Below, one piece after another: positions 1 to 64,000 of a DNA stretch of 64,000 nucleotides. Position 1 is the first letter of the stretch; each line of letters starts with the position of its first letter. The notes under the pieces are model-generated. The model worked only from the letters and a program-made list of their open reading frames with translations. It did not search any database and was not told the origin of the DNA. The position numbers and the translations under genes were made by a program. The stretch is from assembly GCA_015956445.1 (NCBI GenBank), contig WIUZ02000018.1, positions 1 to 64,000 of the forward strand, given 5' to 3'. Source of the DNA: Thelephora terrestris. Its lineage: Eukaryota > Basidiomycota > Agaricomycetes > Thelephorales > Thelephoraceae.

Positions 1-365
1 ATCCGCCGATGTCGACTCACTCCTTCGACCGCAAGGCCTCGAGCGACGATTTGCGACGAAACGGGGTTTGCGGATTGAGCGTGGCGTTGAAGCCTGATCA
101 CCTCTCGGATTGGATAAAATTGACGTGCACCGTTTGTTGAGGTGCGTGTCTCCACCAGTTTTTGAGACTTTGAGTTGCTCACCTTGATTCGCTTTCTCAG
201 CCTCCACCTTTCCTGGATGATTCCCCCCCACCCAACAAAAAACCTTTCTCCGAGAGTCGTCCTGTCTATCGCAGCCTCTGGATCCACCTCCAGTTCCTCT
301 ACCCCTCCGCCGACGCTCGCAACCACGTCTATTTGGTCTTCGTGCCACGAGCGAATATGCTCTGA

Positions 366-1187
366 ATGGTTGGGGTCAGGCGGCGAGATGGCCTCAACAG
401 ACATCAACCAGCGTCCCCTCACTCTCCAACGGAATCGGACCAAGTCAGCTTCTCCAAGTCGATTCTCTACCAACACAATGAATTCCACACCTTGGTCAAA
501 CACCTCAGGATGCCGAATGTGCACAGAATCTCGTTCTGTGGAGAAAGCCACCCGGTATGTGGCTTAGGAATAAATCCGACTTTCAGGGCCCCACACCTTT
601 TCGATGGTCTTCCATCATTTCCAATATTCGAGTGGCCAATCGAGAGGGTGTTCATCAGGACCAGAGAGGGCTCTGAATTTGTCCTCAGCCTTACCGCCAA
701 GGGAGGATTCGTTCTGTACGCTTTGTTGTCCTGGGTCGCCGATGCAGTGCCCTTGTTTGATGGTTATGTTGAACGCTCGATAAAAGAGCTGGCGAAGATA
801 ATGGCCCTCGCGCCTCAAGCTCATGTACAGTTGCACCATCTGTATCTGGTCCCATCCGATCTCCCCGTTTATCAGCCATTCTTACTTGTCTCTGATATCG
901 ACCGACTCACGATCCGGGGTGGATTTGCAGCGGATATATTATACAGACTTACCGCGCACTCCGACCACACACCTCTTCTACCGCATCTCAGCCGTCTGAA
1001 CATTATGGATCGGGGTCCACTCGCAGCCGGGGTCAGAGAAACATTGGTATCCTGTTTACGGTCTCGAAAGGACCTTTGTTTCACTGTTCGCGTTGTGGAT
1101 GAAGAACTACCTTGCGCGGCATACAATGACCTCGGATTCACTGTTAAACGTAGGCTTTGCAGAAGTTTCATATTGCTTTGCCTCTGA
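366..1187 (+). CDS. Hypothetical protein, possibly the C-terminal part of an F-box/LRR-like protein
   Basis: An open frame of 273 codons, probably only the last exon of a gene that starts further left. The region from about 720 to 1,160 reads like the leucine-rich C-terminal half of the large Agaricomycete F-box-like family: alternating Leu-rich helices and short strands, with stretches such as LPHLSRLNIMDRG and ETLVSCLRSRKDLCFTVR. No F-box itself is visible. The first ~90 codons look less protein-like, so the true exon may begin nearer 540. I chose the end from the TGA after FILLCL. This is the only ordinary-looking host gene at the left edge. The family assignment is an impression from composition, not a domain match. 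Confidence 0.4.
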   Translation: MVGVRRRDGLNRHQPASPHSPTESDQVSFSKSILYQHNEFHTLVKHLRMPNVHRISFCGESHPVCGLGINPTFRAPHLFDGLPSFPIFEWPIERVFIRTREGSEFVLSLTAKGGFVLYALLSWVADAVPLFDGYVERSIKELAKIMALAPQAHVQLHHLYLVPSDLPVYQPFLLVSDIDRLTIRGGFAADILYRLTAHSDHTPLLPHLSRLNIMDRGPLAAGVRETLVSCLRSRKDLCFTVRVVDEELPCAAYNDLGFTVKRRLCRSFILLCL

Positions 1188-1929
1188 CCCCTTCTCGCCC
1201 ACAGGAAATGCGGATGATCCTTGCTTTGTGATAATTACTTTTGACCCAAGTTTGGTTGTGTCGGGCATTTAGATCACCTTATCAAATTAACATAGGATAG
1301 TTCGGTTATATTATCCTTCTTGTATCCGTTTATTGCTTTATGATATTTCTGAATTTGGCAACAATAGTCTTAAGATAGGTTTAGAATATGTATAGAATAA
1401 AGTATGCGAAGGATACATTGATTGTTGTGTACTTATCCTAAATTTGCTTCCAATAATCCTAGAATAAGGCTAGAATATATTCAAAAAAAAGCGGCATTAA
1501 TCATTCTACATTGTTTCTGAATTTGACTATGATAATATCAGGATACGTTTAGAATATATCCAAGATGACTTGTACCGATGATCTGAAAGAAAATTCTGAA
1601 TTTTCTTTGCATGACTCTTTTGTGAAATTTTTCGTAGATTCAGAATGAATTCTGAAACAATATCTTTGCAGAGGGAAAATCCTAGAAGTATTCTGAATAT
1701 TCTGGGGGATAATCAAAAGACTTACAAAGAATAAGATTAGGATCCTCGAGCGCTGTTTATCCTGAGCAAATTCTACAATAACATTCAAGATGTGCATAGG
1801 TTAAGATGCAGGCAAATTATTTTTATCAGATTTTGAATAGAATAACGAGTTATCCGTGCATAAAATTGTGGGATTATTCTGAATAGTTCTCAAAATAATC
1901 CCCAAAAACTTATCCTACCCTGGACCCAG
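1188..1929. other. AT-rich intergenic stretch with degenerate short repeats
   Basis: No coding signal. The sequence is AT-rich and contains loosely repeated words such as AATCCTAGAATAAGG and GAATATATTC on both strands, spaced irregularly. It could be decayed flank of the Ty1/copia fragment that follows, but I see no clear terminal repeat. Confidence 0.5.
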
Positions 1930-2546
1930 TGATGCCTCCGTCACCTGTTAAGACTCGGAGGCCTCAGCGTGAGCGGAAAGTACCGGCCAAGCCCGGCAAT
2001 GTTTACGGTAGTAAGCATCCGGTAGAAATAATTAAGTCTACCCGGCGTATAAAGGATTGGAAGAAGGGTTGTCGGAGATTTTTCCGTAGCACCTAGGCGC
2101 GGGCGAAGTTCAGGAGCAGTTCCCGGACCTAGCGCGCAGCCACTTCCTGAGAGAGAATCCTCTGCTGAGGAAGAGACTGAAGCGGCGTCAGAGTCCAAAG
2201 ATGAGGTTGAGAAATCCGTTGAACCATCCGGATTCACCACCCCTGAGGAAGACACTGACGCCCTTCTAGCTAGGCTATGCCGGGAAGGGGGAGTAGAACT
2301 CCAAAACCTCTTAATTTCGAAAGCCGTCTCACCAACCGCCAACGAAAAAACTCCAAAAGAATGGAAATACCGAGACATCGCCACACTACCACAGGCAGAG
2401 CTCGAGGAATGGAGGACAGCCTGCAACGAAGAGTTGGAAGCTCTTCGCAGGCGCAAAGTATACGACCTGGTAGAGCGCCCTCGAGGCCGCAAGGTTATCA
2501 AAAACCGCTGGGTATTCGACCAGAAACCAGCAGCTGCAGCTCAGAA
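1930..2546 (+). mobile_element. Ty1/copia retrotransposon fragment (fossil)
   Basis: A fossil piece of the pol region of a Ty1/copia element. It covers the linker after integrase and the very start of the reverse transcriptase, recognised by the family signature EEWRTACNEELEAL followed by VIKNRWVFD. It is only a small part of an element, clearly broken, with no LTR visible on either side, and stops at about 2,546. Confidence 0.75.
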
Positions 2547-2790
2547 TTTATAATTCTTGTGTCTGTATCATCCCTGAGAATTAAATTGGTGTGTCGGTGA
2601 TTGAGCTTTATATTTGTGCTGTAGGCTTGCAGGAGGAAATGTATTTGTTGCTGTTCCCGAGCGTCTGGGCCATCAGCCCTTCACTGATTAGATCACAGCT
2701 GGCAATTATACAGGTACCGAGGATGTGGGTCAGCTCGGTAACTGGGACTGCTTATGTAATAAAAGGCATTTAATTGCCAAAAATTCCCAC
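2547..2790. other. Unassigned spacer before the first fold-back element
   Basis: No coding or RNA signal. It lies between the copia fragment and the palindrome and may be part of the older sequence into which the palindrome inserted. Confidence 0.35.
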
Positions 2791-5440
2791 ATGCTTATAT
2801 AATCAGAAATATTGGGTTGTTTGAAATTGCAATTGAATTTCCAAAAAAGGAAATTTTGATGGCTTAGATAAGCAGGTCATGTGATTTGCTAAAAGCAATA
2901 TTTGGGGGGATTATGTAAGTAGGTCATGTGACTTACCAAAACAGGGAGTTTTGATGGCTTATATAAGCAACTTAGGAAGGGTTTGGAATGAAATTACCTA
3001 AAAAGGAAATATTTTTTTCAAAATAATTTCCAAAAAAAATTGAATTTTTAATTTTAGCAATTTCTATTTTTAGTAATTTTCTTTTTAGTGGTTTTCACTT
3101 TTAGTGACTTCATTTTAGTATTACCTTTTCTTAGTATTTTCTTGTCAGTAAAATGGTTTTTTAGTAATTTCTATTTTTAGTGATTTCTATTTTTAATAAT
3201 TTCCTTTTGATAATATTTGTTTTTAGTAGTTTTCATGTTCAATAGCTTTTGCTTTTAGTAGTTTCCATTTTTAGTAGTTTCTATTTTTAGTAGTTTCAAA
3301 ATCATTGTGTTATTCAGGTTACTTAATATAGCATATATCTGTTTGTGGTCCTCACTATAATCTAAAGAAGTCCACCTAACCTGACTTAGTCTAACATAAC
3401 CTAGCCTAACCTGACCTAACCTAACCTAAAATAATCCACCTCACCTACCCTAACCTAACCTAACTTAACCTACCCTAATCTAACCTAATATAGTCCACCT
3501 AGCCCAACCTAATCTAATCTACCCAACTTAACCTAACCTAACCTAACCTCACCTAACCTCACCTCACCTAGCCTAACCTGACCTGACCTAAAGTAGTCCA
3601 CCTAACCTAACCCTGACGTAATCCATCTGAACTAACCCAACATAGTCCATCTAAACCAACCTAACATAGTCCACCTAACCTGATCTCATGCAGTCCACCT
3701 AACCTGACATTGACTAACCTAACTTAATCTACAGGAGGGTTGGTCTAAACTTGAACATAACCTGACTCGACCTCACCCAGCTTGCCAGTACATGGCTTGG
3801 GTTATTGAAACATAACATAAATTGTACTGTTTCATATTCCACATCCAACCACACTCAAGGGCACCTACTGTGCTGAACCTACAAGCTGGTGGACTTACAA
3901 GCCTGTGGATCTACAGGCTAGTGGGGATGTGTCTGTCTCTCAAACACTGGGATACCACTGCACCCCATGTTCTGTGCTGGCTTATCCACTCAACTGGACC
4001 CGTAAGCCAGTCAACTCTTAAACTCACTGGCCCACAAATCATATCCAGCTGGCAAATAGGCCAGACAAGTGTATGGGTCAAGTTATGGTCTGGCATAGAA
4101 TACTTGGGTGACAGAAATATTTGTTGGGATATAGGTGCATAGGTCCATGGGCTACATACTTGGGTGTGTTATGTGTGTTATGGGTCCATGGATTTGTGGA
4201 CCAATGAGTTTAAGAGTTGACTGGCTTACGGGTCCAGTTGAGTGGATAAGCCAGCACAGAACATGGGGTGCAGTGGTATCCCAGTGTTTGAGAGACAGAC
4301 ACATCCCCACTAGCCTGTAGATCCACAGGCTTGTAAGTCCACCAGCTTGTAGGTTCAGCACAGTAGGTGCCCTTGAGTGTGGTTGGATGTGGAATATGAA
4401 ACAGTACAATTTATGTTATGTTTCAATAACCCAAGCCATGTACTGGCAAGCTGGGTGAGGTCGAGTCAGGTTATGTTCAAGTTTAGACCAACCCTCCTGT
4501 AGATTAAGTTAGGTTAGTCAATGTCAGGTTAGGTGGACTGCATGAGATCAGGTTAGGTGGACTATGTTAGGTTGGTTTAGATGGACTATGTTGGGTTAGT
4601 TCAGATGGATTACGTCAGGGTTAGGTTAGGTGGACTACTTTAGGTCAGGTCAGGTTAGGCTAGGTGAGGTGAGGTTAGGTGAGGTTAGGTTAGGTTAGGT
4701 TAAGTTGGGTAGATTAGATTAGGTTGGGCTAGGTGGACTATATTAGGTTAGATTAGGGTAGGTTAAGTTAGGTTAGGTTAGGGTAGGTGAGGTGGATTAT
4801 TTTAGGTTAGGTTAGGTCAGGTTAGGCTAGGTTATGTTAGACTAAGTCAGGTTAGGTGGACTTCTTTAGATTATAGTGAGGACCACAAACAGATATATGC
4901 TATATTAAGTAACCTGAATAACACAATGATTTTGAAACTACTAAAAATAGAAACTACTAAAAATGGAAACTACTAAAAGCAAAAGCTATTGAACATGAAA
5001 ACTACTAAAAACAAATATTATCAAAAGGAAATTATTAAAAATAGAAATCACTAAAAATAGAAATTACTAAAAAACCATTTTACTGACAAGAAAATACTAA
5101 GAAAAGGTAATACTAAAATGAAGTCACTAAAAGTGAAAACCACTAAAAAGAAAATTACTAAAAATAGAAATTGCTAAAATTAAAAATTCAATTTTTTTTG
5201 GAAATTATTTTGAAAAAAATATTTCCTTTTTAGGTAATTTCATTCCAAACCCTTCCTAAGTTGCTTATATAAGCCATCAAAACTCCCTGTTTTGGTAAGT
5301 CACATGACCTACTTACATAATCCCCCCAAATATTGCTTTTAGCAAATCACATGACCTGCTTATCTAAGCCATCAAAATTTCCTTTTTTGGAAATTCAATT
5401 GCAATTTCAAACAACCCAATGTTTCTGATTATATAAGCAT
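2791..5440. mobile_element. Fold-back (long palindromic) element 1, 2,650 bp
   Basis: Both arms (about 1.25 kb each) are near-perfect reverse complements about a centre at 4,115.5, leaving a loop of roughly 140 bp. The outer ends read ATGCTTATATAATCAG and its reverse complement. Each arm holds, from outside in: an AT-rich part with GTGACTT/TTTTAGTAATTT-like words, an array of AACCT-type pentamers (about 3,360-3,760 on the left, inverted at about 4,480-4,870 on the right), and a unique ~300-bp inner part. No transposase is visible. The frames that are open in the arms are mirror copies and not genes. No target duplication longer than 2 bp is evident. It sits beside the remnant of an LTR-like element (5,441-5,809). 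Confidence 0.85.
3360..3765. repeat. AACCT-type pentamer array, left arm of fold-back 1
   Basis: Degenerate tandem CCTAA pentamers interspersed with AGTCCACCTAACC words; the inverted counterpart lies at about 4,480-4,870. The 5-bp period differs from the 6-bp TTAGGG telomere repeat of basidiomycetes. Confidence 0.8.
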
Positions 5441-5809
5441 ATTCTACTGCAATCCCCATTAGGAATACTGTGGGTCCAGTTCCACCACCGACCCAAATCA
5501 ACGTGCCCAGCTCAACCCCTGTTCCCAAACAGTGGGCCCAGTCTACCCATTGGTCCGAAACGATGGGCCCAGCCAACCCTCTGCCCGAAACAATGGACCA
5601 TGCGGAACGACTGCGATTGCACATTTATAATTCTGAAACGGAACGAATGAGCAATTGTAAATGGCAATCTCCGACACCACCATTCATTCCTTGAGGGTGG
5701 ATAACAACAGGAAGAAATATATTTTCTGGGCTGCAACTATTGAAGGAAAGTGGGCGAAAGTTGGGTGTGAAAATGGTTCGAAAAGGGAATAAAATTCAGC
5801 ACGCTGACA
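5441..5809 (+). mobile_element. 3' remnant of an LTR-like element that split the KDZ-A transposase (fossil)
   Basis: The right edge ends in GCACGCTGACA, immediately followed by AAGAT (5,810-5,814) and then KDZ-A coding sequence in reverse. The opposite end of the same kind of element (29,885) is followed by ATCTT and the other half of the KDZ-A gene. The two 5-bp words are reverse complements, as expected for one insertion whose sides were later separated by an inversion. The piece contains a short proline-rich coding remnant. It is only a fragment of an element. Confidence 0.7.
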
Positions 5810-6859
5810 AAGATGTAGTCCATGTTTACAAATCTTGCACGGGGTGAGTAGATGTGCGGGCACGCGATTAGGGTATGGAAACATACCTCTCTCCTTTTTG
5901 TAAGTCGACAACACCATTTTTACGAACGAAACCGTGCTGACAGACCACCGCACCCACGCCCGACACAGAATAATCTTTTGAACACTTTGAATTTGCATGG
6001 TTGACCGCATGGAACTTGGTCCCACATGTCTCGATCTGTTGGAACATGAGTACCGGGCCAAATACTGGAACAGGCTGGAGTTCCTTACATCGTCCTCGTC
6101 GGTATGTCTCTTGAGATGGGCGCTGAACTTTTCCACGTTCACAAAGTACGCCAAGCCGGACCCGAGCTCTGGATCTATGATCCCGCGCGTCTTCTGCTTG
6201 AGTCTGAAGTTTGCATCTATTGCAAGGAAAAGACTATACAACCACCTGTAAAGGAAAATCACTGAGCGCCGCGGTATAAGACAACGGGAAGATAAAAAAC
6301 ACTTTATCACCCGATTCGTTCTCCCACTCCGAAGGTAGATTCCGTCCTGGATGTGGACACGCTGGGCACTCAATCGCCAGAGCCCCGTCACCGAGCTCAT
6401 CAACCGCTGCAGAGGTGTGGCCTGCCGCCCCTCGCTTGATGTCCTTGAGGTGACGCCATTGTTGAACACACCGTGATATCTCATGATATCTATACTGGTG
6501 GAGATGTGAGCTACATGGCTGACATAACCATGACCTATCAATGGACGTACCTGGATCTTTGTACATCCATGGTTGTCCGTTTTTTGCATTATTGCAGTGT
6601 AGAAGTCGTACAAGTTCAACTTCCCTTGCATTGATATCTTGTGATACGTGTCCATGAGATCGAAGGTGAAGACGGTTTTGGGCTGGAGGGTCGATGCTGG
6701 GAACCAACGAACCCTCAGTAACTGGCGGAAATGATCCAGGAACGCGGTGTGGGGGCAGGTGCAAAATCGAATGCGGACGGAATGGTAGCCAGAAAGATCG
6801 ACGACGAAGATATGTTTGGTTTCTGTCAGGGCCACTCTACCCCAACAACTACCAGTGCA

Positions 6860-8200
6860 CTGAGCCGACTCCGCAGAGTACTCACTAGTTCAACTAGCTT
6901 GTGAGAGAATGGCCACGTCTCTATTCTTCTGGTAGGTTGTCCGAGGTCACTACAAGTCAGGTCGAAAGCCTAAAGAGAAACCCAACCTAAACCGTACTTC
7001 GTTCGGTTTAACACGCAAGGGTTTATCTCTACAACAGGCTTGATGACTCCACCAGGTGATCGACTGGACGCTCGAGGTGTTCTATATGGTGAACGCTGAG
7101 GTTCTATAGTTACGAGGCGCAGCTGACGCGCAGAGCGGGAGGGAGAGCAGATGGGGGATGTCTTGGATCAAACAAGAAACTCTGACTTGTCCTTAACTGC
7201 AACTGGGCTGAGAAGGGCAGAGGATTTCCTGAGGTAACAAAACTAAGGTACTACGATACAGCCACAGTTGCTACTTATACTAAAGGAGTGGCCATGACGT
7301 CAATACCCTAATATACCCTTATCAAGTCCGAACAAAGGGAGATAAGGAGTGTGTGAACGCAAAGTAAGGGAAGCGAACAGATATGATGCGTGGGAGAATA
7401 AAGGACAAAGGGCCTTACTAGCGTGTGAAGGATTGCATAATAGATAAGAAATGTCCGCATGAAACATAGGGGTAAAGATAACACTAGTCCAAAAGGAATA
7501 AGAGCATGGGGTCATAAAAGTTCGTTCCTGGGGATCTCACCCAAGGGCCAGGTGTCAATCTCCCTTTACATGGCCTCTGCCAGCTGGATTTGGGAGTAGA
7601 GACATTCAACATCCCTTGTTGTCTGTAGGCGGTAACAGCATCACGGACTAGTGGCAACCTCAACGTACGTCCGAACATGAGGAGGTCGGGCCTAGACTCA
7701 TGGGACATGAGGGATTACAGATTCGCCGGCGTTTCACGCTAACGGCTACTTCTACATTCGCTTAGCTAGACAAAAGGAGTCTAAGGCACTCCTTCCAAAT
7801 AACGGCGATTCCTTCCTCCAGTTAGGAGACTGTGATGTGACTGTCCACGTGTGTGATCAGGGTCCAGGGTTGATCGTAATTGTAAAGTCATGAGGGGTCG
7901 TAAAAGGGGTTCGTGATGTCATAACGGGGTCATCAGGGTCTTGAGACCTATTTTTAGTGTGCGCGCGTTCTAGGCGTTCCGGAACGAAGTTCTTCCAAGG
8001 CCGTCCCGCGGGCCGAGGTGTCAGCTTGATGTAGTAAGCCAACGATGATGGTACAGGGGCGGAAGTTGATGTGACCCGGACCAATGAGGTTCGTCGAGGT
8101 AGGTCACGTGAAGGATCACCGATCTAGGCTATAAGAAGGACGTCTTCTTGGAGCCATCCTTGATCAGCAACACCAGCAACTTCCCCATCATCTTACCAAC
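6860..8200 (+). other. E1 leader region without coding signal
   Basis: About 1.3 kb between the element start and its gene. It has no convincing open frame. The last 350 bp before the ATG at 8,201 are conserved in E2 and end with GGCTATAAGAAGGACG about 70 bp upstream of the ATG, a plausible TATA-type promoter context. Basis: sequence; promoter role inferred. Confidence 0.45.
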
Positions 8201-9802
8201 ATGTCTTTCCCAAACAACCACACCTACAAAGTCGCCAATGGTATCTCCACCATCTCCCGTATCGACCGCCGTGCCGCCAACCGCAAGACCTACGCCAGTG
8301 AGGCGGGGGTTCCCTATACCACTGATGACCAGGTATGGGGGAGATCTAGTGCTTCTTGTGCTTGCGCTAACTTTTCCCTCTAGGTAGAGGTTTCGTTCTT
8401 TTGGCGTTGATGTCAAGCTAACGGCTTCTAGATCTTGGAGGTTGTCAAGAAGGTGGACGCCGAACATCTCAGGGAGACGATCCCTCATTTGATGGGGTTG
8501 ACCTGGGACGATGAGCTCTGGGTCCGATCCATGATCGCCGAGAAGGTGATCTTTCAAATGAGGGGTAGGTTCGGGGAGCTGGAGCATCCGATCAAGAAGG
8601 AGCTCTGGTATACCCTGCAGAGGGGGATCTACGATCAGGACCTGTTGGAACACGGAGCAACCGTTCCTCGAGCCGTCCGCCATGCCACCGCTTCCACCAC
8701 GCTGTTGTGGTCGCTCGTTCGGGAGGGAGAGAGCCGGGTAGGTTCTCTGTTTGAATATTTGAGTATGACTCTCGACTAATCAAACTGCCTAGGTTGAACG
8801 TTTGGAGCGCGAGGTGAAGGAGGCGAAGGCAGACGTCCTTTGTCTGTCGGCGGAGGGTCTTCTGATGAAGGAGACTCTGGCCACCTTCCAACAAGGGACA
8901 AACGAGGCGTTGGAGGCGATGGTTGCCAACCATCAAGAGTTGGTCGCCGGGCTGAAAGTCAGGGACAACAACATCAAAGGGGCACTGGCCAGGAGGGATG
9001 AAAAGGTTCTTTCAGCCTTTGCAGGTTTATGCAATGACTGAGAGACTTCCTTTAGACTGAACAGCTCGAAGACGTGGTGGCCGTGTTAACTGCGCAGGTC
9101 GCGTCCTTGCAGGATAAGACCTGCAACTGCAAGGAGGGTCCGGTGTTGGTTGGTCAGGGAACTGCCGATGTTCCGTTCGAGCTGGAGTATGCCGACGAGG
9201 TGGTACTTCCGTCGCCTAACCCGTCGTCCTACACGACGCCTCCAGTAGAGAACGCGGTTCCCGTTCCGACTCCGGCTCCGGCTTCTACGTTGGCCGAGTC
9301 CGACAAGGAAAACTGTCGGCGCTGCCCGTTGCAGCCGATCAGTCAGCTGGTCAAGATCAAGGATGAGGTCATGGAGGTAGATTGGGCCGAAGATGTTCCG
9401 AGGGCCATTGAGGTACGTCCGGTGACAACAGGGCAGCGTTGTAAACGCTCTCGACGCCGTGTTGCTCATCGCATGGCTCCCTCGGCTAACCCTTATCCGT
9501 GTCCAGTTGAGTCGGATGGTGACCAGTCTGGTCGAGGTGGGGGACAAGAGTTCCGCTATCGGGTCAACCGTCCCTACCGACAGGTCGAGTCGGAGATCCA
9601 GCTTCGCCACCAGCTTCGACTCGCAAGACAGGATCCTACCCAGGGGTCCGACGAGGGAGACGGAGGGTCGCTCGTCGACTACGTCGATAGTGCTGCCGAG
9701 CAGTCACCCGGTGATGGAGATGTGGGACCAGGTGTTCCAGAGTTCAGTGACATCTGGGAGGCTGATCGGTCCGCTCGAAGGCATCTCTTCCTATCGGCTT
9801 GA
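8201..9802 (+). CDS. Intron-bearing coiled-coil protein carried by the LTR-like element E1
   Basis: Four coding blocks (8,201-8,332; 8,432-8,737; 8,793-9,005; 9,065-9,802) are separated by 55-100-bp gaps with GT...AG borders that keep frame, giving about 462 residues. Block 1 is a short polar N-terminus. Block 2 is a compact domain (DDELWVRSMIAEKVIFQMRG, then KELWYTLQRGIYD). Block 3 is a long charged coiled coil (VERLEREVKEAKADV onward). Block 4 has CNCKEG, CRRCP, a basic patch KRSRRR and an acidic Ser/Gly-rich tail. It resembles no gag, pol or known transposase that I recognise. A near-identical gene is in E2, and a divergent relative with the same block-1/block-2 junction is in E3 and E4. 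Function unknown; a nucleic-acid or self-assembly role is only a guess from the coiled coil and basic patch. Confidence 0.65.
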
Positions 9803-10772
9803 ACTAGTCGTTCAGCTGAGTGCCGAAGATGGTGACGCCATGTTCGGGGAGGTCCTTGCGAGGAGGGGCCATCACTATGATCTCCGGGATGGACGATTGA
9901 TGACCATTAGGCCTGCCGTGGATAGAGTTGACTTTTGATGGACTTTGGATAGCACCGTATATAGCCATGTTGTTACGATTCGCTGGGAATGGTACGTGCG
10001 TTTGTGTGTTTGAATGATTGGTGTGAAGGATAAGGAGTGTGAAGTGTTCAAAACATAAGAATTGGTAAGAAAAGTTCGAAGAAAGAGCATGTTATAAAAA
10101 GTTTAAAAGGGTCAGCTTGAGTCGCTATGACACAGGATCCCTCACGAACCTGAATTTTGTGGAGTGGGAGGTTCCGATGGAATGAGACTGTGCACGCCGA
10201 ACAGCGCATTGTCCCCCCAAAACAGCTGTTACATTTGAAAGTAGCTGGGTGGCGCGAGCAGTCTGGGCATGGTATGGAAGAATTTGACGCGTCGCCCAAA
10301 CCATCCAGACGGAGCAACTCGTCAAGAAATGTTGATCGATGCTGAAGCCACTGCTTCATTTTCGTCTAGAAAGGCGGATGAGTTTAAGGTGGAGAGGGGG
10401 AAATGACACACTTACACTATCGTTTTCCTTGATGGTCCTTATGCGTTTCCGCCTTTTGCCTGGTTCCCTAACGGTTTTGGAGGGAGACTCAGAATCTGCC
10501 AGCACCCCGGTCTCCTCGACGACATCAACCTCGGCCCTTCCCGGGTTATTGCTCGTCGGTGATTCTTCAGACGGGGATGCCTGGGAATAATGCTTTATAG
10601 TTTTCCTACTCCCCTTGACACGTCCTTTCTCAGAAGACGAGATGTTCCAGACGCGAACGTGTTCAAAGGTCTTCTTATCGTCGTTTGGGCTGATGGTAAA
10701 CGAGTCAAACGTCGTGTTGCCTTTTCTTTTCTTGCGACCGGATTTGATGCCGCTCGCCTGGCGTTTGAGCAT

Positions 10773-13465
10773 GGTCTGGAGGACGAGGGACGTCTGGGAG
10801 TGCCAGCAGAGTCGACGGACACGAGGTACGCGTATGAGGAGATTTAAAAAAATTGGTTTGCCGGGAATTCAGCAACGTGTACGATCCCTTGATAAAAAAT
10901 TCTCAAGTATTTCAAAGTAACTTCCCTCCCGATTTAGACGTCGGTATGCGTAAACCAGTGTATATACGGAGTGTGAGAGGAGATATACCCTTCAGGGGCC
11001 CACGAGTGGGCAGACCGTTCACAGGATGTACTTATGAGGTTTGCGAGGGCTCTGCTGATCGCCACGGTGCGCTTCCAGCAAAGCCACATCTGTCAGGCTC
11101 AGGTCTCGGGTGTCATATCAGGCGCATCTCCCCACCGCCCGCGCTCGGCATCAATCTACTTTCCCTCCTGCATATAATCTACCTGCTGCTCGTAGGCTTC
11201 CTGCGAGTATCAGATTACTTGCACCAGTTTTCGAACAGTGCGGCCACTTGAACTGTTCGTGACTGCTTGTGTACCTAGGATCCCCTTGAGGTACCTTGCT
11301 GTCGATGTTCTCTTATCCCTTGCTCCGATAATCCTTTGCTGGTCCATTCCGCTGCTGTACAAACCAACTCCGCCTGACTTGATTAACCGGACACGCATGT
11401 GACCACCCAGGTGCGTCACGATGGTTCCAACTCGATCTGAGTTACAAGGTGCGCCGATTGTTAAATCACAATGCATGAATGTGCTGACAAGTACGCCCTC
11501 GGTGTGCGCGCAATCCTAGCCCTGTCTCATGCAATCCTGATCAGCAGGTGTGTCAATACTTCCCACTTTGCTCCGTGGCCCTCATGCATTCCAACCCTTT
11601 TTTTCACCCACGGTTTGCTCTCTCTCGTCCTCGATATGAACGGTGCATGTCCTCACAGTATTCACAGTCTGGGATTGTCTCAACTGGTGTTATTCAAGCT
11701 AACAGTTATTTTGTGATCGGACGAGCCGCTGTGATCTCCTGCGCTGCACTCTGTATCACTACTAGGTACGTTTCTCGTGAATTTGCAACTCCTCGCGCTG
11801 TCTACCACGTCCTTACCTTTACTGAAGCCGCTATATTGATTTTATGTTGCAGTGCAACCCCTCTCCCACTCATAACCTTTTGGCTCTATCTTGCTGTTTA
11901 AGGGATTTGCGGCTCTAAGTAATGTCTGTTTCATGCTTCACGGACCTCTTGTCATTAGGTTTCATGGGAATAGCTATTTTCTTTTTGTTTACCGCTTCCC
12001 CTCTAAGCTAAATTTGCGGTTTTTGTACTTCTACGGTTATTCAAATGCAAACATGGCTGTACAAGTTATCAGCGCTATCCACAGGTTATGGCCATCTTGT
12101 GAGGGATCTTCTCATAACTGATCATCAACTGTACAGTCCCGATGATGAATCTTCGATACCGCATCAGAACTATTCCAATATCGCAAGGCACGGAACTCGT
12201 CGGTTAATGGATGTGACGAGTTTTGAGGAAAGCTGGGCATCGACTTGAACGTTGAACGGTCACGACGATAACATTATGTTTGAAATCAGGCCCCCAAGAA
12301 TGAAATTACCGTGCGCCTCGATAACACAACAGAGCGAAAAGAAAACATCCGAGAGTGGTGAGTGAGCACCTTCAGGTTGGTTCATTGGTTATCCGGTTAT
12401 CACGTCCGACCACTGGACATCTGAATTCCTAGATTAAACACCTGGCTGGGAGACCGCGATGCGCCGTTTGCGATATCTATCAAGTTTACTTAAGCTGGCA
12501 TTGTTATCTAGACGTGCCAGCCTTTCTCCGTTCAATCACATTACAACTTGCGGTGTTTCCTCTATACTCCCAGTCTTGCCTTCAGACTTGTCATGCGGCT
12601 TCATGCGTCGTGAATGAAACGGGCTCTTGGCGGCACCTTCCCGATCGTGTACGGCGAGAGATCTGGGAGTTGTATTTTTAGTGTCTGACACAAGGAACCC
12701 CAGACATATTCAAGTTGTTCTCCAACTATCCTTTACAGCATGCTCGATAAGGCTGTAATTCTCTGCTGGCAGCTGCGACGGATGGCCATGGATGTGCTTC
12801 AATAAAATGTTCACGACCGTCTCACCCAATCAGTTTGAAAATTGTCTGGATCTCGAAAATCATTAGCTGCGTAGGTTCACCTTGAAGCTTTGTAGATATA
12901 ATCTACATGTTTGTAATAGCGTGTTTCTGTAATCTTGAAGCAGATGGAATCTACGGTTTCAGTGGTAACATTCTTTTTCAACTGTTCACTTGCACGACAT
13001 ATATAATTCGATTCTAATGAGTGAAACTCGATGTTTCTTCACGAATGTATTGGGTGCTGTCGCGATGCTCTTGCCTGTAATCTTGAACACACGACCGGAA
13101 GAAGGACAGTCATATGTATTCTCGGGTACTAGCTACGTATCAGAAAACAAAATAAAATAGCTGACCATCAGAGTGGAAATACCCACAACAACCCCTCCAG
13201 TGGACGGGCTGCGGAACGTTCCCTTGTGGCGGAAACGGGTTAAACATGTCGATCAACCTCAAAGATGCGGCTGCAGTCATAGGGAGAACAAAGCAAGAGA
13301 TCACATATATATTTCTAAAAGAGCACGCGGACACGAGAGCATACAAAAAGGCACAGTAGATAGTGGACAGATACGCGCGGAGAACGGTGGTAGGCTAAGG
13401 ATGACAGCAAACAATTTTCAAGAAGACACAAGTCGCAAACACCAAACACCGTGGGAGGGGGAACT
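10773..13465. other. Region between KDZ-A transposase and its viroplasmin-like partner
   Basis: About 2.7 kb. I see no recognisable protein. Some frames are open for about 100 codons (for example 11,548-11,901) but their composition is not protein-like. In KDZ-B the equivalent gap is 1.2 kb, so this copy may hold an extra decayed insertion that I cannot identify. Confidence 0.45.
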
Positions 13466-14396
13466 CTAAGACAAGACCTCAATGGAGTCGGCAGCAAGGC
13501 GAGAGTTGTAGAGACGTCTCGCGTACTCCCACGAAGGGAATTTTTGATGAATGCTCCCTGAGACGCCGGTGACCCACGGTCTACATTCGTGCCTGGACGA
13601 TATCAATGAGGTGATCACAAGAGGGCTTTGAGAGAAGCTTACCAATCGAAAAATATCCCCACGTACAATCCTTTGCTGACAACATAGTATACGGCACGAT
13701 CTGTGACCCCGGTCGCCGTTGGAGGGACGAAATAAGGACCGGGGACACCTACCAGAATGAATTAGGGGTTGTTGTCTAATTGAGGCGAGGTACAAACCTG
13801 GCCGAACAAACTCAGGATGATGGGTATAGTCGGGACAGCCGACAAAGCGCCTAGTAGATACGATGAGAGGGTAGCGGCCGTGCATGGGGGCAGGGGTGTT
13901 AACGAGGGTTGGGGTTGGGGCCGGAGTGGGGGTCGGACCTGCTTTTGCGGTGGCAGCCGGAGCGGGCAATCAATCGATGACTCCACGACGAGGATGGGAT
14001 GAAGTGGTTTCCTCACTGGTACTGGAGACAGTGGAGGAGGTTGATACCAAGATTGCACCAAAGTCTTCAGACCACGGCTGGCGGATGGACTCTGGAAGGC
14101 ATGGATGAGTGCTGTAACAAAACACTACGAGGGAGACAGGACTTACCTGGGCCGATCCCAAGATCGTGGTCAATCGCAAGACCATTGAAGTGGAAAGATA
14201 CATCCGCTCCAGCAGCATCCAGCAGATGATCAGCCCTCGTTGTAAGAGTGTCAAGAAGGTCACGAATGCTCCTCAACTCGTCCTCAGGGAGCTGGACCAT
14301 GAGGAAGGACGACATACGAAGGAGGCTGTCGCAAATTTTGAAGGCAGAGTCAGCGGAGAGCTCAACAGAAGGTTCGGGGGTGTGTCGGCGGGGCAT
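13466..14396 (-). pseudogene. Viroplasmin/RNase H1 N-terminal-like protein of KDZ-A (one in-frame stop)
   Basis: Cargo gene. From ATG at 14,396: exon 1 (14,147-14,396) encodes an acidic helical region (LPEDELRSIRDLLDTLTTRA); exon 2 (13,798-14,091) is Ser/Thr/Pro-rich; exon 3 (13,643-13,748) has the core VYYVVSKGLYVGIFFDW; the last exon, after the acceptor GTCCAG, continues HECRPWVTGVSGSIHQKFPS then WEYARRLYNSR. This matches the fold signature of the caulimovirus-viroplasmin / RNase H1 N-terminal domain (YYVVxxGxxxGIfxxW...V.G..g...F.s...A). An intron splits the Trp codon (TG|G) exactly as in the KDZ-B copy. An in-frame TGA at 13,972-13,970 interrupts exon 2, so this copy is probably dead. The order and strand relative to the KDZ and RNWY genes match KDZ-B. 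Confidence 0.75.
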
Positions 14397-15859
14397 CGCG
14401 AGGCTCAGAGACAGCAGGAGAGTTGCAGGGGAAGAGGCACGCTGGGGTAAAATGTGATGGGGGGCGGGGAATAACCACAGCTTGGATTCAACGGGATTTA
14501 AGTGTTCGGAGAGGTGTGATTTTGGGTGTATGAACATCTTGAAAGGGGTTGAGTGGGAAAGGAATCCCAGCGGGGAGGTTACGTGGCTTCAGCAACGAGC
14601 GACAATCCTCCAGGACTAGAAGGTCAAAGTTTCAACAATCAACGTCAAGGTCACGCGATCACCAGCCACCGGTCGCCGCCGATCTGCTCCCTGTCCTGAC
14701 TTCGTGAAATCAGGTCAACAAACAATCGTTTGGACAGTAGCCATGAGAATATGGATTGACCATTCCCATTTTGTTCATATTCTTATATCCCGGACTAACT
14801 ACGAAACAGATTGAATCTTGATAAGAAACTTTTGCATCGAAATTGGTGTGACCATTGCTTGCACGAGCACGTTTCCCTGCAAGAGTATCGAATCCGTCAA
14901 GCTCAAGGCGTCACGCGTCATGCATCATGTCAGTCTCTTTTTTATGTGCTCGGACGCTGATTTTCCAAAAGCAGTTGTGTGCCGACATCCCGTTCCGTTC
15001 CATCGTGTCGTGGAACGTGAATGGTGTCCACTGAGCACTGAGGCACGCAGCGTTCGACCGTGCATATTGCCTCCCAGCTGTAACGCTAGGCACTCTGCAA
15101 CACTACATCTGGGTGCGTAACTTCCTAGATTGTGACAACGGCTGATTCCCCCCAGGAAGACTTCCTATCTAGGGGACCGTCTGTACGAGATTGATCGTGT
15201 TAAAGATGGTCATATGCGACTCCGAAAGAGACCACATGCAGGACGTCGGCGTCGACCACCACAATATAGGGACGTTGACAGACGCAACGGGCGTTGACTG
15301 AGCTTGTTGGCCATCAGGCGTAACGGTCGGCATTCCAAGACGCTACCGTTTGGTGCACGGGCTTCCAGATTTTGGTGCAACTTCTGAAACCCTCAAGGAA
15401 GACTACCCATCTAGGTGCTCGTCCGTACAGGATTGGTTGTACCGGCCGCAACCGCATGCAACGCCGAAAGAGATCCTCCCTATATCGACTGAGGCAACTG
15501 GCATCGATTAACGGGTTGCCCTCCGCGGTTGTAGCTTTGAAATCTCCATCAGGCATGTCGCTCTCTAACCTCTCGCAGAAGAATGAAATCCTAAGCAAAA
15601 TATATTTTATCTAGGTAAACGAGGATTGCGCTGATTGACACACCAGACCGTCGTTACGCGTTGTATGTCTTACGGACTTCGGCAGAACATGAAAATACCT
15701 CAAGAAAAATATTAGCTAAATACCTACCTTCTGAATTAGCGTAGCGGGAGATGTTGTCGAGGGGTGAATAAATTAGAAGGGTTGTCGGCCTGCATTTGAT
15801 TACACCAACCCCCCACATTTCCTCACCAATCCTTGCCCTTACAATCGTCTCATCGCGCA
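14397..15859. other. Divergent intergenic region of KDZ-A with an imperfect duplication
   Basis: Lies between two divergently transcribed cargo genes (only 180 bp in KDZ-B). No coding signal. It contains a diverged direct duplication of about 220 bp with period ~241 bp: AGGAAGACTTCCTATCTAGG near 15,157 and its variant near 15,398, each followed by CGTCTGTACGAGATTG- or CGTCCGTACAGGATTG-like sequence. Confidence 0.5.
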
Positions 15860-17250
15860 ATGGCACCTAAGAGTAAGAAACCTCCTCCAACCCCAGCAGC
15901 GAAAGTGGATCCCAAGGCTTCCAGGGCTGGGTGGAAAACTGGAGAGCAACTCGAATGGATGCTGACCCATTGGTCGAAATATCTTAACCATCAAAACGAG
16001 AAGTCGCTAGAACGTTTCTGGCCACACATTTACCATGGTTGGCATACCAAGTGGCCGATCACCCCCAGCTCTGAAGCCGTGGCGCTGTACGGATCCAGGA
16101 AAGAAGCAGTACTTGTTCTTCGCATGGAAATCAACACTGTGCGTGGCACGAACTCCTCCTTTCATACCTCTGTCGCTGATACCCTTCGTTAGAAAATTCG
16201 CACTTGGTACCACAACCACGGACGCCCGAGTTCCAAAGCTGGCAAATAGGACCTACGGCTGGATCAAGGCGAAAAGCGAAAGCTTGCTCCAGTACAATTC
16301 TACTGTACCTACGCCTGGAACAAGGGCCTTGGGGATATCGTCATCAAGCGATGGAACGTTCAGAAAAGCTCCTACATGTCAACGGACGATGAAGACCCCG
16401 CCGCCGACACGATTCAATCACCTGCATCCAGGTCGCACATCCCCATCAACTTCAAAATCAAGATTGCGAAGGAGCAATACGACTTGTTAACTCCTGCGCA
16501 GAGGAAACACATCGACAATCTCCGCGAGGCAGAACTCAAGAAGCAGTACAGGCCAATACCAGACATCAGTGACGAGACCGAGAGAGTTGAGAAACTCCTC
16601 ATACACCAACGGTTAGAGTTCCCTACCACCTACCGTACCCTACTGATCACCTACCAAATCCAGAAACCAGCCATCGGTCGCGGGCTCGATGCTACGCATC
16701 CTCAAGAACCTTGAAGATCAGGCAGGGGGCATCGCGGTTTTAATGGTTGGACACATAAACCCTGCAGACGGATTCACAACTTTCCAAGGGTATGTTCGGA
16801 TGCAGTGCAACCCATCGCTTTGTCTGATGCTTGTTTGACCCAGGTATTGCCAAGGTAAAACGAGCGAGGACCTGGACTTCCTTGATTTCTGTGGGGACGA
16901 GTGGGACATCACTTTGAAATGGTTCAGAGAGTGGGGGATGACTGTATTTGGCGGTAGGTATCTTCCAGTGGCGGTGAAAGAACACATGCTTACTCTCCCT
17001 GTTAGAATTAGACACCAAGCGTCGTGCTATGTTCTTGCTCCCTCCCGACAACCAGGGGTCCACATCGTCTGCCTCGCGCCCCGAGGGCTCTGATGCCATA
17101 GTCACCAACCAGCTCCCGGAAACACTGCTTGGGTTTGGTGGCAGTGCAGACGGACCCGTTGGGGAACCTAGCACAGCACCTCATCTCCACGTCTCCGAAA
17201 CAATGCAGGCCGTTCAGCTGTGGTTGTCCACATTGTTAGCTTTGACATGA
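15860..17250 (+). pseudogene. RNWY-type multi-copy hypothetical protein of KDZ-A (in-frame stop, 3' truncated)
   Basis: Five exons with frame-consistent GT-AG introns: 15,860-16,138; 16,193-16,611; 16,664-16,789; 16,844-16,953; 17,006-17,250. A Lys/Pro-rich N-terminus is followed by an N-terminal helical part, then KIRTWYHNHGRP at the start of exon 2, the counterpart of RLRNWYSYHAGP in the KDZ-B copy, and VGHINPADG, the counterpart of VGGPSPDGG. A TAG in frame at 16,247-16,249 breaks exon 2. The apparent stop at 17,248-17,250 is the first three bases of the inserted repeat unit that begins TGATAACTGCC, so the original C-terminal part is gone. Function unknown; this type of protein is widespread and multi-copy in Agaricomycetes as I recall. 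Its position beside KDZ suggests it is transposon cargo. Confidence 0.75.
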
Positions 17251-20200
17251 TAACTGCCCTCCTGCGTTGTGTAGTTTGAGGCGATAACTTTCTTCTGGCA
17301 CTCTTTTGACAACGAGCGTCAATAACCGGTCGAAAATCAAATTACCAAATTGGGTAGGGCCTCTCGACCCTGCCGGTACCCCCTCCCGTGCTTTCCCGCA
17401 GGCCGATAGGGCCTCTCCCTCACCGTAGATGGCAACATCTACCCTACATATGTACAGATTTGATACTTAGATAGGACTCCCTGTTCCCCTTCCTAATAAA
17501 CGACGTGTTGCAGCCGTGCGAAACGAGGACTTCGCAAGTGATGGCGCGATGTACGGCCACGATCAGACACGCCCCGAGAGCTGGCATCTGATGTGCGCCT
17601 CCAGGTCGATTCCAGCCAAGAAATGCTCCTCCTCCCTCCCTGGGACTAATCCTCGGGTTCACCGACGTGCTGCGGCCGCGAGAAGGAGGATCCCTCACGC
17701 TCATCGGCTCACGCGCTCCCGATTTCGTTGATTGGCACCCGATGCACTGTAATCACCCTGCCCGTTTCGCCGTCTCGTCCTTCCCTCCCCGCGATCCACG
17801 CAGTGTCAGCGTTCAACTCTCCCGCCCACCAAAAGTGGTCTAATGTGCCTCCCAGGACACCCGATTCCGTTCCCGATTGAGGGATGCGTCCAAGGAATAG
17901 GTAATCTCATTTCCAGTGCCCAAATCTAACCTTTTGCTATGACTCTTTCAAACGGGACTCCCATCCAGGAGTCTTTCGGATTTCCTACTCTGCGTGCGGA
18001 TCGCTCGGCAGACGCTCTCATCTTCCCATTCCGCTTTTAACCCCTCCCGGATTGGTAATCAACGCTCTCACTCATCTGCCACCTCGCTCATCACGTCCCT
18101 CCTCGAGTGGGTCATTTTCCAGCTCGGTAATTCTCCTTCTCCTTCGCTAGCTTTCTCGTCTGTTGCGTTCCCCACTTAGCACCCGGTACCCTTCTATCCC
18201 GTTGCATCATCCTCCTGCCACGCCTTGGATTCGTTAGCGGATATCTCGGGATCCGCGCTTCTGTCCCGAACGGTAATCTAGTTTCTTCTCATCTGTTTTC
18301 CTATTTATCATGTCACCCAGATCCTCCCTTTTTGATTGGTCAACGGACGCCAACTTCTCCCGATCCGCTCGTCCCTCCTGCCTTGTCCATTCATTCACTT
18401 ATCGCCCCGCTGCTGAGTATCCTGCCGGAATCATCCACACCCGTCGTTGACTTATCGCCTGACCCAGATCTCCTGCTCCTGATTGGTCAATGGACGCTAA
18501 CTTCTCCCGATCTGTTTGTACCTCCCTTCCTGTCCGTTTACTTATCGCCTCTCCTGGTGAGTATCCCTGCGGAATCTTCCACACCCGTCGTTGGCTTATC
18601 GCCTCACCCAGATTTCCTGCTTCTGATTGGTCGACGGACGCCAACTTCTCCCGATCCGCTCGTGCCTCCCTCCCTGCCTGTTTGCTTGTCGCCTCTCCTG
18701 CTGAGTATTCCGCTCGTCCCTCCCTCCGTGTCCGTTTACTCACTTATCGCCTCTCCTGCTGAGTATCCCGCCGGCATCTTCCACAACCGTCGTTGACTTA
18801 TTGCCTCACCCAAATCTCCTGCTCCTGATTGGTCGATGGACGCCAACTTCTCCTGATCCGTTCGTACCTCCCTTCCTGTCCGTTCACTTATCGCCTCTCC
18901 TGGTGAGTATCCCTGCGGCATCTCCCATATCCGTTGTTTACTTATCGCGACCCCCCAGATCCTCCCCTTCTGATTGGCCGATGGTCGCCACCTTCTCCCA
19001 ATCCGCTCGTCCCTCCCTCCCACCCTCTGCGTCTGGTCATCATTGCCTTCCCCGTTGAGCATCGTGCACCTTCTATCCTATCACGTGCCTCCCATCACTC
19101 GTGTTCAATTGGCCAACAAGCATCCCCGCCTTTACAATCTGCTTCTTCCTTCTTTCAGGTTTTGCGAGCCCCTTCCTCCCACGTCTCCCAGTGGCTACGC
19201 TTCTCGCATTTCCCGGTGGTCACGCCTTTCGCTGGCTGGTAGGATCTCACGACTAGCCCTTTTGTTCCACCTCAGTTTGCAACCCACTTTCCGGTTTATT
19301 TGTTTTCTCCCTTATCGGGTCTATCGGCCAATCAACGCACCTGTCTCTGGACGGCTTTTCTCTCCAAGATCGGCAACCCACCTCCCGCAGTCGTTTATCC
19401 ACGCGGCATCTTCCATACCCGTTGTTCGCTTATCGCCTGACCCAGATCTCCTGCTTCTGATTGGCCGATGGACGTCAACTTCTCCCGATTCGCTCGTCCC
19501 TCCCTGTCCGTTCGCTTGTCGCCTCTCCTGCTGAGTATCCCCGCGGCATCTTCCACGCCTGTCGTTGACTTATCGCCTCATCCAGATCTCCTGCTTCTGA
19601 TTGGCCGATGGACGTCAACTTCTTCCGATTCGCTTGTCCCTCCCTCCCACCCTCTGCATCTGGTAATTATCGCCTTCCCTGGTGAGTATTGTACGCATTC
19701 CGTGCTATCACGTGTCTCCCATCACTCGTGTTTGATTGGCCGGCGAGCATCCTCGCGTCCAAGGCCCGCTCCCCCCTTCTCCAAGCTTTGGTAGGCTGCA
19801 AGAGGAAGCGGCCCCCAAGGGGCTACGCTTCTCGCGTTTCCCGGGTGGTCGTGCCGCTCGCTAGCTGGTAGGTACCTCACGAATGGCCCTTTTGCTCCAC
19901 CCCAGTTGGTAACCCACTTCTCGTTTTATCCGTTTTCTCACAGCTTATCGTGTCTATTGGTGAACGAATATACCCATTTCTAGACGGCTCCTCTTGGCAA
20001 CCCACCTCCCACAGTCGTTTATCCACACGGCATCTTCCACACCCATTGTTGACTTATCGCCTCACCCAGATCTCCTGCTCCTGATTGGTTGGCAGACACC
20101 AACTTCTCCCAATCCGCTCATCCCTCCCTCCTAGCCCATTTATTCACTTATCGCCTCTCCCGCTGAGTATTCTGCTCGTCCCTCTCTCCTTGTCCGTTTA

Positions 20201-20715
20201 CTCGCTCATCACCTCTCCTGCTGAGTATTCCGCCGGCATCTTCCACATCCGTTGTTGACTTATTGCCTCATCCAGATCTCCTGCTTCTGATTGGTCAATG
20301 GACGCCAACTTCTCCCGATCCGCTCGCACCCTGTCCGTTTGCTTGTCGCCCTCCTGCTGAATATTCCGCTCATCCCTCCCCCCTTGCCTGTTTACTCACT
20401 TATCGCCTCTCCTGCTGAGCATTCCGCTCTCTTCTCCACCACGCGTCCACTTTGATCGAAATCGGCGGACAGATTCCACTTGTTCACGACCTGCCCCGGT
20501 TTGGTAATCTTTATCACCTCATCGACGGCCACGCTTTGATCAATCGACGGAAGATTCCCCTCTTCCCGACCTACTTCCATCCTCTCCCTGGCACGGCACG
20601 CACTCCCTACCTTCCCCCCCACTTACAGCACCTCCAACTGGCCCACGAACACCCAATGGTCTACCTCTCCGCACCCCTGCTGGGTGGTCAACTGCCTCTG
20701 CCTCGTTCACCCACC
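17248..20715 (+). mobile_element. Repeat unit L (TGATAACTGCC end), rich in minisatellite
   Basis: Starts TGATAACTGCC directly inside the RNWY-A gene. The same sequence, inverted, ends GGCAGTTATCA at 53,911. The first ~1 kb is unique-looking; from about 18,310 on it is a pyrimidine-rich array of diverged units built on words like GACTTATCGCCTCACCCAGA, CTCCTGATTGGTCGATGG and CCAACTTCTCCCGATCCGCT. The inner end is cut by element E5 at 20,716. Long open frames here result from lack of stops in a C/T-biased repeat and are not genes. No transposase or integrase is visible. It may be a solo LTR-like unit or a non-autonomous element; class undetermined. Confidence 0.6.
18310..20450 (+). repeat. Diverged pyrimidine-rich minisatellite array in unit L
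   Basis: Repeats of mixed length (roughly 120-300 bp) with a common core of a GAGTATCC(C)GC word, a CATCTTCCACACCCGTCGTTG word, an ATTGGTCGATGGACGCCAAC word and a CCGATCCGCTCGTCCCTCC word. The inverted counterpart in unit R (50,500-52,150) is much more homogeneous. Confidence 0.75.
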
Positions 20716-21707
20716 TGTCAGGAACATGGTATTTTTAAACTTTCTATAACACGCTCTTTCTTCAAACTCTTCTTACCAATTCTTATGTTTTGAATGCTTC
20801 ACACTCTCTATCCTTCACTCCCTCATTCAAAAACACACACACGCACGTACTATTCCCAGCGAAGCGATACAACAAGCTATATACGGTGCTATCCAAGTCC
20901 CATCAGAAGTCAACTCTATCTATGGCAGGCCTAAAGGTCATCAACTGTCCATCCCGCAGATCGTAGTGCTGGCCCCTCCTCGCAAGAACCTCCCCGAACA
21001 TGGTGTCACCATCTTCGGCACTCAGCTGAACGACTAGTTCAAGCCAATAGGAAGAGATGCCTTCGAGCGGACCGATCAGCCTCCCAGATGTCACTGAACT
21101 GCGGAACACTTGGTCCCACATCTCCATCACCGGGTGACTGCTCGGCAACGCTGTCGATGAAGTCGACAAGTTCTCCTCCGTCCTCATAGAGCGATCCGCC
21201 ATCTCCCTCATCTGATCCCTGAGTGGGACTCTTGAAGACAAGTCGAAGGCGTCGGCGCATCTCGATTTCGGACGCGACCTGTCGGTTAGGACGGTTGATC
21301 CGGTATCGGAACCTTCTTCCCTCATCTCGACCAGACTGGTCACCATCCGATTCAACTGGACGGGAATAAGGGTGAGACGAGGGTGCCATGCGATGACCAT
21401 TGCGGCGTCTGGAGCGTTTACAACACTGACCCGTAATCACCGGACTTACCTCGGCAACCCTCGGAGCATCCTCGGCACAATCCACGGCCATATCCTCGAT
21501 CGGCACCAATTGACTGATCGGCTGTATCGGACAGCGCCCACAGTTCTCTTTGTCGGACTCAGCCAGAATAGAAGCCGGAGCCGGAGTCAGAACGGGAGCC
21601 ACATTCTCGATCGAAGGCGTAGCATAGGATGATGGGTTAGGCGATGAGAGTACCACCTCGTCGGCGTACTCCAACTCGAACGGAACGTCGGCAGTCCCCT
21701 GACCAAC
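20716..21707 (-). mobile_element. LTR-like element copy E5, 3' part (fossil)
   Basis: Begins TGTCAGGAACATGG at 20,716 (the 3' end of the E1/E2 family read in reverse) and contains the last coding block of the coiled-coil gene, with the AESDKENCGRCP and CKRSRRR landmarks. It is cut at 21,707 by element E3. The rest of this copy is not found on the far side of E3/E4, so it is incomplete. It is inserted in unit L. Confidence 0.75.
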
Positions 21708-21824
21708 TGTCAGGGCCACTCTTCGCCCTTCAGGTACCAGTGCTGTTGGTGAGTCGCAACTCCAACCAACAAGAAACAATGGGGCAAAGGGGGAACGACT
21801 TCCCTATATCCACCCAAGGTCTAC

Positions 21825-24800
21825 TGTCAGGAACATGGTATTTTTAAAAACTTTTATAACACACTCTTTCTTCGAACTCTTCTTACCACTTCTTATGTTT
21901 TGAATGCTTCACACTCCTTATCCTTCATACCAATCATTCAAAACACACAAACGCGCATACATTCACGGCAATACGGAACAACTGGCTATACAAAGTGCTA
22001 TCAACGTCCCATCAGAAATCGACTCTATCTACGGCAGGCCTCATGGTCATCAACCTTCCATCCCGGAGATCGTAGTGCTGGCCTCTCCTCGCTAGGACCT
22101 CCCCGAACATGGCGTCACCATCTTCAGCACTCAGCTGAACGACTAGTTCAAGCCGATAAGAAGAGACTCCTTCGAGCGGACCGGTCAGCCTCCCAGATGT
22201 CACCGAACTCTGGAACACTTGGTCCCACATCTCCATCACCGGGTGACTGCTCGGCAGCACTATCGACGTAGTCGACGAGCGACCCTCCGTCTCCCTCGTT
22301 GGACCCCTGGGTGGGATCCTGTCTTGCGAGTCGAAGCTGGTGGCGAAGCTGGATCTCCGACTCGACCTGTCGGTAGGGACGGTTGACCCGATAGCGGAAC
22401 TCTCGTCCCCCATCTCGACCAGACTGGTCACCATCCGACTCAACTGGACACGGGTAGGGGTTAGCCGATGGAGCCATGCGATGAGCAACACGGCGTCGAG
22501 AGCGTTTACAACGCTGCCCTGTTGTCACCGGACGTACCTCGACTGTCCACGGAGCATCTTCGGCCCGATCAACCATGACCTCATCTTCGACCTTGACCAG
22601 CTGACTGATCGGCTGCAACGGGCAGCGCCGACAGTTTTCCTTGTCAGACTCGGCCAACGTAGAAGCCAGAGCCGGAGTCGGAACAGGAACTGCGTTCTCC
22701 ACGGGAGGTGTCGCGTAGGATGACGGGTTAGGCGAGGGGAGTACCACCTCGTCGGTGTACTCCAGCTCGAACGGAATGTCGGCAGTCCCCTGACCAACCA
22801 ACTTCGGACCCTCCTTGCAGTTGCAGATTTTATCCTGCAAGGATGCGACCTGCGCTGTCAACACAGCCACCACGTCTTCAAGCTGTTCCGTCTAGAAGAA
22901 CCTCTCAGTCATTGCATAAACCTGCAAAGGCTGAAAGCACCTTTTCATCCCTTCTAGCCAGCGCCCCCTTGATGTTGTTGTCCCTGACCTTCAACCCGGT
23001 GACCAACTCTTGATGGTTGGCAACCATCGTCTCCAACGCCTCGTTTGTTCCCTGCTGGAAGGCGGCCAAAGTCTCCTTCATCTGAAGACCCTCCGCAGAC
23101 AGACGAAGGACGTCTGCCTTCGCCTCTTTCACCTCACGCTCCAAACGTTCAACCTAGGCAGTTTGATTAGTCGAGAGTCATACTCAAATATTCAAACAGA
23201 GAACCTACCCGGCTCTCTCCCTCCCGAACGAGCGACCACAATAACGAGGTGGCGGCAGTGGCATGGCGGACGGCCCGAGGAACAGTTGCCCCGTGCTCCA
23301 GCAGGTCCTGATCGTAGATTCCCCTCTGTAGGGTGTACCAGAGCTCCTTCTTAATCGGATGCTCCAGCTCCCCGAACCTACCCCTCATCTGGAAGATCAC
23401 CTTCTCGGCAATCATGGAACGGACCCATAGCTCATCATCCCAGGTCAACCCCATCAAATGTGGGATCGTCTCCCTGAGACGTTCGGCGTCCACCTCCTTG
23501 ACGATCTCCAAGATCTAGAAGCCGTTAGCCTGACAACAACGCCTAAAGAACGGACCTCTACCTAGAGGAAGGAGTTAGCGCTAATACAAGAAGCCCTAGC
23601 TCTCCCCCATACCTGATCATCGGAGGTATAGGGAGTTCCAGCCGCGTTGGCATAGGTCTTGCGGGCGGCAGCACGGCGGTCGATACGGGAGATGGTGGAG
23701 ATGCCGTTGGCGACTTTGTAGGTGTAGTTGTTTGGGAAAGACATGTTGTGGTAAGATGATGGGGAAGTTGCTGGTGTTGCTGATCAAGGATGGCTCCAAG
23801 AAGACGTCCTTCTTATAGCCTAGATCGGTGATCCTTCACGTGACCTACCTCGACGAACCTCATTGGTCCGGGTCACATCAACTTCCGCCCCTGTACCACC
23901 ATCGTTGGCTTACTACATCAAGCTGACACCTCGGCCCGCGGGACGGCCTTGGAAGAACTTCGTTCCGGAACGCCTAGAACGCGCGCGCACTAAAAATAGG
24001 TCTCAAGACCCTGATGACCCCGTTATGACATCACGAACCCCTTTTACGACCCCTCATGACTTTACGATTACGATCAACCCTGGACCCTGATCACACACGT
24101 GGACAGTCACATCACAGTCTCCTAACCGGAGGAAGGAATCGCCGTTATTCGGAAGGAGTGCCTTAGACTCTTTCTGGTTAACTCAACGAATGTGGAAGTA
24201 GCCGTTAGCGTGAAACGCCGGCGAATCTGTAATCCCTCATGTCCCATGAGTCTAGGCCTGCGCTCCTCATGTTCGGACGTACGTTGAGGTTGCCACTAGT
24301 CCGTGATGCTGTTACCGCCTACAGACAACAAGGGATGTTGTATGGTCTCTATCTTTGGCCTCTCCAAAGGAAGCATCCAAGAAGATTCTCACCTGGCCCT
24401 TGGGTGTGATCCCCAGGTACGAACTTTTATGATCCCATGCCCCTCTTTTCTTTTGGACTAGTGTTATCTTTACCCCTATGTTTCATGCGGACATTCGTTA
24501 TCTTTTATGCAATCCTTCACACGCTAGTAAGGCCCTTTGTCCTTTATTCTCCCACGCGTCATGTTTGTTTGCTTCCCTTATTTAGCGTTCTCACACTCCT
24601 TATCTCCCTTTGTTCGGACTTGATAAGGGTATATTAGGGTATTGACGTCATGGCCACTCCTTTAGTATAAGTAGCAACTGTGGCTGTATCGTAGTACCTT
24701 AGTTTTGTTACCTCAGGAAATCCTCTGCCCTTCTCAGCCCAGTTGCAGTTAAGGACAAGTCAGAGTTTCTTGTTTGATTCAAGACATCCCCATCTGCTCT

Positions 24801-25118
24801 CCCTCCCGCTCTGCGCATTGGCTGCGCCTTGTAACTATAGAACCCCAGCGTTCATATTAGAACACCTCGAGCGTCCAGTCGATCACCTGGTGGAGTCATC
24901 AATCCTGCTGTAGAGATAAACCCTTGCGTGTTAAACCGAACGAAGTACGGTTTAGGTTGGGTTTCTCTTTAGGATTTCGACCTGACTTGTAGTGACCTCG
25001 GACAACCTACCGGAAGAATAGAGACGTGATCGTTCTCTCACAAGCTAGTTGGACTAGTGAGTACTCTGCAGAGTCGGCTCAGTGCACTGGTAGTTGTTGG
25101 GGTAGAGTGGCCCTGACA
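21825..25118 (-). mobile_element. LTR-like element copy E2, full length 3,294 bp (fossil)
   Basis: Bounded by TGTCAGGAACATGG at 21,825 and AGAGTGGCCCTGACA at 25,118, with the 5-bp target duplication TCTAC on both sides (21,820-21,824 and 25,119-25,123). The TG...CA ends and 5-bp duplication fit an LTR integrase product, most simply a very long solo LTR. It looks whole. It is nested in E3 and is nearly identical to E1, so it is young. Confidence 0.8.
22148..23744 (-). CDS. Intron-bearing coiled-coil protein carried by E2
   Basis: Reads leftward from ATG at 23,744 (MSFPNNYTYKV) to the stop at 22,148, with the same four coding blocks and intron positions as the E1 gene at 8,201-9,802. The conserved landmarks are DDELWVRSMIAEKVIFQMRG, the coiled-coil block, CNCKEG, CRRCP and KRSRRR. 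Differences from E1 are scattered substitutions, mostly conservative, suggesting the frame was held recently. It has no recognisable retroviral or transposase domain. Function unknown. Confidence 0.6.
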
Positions 25119-26790
25119 TCTACGTGGTCCAAAACACGATGGACGAGTGTTCTCTGGTAGGTTGTCCGAATTCACAGCAGGAGTGCCGAGCCTCTATCCA
25201 ATAAATCCCTATCGTCGTCTGAGGGCAGATATAAGAGCCCGAGGATGGCGCCTAAAACTGGTGCTTGATCAAGAGAGCGGCGAGGAACTCCTTTTCGTAA
25301 GCGCGTTCGCCGATTCTTGACACAAGGCCGAGAGAGAGAGGAGAGCGAACGTGTTCAGAGAGTTACTCGATAAGCTCTTCAGTGGCCTACAGCAAATACA
25401 CCAATGCTGCAAGGAGAAGAGGACTTCCCGAGATATCAAAGATGGGGAGTCCTCAGCTACTCTACTGGTACCTATATAGGAGAGTGGCCGGGACATAGAT
25501 AACCCTATCTAATAATAACTCGGAACAAAGAAGGGCCGAGAGTAAGCCAGAACAGTAAGCAGCCCGGGATGTAGGATAGAAATGATAAAGGAATGACTAA
25601 TGGGTCAGGGTTCGTGAGAGAATAAGAAAGGGGTCATGACGTCGTGTGGGAAAGGAATGACAAAGAATAATATCACATGTGAAGACTGACCAATAGGGGG
25701 ACGACGCGTCAGCTCGTCCGATCGGGACAACAAAAGACCGAGTGGGGCTTGAATGTCGAGGTGAATGTATGAGGAGTCTGGACCAGTGAAACGATGGGCC
25801 GATCCAATGGCGAATAGGGCGCAGGCGCTGTCGATGGTTGGATAAAGCGTAGCGCGAACCGGCCGTTGGATCCATCAAACTCCCTTCTTCCCAAACCAAC
25901 AATCCCACCAACCAACTACTCATCCATCATGCCCATGATTTCCGACCGTGTCTTCCGTGCTGAGAACAGCACCGCTACCATCAAGTCTGCGGATCCTCGA
26001 TCCGTGCAGAACAAGAGTTACTTCCTGCCGAACGCCAATGTGGCGTACCCTAGTTATCGCGAGGTGCGTTGTCACGCGCACGCCGGTGGTTGGCGTTCGA
26101 CTGACATCGCTTCCATAGATCTTCGCGGCTGCCAACAAGGTGGACGCCCGACAACTGGAAGCAACGATCGCCAAGCCTCCCAACTACCTGACCATGGACG
26201 ACGAGTTGTGGTATCACAACTTGATCGACCACAAGCTGCAGGAGTCGATGCGAGGGGTAACGTTCAACACCGAGTTGCGCATGCCGTATGAGACTCCTGT
26301 GGCTTCGTCGCTGTGGGGGCTCCTGTGGATGGGGATCAACGACTTGGGAAACGGCGAAGGAAGGTGGCCTGGGGCTATGCGTTCCCAACACTACACAGCT
26401 GCCGTTGGCCACCGCCTTTGGACCCTTTTGAGGACAGAACAGAAAGCGGTGAGTCGATCTGTGCATCCCGCTTGTGGGATAACACTGATTGGCTTATAGA
26501 ATGAGCGGCTGAAGCGCAAGGTGAAGGAAGCGAAGGACGACGCCCGCAGGATGTACTCGGAGGCGTTGGAGATGAAGAAGACGCTCCTCCTGATGAACGA
26601 CACGCTTCGCGTGACGTTTGAGAGCGAGATGCTAGCGATGCGGGAGGAACACAACCGGTTGGTTGAGTCGTTGAAAGAACGAGATGACACCATCCAGCGA
26701 GACCTGATTGAGGTCGACCGACGGCTTAACCGTCATCGAAGGGCTCTGAATGAGCTTGACACCAAGGTCGGTGCGACTTCTCCTGGTCTT

Positions 26791-26879
26791 CCAAGGATTC
26801 GACCCGAGCGCCCAGCAACGGCAAGGCGTCGTCCAACGTGTCAACCTAGAAGTGGCGTGAGCTCTCTTAGATAAAGACC
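26791..26879. other. Loop between the E3 and E4 inverted arms
   Basis: About 85-90 bp where the palindromic arms of E3 and E4 cease to match. It marks a junction between the two elements, both cut in the same place within their coiled-coil gene. Confidence 0.6.
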
Positions 26880-29800
26880 AGGAGAACTCGCACCGACCTT
26901 GGTGTCGAGCTCATTTAGAGCCCTTCGATGACGGTTGAGCCGTCGGTCGACCTCAATTAGGTCTCGCTGGATGGTGTCGTCCCGTTCCTTCAAGGACTCG
27001 ACCAACCGGTTGTGTTCCTTGCGCATCGCCAGCATCTCGCTCTCAAATGTCACGTGGAGCGCGTCGTTCATCAGGAGGAGCGTTTTCTTCATGTCCGACG
27101 CCTCCGAGTACATCCTGCGGGCGTCGTCCTTTGCCTCCTTCACCTCACGTTTCAGCCGCTCGTTCTACAAGTCCATCAGTGTTATCCCACAAGCGGGATG
27201 CACAGACTGACTCACCGCTTTCTGTTCTGTCCTCAATAGGAACCAAAGGCGGTGACCCACGGCAGCTGTGTAGTGCTGAGAACGCGTTGCCCCAGGCCAT
27301 CTTCCTTCGCCGTTCCCCAAGTCGTAGATCCCCATCCGCAGGAGCCCCCACAGCGACGAAGCCACAGGAGTCTCATACGGCATACGTAACTCGGTGTTGA
27401 ACGTTACCCCTCGCATTGACTCCTGCAGCTTGTGATTGATCAGGTTGTGATACCACAACTCGTCGTCCATGGTCAGATAGCTGGGAGGCTTGGCGATCGT
27501 TGCCTCCAGTTGTCGAGCATCCACCTTATCGGCAACCGCGAAGATCTACGAATGCGATGTCAGTCGTTGCCAGCAAACGGCGACACATGACGTCGCACCT
27601 CGCGATAACTGGGGTACGCCACGTTGGCGTTCGGAAGGAAGTATCCCTTGTTCTGTACGGAATGAGGATCCGCGGACTCGATGGTAGCAGTGCTGTTCTC
27701 AGCACGGAAGACACGATCAGAGATCATGGGCATGATGGGATGAGTAGTTGGTTGGTGGAAGTGTTGATTTGGGAAGAAGGGAGTTTGATGGATCCAACGG
27801 CCAGTTCGCGCTACGCTTTATCCGACCATCGACAGCGCTCGCGTCCTATTCGCCATTGGATCGGACCATCGTTTCACCGGCCCAGACTCCTCATACATTC
27901 GCCCTCGACATTCACGCCCCACTCGGTCTTTTGTTGTCCCAATCGGACGAGCTGATGCGTCGTCCTCTCATTGGTTCGTCCTCACATGTGATATTATTCT
28001 TTGTCATTCCTTTCCCACACGACGTCATGACCCCTTTCTTATTCTCTCACGAACCCTGACCCATTAGTCATTCCTTTATCATTTCTATTCTGTAAACCGG
28101 GCCGCTTACTGTTCTAGCTTACTATTGGCCCTTCTTTACTCCGAGTTATTATTAGATAGGATTATCTATGTCCCGGCCACTCTCCTATATAGGTACCAGT
28201 AGACACTGGGGACAAACCCCAGTTTCCCGGCCCAGGACATCGTAAATACATTGTAAGGAAATGGAAAATGTGCCTGGCAATGACCCACCTGGTGCATCAT
28301 AAATACATTCAAAATGTCCAGGCCAATTTCCTTAGAGTGTTGCCAGCACAGGAAATGCTCAATACATTCATGGTGTTCCTGGTCATGTGATCTTAGTGTT
28401 CCCATTAGGTAATCCATGGGAACATCATGAATTTTCCCAAAGAAATACCCATGATGTCCCTGAGTGGCTCATTGAAAGAAAACCTTGAGTGAACCCACAG
28501 TTTCCCAGGTCATGTGACCTTGATGTCCTGATTAGGTAATCTGAGGGTAAACCATGAATTTTCCCAAAGAAAGTAACCATGGTGTTCCTGAGTGGCTCAT
28601 TCACAGTGTTCTTTCCGGTGTTCCCAGTGGTGTGATCACAGTGTTCCGAGTCAGTAAAATTCAAATTGAGCCTTAACGGTGCGCCGGAAGTGTACCAGTG
28701 TGGTATATCCTGAAAGTACTAAGGCCTTCGACCATGATGTACCAAAATTTGGCAAACCATCAGGAGACTGTGGGAACACTGAAAGGAAACTGGGGACACT
28801 GGGAACATCATAAACTCATTCAAAATGTCCCCAATTTCTCAGTTTCCTTTCAGTGTTCCCACAGTTTCCTGATGGTTTGCTGAATTTTGGTACATCATGG
28901 TCGAAGGCCTTAGTACTTTCAGGATATACCACACTGGTACACTTCCGGCGCACCGTTAAGGCTCAATTTGAATTTTACTGACTCGGAACACTGTGATCAC
29001 ACCACTGGGAACACCGGAAAGAACACTGTGAATGAGCCACTCAGGAACACCATGGTTACTTTCTTTGGGAAAATTCATGGTTTACCCTCAGATTACCTAA
29101 TCAGGACATCAAGGTCACATGACCTGGGAAACTGTGGGTTCACTCAAGGTTTTCTTTCAATGAGCCACTCAGGGACATCATGGGTATTTCTTTGGGAAAA
29201 TTCATGATGTTCCCATGGATTACCTAATGGGAACACTAAGATCACATGACCAGGAACACCATGAATGTATTGAGCATTTCCTGTGCTGGCAACACTCTAA
29301 GGAAATTGGCCTGGACATTTTGAATGTATTTATGATGTACCAGGTGGGTCATTGCCAGGCACATTTTCCATTTCCTTACAATGTATTTACGATGTCCCAG
29401 GCCGGGAAACTGGGGTTTGTCCTCAGTGAGAGTAGCTGAGGACTCCCCATCTTTGATATCTCGGGAAGTCCTCTTCTCCTTGCAGCATTGGTGTATTTGC
29501 TGTAGGCCACTGAAGAGCTTATCGAGTAACTCTCTGAACACGTTCGCTCTCCTCTCTCTCTCAGCCTTGCATCAAGAATCGGCGAACGCGCTTACGAAAA
29601 GGAGTTCCTCGCCGCTCTCTTGATCAAGCACCAGTTTGAGGCGCCATCCTCGGGCTCTTATATCTGCCCTCCGACGACGATAGGGATTTATCTGATAGAG
29701 GCTCGGCACTCCTGCTGTGAATTCAGACAACCTACCGGAGAACGCTCGTCCATCGCGTTTTGGACCACGTAGACTTTGGGTGGATATAGGGAAGTTGTTC

Positions 29801-29885
29801 CCCCTTTGCCCCATTGTTTCTTGTTGGTTGGAGTTGCGACTCACCAACAGCACTGGTACCTGAAGGGCGAAGAGTGGCCCTGACA
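26880..29885 (-). mobile_element. LTR-like element copy E4, 5' part, edge of the KDZ-A break (fossil)
   Basis: Mirror copy of E3. Read leftward it starts TGTCAGGGCCACTCTTCG at 29,885 and runs to about 26,880, carrying the start of the same divergent coiled-coil gene (ATG near 27,730). It is interrupted by fold-back element 2 (28,204-29,428). On its right edge ...CCCTGACA is followed by ATCTT and then KDZ-A coding sequence in frame. Its matching 3' end is most likely the piece at 5,441-5,809. It is incomplete here. Confidence 0.7.
28204..29428. mobile_element. Fold-back element 2, 1,225 bp, CACTG ends
   Basis: Near-perfect palindrome centred at 28,816. Ends are CACTGGGGACAAACC on the left and the reverse complement of CACTGAGGACAAACC on the right. 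A 3-bp duplication AGA flanks it (28,201-28,203 and 29,429-29,431), and removing it restores the sequence of the opposite E3 arm. CACT-type ends plus a 3-bp duplication are what CACTA/EnSpm transposons show, so it may be a non-autonomous relative. The arms contain short repeated words (GGAACATCATG, GATGTTCCC) and no gene. Confidence 0.85.
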
Positions 29886-30636
29886 ATCTTCCTGTCTACC
29901 ATGAAAGACGAGGGGATCAAGAATGTCAAGGTTTCCTATGATATCGCGTGTCGTTGGTCAATCAAATTGTTCCAACGGATCCAAAGTTATTCCGATGAGC
30001 TCCAGATTCCTGAGGACAAGTTTTCGCTGGAATATTTCATCCCCAAATTTCACCTCCCTGTGCACAGACCAAGTTGTCACACGCGGTACTCGTTCAACTA
30101 CCGCCCAGGTGTCGGACGTACTCATGGGGAGAATATTGAATCGGGATGGGCTCACACCAACCCGGCGGCGATCTCTACACGAGAGATGGGTGCTGGCGCA
30201 CAACACTCGGCACTTGATGGTCATTGGGGAGGATGGAATTGGCGGAAGATTGTTGGGTTTGGTAAGTGTTTACACGTCACATGAGTTGACTTCTTGCAAC
30301 GACTAACATACCAATGGCAGGACCGCTGTTGTTGAAAAACTTGTGTGAAGCTGTTGACATGGCAAAAAAGTGTGACGACGCTTGTTGGGATTTCGATGAG
30401 CACAGGCCCTCTGGAATGATCTACGAATGGAAGATGTTGAAACGCAGGTGGGAGATAGACCCCTCACAGCCGGACCCATATGAAGTCGTTGAGAAAGGTA
30501 GATTCACTGGTCTTCCCCCACTATATTCGGTCGTTGCTGACTCTGGTTCTCACAGCTTCAAACTTCAGTTCCGCAAAACGAAAACTTTCAGAGGACAAAG
30601 CGCTTGATCTCGCAGCCAACAACACACCCCCCCACA

Positions 30637-30643
30637 AACTGTC
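30637..30643. repeat. Target-site duplication AACTGTC, left of KDZ-B
   Basis: AACTGTC directly precedes CAGTAGTCC. The matching copy is at 41,438-41,444, after GGACTACTG. An 8-bp reading (AACTGTCC) is possible if the first C belongs to the target. Confidence 0.85.
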
Positions 30644-31793
30644 CAGTAGTCCTTATTGAAATTTTAAAAATCTCGTGGTCCTTGCCCGCGGTTTTGACTT
30701 TTTTTGTCCAGGCCCAATTCTGAAACTGTAGGGGAGGATCCTACTTACTTTTACTCGGCCGGGTTGTTTCAGCACTGGCCCAGTGAGGCCAGGTCCGGTC
30801 AATATGACCCTCGGCTATTTGCACCGGCCCCAGGATTGATCTGGGGGTGACAGACGTGGGAATTCGCTTCCAGCTGGTTCCTCCCCGGCGCTTCGTCCCA
30901 TCAATATCCTTCGGTAGGACGATCGGCCGTGGGAACCAGCCATCACGGGCCTCTCCTGGTTCCTCCCGGCGCTTCCTCCAGTAAATACCGCCCTCCTGGG
31001 CACCCGGTTGCCGGGTACTGGGTTGCAGGCTTACATAGTTATTTGTAGTGGTATTTGTACATAATAATTCAATTTATTTCACCACTTCTCTCGCTTGCGC
31101 CGCCCCAGAAAAAAATCAAAAAAAATCTCGAAAAAATTGCTGATAGGTACTTCACATATTCGCCAGCTCATCCCGCTTAAAACCGCTGTATTTTACGTAG
31201 AATTGAGCCCAGAAATCGTGTTTTAAATTCCTCCCGGGTTGATTGCAGGTGATCGGAATCTGCCGAGCCGAAGGGGGAAAGAAAAAGTGCGGCAGTGCAC
31301 CTGGTATTCCCTTTTTTTATACAAAATTTGTACCAGTAGGTAGCCAATGTATACTGCTCAAATTTCCGTTGCGTCCGAAGCACTAAATTGGTGTTTTCAC
31401 GCAGTGGCAGCACTGCCATTCCGTGCCGGCTCACTCGCGCGGGTTCCGGCGCCTAAAATCGCCCTCAACATAAAAAAACATATCGGCTACGCCGGATTTT
31501 CTGCTTTCTGACTTAGATATCCCCTTATTCCCTTGTATTTACTGTATTTAGCAATGGGTAACATACATCCACACAATAAAAGCAGGTTTCTCGCCTCTGC
31601 CAGCCTGCCTCTTGTTCTTGCTGCCAGCGACACTTTCCTTTTTGGGACACTTTCCTTTTTGGGAACTCAAACAAAAAAGTTGCTAAGTCCACGTCGCATC
31701 AGCGAAAACACAAGAAACATTCCATTGCAATCAAAATACGTTGTAGCTAGAGATAACACAAGAGGTAGCTACGTAAAAAAACCCGAAATTCAA
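30644..31793 (+). repeat. Left terminal inverted repeat of KDZ-B
   Basis: 1,150 bp, reverse complement of 40,288-41,437. It contains a GC-rich subterminal zone with repeated words TTCCTCCCGGCGCTTC and CCGGTTGCCGGG (about 30,880-31,020), which could be transposase binding sites. Its inner edge overlaps the TGA stop of the transposase gene. Confidence 0.92.
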
Positions 31794-34700
31794 GTCCAAA
31801 GGGGGGCGTCCAGATCGTCCAAAGCAACATCCACGTCATCCTCAAAATCCACTGGGTCCGGGTCGCTATCAGAGGGAGGGTCGTCGGTGAGGGCGTCTTC
31901 AGTCTCCGGAATGTCTTCTGTCCCAGCGGAGGAAGGAAATACAGAAGAGTGGTACATTTTGACGTTGGATTTGAGCCGGCGCCTTCGATTTTGGGCTGCT
32001 TCGGGGCGAGGGTATTTTGCAAGCCAGTGGGACCCGAGTGATTTGAGCTCCAAACATTTGTACCAGTCTGCAATGAAGACGTGAACAAGTTTCCGATAGA
32101 GCGCGGCCTGGCGTGCAGCGTATGCTCTCATGCCAACAGTGATCTCTTCATCAATGGTGGGCTCACCGACACGAGCCTCCCCGAGCTTCTCCCAGTTCCC
32201 TGCATTCCAATCAAAGAAGCAAAGGGTCCGTCGCATTTCCTCAACCAGTAGCTCTACCTCCTCCTGGAACCGTTCAGCACGAGCAACCGCCTTGCACCAT
32301 TCGACACGCATAACACCTTGCAACTGAGGGTCATTGATCCCGGTGTCAGGTTGTAGCGATCCGGTGTGCCAGATCCACGAAAGCTCCCGCCGTGATTCTG
32401 ATGTGTCTGTAGTCTCGCGCGAGGGTCCCCTGATGTCTTCCCGGCATAAGTCCTTGAGGTCATTCTTCCATGGAGAGAACTTCCCTTCGGGGTCGAGGCG
32501 GAGGAGGGCAGTGCGGGCATCACGGTAACGGGCAGCTGCTTGGTCAATCTTGAGTGCGAAATTTCTGAAGAGAGCCTTGGTTCTGGTCATCGTGCCTTGG
32601 GACGTTGAGACATGGGCCTGGTTCTTCACGAGGAGCACCTGGTATACACCACGCAAATGCCGAATGAGGTCGAGGGCGTCATAAGCTTGGGCAAGCCGGA
32701 ATCTGAGCTCAAGGCGGGGGAGGTTCCCAATGCAGGATGTATCACGAGAGGCAGCTGGAAGTTGCAATGGGAGCCAAAGTTTGACGGTCTTGGGGGCGTC
32801 GGTGATGGTGGTGGGGTCGATTTCGTCAAGGCGTGCAGAGGCTCCAGGCATATAGACCCGCTGGGGGGAGGTGAGACTCTTGATGGCTTGGGAGAGAAGA
32901 CGACGTTGATCACAGATGGTGGTATTGTCATTGGGGTCGAGACGTTTCGATCGCAGCCTCCGTCTAAGCCCGGGATGAGTTGACCTTAGGCTTGAGCACG
33001 GAAAGGTAGCCACTTACTGCTGTTCTTCAATCTCGAGGGCTCGCATGATAAACTGGGAGGGTGTTGTTTCATGCGCATGTGGCGTTCCAGACTTCTTGAC
33101 CGTTGCGTCAACCCGACCAAGTTCAGCCTTGAGATCATTGAGAGTTACGCCTGGATTGCCGTTCAAAAAGAGCAGGCGAAGAGATGAAAATACACTTACT
33201 TGGAGCAACCTCTTTGAATGGATTGGGGTTGGACGAGTCAAGGTCGTAGGCGTTCATCATCTCAGTCCAGGAGTGGATGAGGGCTGGATCGAGGGCTGCT
33301 GTGACGGCGGCTGCGATGCCGTTCTGGACCTTGCAGAGTTTCCAAGCTCTCTCTAGACTTTTCTTCAACAAACGACCTGGAAAGACGGAAATGAGAAACG
33401 CGGGGCAGTCGTAAAACTAGATGGACTCACGAAGATTGATGAGTTTCTTCCAGTTCCACCCGCTCCAATGAGTATCAAGAAGTGCTTGACGTGCTTGGGG
33501 CCCGTTCTCTCGCGACCACGTCGCGAGGGATGTGGAATGAGACCAAATCGTTTCAACACCCTCACCATGCGTCATGCCAACGCCTTGCATAAAAGCAAGA
33601 TTGTAATCGAGGTGGCAGGAATTCCCGTGCCCGATCAGGTGAAACTTCGGAACTGCAACGCGGAAAGATTGTAGCGAATCGAGGTTGACGTCCTTGGTAG
33701 CCTTGTACCTTGCCAAACGCTCACGAAGGTGGCGACCCCATTGACAAGCAATGTCATACGTGACAACAAGGTGTGGAACCCCCATCTCTAACTCATGGGA
33801 AACAGTGGAGGCGAAGGCATAGTCAACATTCAGATATCTGCAAGGGGATAAGTGGTGAGCGGTGGATGTCAGATATTTGCTTACCGTTCACCCTTTTGAA
33901 GATCAGCGACACCAGTTGGACGAACGAAGGAATGGCGACAAGAGACGGCGACAACACCAGTAACGCTGTAGCCCTTCGGGTCGCGGGTATATGCTTGGTC
34001 AACAGCGCGGAGGTCTGAGCCACAGGACGTTCCCTGTAGATGGCGGTGAGCGATGCAGCGGATGCAGATGCAGCCTACACACGTACCGTCTCTTCAGACA
34101 CAGTACCAGCAGGGTCTTTGAGATGAGCGGCGTAGTCTGCAGAATTCACCATATACGTGAGGCCGGTCCCAAGGTCCGGGTCCGTGATACCCCGGTCTTT
34201 GAGCTTTGTCTTGAAGCAGCCATCTATGCCCAGGGATGTGGTATTGAAATGGCTAAAGATCACATTGTAGTGAGTACAGTGAGTACATCAGGGTGTTACA
34301 AACAGACAACAGCGTCAGGCGTACATCGGGTGTTTCGAGTCAAGTACAGTATTCTTTCCTGGCTGGGGACACGCGGGACAGAGAACAGCAAGACTTCCGT
34401 CCGACATAGAATCGACCCCGCCACAGCAATGGCCAGCCCCGCCGCGCTTAAAAAGTTTCAAGTGGCTCCAGAGACGAAAGACAAGACAGATTTCGTTGTA
34501 TCGGAACTTCGGAGAATCAGTTGTGCCTCACGCGAGAGCAGTGAGCATAAACTCACTATTTCAGGTTCAAGCTTCGCGTTGTTTGAGCGCTGCATGATTG
34601 TGTGATAGAAGTTGTATGAATTGCACTTGTTCTGGTCTTGAAGCTTGTGGAAAAAGTCAAGCAGGTTGAACGAGAAGGACGTTGAAGGGCGAAACACGGT

Positions 34701-35475
34701 GGCGGGAAACCAACGTGCTTGAAGGAGTTGGATTTGATGCGACACTGAGCTGGATGAGCAATGGCAAAACCTGACAACGATGCGGTGGACCCCGTTTAAG
34801 TCGAACACTGTTTGATCGATGGGTTTCGACGGATTGGAGCATGAGGTGCTGAGTTTGTGCCCGAGCTGAACGACATGGCCAAGGGAAGTCAAGGTGGTGG
34901 GCTCGAAGAATGAGCCAGTCCATTTCTGCGGAACGTAGTCAGCAATGTTGAAAACTGGGAAACGTGAGGACGTACCTCGAGAGAATGAAGTGGATGGGAC
35001 TCGTGGTCTTGAAGGATGCATTCTTTACAAGTCACCTCCCCGCCGAAGCAATCCTTGCAGCGGTAGATAGCGCCAACTTTACACTCCCCGCAAGAACTCC
35101 TTGTCATTCCTTTTTTGAGACCCTCCAGGCGAAGGAGTTCATCCAGGAACTGCTTGCGATGTGGAAGCCATTCTTCAAGCAACGTCTAAGAGTGTGGTCA
35201 GAACAGCCAGAAAACATTTAGAAAAACCTTACAGAGGAAGAGCGGCTGGGTCCCTTGGCGTTGGGTGCAGTAGAATTGGCCTCGGTGAGATCATTGAGGA
35301 AAGGGTCGTTGGGGGGAGAGTCGTCAGAGAAGGTGGGGACAAAAAGGTGACGCTCGAATGCCCGTTTTTTTACAACCTTGCCAGCAACAACATCGACGGA
35401 GGTAAATACGACGCTGCCGGGGGCGCCGACTTGTGAAAAATCGGAACTTGCTGAGCGTTTGCGGGTACGTGGCAT
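31790..35475 (-). CDS. KDZ-superfamily transposase of KDZ-B, apparently intact
   Basis: About nine exons reading leftward. Exon 1 (35,233-35,475) starts MPRTRKRSAS. Exon 2 (34,976-35,185) holds the CxC2 cysteine cluster (CGEC, CKDC, CKEC with HESHPLH). Exon 3 (34,557-34,925) has VFDLNGVHRIVVRFCHC, RWFPATVF, YNFYHTIMQ. Later exons contain CPACPQPGKN, LGIDGCFKTKLKDRG (likely catalytic Asp), GVADLQKGER, YDIACQWGRH (second Asp), FHLIGHG, GMTHGEGVETIW (likely Glu), WSGWNWKK, IMRALEIEEQQ. The last exon (31,790 to about 32,970) is helical with a Pro/Asp-rich acidic tail. I found no stop or shift in the exons checked. Start chosen at the first ATG in a basic N-terminus; an upstream in-frame ATG (35,634) looks less likely. 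The stop TGA lies within the left terminal repeat. The protein would excise and insert the element in the nucleus. Catalytic assignments are inferred from the family. Confidence 0.9.
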
Positions 35476-36680
35476 GGGAGAGGTGGAAGACGAGCGCGGC
35501 GAGAATAGACGCCGATCACACCAAGTTTTGGCGTTGGCACCTGGATCGTTTGGCCTGGCTAGTACTTCGATTGATTTGGATAGTAATTCGTGTGTTGCAG
35601 ATCTATTGTAACTGGTATCTACTACAAATTCCAACAGAAAAAACTACTGTATCTGAGCCATGTGCACTGTGCACGAGATCTGCGAAGTCAGACGGATTGC
35701 TGAATCCTTGCAAGGGTTCTTTATCAATGGCGACTCTGAGTCAACTGTGTGTTCACCCCAAGTGCTCGGCACTGAGCTGAAACACGAGGTTGATAGATAA
35801 CGAATAGTTTACAAACCCTGAATAGATATTGCGCCTTCAGGGCTGAAGGCGAAATATCTTTGAAATCAAAAGAGGGAAAATCAGGCGAGTGACCAGAATG
35901 CTCATGGGTTGTTATCGATATCAGTTCAAGTCAACGGAGTAATACTCAGGCCTCTATGCCAAAGGCAGAGATTAATGCTAGATGGTAATAAGTAATTTTA
36001 ATCTCTAAACTCGAAGTTCTTCGTTCAATACTTGTTCTATTGTGCAAAAGGCAGGACAGCGTGCAACCCGATCGAGACTCTTGATAACGAGCCAAAAGTT
36101 GGGCCAATGTCCAAAACCTTCAACATTGCACTTGACCCTCAATACTCAACTCGGTACTCTGTGCACAGCACTCAACGCCATGCACAGATCTCAGACTCAA
36201 TATTGTTAATAATTAATTAATATATATATATATACTCCATAAAACCGTTGAATTGTGTAATTATGAAAATAGATGAAACGTGCTGCCGTGGCCACTGGTA
36301 AAAATACCCCGCGACAAATTCAGTGAATTCCCACTGAAATTACCACTTCAGTCGGAAAACGAAACCGATCTCAAAATTTCAGTCAGTGCGGGCCACTGAA
36401 AATAAGTGCTAAAGTGAAGGGGGCAGCATAAATCGACCAAGTTTCAGCCAATTTGTGCGGCCGAAATTCTGCGGATATTCTTTACAATGCGGCTAAAAGC
36501 GCATCACAAGCTCGCGTTTTTTTATCCAAAAATCATTCAAAGTTCATGGTGTTAAATCGACCGAAAACACCAAGGCTGAGAACGAGAGCACTGTATTTGG
36601 GGTAATGAAAAAAAACGACGGCTACGGTAAATCATGCTAACACCCCTCCCAAACAATTGGTTACAAGACGAGGACCATAT
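35476..36680. other. KDZ-B intergenic region upstream of the transposase
   Basis: 1.2 kb between two minus-strand genes. No coding signal. It holds an AT dinucleotide run (TATATATATA) at about 36,220 and must contain the transposase promoter (near 35,480-35,700) and the 3' end of the viroplasmin-like gene. Confidence 0.5.
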
Positions 36681-37876
36681 CTAAGAACTGGCCACAAAGA
36701 CTGAGCGGTTTTTGAGAGCCTGGGTCACAGCATTGTACGCAATCTGTTTTGTCTCAACGCGATTCCAGACTGGCTCTTCGATACCATAAATCGAGGATGC
36801 CACCAAAGCCCTGAGATTGATGAGCAAGGTTGCTCGGTTTGGCGAGCGAAACTCACCAGTTGTTGAATACGCCAACGCGCCTGCCGACTGCCACATAATA
36901 CCAGCCAGTCGCATCTCCAATCTCACCTGGGGAGGGGTGAACAATTACTTCATCCTCCTCGCTATGGGGTCCCCTATATTGGAGGAAATGTTTGAGGTCT
37001 TCGAAATCGGTGTAACGTTCCTCGAAGATCGGAGTGATGGGAGGTGTATTGATGTAATTACGAGGGTGAGTGGGGATGGTATGACCACCCCTTCCGCTCA
37101 ACGAAGGGAGCAAGAAGGGAGGGGACTGCGCGGAAGGAGCTGGGTGAGAAGCGACCTTTGGAGAAGGACCCGGGAGAGAAGCGACCTTTGGAGAAGGACC
37201 TGGGAGGGAAGCGACCTTTGGAGAAGGAGCCGGGAAGGAAGGGGCCTTCAGAGAAGGAGCCAGGAGGGAAGGGACCTTCGGAGAAGGGGCCGGGAGGGAA
37301 GGAACCTGAACGGAAGGGGCCTTCAACGACGGAACCTTTACCGAAGGGGTCTTAAGTGAAGGAGTTATTTTTACCAGGCTTGAAGTTCGAACGGGGGGGT
37401 GACTGTGCTCGTCTTCGGAGTCGCTGGAGTCGCTGGAATCGCAATCAACGGCACTCTGAGGCAGCGAGTGAGAACGTTGAACAGGAGCATTGACAGGTGG
37501 CAGGGCGGGATGATTGGTGCCGGCTTGATTCTGACGCTGGGGTCCAGATGGCAACAAAGGAGTCGCAGAGGCTGGAACAGCTGAGGAAGTAGCAACACGG
37601 CGAAGCGGTACCTTTGGCCTATAGGAAAAGAATCAGGTAGTGGCTGCGACCAGTTGTGTTAGCGCGCCGTACCTTCCAATTTCAACTACCTCGTTAGGGA
37701 AAACCGACTTGACGCGGGCCTCAAACTTTTCAAGAACCCGAGTAACTGGAAAGCGGTGCTGAGCGGTAAGTAAAGAGGGGAAAAAAATGAGTCTCAACCC
37801 ACGTACCTCCAGGCATGCCCCTCTCAAGCAACAGATGATCCAACGCTCGCATCGCTTCTGCCTCAGGGTCGGACAT
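36681..37876 (-). CDS. Viroplasmin/RNase H1 N-terminal-like protein of KDZ-B
   Basis: Four exons (37,807-37,876; 37,673-37,745; 36,857-37,618; 36,681-36,810), all frame-consistent, giving about 344 residues. The N-terminus (MSDPEAEAMRALDHLL) is helical. The middle is a tandem Pro/Ser/Lys array of ten-residue repeats (PSLKAPSVQV, PAPSPKVPSL, LPGPSPKVAS types; about 37,120-37,350) and an acidic CDSSDSSDSEDE patch. The C-terminal ~60 residues carry GWYYVAVGRRVGVFNNW, then ALVASSIYGIEEPVWNR and KQIAYNAVTQAL, the signature of the viroplasmin/RNase H1 N-terminal domain. An intron splits the Trp codon at the same place as in the KDZ-A homologue. Such domains bind RNA/DNA hybrids or dsRNA in RNase H1; no catalytic RNase H domain follows. 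Role in transposition unknown. It shares a 180-bp divergent promoter with the RNWY gene. Confidence 0.8.
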
Positions 37877-38056
37877 CATGAAGACGTGGCACGAAAGGTC
37901 GACTTCCGCTTAGTCTTGGTCTGTCTCGGTTATTTATTCCTTCGTTGATTTGTTTGTTGATTTGTTTGTTTGTTTGGTTCTTGCCCCATTCAGGCACTCG
38001 GCACTTGATCTTCTCTGTGCCTCTTTTCCCCGTCTTTCCTCTGCGCCTCTCCTCTG
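37877..38056. promoter_or_regulatory. Divergent promoter between the two KDZ-B cargo genes
   Basis: Only 180 bp separate the two start codons (37,876 minus, 38,057 plus), so both promoters must overlap here. A TTTG/TTGA-rich tract with repeated TTTGTTTG (about 37,945-37,980) lies in the middle, followed by a pyrimidine-rich leader before 38,057. No clear TATA box. The promoter role is inferred from gene layout. Confidence 0.6.
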
Positions 38057-40291
38057 ATGTGGACCAGCAGCGCTGAGTCCGCCTGGCCCACCGATCGCAT
38101 CCCTTCCTTCCGTGAAGTAAGGGACACCCGTGGCAAACAAATCCAAGAATGGCTCTTAGGTACTGCCCCTCAGTTTCTTGCCGCTTTCCCTGAGCACCCC
38201 ACCAGGGAAACTGATGCATTGGTGAAGGTACGTGCTAATTTTTTTTGTTTCGAACGCATCTCATCCATCCTCCTTCGTTTAGCGACTCCGCAACTGGTAC
38301 TCCTACCATGCTGGCCCCCGTGTTGAGATGAGAGGAGAAACCGACTCCAACAATCGCAGTACACCTGTCGCCCTCAAAATCCCTGTTGTTATGAAGCGAA
38401 GGAAGCCAACTCGCCTCGCCCGCTGGCAAGCCTACTCTCGAATTTACTTCAAAAAGGGCACCTCCCTCCATAGCGAACTCCATTCCGACCATCACGATCT
38501 ATTGGCTGGCGATGACGCCGCTCTCGCAAAATACGTGTATCTCTTTCCCACTCTTGATGATTCCAACCTGTGCAAAGTCCCCTGGTTACCATTCTACCAA
38601 GCTGTGATGCAGATGCGGGTCAAGTGCTCCAGTGAAGAGGAAACACTTGCTGTTAAGGCTTACGTCGAACGGCGCTACAAAAAAGAGGTTGATCTGCACG
38701 ACCGGCCTTGGGATGCTTGTGCTAAGGGCGAGGATGATTCAGAAGCGGTGAAGAAGAATCGGTACCTTCGTTCGTGAGTACCATCTTTTCCATTACCCTT
38801 TCCTCCGCTGACGCAAACAACAGCCAGATTGAATCCCTCCCTGATTCGCTTCAAGCGGCCTGTCAAGAGGTTGAGTCTGTCACCAACTTCCGCACTTTCA
38901 TTCTCGTCGGTGGACCATCGCCAGACGGTGGGGGTGCTCTCTCGGTTTTGTGAGTCCAGCGTGGTCATTCGGTCAACAAGCAACAACAAGGAGACTTCGA
39001 ATCGTACCTGGGTGACTTGTTTCCGATCCTCAAGGAGAAGTGGTGTCAATGGTTGAATACCACGTACAGTGCGTATAATGTTTTGTTGACCAACGACTTT
39101 CTAACCATCTCTCGTAGCATCCGAAGAACTAAATCAACCCTCCATGTTGATGTCAACTGCTTTGCCCACTGCTAGTATCTCTCCTTCTCACGACACCCCA
39201 TCTGCTGAATCACATCATTCTCCTCCCCTCGCCACCTCTTCGCGGACTGGCCTCAATATGACCACAATGCCCGAGATCCCTCCTACCCCTCCACCGACAC
39301 AACGCGCGAGGCCAACCCAAAAGAGCAAGCCACCGAAGCCATCTGTGCCTTCCCCCTCTGCACCTCGCCAGCGGGCCTGTCGTACTAGCCGCAAGGGCAG
39401 TGGTCACTCTGGGGATGATGAAGAGCATGAGGATGATGCAGAGCCCAAGGACGATGAAGAGCACGAGGATGATGAAGAGCAAGAGGATGACGAAGAGTGC
39501 GAGGATGACGATGGGCAGGATAGTGATGTCGACGAGCTTGCGAGCGATGGAAAATCTGAGGGCAGCGGAGCACATGAAACGACTGAAGATCCGTGTTTCG
39601 ACACCTGGGACCTTGATGAAAGACACCCTGAGTTCCTTCATGACGGCAAGGACTTCTTGCTCAACGTCCATGGCGATGATGAGTGGGGATCTCTGCTGTT
39701 GAGGTATGTTGAGTTTGAAGCAATTGCACCTCCTGTGAGTACTTCACTTTCCTTTCATGCTCAATGCTAATAGTACGTTCCGTGCAGCGCAAACTGACAA
39801 CATTCTCCCGTCCTGACCAAGTTGGGTGGTGGCTTCGCATCGGCCGTCGCTCGTTCGACAAGAGTCCACCAATCAAATCGCTTGAGAAGTACACCAAGCT
39901 TTGGATCTGTTGGTGGACCTCCCTTCAACCGGACTGGAGGAAGACTGGTCGGTGGCCACTACCCTGCAGGGTTCCCGTTCATGGTGGATGGGACGAGCTT
40001 TTGGCTGGGGGGAAAGATGGACTGTTCATCGTCGTCATGACCCTTGCTTGGTGGTCCAACGCGCAGGCCGAGATGGAAGGCGAGTCTCACCAGCTCGAGG
40101 CAGCTATCGCTGACGTTTCGTGGGTCTTGTCCAACCTTCTGTCGGTACTCTCACGGGAGGACTCCATCTCACCCCCTGCCACTATTCGTCACTCCACCCC
40201 CCCCTCGACCCCCGCCTCTCTCAAACGAAAGGGTGGTGTTGCGCCGAAGATTGGACCCCCGGGGAAGCGTCGCCGTACCTCTAAACATTGA
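38057..40291 (+). pseudogene. RNWY/W-rich multi-copy hypothetical protein of KDZ-B (one in-frame TGA)
   Basis: Five exons: 38,057-38,227; 38,283-38,773; 38,824-39,068; 39,118-39,734; 39,788-40,291, totalling 676 codons with consistent phases. The order is an N-terminal helical segment, RLRNWYSYHAGP, a basic stretch (RRKPTRLARWQAY), a helical middle, VGGPSPDGG, a Pro/Lys-rich linker, an acidic array of DDEEHEDD-like repeats (39,414-39,530) and a Trp-rich C-terminal domain (WWLRIGRRSF, WICWWTSLQPDWR, GGKDGLFIVVM) ending in a basic tail KRRRTSKH. An in-frame TGA at 38,951-38,953 lies close to where the KDZ-A homologue has an intron; unless it is read through or spliced, the product is truncated after about 260 residues. 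The final TGA falls at the inner edge of the right terminal repeat. Function unknown; nuclear location plausible from the basic tail. Confidence 0.8.
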
Positions 40292-41437
40292 ATTTCGGGT
40301 TTTTTTACGTAGCTACCTCTTGTGTTATCTCTAGCTACAACGTATTTTGATTGCAATGGAATGTTTCTTGTGTTTTCGCTGATGCGACGTGGACTTAGCA
40401 ACTTTTTTGTTTGAGTTCCCAAAAAGGAAAGTGTCCCAAAAAGGAAAGTGTCGCTGGCAGCAAGAACAAGAGGCAGGCTGGCAGAGGCGAGAAACCTGCT
40501 TTTATTGTGTGGATGTATGTTACCCATTGCTAAATACAGTAAATACAAGGGAATAAGGGGATATCTAAGTCAGAAAGCAGAAAATCCGGCGTAGCCGATA
40601 TGTTTTTTTATGTTGAGGGCGATTTTAGGCGCCGGAACCCGCGCGAGTGAGCCGGCACGGAATGGCAGTGCTGCCACTGCGTGAAAACACCAATTTAGTG
40701 CTTCGGACGCAACGGAAATTTGAGCAGTATACATTGGCTACCTACTGGTACAAATTTTGTATAAAAAAAGGGAATACCAGGTGCACTGCCGCACTTTTTC
40801 TTTCCCCCTTCGGCTCGGCAGATTCCGATCACCTGCAATCAACCCGGGAGGAATTTAAAACACGATTTCTGGGCTCAATTCTACGTAAAATACAGCGGTT
40901 TTAAGCGGGATGAGCTGGCGAATATGTGAAGTACCTATCAGCAATTTTTTCGAGATTTTTTTTGATTTTTTTCTGGGGCGGCGCAAGCGAGAGAAGTGGT
41001 GAAATAAATTGAATTATTATGTACAAATACCACTACAAATAACTATGTAAGCCTGCAACCCAGTACCCGGCAACCGGGTGCCCAGGAGGGCGGTATTTAC
41101 TGGAGGAAGCGCCGGGAGGAACCAGGAGAGGCCCGTGATGGCTGGTTCCCACGGCCGATCGTCCTACCGAAGGATATTGATGGGACGAAGCGCCGGGGAG
41201 GAACCAGCTGGAAGCGAATTCCCACGTCTGTCACCCCCAGATCAATCCTGGGGCCGGTGCAAATAGCCGAGGGTCATATTGACCGGACCTGGCCTCACTG
41301 GGCCAGTGCTGAAACAACCCGGCCGAGTAAAAGTAAGTAGGATCCTCCCCTACAGTTTCAGAATTGGGCCTGGACAAAAAAAGTCAAAACCGCGGGCAAG
41401 GACCACGAGATTTTTAAAATTTCAATAAGGACTACTG
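40288..41437 (-). repeat. Right terminal inverted repeat of KDZ-B
   Basis: 1,150 bp, reverse complement of 30,644-31,793, ending GGACTACTG. Its inner edge overlaps the RNWY stop codon (40,289-40,291). Confidence 0.92.
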
Positions 41438-41444
41438 AACTGTC
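41438..41444. repeat. Target-site duplication AACTGTC, right of KDZ-B
   Basis: Second copy of the 7-bp duplication; the KDZ-A coding frame resumes directly after it. Confidence 0.85.
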
Positions 41445-42801
41445 CCCCCTTTCTTTTGTCTGTATGGGTCTCGAGCTCGAGGAACAACAGTATGTGCATC
41501 CCTACTTCCTTCGACATCCATGCACTGATTCTCACTCCGCCCCTGCCAGGCAGCAAGTCATCGTGCACCTAGAGTCCAAAACACAACGGACAGATCCACA
41601 GAAGGTAGAAATACAAGAGCGAAGGAACGTTCTCACCCGACGAATCAAACTGTGGAAGACCGCCCAGGCTGTGTACATGCCGCAAGTGCCCAGATACCTA
41701 GTCGGTGAACGAGACCATCTCACCTCCGACGATCCGTACAAATTTGACGAATCAAAGCCTGAACTCTGGCCACTCCTCCTCCCTTCCCAACTCTCCCATG
41801 ACGAGCAACTGTTGTGTCACAAGGGTATCGCGGAAACTGAATGCACCCTTCGCCTAGCCCAGGTGCAAGATGGCCTGGTGGACTTGAGGCGTCTCAGGCG
41901 GACCCTCCGAAGCCTGAGAATGTATTTTAGGTCTAACGTGGTCGGGCAAGGTCAGAAGGTTCAAACGAAGTCAAGGTCTGTCGAATCTGGGGTCCACGTT
42001 CACATAAACCGAGTGGTACGGCGCTATCGTCTTGCCTACACCGCACTTCTTTCCTTGGACCCCATGGGCGATTGGCGCAAGGAGTATCGCGAACTCACAG
42101 ACAAGGATAACCGCGGGCCTGGAAAGGAACTCGATGAACAGGGCGTTGGAGATGGCCAGTACACCATGTCTTGGATCTGGAGCGGTTCTTTAGGAGGCGT
42201 GTTTCATGATCCTTCCGAGCAGGAGGTGAATGAAACGGTTTGCCATGAGTGGATGACATGCAGGGCAAGAGCTGACCGTTGGAAGGAGGAGTCGGAGTTA
42301 CTCCAGGAGGAGATGCGTCGGGTCGTTGCATTCCTCGAGTGGAAGTCCACTTGGTGGAGTGGAAAAGTTGGATCTCACCTGGGTCTTGTCACGGCCGATG
42401 TTCAGCACGGGATCGACTCTTACGCTCGCAGGCAGGCGGACACATATCACGAGCTTGCAGTCTCGCTAGCTAATCAATGGCTACCTTGGCTCCGTGCGTT
42501 AGGACTTGACACTGTGTGGTCAAAAGTCTACTCCTGGACTGCTGAGTTCATCCATCCAGTGGTACAGTTCTCACCAGGTTCCTCGAACATCCACGTGAAC
42601 CTATCACCGAGCGGCCCATCCTCGACAGGAACAGCTTCCTGTGAGAGGGAAGGTGTCGTCAAGCCGGTAGACTCCGATGAAGATGAGAGCGACGATGGGA
42701 TTGGTCCGGGCGTTGACGACGAATGTGAGATCTACGACGAGGGAGAGACTAGCGATGGACTTGGGACAGGTTTTGAGTACGACGACGGCTACATGGCTTG
42801 A

Positions 42802-45800
42802 TGATCAGCAGGTATGTTTCTTGGCCAGGAACCTCCATTGCGTGTACGCGCACAAATATATATGCATTTCAACTATACTAGCCATGTGAAGGAGGATTGA
42901 ATGGACAAGAAACACAACTGCGAGCACGTACGGAAAACAGGACGCGAAAGCTTCGCTGGCTGGAGTCCAGGCCTGCGTACAGCGGCAGTGGAGCACGAGA
43001 CCGCGCAGGTTTCGCGGGGTAGTTGGCAAAAAAGATAGGAGGTCTCGGAGTATACGGAAATATCGGCAGAACTTGAAGCTTGATGCACGATGACCGACGG
43101 ATGAGCATTCGCGTCATCGTTTCATAGATGTCAAACCAGGAATAGCTGGTGTCAACTGCGAGAACAGGTGGTCACTCGTGTACATTGCTATCGGCCTAAC
43201 TACGTTGAGCACCTGGTGACCAACTCGATCTGACTAGGACAGTAAGTATGGGAATAAGTCGTCAAACTAGGTAAAAGTCCTCCGTGACAAGCGATCGGCT
43301 TTCGATACACTCGTTTGTGCGCCTGTCATAGGCTAGGTCCAGACAGGTAGGAAGGGAGATGACGGGATGGGGGGTGTGAGCGGTAGCAGAAAACCAGACA
43401 TTAGCTAGCCTTCCCAGCGTCATCATGAGATCTGATGGATGCATCGCTGGGGCGAAGAAGGGGAGGTGAAACCGCAGGGAGCTTGCTAGAGGATCTGATG
43501 GTGGAGGGAAAGGGGCGGCAAGAGCATTTTGCGGTTGGGAGATGGACGGTGCAGCCCTGGTATTGGTTTGTATCTGGCAAGGGAACGCTGGGGGTTGGCC
43601 CCGAAGGTGCAATAGCCAGGATACGGCTAAACCTACAAAAACCATTTCAATGCACATTAGAGGTGGCTTGCGACGTGTTGCTCACCTAAGCTCGATCTAA
43701 AGGGTGGTGTCAATACACCTGATTTGCATCGGTGTAGGTGGAGAGGCGGGCACGAGGTCATAGTGTGAAGCGCGAAGGTGAGCCCCACAGACTTGCCAAA
43801 AGGCCGCGACTCGGTGGGAGAAGACTCGAGAGACCTCTCCAATGTTCTTGCAAGAGGAATGGCGGGTTGGAGATGATGGGAAAGAGAGGTTGGACAAAGC
43901 TGGAATCACGAAAGATGGACCGACGACCCAAGATTTAGTGCAGAAAGGGTGACGGCGACAACAAGGGGCTTACCAACAATGAGAAGGCATCCAGCATGAC
44001 CTGGAAACTAGGAAGGTGACGATGGAGGTGACGATGGAGGTGACGACTGTAAAGGGCTGGCTCTTCTCGCAGAAAATTTGATGAACGACCATATCAGTCC
44101 ATCGAGCTCAATCCCAGGCGGCCGTCGATGTCGGTAGAGCCTGAGTACTGAGTGATTGGCTGAGTTCAAATTCTGACTGGGAATGATAATTTCGGGCATG
44201 GCGTACGACAAACAATTGTAGGCTGGGTATACATCGGCGACTCGGGTACCCACGGCGGAAAACGAGATGTAGCTATCGAACAACGACGAGAACCGGTTGT
44301 ACTTTGAGAAGGAATGAAATCTACAGAATCAAGACGGATGCACGGGTGAAATGGCCAAGAGGGTTGAAGGAGGGAGGATACAGGGAGTTGGAGAACACCT
44401 AAGTGGGAGGTGGGAGTCGTCACGAGCACTCATGAGGGTTGTGATAAGGGCATTTTCGACGAAGGAGTGAGGACTTGAGCCGTGGGAGAGCCTCGAAGGG
44501 AAACACACTCATGATGGGACCTGATAATTAGTGAACACTGAACGGGACGGAGTGTGGTTGTCAGGGAAAACGAGAAACAATTTAAATGGAGAACTAAAAG
44601 GGGATTAAATTGGCGTCTCACACGCAACACGATAACTGAACCATAGAAGGAAGACACTTCTCGGAAAAGTTGGATTGTTCGTGAGACAAGTGGGAAAAAC
44701 ATGGACAAGGGGGTAGATTATCAAACCGGGGAATGGAATAGCAGATCGAAAGTGGGAAAGAGGGATGCCAGGTCGAGAGATGAGCAGGATGGAACCTACA
44801 AGAAACCGAGGCAGCTGCACGGATGGTTCGGCCATGAGAATCCGGAGGAGGGATATGCGGAGCTGGAAGACGCCTAGAGCAGAGGCGTGTCAGTGAGAGG
44901 TGGATGCTTCTGTACAGATACTCACGAAGCGGGTGATATGGGTTTTCAAGGAGGAAGGGGCTTGGAGGGGAAAGGCGTTCACCATGGAATGCGACAATGG
45001 GTGAACGGGTTGTCAGAAAAAAAATGAAACGTCGATGGAAGTAAGGTTGTCTGAAAAGAGCACGAAAAGAAACATTGAGAGAAGTAATTTTGCCAAACCG
45101 GGGGGTCGGAAGAGCGGATCAAACAAGGGAATTTGGGACGCCAAGCGGCGGAAAAGAGCAGGAGGAGTGTAATCTACACATGCATGGAGAGGTGGAGGCA
45201 ATCGCACGGATGGTTCGGCCGTGAGAATCAGTGGAGGGGTCTGGAAGGCGAGAAGACGACCGGAACATGGGCGTGTCGGTGAGAGGGGGAAACCGCTGGA
45301 TGGGTTTTCACGATGAGGACGATAAGAGAGTTTCCGACGAAGAGGGGGGAAACGCACATCACAGAATGCGAAACCAAGTGCGCGTGACGACAGCAATTGG
45401 ATTGAATCAGGGAGGATTGCTGGAGGCCGTGGCTGGGGATGAAGGGGAGTGCTTGATGGTTCTCACGGGGGGTGGCTCTGCAACACAACAAAATATACCG
45501 TCGTCTCTCACGAGATTATCGGACGAACCGCAATAAGTCATTGCTGTGCAAGACAATCATTAACAACGGTTTCTTGAAGGTTGCTACGCGATGTGTGAAG
45601 ACAGTAGGATAAAAGAAAAATAGCTGCAGACAAGAATACAGTGCCTATTACACTGGGGACTTGGGAACTGACGACGGAAAATAAGAGCGGTAGGTATATG
45701 GGTAAAATCTACAAAATTGAGGCGGTCATGCGGGTGTAACGGCCGAGAGGACCAGGGGGGGATACAGGAGGCTGGAAGTCGCCTGGGGTGGAGGTGTGTC

Positions 45801-46228
45801 AGTGAGAGGCAGGAATTGTCAGAAAAGTGCTCACGAGGGCTGTGATGAAGACATTTTAATGGGGGAGGAGGGGGTTAAGCTGCGGGAGAGCCTTGGGAGC
45901 GATACATGTGACAAGGCCTGAACAATGAGTGAACGGGGCGGAACATGGTTTTCGGAAAAAACGAGATGCCAATTGATGTAAGGCTTCTGGAAAGGAGAAC
46001 CAAATTGGCATCCCACGAGCAGCGTGATGAGCGAACTGTGCGGGTGATAAGGTGAAAAAGAGGTAATTACCTGGCCAGGGGGGTAGAAGAGCGGTTTGGA
46101 CGAAGGCGGGTGGGACGCCGGGCTGGGAGGGGGAATGAGGGTCAGAAACGGGTGGATATAGGCCAACCAATGTGAGCCAAAGCTTCAAGCATGGAGGGGG
46201 AAGAGGACAGCTGTAAAGAGGGAGCCCC
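42802..46228 (-). repeat. Diverged ~450-bp repeats, probable continuation of unit R
   Basis: No gene recognised. From about 44,420 to 46,170 a diverged tandem series is visible: each unit has a CGTGAGAATC-type or AGGGTTGTGATAAGG-type word, a GAGTGAACGGG-type word and a GGAAAAACGAG-type word on the purine-rich strand. The style (purine-rich on plus, with GGTAATTACC/CCGGTTTGATAATC-like words) resembles unit R to the right of fold-back 3, so this may be the same unit, split by that insertion. The part from 42,802 to about 43,250 is probably the 3' flank of KDZ-A; I cannot find its terminal repeat. Confidence 0.45.
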
Positions 46229-46289
46229 TTCAGCTATCTTTTCCCCATGGGTCATGGACCATACATCGTGACAATTCTCCATGGGTCAT

Positions 46290-47660
46290 GGGCCATGCAA
46301 CGTTGTACAACACATTGTACAACCCATGACCCATGGAGAAAAGATACCATTGTACAACCCATGACCCATGGGTAATGGAATAGTATCCGTTGCCCATGCC
46401 CCATGGGTTGTACAATGGTATCTGTTGCCCATGCCCCATGAGTTGTACACTATCCCTTCCCCATGCCTCATGGGTTGTACAATGCTATCCTTTCCCCATG
46501 GGGCATGGGTTGTACAACGCTATCCAATTCCCATGCCCCATGGGTTGTACAACACTATCCGTTCCCCATGGGTCATGGGTTGTACAACGCTATCCTTTCT
46601 CCATGGGGCATGGGTTGTACAACAATATCCGTTTCCCATGGGTCATGGGTTGTACAACGCTATCTGATTCCCATGCCCCATGGGTTGTACAACACTATCC
46701 ATTCCCCATGGGGCATGGGTTGTACAACACTATCTGTTCCCCATGGGGCATGGGTTGTACAACACTATCCTTTCCCCATGGGGCATGGGTTGTACAACAC
46801 TACCCATTCTCCATGCCCCATGGGTTGTACAACACTATCTGATTCCCATGCCCCATGGGTTGTACAACACTATCCATTTCCCATGGGTCATGGGTTGTAC
46901 AACACTATCTATTACCCATGCCCCATGGGTTGTACAATGCTATCCGATTCCCATGCCCCATGGGCTGTACAATGCTATCTGTTCCCCATGGGTCATGGGT
47001 TGTACAACGCTATCCATTCTCCATGGGGCATGGGTTGTACAACGCTATCCATTCTCCATGGGGCATGGGTTGTACAACACTATCCAATTCCCATGGGTCA
47101 TGGGTTGTACAACACTATCCGTTCCCCATGGGTCATGGGTTGTACAACGCTATCCTTTCTCCATGGGGCATGGGTTGTACAACACTATCCATTTCCCATG
47201 CCCCATGGGTTGTACAACACTACCAATTCCCATGCCCCATGGGTTGTACAACGCTATCCAATTCCCATGCCCCATGGGTTGTACAACGCTATCTGTTTCC
47301 CATGGGTCATGGGTTGTACAACGCTATCCATTCTCCATGCCCCATGGGTTGTACAACACTATCTGATTCCCATGCCCCATGGGTTGTACAACACTATCCG
47401 TTCCCCATGGGGCATGGGTTGTACAACACTATCCTTTCCCCATGGGGCATGGGTTGTACAACACTATCCTTTCCCCATGGGGCATGGGTTGTACAACACT
47501 ATCCTTTCCCCATGGGGCATGGGTTGTACTACACTACCCATTCTCCATGCCCCATCGGTTGTACAACACTTTCCATTCTCCATGGTGCATGGGTTGTACA
47601 ACACTATCTATTTTCCATGCCCCATGGGTTGTACAACAGCATCTTGTGCCCATGGGGCAT
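46290..47660. repeat. 34-bp self-complementary satellite, left arm
   Basis: About 40 copies of a 34-bp unit built from two small palindromes, CCCATGGGGCATGGG and TTGTACAA, joined by CACTATCC. Since 34 is not a multiple of three and the unit lacks stops, all three frames stay open and translate into the same repeated peptide (MGHGLYNTI, WGMGCTTLS, GAWVVQHYP). These frames are therefore not evidence of a gene. Confidence 0.9.
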
Positions 47661-47937
47661 CAGTTGCAGAACGGTCTCCTTTCTCCATGTCCCATGGATT
47701 ATATCACTATTCCAGGAAAGGAGATACTTTATAAATCAACCATTAGCTGTGTGAATTTGAAAAAATTAGACTCTGTTTGTATGCATGATAGACCATATAT
47801 CAGTTTGTGGCTCTAACCTAATGGAAACTAAACTTAACCTGATAATAGCCACAACCCAATCCTCAATCTAACCTGAGCCAATGTAAACTTGACCCATGAA
47901 CCTAAGCCTAACCTAATCCTAAACCTGGTCCAATCCC

Positions 47938-48055
47938 AAATCTAAGCCTAACCTGACCTGACCTAACCTAACCTAACCTAACCTAACCTAACCTAACCTA
48001 ACCTAACCTAACCTAACCTAACCTAACCTAACCTAACCTAACCTAACCTAGCCTA
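47938..48055. repeat. Pure AACCT pentamer array
   Basis: More than 20 consecutive CCTAA units on this strand; the inverted counterpart (TTAGG units) is at about 48,560-48,640. A 5-bp period, so not the 6-bp telomeric repeat of basidiomycetes. Confidence 0.9.
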
Positions 48056-49534
48056 TACCTAAACTAACCTATACCTATACTAACCTATACCTAACCTAAC
48101 CTGGTATGGGCAAACCTAACCTACCTATCATGACCTGTTTCAGCCTAATGTCATGTATGCCAGCCAAGACTAACTTCACCCAGTTGCAAACATATGACTT
48201 GGGTCACAGGACCATAAAGCAAACTGCAGTCCCCTCACTCTGTGCCCAACCATCCCATAAGCCCACAGACGCACATATATATCATCAGCAACCCAGCATC
48301 ATGCTTATCACCCATGTTCAACCACAAACCACACTCACCCTTTGTTCTGTGCCATCTCACAGACAAACCACAACTCAAGTTCATCCACCTCCTTGGGCCC
48401 ACAAGTAAGTGGCCTACAAACATATGGTTTATAGACTTATAACATATTCCGCACAAGGATTGATATGGGTGGGTGAACTAGAGTTATGGTTAGGCTTTGA
48501 GATAGCACAGAACAAAGGGTGAGAGTGGTTTTAGGTTAGGTTAGGTGTAGGTTCAGGTCAGATAAGGTTAGGTTAGGTTAGGTTAGGTTAGGTTAGGTTA
48601 GGTTAGGTTAGGTTAGGTTAGGTTAGGTTAGGTTAGGTCAGGTCAGGTTAGGCTTAGATTTGGGATTGGACCAGGTTTAGGATTAGGTTAGGCTTAGGTT
48701 CATGGGTCAAGTTTACATTGGCTCAGGTTAGATTGAGGATTGGGTTGTGGCTATTATCAGGTTAAGTTTAGTTTCCATTAGGTTAGAGCCACAAACTGAT
48801 ATATGGTCTATCATGCATACAAACAGAGTCTAATTTTTTCAAATTCACACAGCTAATGGTTGATTTATAAAGTATCTCCTTTCCTGGAATAGTGATATAA
48901 TCCATGGGACATGGAGAAAGGAGACCGTTCTGCAACTGATGCCCCATGGGCACAAGATGCTGTTGTACAACCCATGGTGCATGGGAATTGGATAGTGATG
49001 TACAACCCATGGGGCATGGGAATTGGATAGCATTGTACAACCCATGGGGCATGGGAATCAGATAGTGTTGTACAACCCATGGGGCATGGAGAATGGGTAG
49101 TGTTGTACAACCCATGGGGCATGGAGAATGGGTAGTGTTGTACAACCCATGCCCCATGGAGAATGGATAGTGTTGTACAACCCATGCCCCATGGAGAATG
49201 GATAGCGTTGTACAACCCATGACCCATGGGGAATGGATAGTGTTGTACAACCCATGGGGCATGGGAATCAGATAGCGTTGTACAACCCATGCCCCATGGG
49301 GAAAGGATAGCATTGTACAACCCATGAGGCATGGGGAAGGGATAGTGTTGTACAACCCATGGGGCATGGGCAACAGATACCATTGTACAACCCATGGAGC
49401 ATGGGCAACGGATACTATTCCATTACCCATGGGTCATGGGTTGTACAATGCGTTGTACAACGTTGCATGGCCCATGACCCATGGAGAATTGTCACAATGT
49501 ATGGTCCATGACCCATGGAGAAAAGATAGCTGAA

Positions 49535-52500
49535 CCCTGTGAAAGAGGAGGGTGTCGACAGAAGAACCGGGAGCACAAGACCTGGAAGGCATGATGAGAT
49601 GGTGTTCGAGTCAGGGGAGAAAAGGGGGTGAATTACCACAGGGCCAGCATCCATCGACAGTGAGCAGGCGAGGGAACAATAGAAATTCACCCAGCAAGGG
49701 TGCGGAAAGATGGACCAGAAGGTATCTGTCGACCACTTGGAGGTGCTGGGAGAGCGGGGGAAAAGGTAGGAGTGTGTTGCCGTGCCAGGGAGAGGATGGA
49801 AGTAAGAGGGGAAGAGGGGAATCTTCCGTCGATTAATCAAAGCGTGGGGCAAATGAGGCGATAAGGTTTACCGAAACGGGGCGGCTCGTGGACGTGCAGT
49901 GGAGAAGAGAGTGGTGTGCTCAACAGAAGAGGCGATAAGTGGGTAAACGGACAAGGAAGGAGGGACGAGTGGATCGGGAGAAGCTGGCATCCATCGACAG
50001 CAACGGGAGATCCGGGTGACGTGATAAGTTGACGACGGGTGTGGAAGATGCTGACGGAATACTCAGCAGGAGAGGCGAAAGGTGAGTACACGGACAAGGA
50101 GGGAAGGACGAGCGGGATACTCAGCAGGAGGGGCGACAAGTAAACGGACAGGGAGGGAGGGGCGAGCGGATCGGGAGAAGTTGGCGTTCGTCAACCAATC
50201 AGAAGCAAGGAATCTGGGTGAGGCGATAAGCCAACAACGGGTGTGGAAGATGCCGCAGGGATACTCACCAGGAGAGGTGATAAGTAGACGGACAGGAAGG
50301 AAGGTACAAGTGGATCGGGAGCAGTTGGTGTCCATCAACAGCGGCGGGAGATCTATGTGACGCGATAAGTCGACGACGTGTGTGGAAGATGCCGACGGAA
50401 TACTTAGCAGGAGAGGCGAAAACCAAATAAACGGACAAAGAGGGAGGGACGAGTGGAATACTCAGCAGGAGGGGCGAGAAGTAAACGGACAGGGAGGGAG
50501 GGACGAACGGATCAGGAGAAGTTGGCGTCCGTCGACCAATCAGAAGCAGGAAATCTGGGTGAGGCGATAAGTCAACGAGGGTTGTGGAAGATGCCAGCGG
50601 GGTACTCAGCAGGAGAGGTGATAAGTGAGTAAACGGACACGGAGGGAGGGACGAGCGGAATACTCAGCAGGAGAGGCGACAAGCAAACAGGCAGGGAGGG
50701 AGGTATGAGTGGATTGGGAGAAGTTGGCGTCCATCAACAGCAGCGGGAGATCTGGGTGACGCGATAAGTCGATGACAGGTGTGGAAGATGCCAACGGAAT
50801 ACTCAGCAGGAGAGGCGATAAGTGAGTAAACGGACACGGAGGGAGGGACAAGCGGAATACTCAGCAGGAGAGGCAACAAGCAAATGGGCAGGGAGGGAGG
50901 TACGAGCGGATCGGGAGAAGTTGGCGTCCGTCGACCAATCAGAAGCAGAAAATTTGGGTGAGGCGATAAGCCAACGACGGGTGTGGAAGATGCCGTAGGG
51001 ATACTCACCAGGAGAGGTGATAAGTAAACGGACAGGAGGGGAGGTACGAGCGGATCAGGAGAAGTTGGCGTCCGTCGACCAATCAGAAGCAGGAAATCTG
51101 GGTGAGGCGATAAGTCAACGAGGGTTGTGGAAGATGCCAGCGGGGTACTCAGCAGGAGAGGTGATAAGTGAGTAAACGGACACGGAGGGAGGGACGAGCG
51201 GAATACTCAGCAGGAGAGGCGACAAGCAAACAGGCAGGGAGGGAGGTATGAGTGGATTGGGAGAAGTTGGCGTCCATCAACAGCAGCGGGAGATCTGGGT
51301 GACGCGATAAGTCGATGACAGGTGTGGAAGATGCCAACGGAATACTCAGCAGGAGAGGCGATAAGTGAGTAAACGGACACGGAGGGAGGGACAAGCGGAA
51401 TACTCAGCAGGAGAGGCAACAAGCAAATGGGCAGGGAGGGAGGTACGAGCGGATCGGGAGAAGTTGGCGTCCGTCGACCAATCAGAAGCAGAAAATTTGG
51501 GTGAGGCGATAAGCCAACGACGGGTGTGGAAGATGCCGTAGGGATACTCACCAGGAGAGGTGATAAGTAAACGGACAGGAGGGGAGGTACGAGCGGATCA
51601 GGAGAAGTTGGCGTCCGTCGACCAATCAGAAGCAGGAAATCTGGGTGAGGCGATAAGTCAACGAGGGTTGTGGAAGATGCCAGCGGGGTACTCAGCAGGA
51701 GAGGTGATAAGTGAGTAAACGGACACGGAGGGAGGGACGAGCGGAATACTCAGCAGGAGAGGCGACAAGCAAACAGGCAGGGAGGGAGGTATGAGTGGAT
51801 TGGGAGAAGTTGGCGTCCATCAACAGCAGCGGGAGATCTGGGTGACGCGATAAGTCGATGACAGGTGTGGAAGATGCCAACGGAATACTCAGCAGGAGAG
51901 GCGATAAGTGAGTAAACGGACACGGAGGGAGGGACAAGCGGAATACTCAGCAGGAGAGGCAACAAGCAAATGGGCAGGGAGGGAGGTACGAGCGGATCGG
52001 GAGAAGTTGGCGTCCGTCGACCAATCAGAAGCAGAAAATTTGGGTGAGGCGATAAGCCAACGACGGGTGTGGAAGATGCCGTAGGGATACTCACCAGGAG
52101 AGGTGATAAGTAAACGGACAGGAGGGGAGGTACGAGCGGATCAGGAGAAGTTGGCGTCCATCGACCAATCAAAAGGGGAGGATCTGGGGGTCGCGATAAG
52201 TGAACAACGGGTGTGGAAGATGCCGCAGGGATAAACGACTGCAGGAGGTGGGTTGCCGATCTTGAAGAGAGAGCCGTCCAGAAACAGGTACATTGATTGA
52301 CCGGTAGACACGATAAGTGAGAAAACGGATAGAATGAGAAGTGCGTTACCAACTGGGGTGGAACAAAAGGGCTATTTGCGAGGTACCTACCAGCCAGTGA
52401 TCAGCACGACCACCTGGGAAACACGAGAAGCGTAGCCCCTTGGGAGCCGCTGCCTCTCGCGTCCCACCAAAGCTCGAAGAAGGGAGAAGTGGACCGTAAA

Positions 52501-53911
52501 CGCGAGGATGCTCATCAGCTGATCAAACACGAGTGATGGGGGACACATGATAGGATAGAAGGTGCACGGTATTCACGGGGAAGGCGATAATGACCAGACG
52601 CAGATGGTGGGAGGCAGATTACCGAGCAGGGAGGGAGGGATGAGCGGATCGGGAGAAGTTGGCGTCCCCTGGCCAATCAGGAGCAGGAGATCTGGGTCAG
52701 GCGATAAGTCAACGACGGGTGTGGAAGAATCCGGCGGGATACTCAGCAGCGGGGCGATAAGTGAATGAATGGACAAGGCAGGAGGGACGAGCGGATCGGG
52801 AGAAGTTGGCGTCCGTTGACCAATCAAAAGGGGAGGATCTGGGTGACACAATAAATAGGAAAACGGATGAGAGGAAACTAGATTACCGTTCGGGACAGAA
52901 GCGTGGATCCCGAGATATCCGCTAACGAATCCAAGGCGTGGCAGGAGGATGATGCAACGGGATAGAACGGTACCGGGTGCTAAGTGGGGAACGCAACAGA
53001 CGAGAAAGCTAGCGAAGGAGAAGGAGAATTACCGAGCTGGAAAATGACCCACTCGAGGAGGGACGTGATGAGCGAGGTGGCAGATGAGTGAGAGCGTTGA
53101 TTACCAATCCGGGAGGGGTTAAAAGCGGAATGGGAAGATGAGAGCGTCCGCCGAGCGATCCACACGCAGAGTAGGAAATCCAAAAGACTCCTGGATGGGA
53201 GTCCCGTTCGAAAGAGTCATGGCAAAAGGTTAGATTTGGGTGCTGGAAATGAGATTACCTATTCCTTGGACGCATCCCTCAATCGGGAACGGAATCAGGT
53301 GTCCTGGGAGGCACATTAGACCACTTTTGGTGGGCGGGAGAGTCGAACGCTGACACTGCGTGGATCGCGGGGAGGGAAGGACGAGACGGCGAAACGGGCA
53401 GGGTGATTACAGTGCATCGGGTGCCAATCAACGAAATCGGGAGCGCGTGAGCCGATGAGCGTGAGGGATCCTCCTTCTCGCGGCCGCAGCATGTCGGTGA
53501 ACCTGAGGATTAGTCCCAGGGAGGGAGGAGGAGCATTTCCTGGCTGGAATCAACCTGGAGGCGCACATCAGATGCCGGCTCTTGGGGCGTGTCTGATCGT
53601 GGCCGTTCATTGCGCCATCACTTGCGAAGTCCTCGTTTCGCACGGCTGCGACGCGTCGTTTATTAGGAAGGGGAACAGGGAGTCCTATCTAAGTATCAAA
53701 TCTGTACATATGTAGGCTAGACGTTGCCATCTACGGCGAGGGAGAGGCCCTATCGGCCTGCAGGAAAGCACAGGAGGGGGTACCGGCAGGGTCGAGAGGC
53801 CCTACCCAATTTGGTAATTTGATTTTCGACCGGCTATCGATGTGCGTTGTCAAAAGAGTGCTGGAAGAAACTTATCGCCTCAAACGACACAACGCGGGAA
53901 GGCAGTTATCA
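49535..53911 (-). mobile_element. Repeat unit R, inverted counterpart of unit L
   Basis: Read leftward it starts TGATAACTGCC at 53,911 and follows unit L closely: the unique part (52,850-53,911) matches 17,248-18,310, and the purine-rich minisatellite matches the array of unit L. The inner end is hard to fix because fold-back 3 is inserted at 49,534 and similar repeats continue beyond it. No gene is visible. Open frames are due to base bias. Confidence 0.6.
50508..52150 (-). repeat. Three apparently identical 543-bp tandem repeats
   Basis: Landmarks recur at an exact spacing of 543 bp (for example at 50,606, 51,149 and 51,692) with no differences in the long stretches I compared, unlike the diverged shorter repeats around them. 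Either a very recent amplification or an assembly effect. Confidence 0.9.
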
Positions 53912-53944
53912 CTCATTTTTCAAACAACGTGGACAACCATTAGT

Positions 53945-54587
53945 GCCTCGGCTTACCCTTATCCTCGTCCAGTTGAGTCGGATGGTGACAAGTCTGGTCA
54001 AGGAGAGGGACGGGGATTCCGATATCGGGTCAACCGTCCTTACCGACAGGTCGAGTCGGAGATCCAGCGTAGGCACCTCACTCGACTCGCGGTACAGGAT
54101 CCCACCCAGGCCTCCAATGAGGGAGATGGAGGGTCTCTCTGCGACTACATCAACAGTGTTGCCGAGCAGTCACCCAGTGATGGAGATGTGGGACCAGGTG
54201 TTCCGCAGTTCAGTGACATCTGGGAGGCTGATCGGTCCGCTCGAAGGCATCTCTTCCTATCGGCTTGAACTAGTGGTTCAGTTGAGCGCGGAGGATGGAG
54301 ACGCTATGTTCGGAGAGATCCTTGCTGTAAGAGGAGGTTGGTTGAACCGAGATGGCCAGCTCGAGCATTGGGTGCCCGTAGAAGACACGATTGACTTTTG
54401 AATGGACATTGATAGCACTTTGTATAGCCATGTAGTTCCGTGTCACCGTGAATGTATGCGCGTTGTGTGTGTTTGAATGATTGGAATGAAGGAGAAGGAG
54501 TGTGAAGCATTCAAACAATAAGAAAAGGTAAGAAGAGTTCGAAGAAAGAGCGTGTTATAAAAAGTTTAAAATACCATGTTCCTGACA
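53945..54587 (+). mobile_element. LTR-like element copy E6, 3' fragment (fossil)
   Basis: Carries the end of the last coding block of the E1-type gene (landmarks VESDGDKSGQ and SDIWEADRSARRHLFLS) and the family's 3' end, ATACCATGTTCCTGACA at 54,587. Only about a fifth of an element remains. It adjoins unit R at 53,911-53,945. Confidence 0.75.
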
Positions 54588-55912
54588 GTGATTCGGGCAG
54601 CTGAGCCGCTGTTACCGGCTGCCACCGGGTAAGGAAGTGTGGTGCGTGTAACTTACTTCTGCTGAATAAAAGTAAGCATGGACGTCATCTCCTGGTACCT
54701 TCCGGCAACTCGCCTTCAACATCAACAGCGGGAGTGTCGTAAAAATCAGCAGAGGCCAAAACGCCGCCTAAACCCCACCATGCTTCATGAATTTTCTCTT
54801 CACGGGCAGGAGTCGGTTGCGCTTTCCAGGAAAAAAACAGTAGTGGGAACCCAGGATGGAACGGTATAAATCCTGAGCGAGGGTGTCGGAAGGGGTGACG
54901 GAAGAAACGATTATCGGCGTGGGAAACAATAGATATTCTAGGTGAACTGGGTTACGTAAGACTGGAGTTGGATCGGAGTTCTCCGAAGCCTTGCATTTCT
55001 CCGCCGTCCTACGTCGTGAACGGGAGCCTCTGCTTGTTATGCTGGGACGGGCCGCAGGTGGGAACTTCAAAGGAACTCAAGACGGTATCGATGAACGTCT
55101 TTCGCCGCATCTCGTGTCCCCCTGGTTCTCTCAGTGATGGGCGGAGTGATCTCGGAGACAGCCGTGGAAAAATTCGATGCCAAAAATCTTTACAACAAGT
55201 GCCTATAAGTACACCTCGACTGGGAACCATATTTTGGTCTCGTTTGCGCCGGAAGAAAGGGAAGGGCTGCCCGCGCATCGGCGCTGACTCCGTTCACGCA
55301 ATTGGAGGAGCAACTGCGGGCTCAAGCCCCTTGTTCCATAACAGGTCGCTCCTACCAGGGTCGCTTCCTCGAACTCCATCATTTATCGATATCGATTGTA
55401 CTAGACTGCATGTCTCGCGGAAACAGACCGGCCGCAAGTAACATCTACAAATACCAGCGCAACAAGCAAAGGAACCTTCCCAAGCCCGCTGATGGAAATT
55501 GATGGTGACGGGATAGAGTTGGTACCGGTAGGCGGTCATGAGCTGCTGGCGGAAACATTGACGAGCTCTGTGACGACCGTGTATCTGCACTCCGAACTTC
55601 CTCGTCCAAGGTGCCATCGTTCGTCGAAGAACGAAGACTCGCATTGCCGTTAGCCTCGAGGTCTTCAGCGTGTCGCTTGATGTTCTTGGATGATTCATGC
55701 ACCAGAGTCCTCCCGGTCATTGTACCGGGTGAAGACATGCTCCTAGCGAGGATCTGTCCGTGTGTTTTCAGCCGCAGGGTGTCCTTCATCCACTTCCTAT
55801 ACCTGCATCGACTGCGCCTCCGGCCTTGCAGACCTTCAGAGTTCTCTCAAATCGGTGTTAGAAGGATGCAAAGGAAACTGGAAACAGGCAGCGAGTCGCT
55901 GCTGAGGACTGG
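54588..55912. other. Region without a recognised gene
   Basis: Several frames are open for 100-150 codons on both strands but none has convincing protein character or splice structure. It may hold part of the gene whose exon is at 55,913-56,347. Confidence 0.4.
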
Positions 55913-56347
55913 GTGATCCAGGGAACGTACATGTATCCGGATCGTTATCCGTCGGTTTGCGTCAAGTGGGAAGCCTTCCATTCCCTTGAGTTCATTGCTC
56001 ATGGCATCGAGCAGGCGTACTCCGGGACGGACCCGCATGGAGAACGGTTTGGATGCCTTCTGGATCCAGTCTCTGGGGTTCTTCGTGTTTACGCACCGAT
56101 CGTGCTAAGGGCGAATGTACCACTGGAGGGGGTGAGGGTGATGAGGGAAATGATCAGGCAATATCGTGGCAAGGACGACGCTGGCTTCCAGCAGATGGCT
56201 CTAGAAACTGTAACCGTTCGTCACTTCTTGCATAAAGGGAGCGACTACGTACGGATCTTGGTGTACCTGTATCCCGGAGAAGTTTTGAAACGAGGCCCTC
56301 CTGCCGTTCTGGTCACTCCCAAAACTGCAAGCGAGACCCATAAGTAG
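55913..56347 (+). CDS. Unidentified protein, probable exon
   Basis: A 144-codon frame with good protein character: TYMYPDRYPSVCVKWEAFHS, EFIAHGIEQAYSG, RFGCLLDPVSGVLRVYAPIV, VRVMREMIRQYRGKDDAGFQ and VRHFLHKGSDYVRILVYLYP. It looks like an alpha/beta domain, with no motif I recognise. The first ATG may not be the true start; earlier exons may lie to the left. The end at TAG (56,347) is plausible. Confidence 0.45.
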   Translation: MIQGTYMYPDRYPSVCVKWEAFHSLEFIAHGIEQAYSGTDPHGERFGCLLDPVSGVLRVYAPIVLRANVPLEGVRVMREMIRQYRGKDDAGFQQMALETVTVRHFLHKGSDYVRILVYLYPGEVLKRGPPAVLVTPKTASETHK

Positions 56348-56579
56348 AACGCGTCATACAGGTAGAATGGTCCCGATCTGTCTCCTTGTCACCCGCACTC
56401 TCCACCTCTGCCTCGCTCGTTGTCTCGAAGGTCGACGGTCGAATTACCGACGGAACAAGGCCAAGTCCACGTCGGTGACGAGTCAAAGATGTGGGTGTGC
56501 TCCTTGCAGGTGAGCACGAATATATCGACAATTTAGTCATTGGAAGTGCTGAGCCAACAAGCTTGACAATCCTGATTCA

Positions 56580-57250
56580 TTCACTCTCCCGTGTTCTCTT
56601 CTCTCCCGAACGCCTTTCCGACCACGTCAGACGGCTTCCACTCATTCTGCTTCGACGCAAGTCGTTCTTTTCCCTGGAGAAGTTATCAGGGAAGGTTCAC
56701 ACCTCCCCGGTAACGAGTTCGCTTTCAACCCTCCATCTCCGCTAGCCACCACAACGGCCACGACGACCTCAAAGCCCCCTCTTTTGAGTTCGAGTCCATC
56801 GCGCTCCTCGGTGCAGGAAGTCGCGCTACCGCGTTCCAAAGTCAGTCAGATCCTGTCCGGTTACCTGCCCGTCTTAAAATTCTTTCGTCGATCGGGGCCG
56901 TCATTCTTCACGAGTTCCTTCCCGGTTATGCGCGGCCGCGAATATGCCCCCCAGTCTCTATTAAAGGCCTGCCCTCATGCGGACACTTTGAGCGCGTAGA
57001 TGGTTGATGTATGCGGCATTCGTTTCCAACAGCGGGCTTTCTCATCTGATTGCTATACCTAGACAACAACGCGGAACTCTGCCCACCCGCCTGAACATCG
57101 TTATCCTTTATCGCACATCCGAAATACAACCTTACCCCCCTTCGCTCCTGCAATACATTTCCGACCAGGTCCGCTGATATCTTTGGGAACAATCGTGTCA
57201 TAACCATGCACCAGAACCGGTTAAGATTTCCAGCATGAATTGTAACCATC
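56580..57250 (+). other. Segment duplicated at 62,730-63,170, with a protein-kinase-like glycine loop remnant
   Basis: A stretch containing FEFESIALLGAGSRATAF in one plus-strand frame (near 56,790) resembles the start of a protein kinase domain (GxGSxAxV loop). The same arrangement recurs near 62,810 as FEFEVVKSIGPGSHAAVCRV. The flanking DNA is also similar (CTTTCGTCGATCGG, then a CATGCACCAGAACC- or CGTGCACCAGGACT-type word). No further kinase motifs are visible in either, so these look like decayed fragments. Confidence 0.4.
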
Positions 57251-58985
57251 ACTACTCCTTCAGCTCGAACTCCTTCTTTCCAAAACTAGCCACTCGACCC
57301 AGATATCTCCGCTGAAAAGGTCTGCAGCAACTGCACCCTCCCTCTGGTACCGACGACACCGCTGACAAAGATACACGTCCACGCCAATAAATGCTTACCC
57401 AGTCCGTTATTGTGTTTTGCCAACATCCCAGCAGCGAACCGATCGTTTGTCGGCCGACTTTGGTGTCAAGCAGAAGCCGAAATCAAGTTTTTTAGTTCAT
57501 GTGCTACGAAGGCTTCTCTAGGACAAATCACCAAGTTGCCGCTGTAGCTCGTGGCGTAGATTCTGCCCTCCCTCTTTGACGACATACGCACTCTCCTGGC
57601 ATGTTCCCCAGCCTTACCGGTCGTGGTAGTTGGCTACCGTCCATAGTCTTCACTATTCCCTGGCAACAGACGAATATTCCTTGGACCCGACGGGCAGAAA
57701 GCGCTGGTGGCCCGGACCGCTCGAACACTGTACGAGCTCAAGCAACACCCATACGCCAGACGACTCCGAATCCGCACATGAAGTCGTAAAGTCTGGTTCA
57801 CTCCCGAACGACAGAACGCAACCTGTCTTACATTTCCGCGCTCGAGAAGTTACAGAGGAAGTTGGAGTAGACGATCCCGACGAGTCCAACTTCATGCCGT
57901 GTCTTGAGTCAACGATGGCTCGAACACCTCTCGCCGACCCTGGGCCTTCTGTTCCTTGCCCTCGATCAGTCGATCGGCTCTTCTGGACAGATCGTATATT
58001 TCATTGGGCTCTTTCCAAACTTTTAACATCTATTATCCTGTCGGCAGGGATGAAGAAGAGGACAAAGTCAAGACACCGCTCTTCCCACCCACGGTGAGGG
58101 CGGTTGGCGCTCACATCATTCATGAAATTATCGCGCGTTTCGGAGGACTTCGGTTTCATGACATGGATCTCTTCGGGGTGAAGTGTTTTTGGAAAGGTGC
58201 GCAGAGACTCTGAGGCTGTACCCAATTGATGCGGTGAGCTCTTTTTTTTTTCTGAAGGAGAGGAGGTGGACCCACCGAAGCGATCCGTAGGGAAAGACAT
58301 GTTTGGATTGTCACAGTACACGACCCTTCAGACGTTCGAGGCCCGGCGGCACCTGAATTTCTGAAAACTTTGCCCTCCTCCATTGCATCTCCCGGAGTGC
58401 TCGACGCCGTAATCACGCATTGAGACTGCGGCCTTTACGGTGGGCAGATCAGACCCCATTTGTTTTCCCGCGGAATTGTGGGCATTTCAAGATACGGGGT
58501 GCAGAAGATTCGGAGGGCGTTCTGCTTGGGTGTTTATGGTTCCATCAATATCCCCGAGTGTACTGTATTCTGTAGAGCACGGAGAGCACAAGTTAGAGAA
58601 TACCATACCCGGATTCCAGTTGAGCTTCCAGTTTTCACTCACGGCTTAGGCACAATCAGACAGAACAAGAATTACGATTACATCCTTTCACCACTATTCC
58701 CACCCCCTCACTAAACCTACAACGATCGTGATCCGTAACAAATTAAACTACTTTATTGCCGCCGCCGCAAAAAAAAAAAAAAAAAAAAAAGAAAAAAGGC
58801 CTGTAGTGACAGTATGCTAAGTGGGGGGTGGGGCCGCACACTGTTGTCCTTCCTTTTCTCTTCTTTTTTGAGTCTTAATCTTTGCGTTGGCTTGTGGAAC
58901 TAGGCATTGGGTGTGGAACTGGATCCAGCTGCGGAACTGGATCCAGCTGTGGAACCAACTTTGACCGGGGGATCACATTTTGGCC
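57251..58985. other. Region without a recognised gene; poly-A tract
   Basis: A frame of 155 codons at 57,630-58,097 (plus) and one of 84 codons ending at 58,714 may be exons, but I recognise no domain. A run of over 20 A at about 58,770-58,793 follows the latter and could be a retroposed tail or a simple repeat. Confidence 0.35.
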
Positions 58986-59484
58986 TCAGTACGGTCCTCG
59001 AGATTTCCTGTGCTTTTTTAAATTAACCAACAGGGTCAAGCTAGAACACTCACATATACTTCAGTTAGCGCCTCCTCTATCTTCGGTTCAACCTCACTGA
59101 TCCTTCCCCTGAGTTCAGGTGGTACAGAAAAAAACCAATCTGAATCCTTTACACCATGAATCTCAAGTGTCAATTCGAGGTAAAGCCTATATATCATGTG
59201 AATGCGCGCCCTGGATGTGTCCGGTATCAGAATGAAACTTACTTGCTCCGTCTAGCTTCCAGAGATTCCAGCTGATCGTGAGTCGTTGTTGGCGCATCAG
59301 GGTGCTTTTTGCACTCAGTAATCATATCCTGGAGCTTGGTCAGTTTCTCGTGAAGAGGTGCGAGCTTTCCTTCAACTGTGAAATTTTTCCGCCAGAGCGG
59401 TGAAAACAAGGGAAGGAGCAAAGAAGTTAAGGCAACGAGCAAAGAAATGATGTTAGCAATCATGTTCACAAGAACAGCGGACAT
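58986..59484 (-). CDS. Small membrane-anchored coiled-coil protein, three exons
   Basis: Exons 59,243-59,484, 59,054-59,186 and 58,986-59,012 with clean borders (GTAAGT...TATATAG, GTGAGT...AAAAAAG), giving 133 residues. Residues 1-30 (MSAVLVNMIANIISLLVALT then SLLLPLF) form one hydrophobic segment, either a signal anchor or a transmembrane helix. A charged helical part (GKLAPLHEKLTKLQDMITEC) follows, then DWFFSVPPELRGRISEVEPK and a basic C-terminus RKSRGPY. Start is the first ATG. I recall similar small proteins in Agaricomycetes but know of no function. This is the most convincing ordinary gene of the right flank. Confidence 0.72.
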
Positions 59485-61341
59485 GGTGGGTGGAAGGATG
59501 AGGGGGTGAGGAAAGGAGGGGGGAGGGCAGGCTGGATTTATATAAGTAATTTGGGGGTCGTAACCGGACCTGCGATCCTAGAGAACAGCCAAAATGAGAT
59601 GTCAACGGTCGCGACCGACCAAACACCAGCTGATAGTAGGGTCGAACATTTGGGCAAGCTCAAAGATGGGTTCCTATTCGAGGTATCGACCCCGTGGTCC
59701 AGCGACACTTCGACCCTGCAAAGTGCCACTAGTAAAATATCAGGCGCTGAAATCGATCTGCGCCGACAGTTGGGTGGGGCGAGTCGGATGTGAGTAGGCA
59801 GTGCAAACGTGACCTTCATGATCAACGTGAACTAGGGATGAGAATCAGTACTTGGAGTGGAGCAACGTTCAAACCCCATTGCGTAGCGCCACTCAATTGC
59901 AATGGTATAGCCACACCCCTTATGCTGAACCCACTTATCCAGGTGATAGACAATTGACACAACCATGGTTAGCATACTACTATCCATTTTAACCAACCAG
60001 GCGAGGTAATCACCGCTCTCCGACCGCGAAAAACGCGTTGGTTTGGTTATGGAATTGGGTAGTATTCATCTCTGTGTCGTCATCGGTTCAAGGATTCAGT
60101 ACCCACGCACCGCGAGTAGGAGAGACACTGGCTGAGACAGATGGCTCTATTACATGCTCGCGCGCCGGATCCGCATGCATGCAAGCCATCGACTTTCTCA
60201 GGAGGATCTTCGAATGGAGGATTTTTCGGCCGATGGAGTCCGATGTTGAGCGTGGACGTCGGAAAGCACCATAATCCTGAGGCGACGCCGTAGAAGGTTC
60301 AATCGAAAGTTCGATAGTACCCGGGTATTCAATTTTGTTTTCAATTACGGCGTCTTGGGGTCCTAGGATCCTGTGACAAAGGACGTTCATTGTGGAAAAG
60401 ATGGCGAGATGTGGAGCCACGTTGAGGTTCCTAGCCTCATCAAAGAAGACAACAAAGTGGTAGAACGAGAACGAGAACGTTGAGGAGGTGCGGCCGCCGT
60501 GATGAACCGAAAAGATGGGCGACGTGCCAGGGTGCACAGAGTTTTGGGATAGTTGAGTAACGAGATTTCGTGCGATGTGTGGCACGTTGTGGGAAGGTGA
60601 AAGTGATGCTGCAAAGAATCATTGTGGTCACCAGCCATTTAGGAGGAGATGGTCCGAGTCGTCGATTTCACATCATAGCTGAAAACCCGATCCCCTTCAT
60701 CTCTGTCCCTCAACGCCGCGGTAAAGTAATTACAGACAAGACTTGTACTACAGTTCTTCTGAATAAGTACAGTATAGAACGAGTTGTCGATGACGAAGGA
60801 AGAGCTGTCGACGGACACGGACTCATCGGCGCCGGAGACTGAGTACCTGCCGGCGATGCCGCACGTCGTTGAGGACAACGCCACGGATTCCCCCTCAAAG
60901 GCCCGTCGAAGGGCGATGGGAGAACGTCCACCCAACCTGCAATTTTGTGAGCGTGGCAGGTGTCCTTTTCTATCGCCGTCCAATAACCCCGAATTATAGG
61001 TGGCAGTCTGGGGTGATCTTGCGATTGCTGAGATGGACCTCGGCTGGCGAGGCAAAGAGTTTACAATCCTCGATAATTCTGTAAGCTTTCGCAAAGTACG
61101 AGGCGCCAGTGCAGAGCCCAAGCTTAGCGTCTAACCGATTCACGCCCTGATATTTTCCTCCCCCAGGCATGGACCTGCTGTAATGGGTAAAACTATCTAT
61201 TGCCCGTAGGGGTACAACAGATGAGGGCAAATATCGGAAAAGGAACAGGGCGACACCGGTCAGTTCTATAAGCTGGTGCGAATCTCAACCGTAAACTGTG
61301 GCAGGACATACTGCTTTTTGGCCGTTTGATATAGCATCGGT
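59485..61341. other. Region without a recognised gene
   Basis: Open frames on the minus strand at 60,088-60,585 and 60,639-61,121 could be exons of an unidentified gene, but their composition is ambiguous and I recognise no domain. On the plus strand a short Ser/Glu-rich frame (60,784-60,999) is equally uncertain. Confidence 0.35.
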
Positions 61342-62837
61342 CTAATCACGAACCCTGGTCGATGCTTCGCACTCCAGACTGTGATCAAGGTATCCCCTGA
61401 TAGATTGGATTTGAAGTTCTTTGGGTGTGGTGTTCCAGGTCACTTCTGCGTGCGCAAGACATTCCAGAGACTCGTGGTCAGACTGTCCCGACGGCTCAGG
61501 CTGCTTTTGCGACGACCCAGGATTGCTCCTGGTCTGTGTAGTTTCAGAACTCCAACGGTGTGAGCTGCTCACAGCGCTACTTTGTTCAATTGACGGACCG
61601 GCGCACGAGAATAGCAACACACCTGAATAACAGGCGTTTCCTTACACCCGATTTTGCACCCCAAACGCTAGTCTGAACGGCCACCCACTCCATCTCGAGC
61701 TCTGCCTCTGGCTCTTTCGGGAGCTTGTGCTGAGCGAGAACGTCCCGAGCGGAGGCTTGGGTGGCAGCCTGAGTGTCGAACTCCTTCAGAAAACCTTCAC
61801 CATTCTGGTAAAGCCGCGACACGGTGTCCCATTGCTCAGGCTTGAGGTTCAACTTTTTCATATACCTCTATAGACCGACTTGTTAGCTGGACGAGATCAA
61901 CAATAGGAAAGCGTCAAACCTTGGCCTCCTCCCAGGAGGTGTCACTCGTCATTTCGCACCCGTGTTGGAGGTATCCCATGATACGTTCGATTCGGGGTGA
62001 GTCAGGAGTGTAGATCCAGGTTATGTCTGCGTGTGCGAGACAACCCTGAGACGCGTGGTTGCCTTTCGTTCGTCGTGCTTGCGAGCTGCTAACAGTGCTT
62101 TTCTGTTCAATAGATTGACCTCCGCAGGACGGGGATACATACCACTGGAACAACTCGCGTCGCTTTATAGTTTCCCCGAAAGCCCACTCGTTGTGCCAAG
62201 GAGACGTCCACTGCGCCAGCTGTGTTATGTTCGGCTCTTTTGGGAGGTTGTGCTCAGCCAGAATTCCCTGAGCGGAGGCCTGGTTCACCTCCTCAAATTT
62301 CGCTAGAAGAGTTTCACCCCTTTCGTAGAGCCGCTCAACGGCCTGCTTTTGCTCCGGGCTGAGTTTCAATTTCTCCACATACACTTTAGCCCTGGCGACA
62401 GTACTTGGAATATTGGGAGGCAGGTACTCTTTTGGATCATCGACGCTCCTCGTGCTAGTGCTTGGAACGTTGGAGCGCAGGCTCTCCTCGGGATTATGGA
62501 GGATCTGGGAGGTGGTGTCACTCGTACGACTCCCGTACGCCTTGGAATACGCACCAGATTCAGGTCCATTCTCGGTTGTCAACGTGGGAGACGCGAAGGG
62601 GGGACTGTGTGCCTTATGATTCGGCCAGCGATCTATCCAAGCGGCGTACAAAAACATAAGCGCCCACTTACTAGACCTCCGTTGACGTGTCCTCTGATCG
62701 GTCTCACTTGTGGGCGACCGGTGAAAAATCGATGTGATCTCCGTGGTCGACGAGTTCGCTTTCCTTCCATTCTCGCCAGTCGTAGCGACGGCGAAGACGA
62801 CCTCAACTCCCTTCGAGTTCGAGGTCGTCAAGTCCAT
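61342..62837 (-). CDS. Unidentified protein with two tandem copies of a ~150-residue domain
   Basis: Exon 1 (61,920-62,837, possibly starting at the ATG at 62,657) and exon 2 (61,342-61,867) are joined by a 52-bp GT-AG intron. Each exon carries the same domain: YVEKLKLSPEQKQAVERLYE and LAEHNLPKEP, then SIEQKSTVSSS, CLAHADITW and RIMGYLQHG in copy 1; MKKLNLKPEQWDTVSRLYQ, LAQHKLPKEP, SIEQSSAVSSS, CLAHAEVTW and SIRGYLDHS in copy 2. The intron falls between the copies. In copy 2 the frame changes near 61,590-61,620, read either as a 1-nt frameshift or an unusually short intron (~23-25 nt); I favour a frameshift. N-terminal codons before 62,657 overlap the kinase-like duplicated segment on the other strand and are doubtful. 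Function unknown. Confidence 0.55.
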
Positions 62838-64000
62838 CGGTCCTGGAAGTCACGCTGCCGTCTGCCGAGTCAGTTGGATCTTGCTCCGTGCCCTTCCCCT
62901 TGCCGGAAACCTTTCGTCGATCGGAGGCATCGATTTTCGACAATATCATCCCCGGTTGTGAATATGCCGGTTTTCTCATCTAATCGCTATTCCTAAGCAA
63001 AATTCCATCTAGTCCCTGCCCACCCACCCGAATGTTGTAACCCTCTGTCGTAACATCGAAACACCATCCTGCCTCTTTTGCTTCTCGAATCCATTTCCGA
63101 TTAGGTCCACTGCTATTTCTTGGAATAATCATGTTATCACCGTGCACCAGGACTCCCCTTCAAGACTCACACTCCATCCGACTATACCGAGCACTTAATT
63201 CACCGTCCATCCGGTCCAACTACTCTCGCACGCCCGCTTTCTCCTAGTCTCTTCCACGTTCACTCAGATGTGCCATACTGTCGTGGCCTGCAGTACGACA
63301 TTAAATCTGAGACCGGTTTTCACCCAAGCACCGAAGGATGGGTCGAGTCCCAAGGTGGCGGGGAAGAGCGCGAGGTAGTCGTCAAACTCGCATACTTTGG
63401 GTTGCAGACCCAACGACGTTGAGTTTGAACGCGATGAACGGAAACAAATGGGGTTCGGTAGGCAGGGTGGACAAATTTTCCACCCGCAAAGGCCGCAGAT
63501 GCGATGAAGCATCACGACGTCAAACGTGCCAGGGGGCGCGACTCATCTCCAGAACTCGAGTGCCACGTCCCTCGCATCATGATGATCGATTCTGCCGTGG
63601 TCTCGAGCGTCCGAAGGGTTTTGTTCTGCCGCAAACTCAGGGATGAGATCTCGAAACCTTGACCGTCACACACAAAGAATATCCTCTTACGCGCACAACT
63701 GTATGTTTATGATCTACTCACATCACAAAGCCCTGGCAAGAACCTGCCTAACCGTCGCACCCGCACAATAATCTTGATACACGCGCGATATTGACCTAAG
63801 GCGACCTGGAAAGACCCGGTGCTCATCGATTCATCGCCTTGGTCAAAAGTAAGGGGAGTCGGATTCGGAGTTTCGATCGATCTTGTTTGGTCCAACAACA
63901 CATTGCTTCCGCGCATTGCCTTGATTGCTGCGGCAGTGTAGAGTAGCTTGTAGGTAGGGTGCTAACGGTTGGGTGGGGTGTAAGCAATGCGAACCGGACT
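62838..64000. other. Right edge, no recognised gene
   Basis: Includes the end of the second duplicated kinase-like segment (to about 63,170). Short frames at 63,264-63,515 (minus), 63,338-63,646 (plus) and 63,707-63,916 (minus) have no recognisable motifs. Confidence 0.35.

Follow-up and report, generated by a model that had tools for sequence, protein, structure and literature searches.

Two KDZ transposase genes of the basidiomycete Thelephora terrestris each have a viroplasmin-like gene and a gene of a type that we call RNWY beside them. Do these neighbours form part of the transposons, or did they come to lie there by chance? The stretch analysed here, referred to as the window, comprises the first 64,000 nucleotides of contig WIUZ02000018.1 (assembly GCA_015956445.1) and is repeat-rich, intron-bearing DNA. 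A sequence-only reading of the window had proposed that an older element, KDZ-A, and a second one, KDZ-B, share a conserved three-gene cassette, and that the cargo is part of the transposition unit. The features that bear on this proposal are listed in Table 1. All splicing is predicted by our own GT-AG modelling; the introns measure 46 to 72 nt, and several have alternative candidates.

Table 1. Features of KDZ-A, of KDZ-B and of the KDZ gene that hosts KDZ-B (positions in the window).
Feature	Position	Strand	Remarks
K1 (KDZ-A transposase), CxC2 part and beginning of KDZ domain	5835..6835	-	matched in pieces by KDZ-B (tblastn, 5835-6805)
Repeat element of 3.3 kb that interrupts K1	6824..10108		inverted copy 21843-25118, 92%
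K1, N-terminal exons with cysteine-rich stretch	10150..10772	-	tblastn of KDZ-B 84-156 at 10359-10135, 41%
VIRO-A, viroplasmin-like	13466..14396	-	5 exons, 242 aa, no frame break (own spliced model)
RNWY-A	15860..17250	+	5 exons, in frame but for a single TAG (exon 2)
Candidate right terminal repeat of KDZ-A	17221..20686	+	ends ..GCTGGGTG; inverted copy 53939-49688
Left portion of K3, the third KDZ gene, into which KDZ-B is inserted	29886..30643	+	KDZ 1.5e-31
Target duplication AACTGTC, left of KDZ-B	30637..30643	+	
KDZ-B left terminal inverted repeat	30644..31793	+	1150 nt, starts CA, 0 mismatches against right arm
KDZ-B transposase	31790..35475	-	1069 aa (model), intact spliced frame, GT-AG introns
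VIRO-B, viroplasmin-like	36681..37879	-	345 aa, middle proline-rich, intact spliced frame
RNWY-B	38057..40291	+	654 aa, frame intact after splicing
KDZ-B right terminal inverted repeat	40288..41437	+	TG at end
Target duplication AACTGTC, right of KDZ-B	41438..41444	+	
K3, right part	41445..42798	+	frame continuous with KDZ-B left out

KDZ-B is a complete transposon of 10.8 kb (30644-41437). Its arms are perfect inverted copies of each other along their whole length, its termini read 5'-CA..TG-3' (CAGTAGTCC..GGACTACTG), and the target duplication that flanks it measures 7 bp, the eighth base being mismatched on both sides. The insertion lies within a third KDZ gene, K3, whose frame is unbroken once KDZ-B and one target duplication are removed; the 5' flank of K3 has been replaced by repeats, and its N-terminus is missing. 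All three KDZ-B genes, namely transposase (minus), viroplasmin-like gene (minus) and RNWY gene (plus), lie between the terminal repeats, and in our models each has an intact spliced frame. The transposase contains a KDZ domain (PF18758; 1.4e-55, 188.8 bits against a Pfam cut-off of 26.6) and a CxC2 cysteine cluster (Pfam, 2.1e-32). No Tet_JBP match was found in a Pfam scan of the three modelled products. The inner edge of the left repeat is the stop codon of the transposase gene, and the inner edge of the right repeat is that of RNWY-B. Since all three genes are enclosed by the repeats and the outer two stop exactly where these begin, the cargo very probably belongs to the transposition unit. 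On this point the earlier proposal is supported, by more direct evidence than it had itself: both KDZ-B cargo genes lie between perfect 1150-nt repeats with a 7-bp duplication outside them.

KDZ-A is an older and broken copy. Its transposase gene, K1, occupies 5.8-10.8 kb on the minus strand, and VIRO-A and RNWY-A adjoin it; the interval from 13466 to 17250, in which the sequence-only reading saw the cassette, holds these two genes only, with K1 outside it to the left. K1 is interrupted by the 3.3-kb repeat element and stops at about 5.8 kb, with its C-terminal half lost. It matches CxC2 in Pfam (1.2e-28), and its truncated KDZ domain scores slightly below the Pfam cut-off (2.2e-5, 24.7 bits against 26.6). 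K1 and the KDZ-B transposase were rightly described as diverged, with 44% identity over 197 aligned aa, and a candidate intron lies at a matching place in both. A repeat whose start lies no more than 30 nt from the stop codon of RNWY-A would fit a right terminal repeat of KDZ-A. It is 95% identical over 17221-18532 to an inverted copy at 49688-53939, and the two have a terminus in common; the inverted copy adjoins another repeat at 53946. No left partner of this candidate repeat was found in the window.

The order and strands of the three genes are indeed the same in KDZ-A and KDZ-B: KDZ minus, viroplasmin minus, RNWY plus. There are 24 stranded three-gene layouts, and by our own estimate this one would recur by chance about 1 time in 24, before clustering is counted. 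The viroplasmin-like gene had been described as following the transposase gene on the same strand. The strand is correct, but in the direction of transcription the viroplasmin-like gene lies upstream of the transposase.

Both viroplasmin-like proteins carry, at their C-terminus, a domain above the curated cut-off (21 bits) for Cauli_VI (PF01693), the domain of caulimovirus viroplasmin and of the RNase H1 N-terminus. The scores are 39.7 bits (5.8e-10) for VIRO-A and 23.3 bits (7.8e-5) for VIRO-B, and VIRO-A also matches the N-domain of yeast RNase H1 (PDB 1qhk, E 2.2e-7). Unlike in RNase H1, the domain is C-terminal, and Pfam scans of VIRO-B and of two VIRO-A pieces, one N-terminal and one C-terminal, detected no RNase H domain. 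The two proteins give no BLAST match with each other at an E limit of 1. Among 2000 shuffles, 1 reached the score of their domain alignment, and the last intron of both genes is in phase 2 and splits the same tryptophan codon. In our model of VIRO-A, the donor of intron 2 is weak.

RNWY is a working name for genes in which a phase-0 intron directly precedes the motif [KR][IL][RK]xW[YF], with a QxY stretch further on. This arrangement is present in RNWY-A, in RNWY-B and in a third locus, L001, the same three genes from which it was derived. In RNWY-A the motif reads RTWY instead of RNWY, and the gene ends without the C-terminal part that is present in RNWY-B; this short end and the in-frame TAG count against the reading that both elements carry accessory genes of their own. 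Pfam gave no match for RNWY-A (searched as two pieces) and nothing above the cut-off for RNWY-B. No DNA-binding domain was recognised by Pfam, or by a PDB sequence search with the first 287 aa of RNWY-B, and single-sequence AlphaFold runs on two RNWY-B exons yielded poor models (mean pLDDT 38.8 and 47.7).

The claim that each element has a divergent RNWY gene holds for position and strand, but direct similarity between RNWY-A and RNWY-B does not rise above chance. BLAST found no match at an E limit of 1, and 172 of 2000 shuffles scored as high in a Smith-Waterman alignment, as did 448 of 5000 in a comparison of the first halves. The introns were compared as well. The first is in phase 0 and stands directly before KIRTWY in RNWY-A and RLRNWY in RNWY-B; the second is in phase 2 in both genes, at a shared column of the best local alignment. 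The third introns differ in phase; for the fourth, what agrees is the phase (1); and RNWY-B has a fifth. That the two genes are related is concluded from the shared introns together with L001, which bridges both.

L001 is a 6.3-kb contig in a metagenome-assembled genome (MAG) titled Rhizonema sp. (sample Dictyo3468). It came from a KDZ-alignment scan of prokaryote contigs, not from a search via the cargo, and was the one relative among 40 pattern matches. Because it carries a KDZ gene and a 48-nt intron, we take it as fungal DNA; it comes from a different organism than the window. KDZ similarity runs on the plus strand from 1572 to 5001 and is interrupted by stops. An RNWY gene (RNWY-L), transcribed divergently, has its start on the minus strand, from 456 to the contig end. 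The 48-nt intron is in phase 0 and directly precedes RLKQWF; position and phase of this intron agree across RNWY-A, RNWY-B and RNWY-L. RNWY-L aligns with RNWY-A at a score that 0 of 5000 shuffles reached and with RNWY-B at one that 31 of 5000 reached. With the exon-2 parts alone, the corresponding counts in 5000 shuffles were 3 (L-A), 4 (L-B) and 16 (A-B). In leave-one-out tests with RNWY HMMs, the missing member came first among the untrained ORFs in two of the three cases (E 0.037 and 0.012); in the remaining one it came second (E 0.13), behind an unrelated ORF, among 1496 ORFs. With HMMs built from the cargo sequences, none of the 1496 ORFs of at least 30 aa in the window and L001 proved to be a further copy at E below 0.3.

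No viroplasmin domain was detected in the roughly 1.1 kb between RNWY and KDZ of L001. The conserved three-gene cassette is therefore supported within the window, for KDZ-A and KDZ-B, but not in L001. RNWY adjoins KDZ in 3 of the 3 loci with both flanks readable, the viroplasmin-like gene in 2 of the 3. As L001 has no detectable viroplasmin-like gene, this gene may be the variable part of the cargo. The three partial KDZ genes are nearly equidistant, with identities over 199 positions of 82 (L-A), 76 (L-B) and 85 (A-B); for the three partial RNWY genes, the identities over 95 positions are 26, 24 and 21, respectively. The closest pair by identity is A-B for KDZ and L-A for RNWY; alignment score puts L-A first in both cases (KDZ 440 against 438). 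These differences are too small to speak for or against congruent trees. Within the MAG of L001, KDZ and RNWY were found on this contig alone and Cauli_VI was not found. The sole match among 388 genomes sampled from the order of L001 was the L001 contig itself (1/388). The viral contigs scanned contained no relative, nor did the plasmids, which were searched with 221 aa of RNWY-B.

How does KDZ-B compare with described KDZ elements? The Kyakuja elements of Agaricomycotina make 7-bp target duplications and have 5'-CA..TG-3' termini (Kojima 2025, PMC12730594). According to the parts of that paper used here, KDZ-B resembles them in its KDZ transposase, in duplication and termini, and in having an accessory gene alongside the transposase. 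It differs from the two Laccaria families treated there, which lack terminal inverted repeats and carry TET/JBP, whereas KDZ-B has 1150-nt repeats and its modelled products are viroplasmin-like and RNWY proteins with no TET/JBP. Since the absence of repeats may or may not define that group, we call KDZ-B Kyakuja-like rather than a member of Kyakuja. Zisupton was considered and rejected: an 8-bp target duplication is expected there (PMC12730594, same parts), against 7 bp in KDZ-B. The KDZ1, KDZ2 and KDZ3 elements of Cryptococcus neoformans share the KDZ transposase, a size of about 9 to 11 kb and terminal inverted repeats with KDZ-B. They differ in repeat length (139 to 241 bp), in target duplications of 4 to 8 bp and in their best cysteine cluster, CxC1 as opposed to CxC2, and no cargo is described in the relevant passages of the source (PMC12810828). 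KDZ cargo other than TET/JBP was not found among the matches listed in the literature searched, the scope of which left out the original KDZ paper (Iyer 2014) and the Cryptococcus KDZ1 paper.

Taken together, we consider it probable that KDZ-A and KDZ-B represent diverged transposons within the KDZ superfamily, each with a transposase and two accessory genes of its own. For the role of the cargo, a defence against silencing can be put forward tentatively, and the mechanism that we infer would run as follows. The viroplasmin-like protein, which has an RNase H1-type duplex-binding domain and no detected RNase H domain, would coat dsRNA or RNA-DNA hybrids of the element. A domain of this type points to RNA duplexes and not to DNA ends, according to the portion of PMC12458480 relied on here. 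The coated duplexes would be masked from Dicer or from R-loop processing, and RNA-directed silencing would be blunted. This might be an RNA-level counterpart to the proposed action of TET/JBP on DNA: in other Kyakuja elements, TET/JBP is thought to counter DNA methylation (PMC12730594, in the parts cited above). RNWY would be a second, divergently transcribed element protein that probably acts on the DNA of the element or on its expression. Since the transposase gene and RNWY each end where one of two identical repeats begins on its inner side, their messages would have the first part of a 3' untranslated region in common, and joint control would be possible.

A direct role in transposition has about the same likelihood as RNA-level silencing defence. 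Both cargo proteins could belong to the transposition machinery and have no part in silencing; they might, for example, bind the target or the long terminal repeats. We regard this as a serious possibility, if short of a probable one. It agrees with the position of the three genes between the repeats and with the end of RNWY at the repeat edge, as well as with L001, in which RNWY and KDZ stay together with no viroplasmin-like gene detected. Several DNA transposons are known to need a second protein. However, the RNase H1-type domain, with its match to 1qhk, suggests RNA duplexes over DNA ends, and the searches for a DNA-binding domain in RNWY came back empty.

It is improbable, in our judgement, that an ancestor common to both elements captured the cargo genes from the host by chance, on one occasion, and that they have persisted with no function. 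The TAG in RNWY-A and the broken K1 would be expected in that case, but the three KDZ-B genes and VIRO-A are in frame in our models although the transposases are just 44% identical, the introns have been retained, and a third lineage, L001, keeps RNWY beside KDZ. Mere coincidence or convergence of the layout, with unrelated RNWY genes and with the genes at 13.4-17.2 kb unconnected to K1, could appeal to the insignificant direct similarity of RNWY-A and RNWY-B and to the boundaries of KDZ-A not having been found, but is highly improbable given two RNWY introns that match in place and phase, the bridging by L001 and the viroplasmin-like genes that split the same codon.

A related element may already be present in the literature under another name. 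In Pleurotus ostreatus, one copy of the helitron helpo1.3 exceeds the others by 10.7 kb and contains capD, capE and capF; capE is a viroplasmin (PF01693), capF an RNase H-fold nuclease described as a putative transposase, and inverted repeats flank capD and capF (PMC4289320). The insertion was published as helitron gene capture. In size, viroplasmin domain, RNase H-fold nuclease and inverted repeats it resembles KDZ-B as far as the description goes; strands are not stated in the passages cited. By this analogy, the 10.7-kb insertion may be a KDZ-B-like element nested in a helitron. Among the matches listed in the literature searched, this paper was the only one for a fungal viroplasmin with a transposase, for a caulimovirus viroplasmin in basidiomycetes or for PF01693 in fungi.

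The broadest version of our proposal is a fungal KDZ class with an RNA-level silencing defence of its own, in which a stand-alone RNase H1-type duplex-binding protein would shield the element's dsRNA or R-loops against Dicer and RNA-directed silencing and would be paired with RNWY. Such a class could have been overlooked because its pieces were filed as helitron cargo. In this full form we hold the proposal to be rather unlikely. KDZ-B could also recast the published helitron gene capture in Pleurotus as a nested KDZ insertion. KDZ elements can reach high numbers in mushroom genomes: in Marasmius oreades, KDZ and Plavaka make up about half of the DNA elements, according to the section of PMC8290104 cited here. 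The intact and precisely bounded KDZ-B offers three testable genes, and with them the question whether a transposon uses a duplex-RNA-binding protein to dodge silencing.

The third KDZ transposase gene of the window, K3 (29886-42798), houses the complete KDZ transposon KDZ-B at 30644-41437, and upon removal of KDZ-B in silico the reading frame of K3 is unbroken.

A 3.3-kb repeat element recurs in the window. One copy splits K1, the broken KDZ-A transposase gene, and another lies near K3. Two of its ORFs matched nothing in Pfam.

Repeats and palindromes of the window
Feature	Position	Details
Near-perfect palindrome	2791-5440	2.65 kb; arms 1250 nt, middle 150 nt
3.3-kb repeat element and partial copies	6824-10108, 21843-25118, 20733-21707, 53946-54589	
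Two more long palindromes	25461-28203 and 28204-29428	back to back
Inverted repeat pair	17221-20686 and 49688-53939	3.5 to 4.2 kb
35-bp satellite arrays	46229-49534	opposite orientation

The 2.65-kb palindrome contains numerous CCTAA-like repeats, and the two back-to-back palindromes are enclosed in a segment (25119-29773) whose ends form 350-nt inverted repeats. In the inverted repeat pair, subrepeats are spaced mostly 139 to 202 nt apart. Both outer ends of the pair share the terminus ..GCTGGGTG, and the inner ends resemble each other around the stop codon of RNWY-A, the RNWY-family gene beside K1. More than one reading frame is open in the satellite arrays.

KDZ and RNWY genes are also present on a contig (L001, 1-6337) that was deposited within a cyanobacterial MAG; this contig is apparently fungal DNA.
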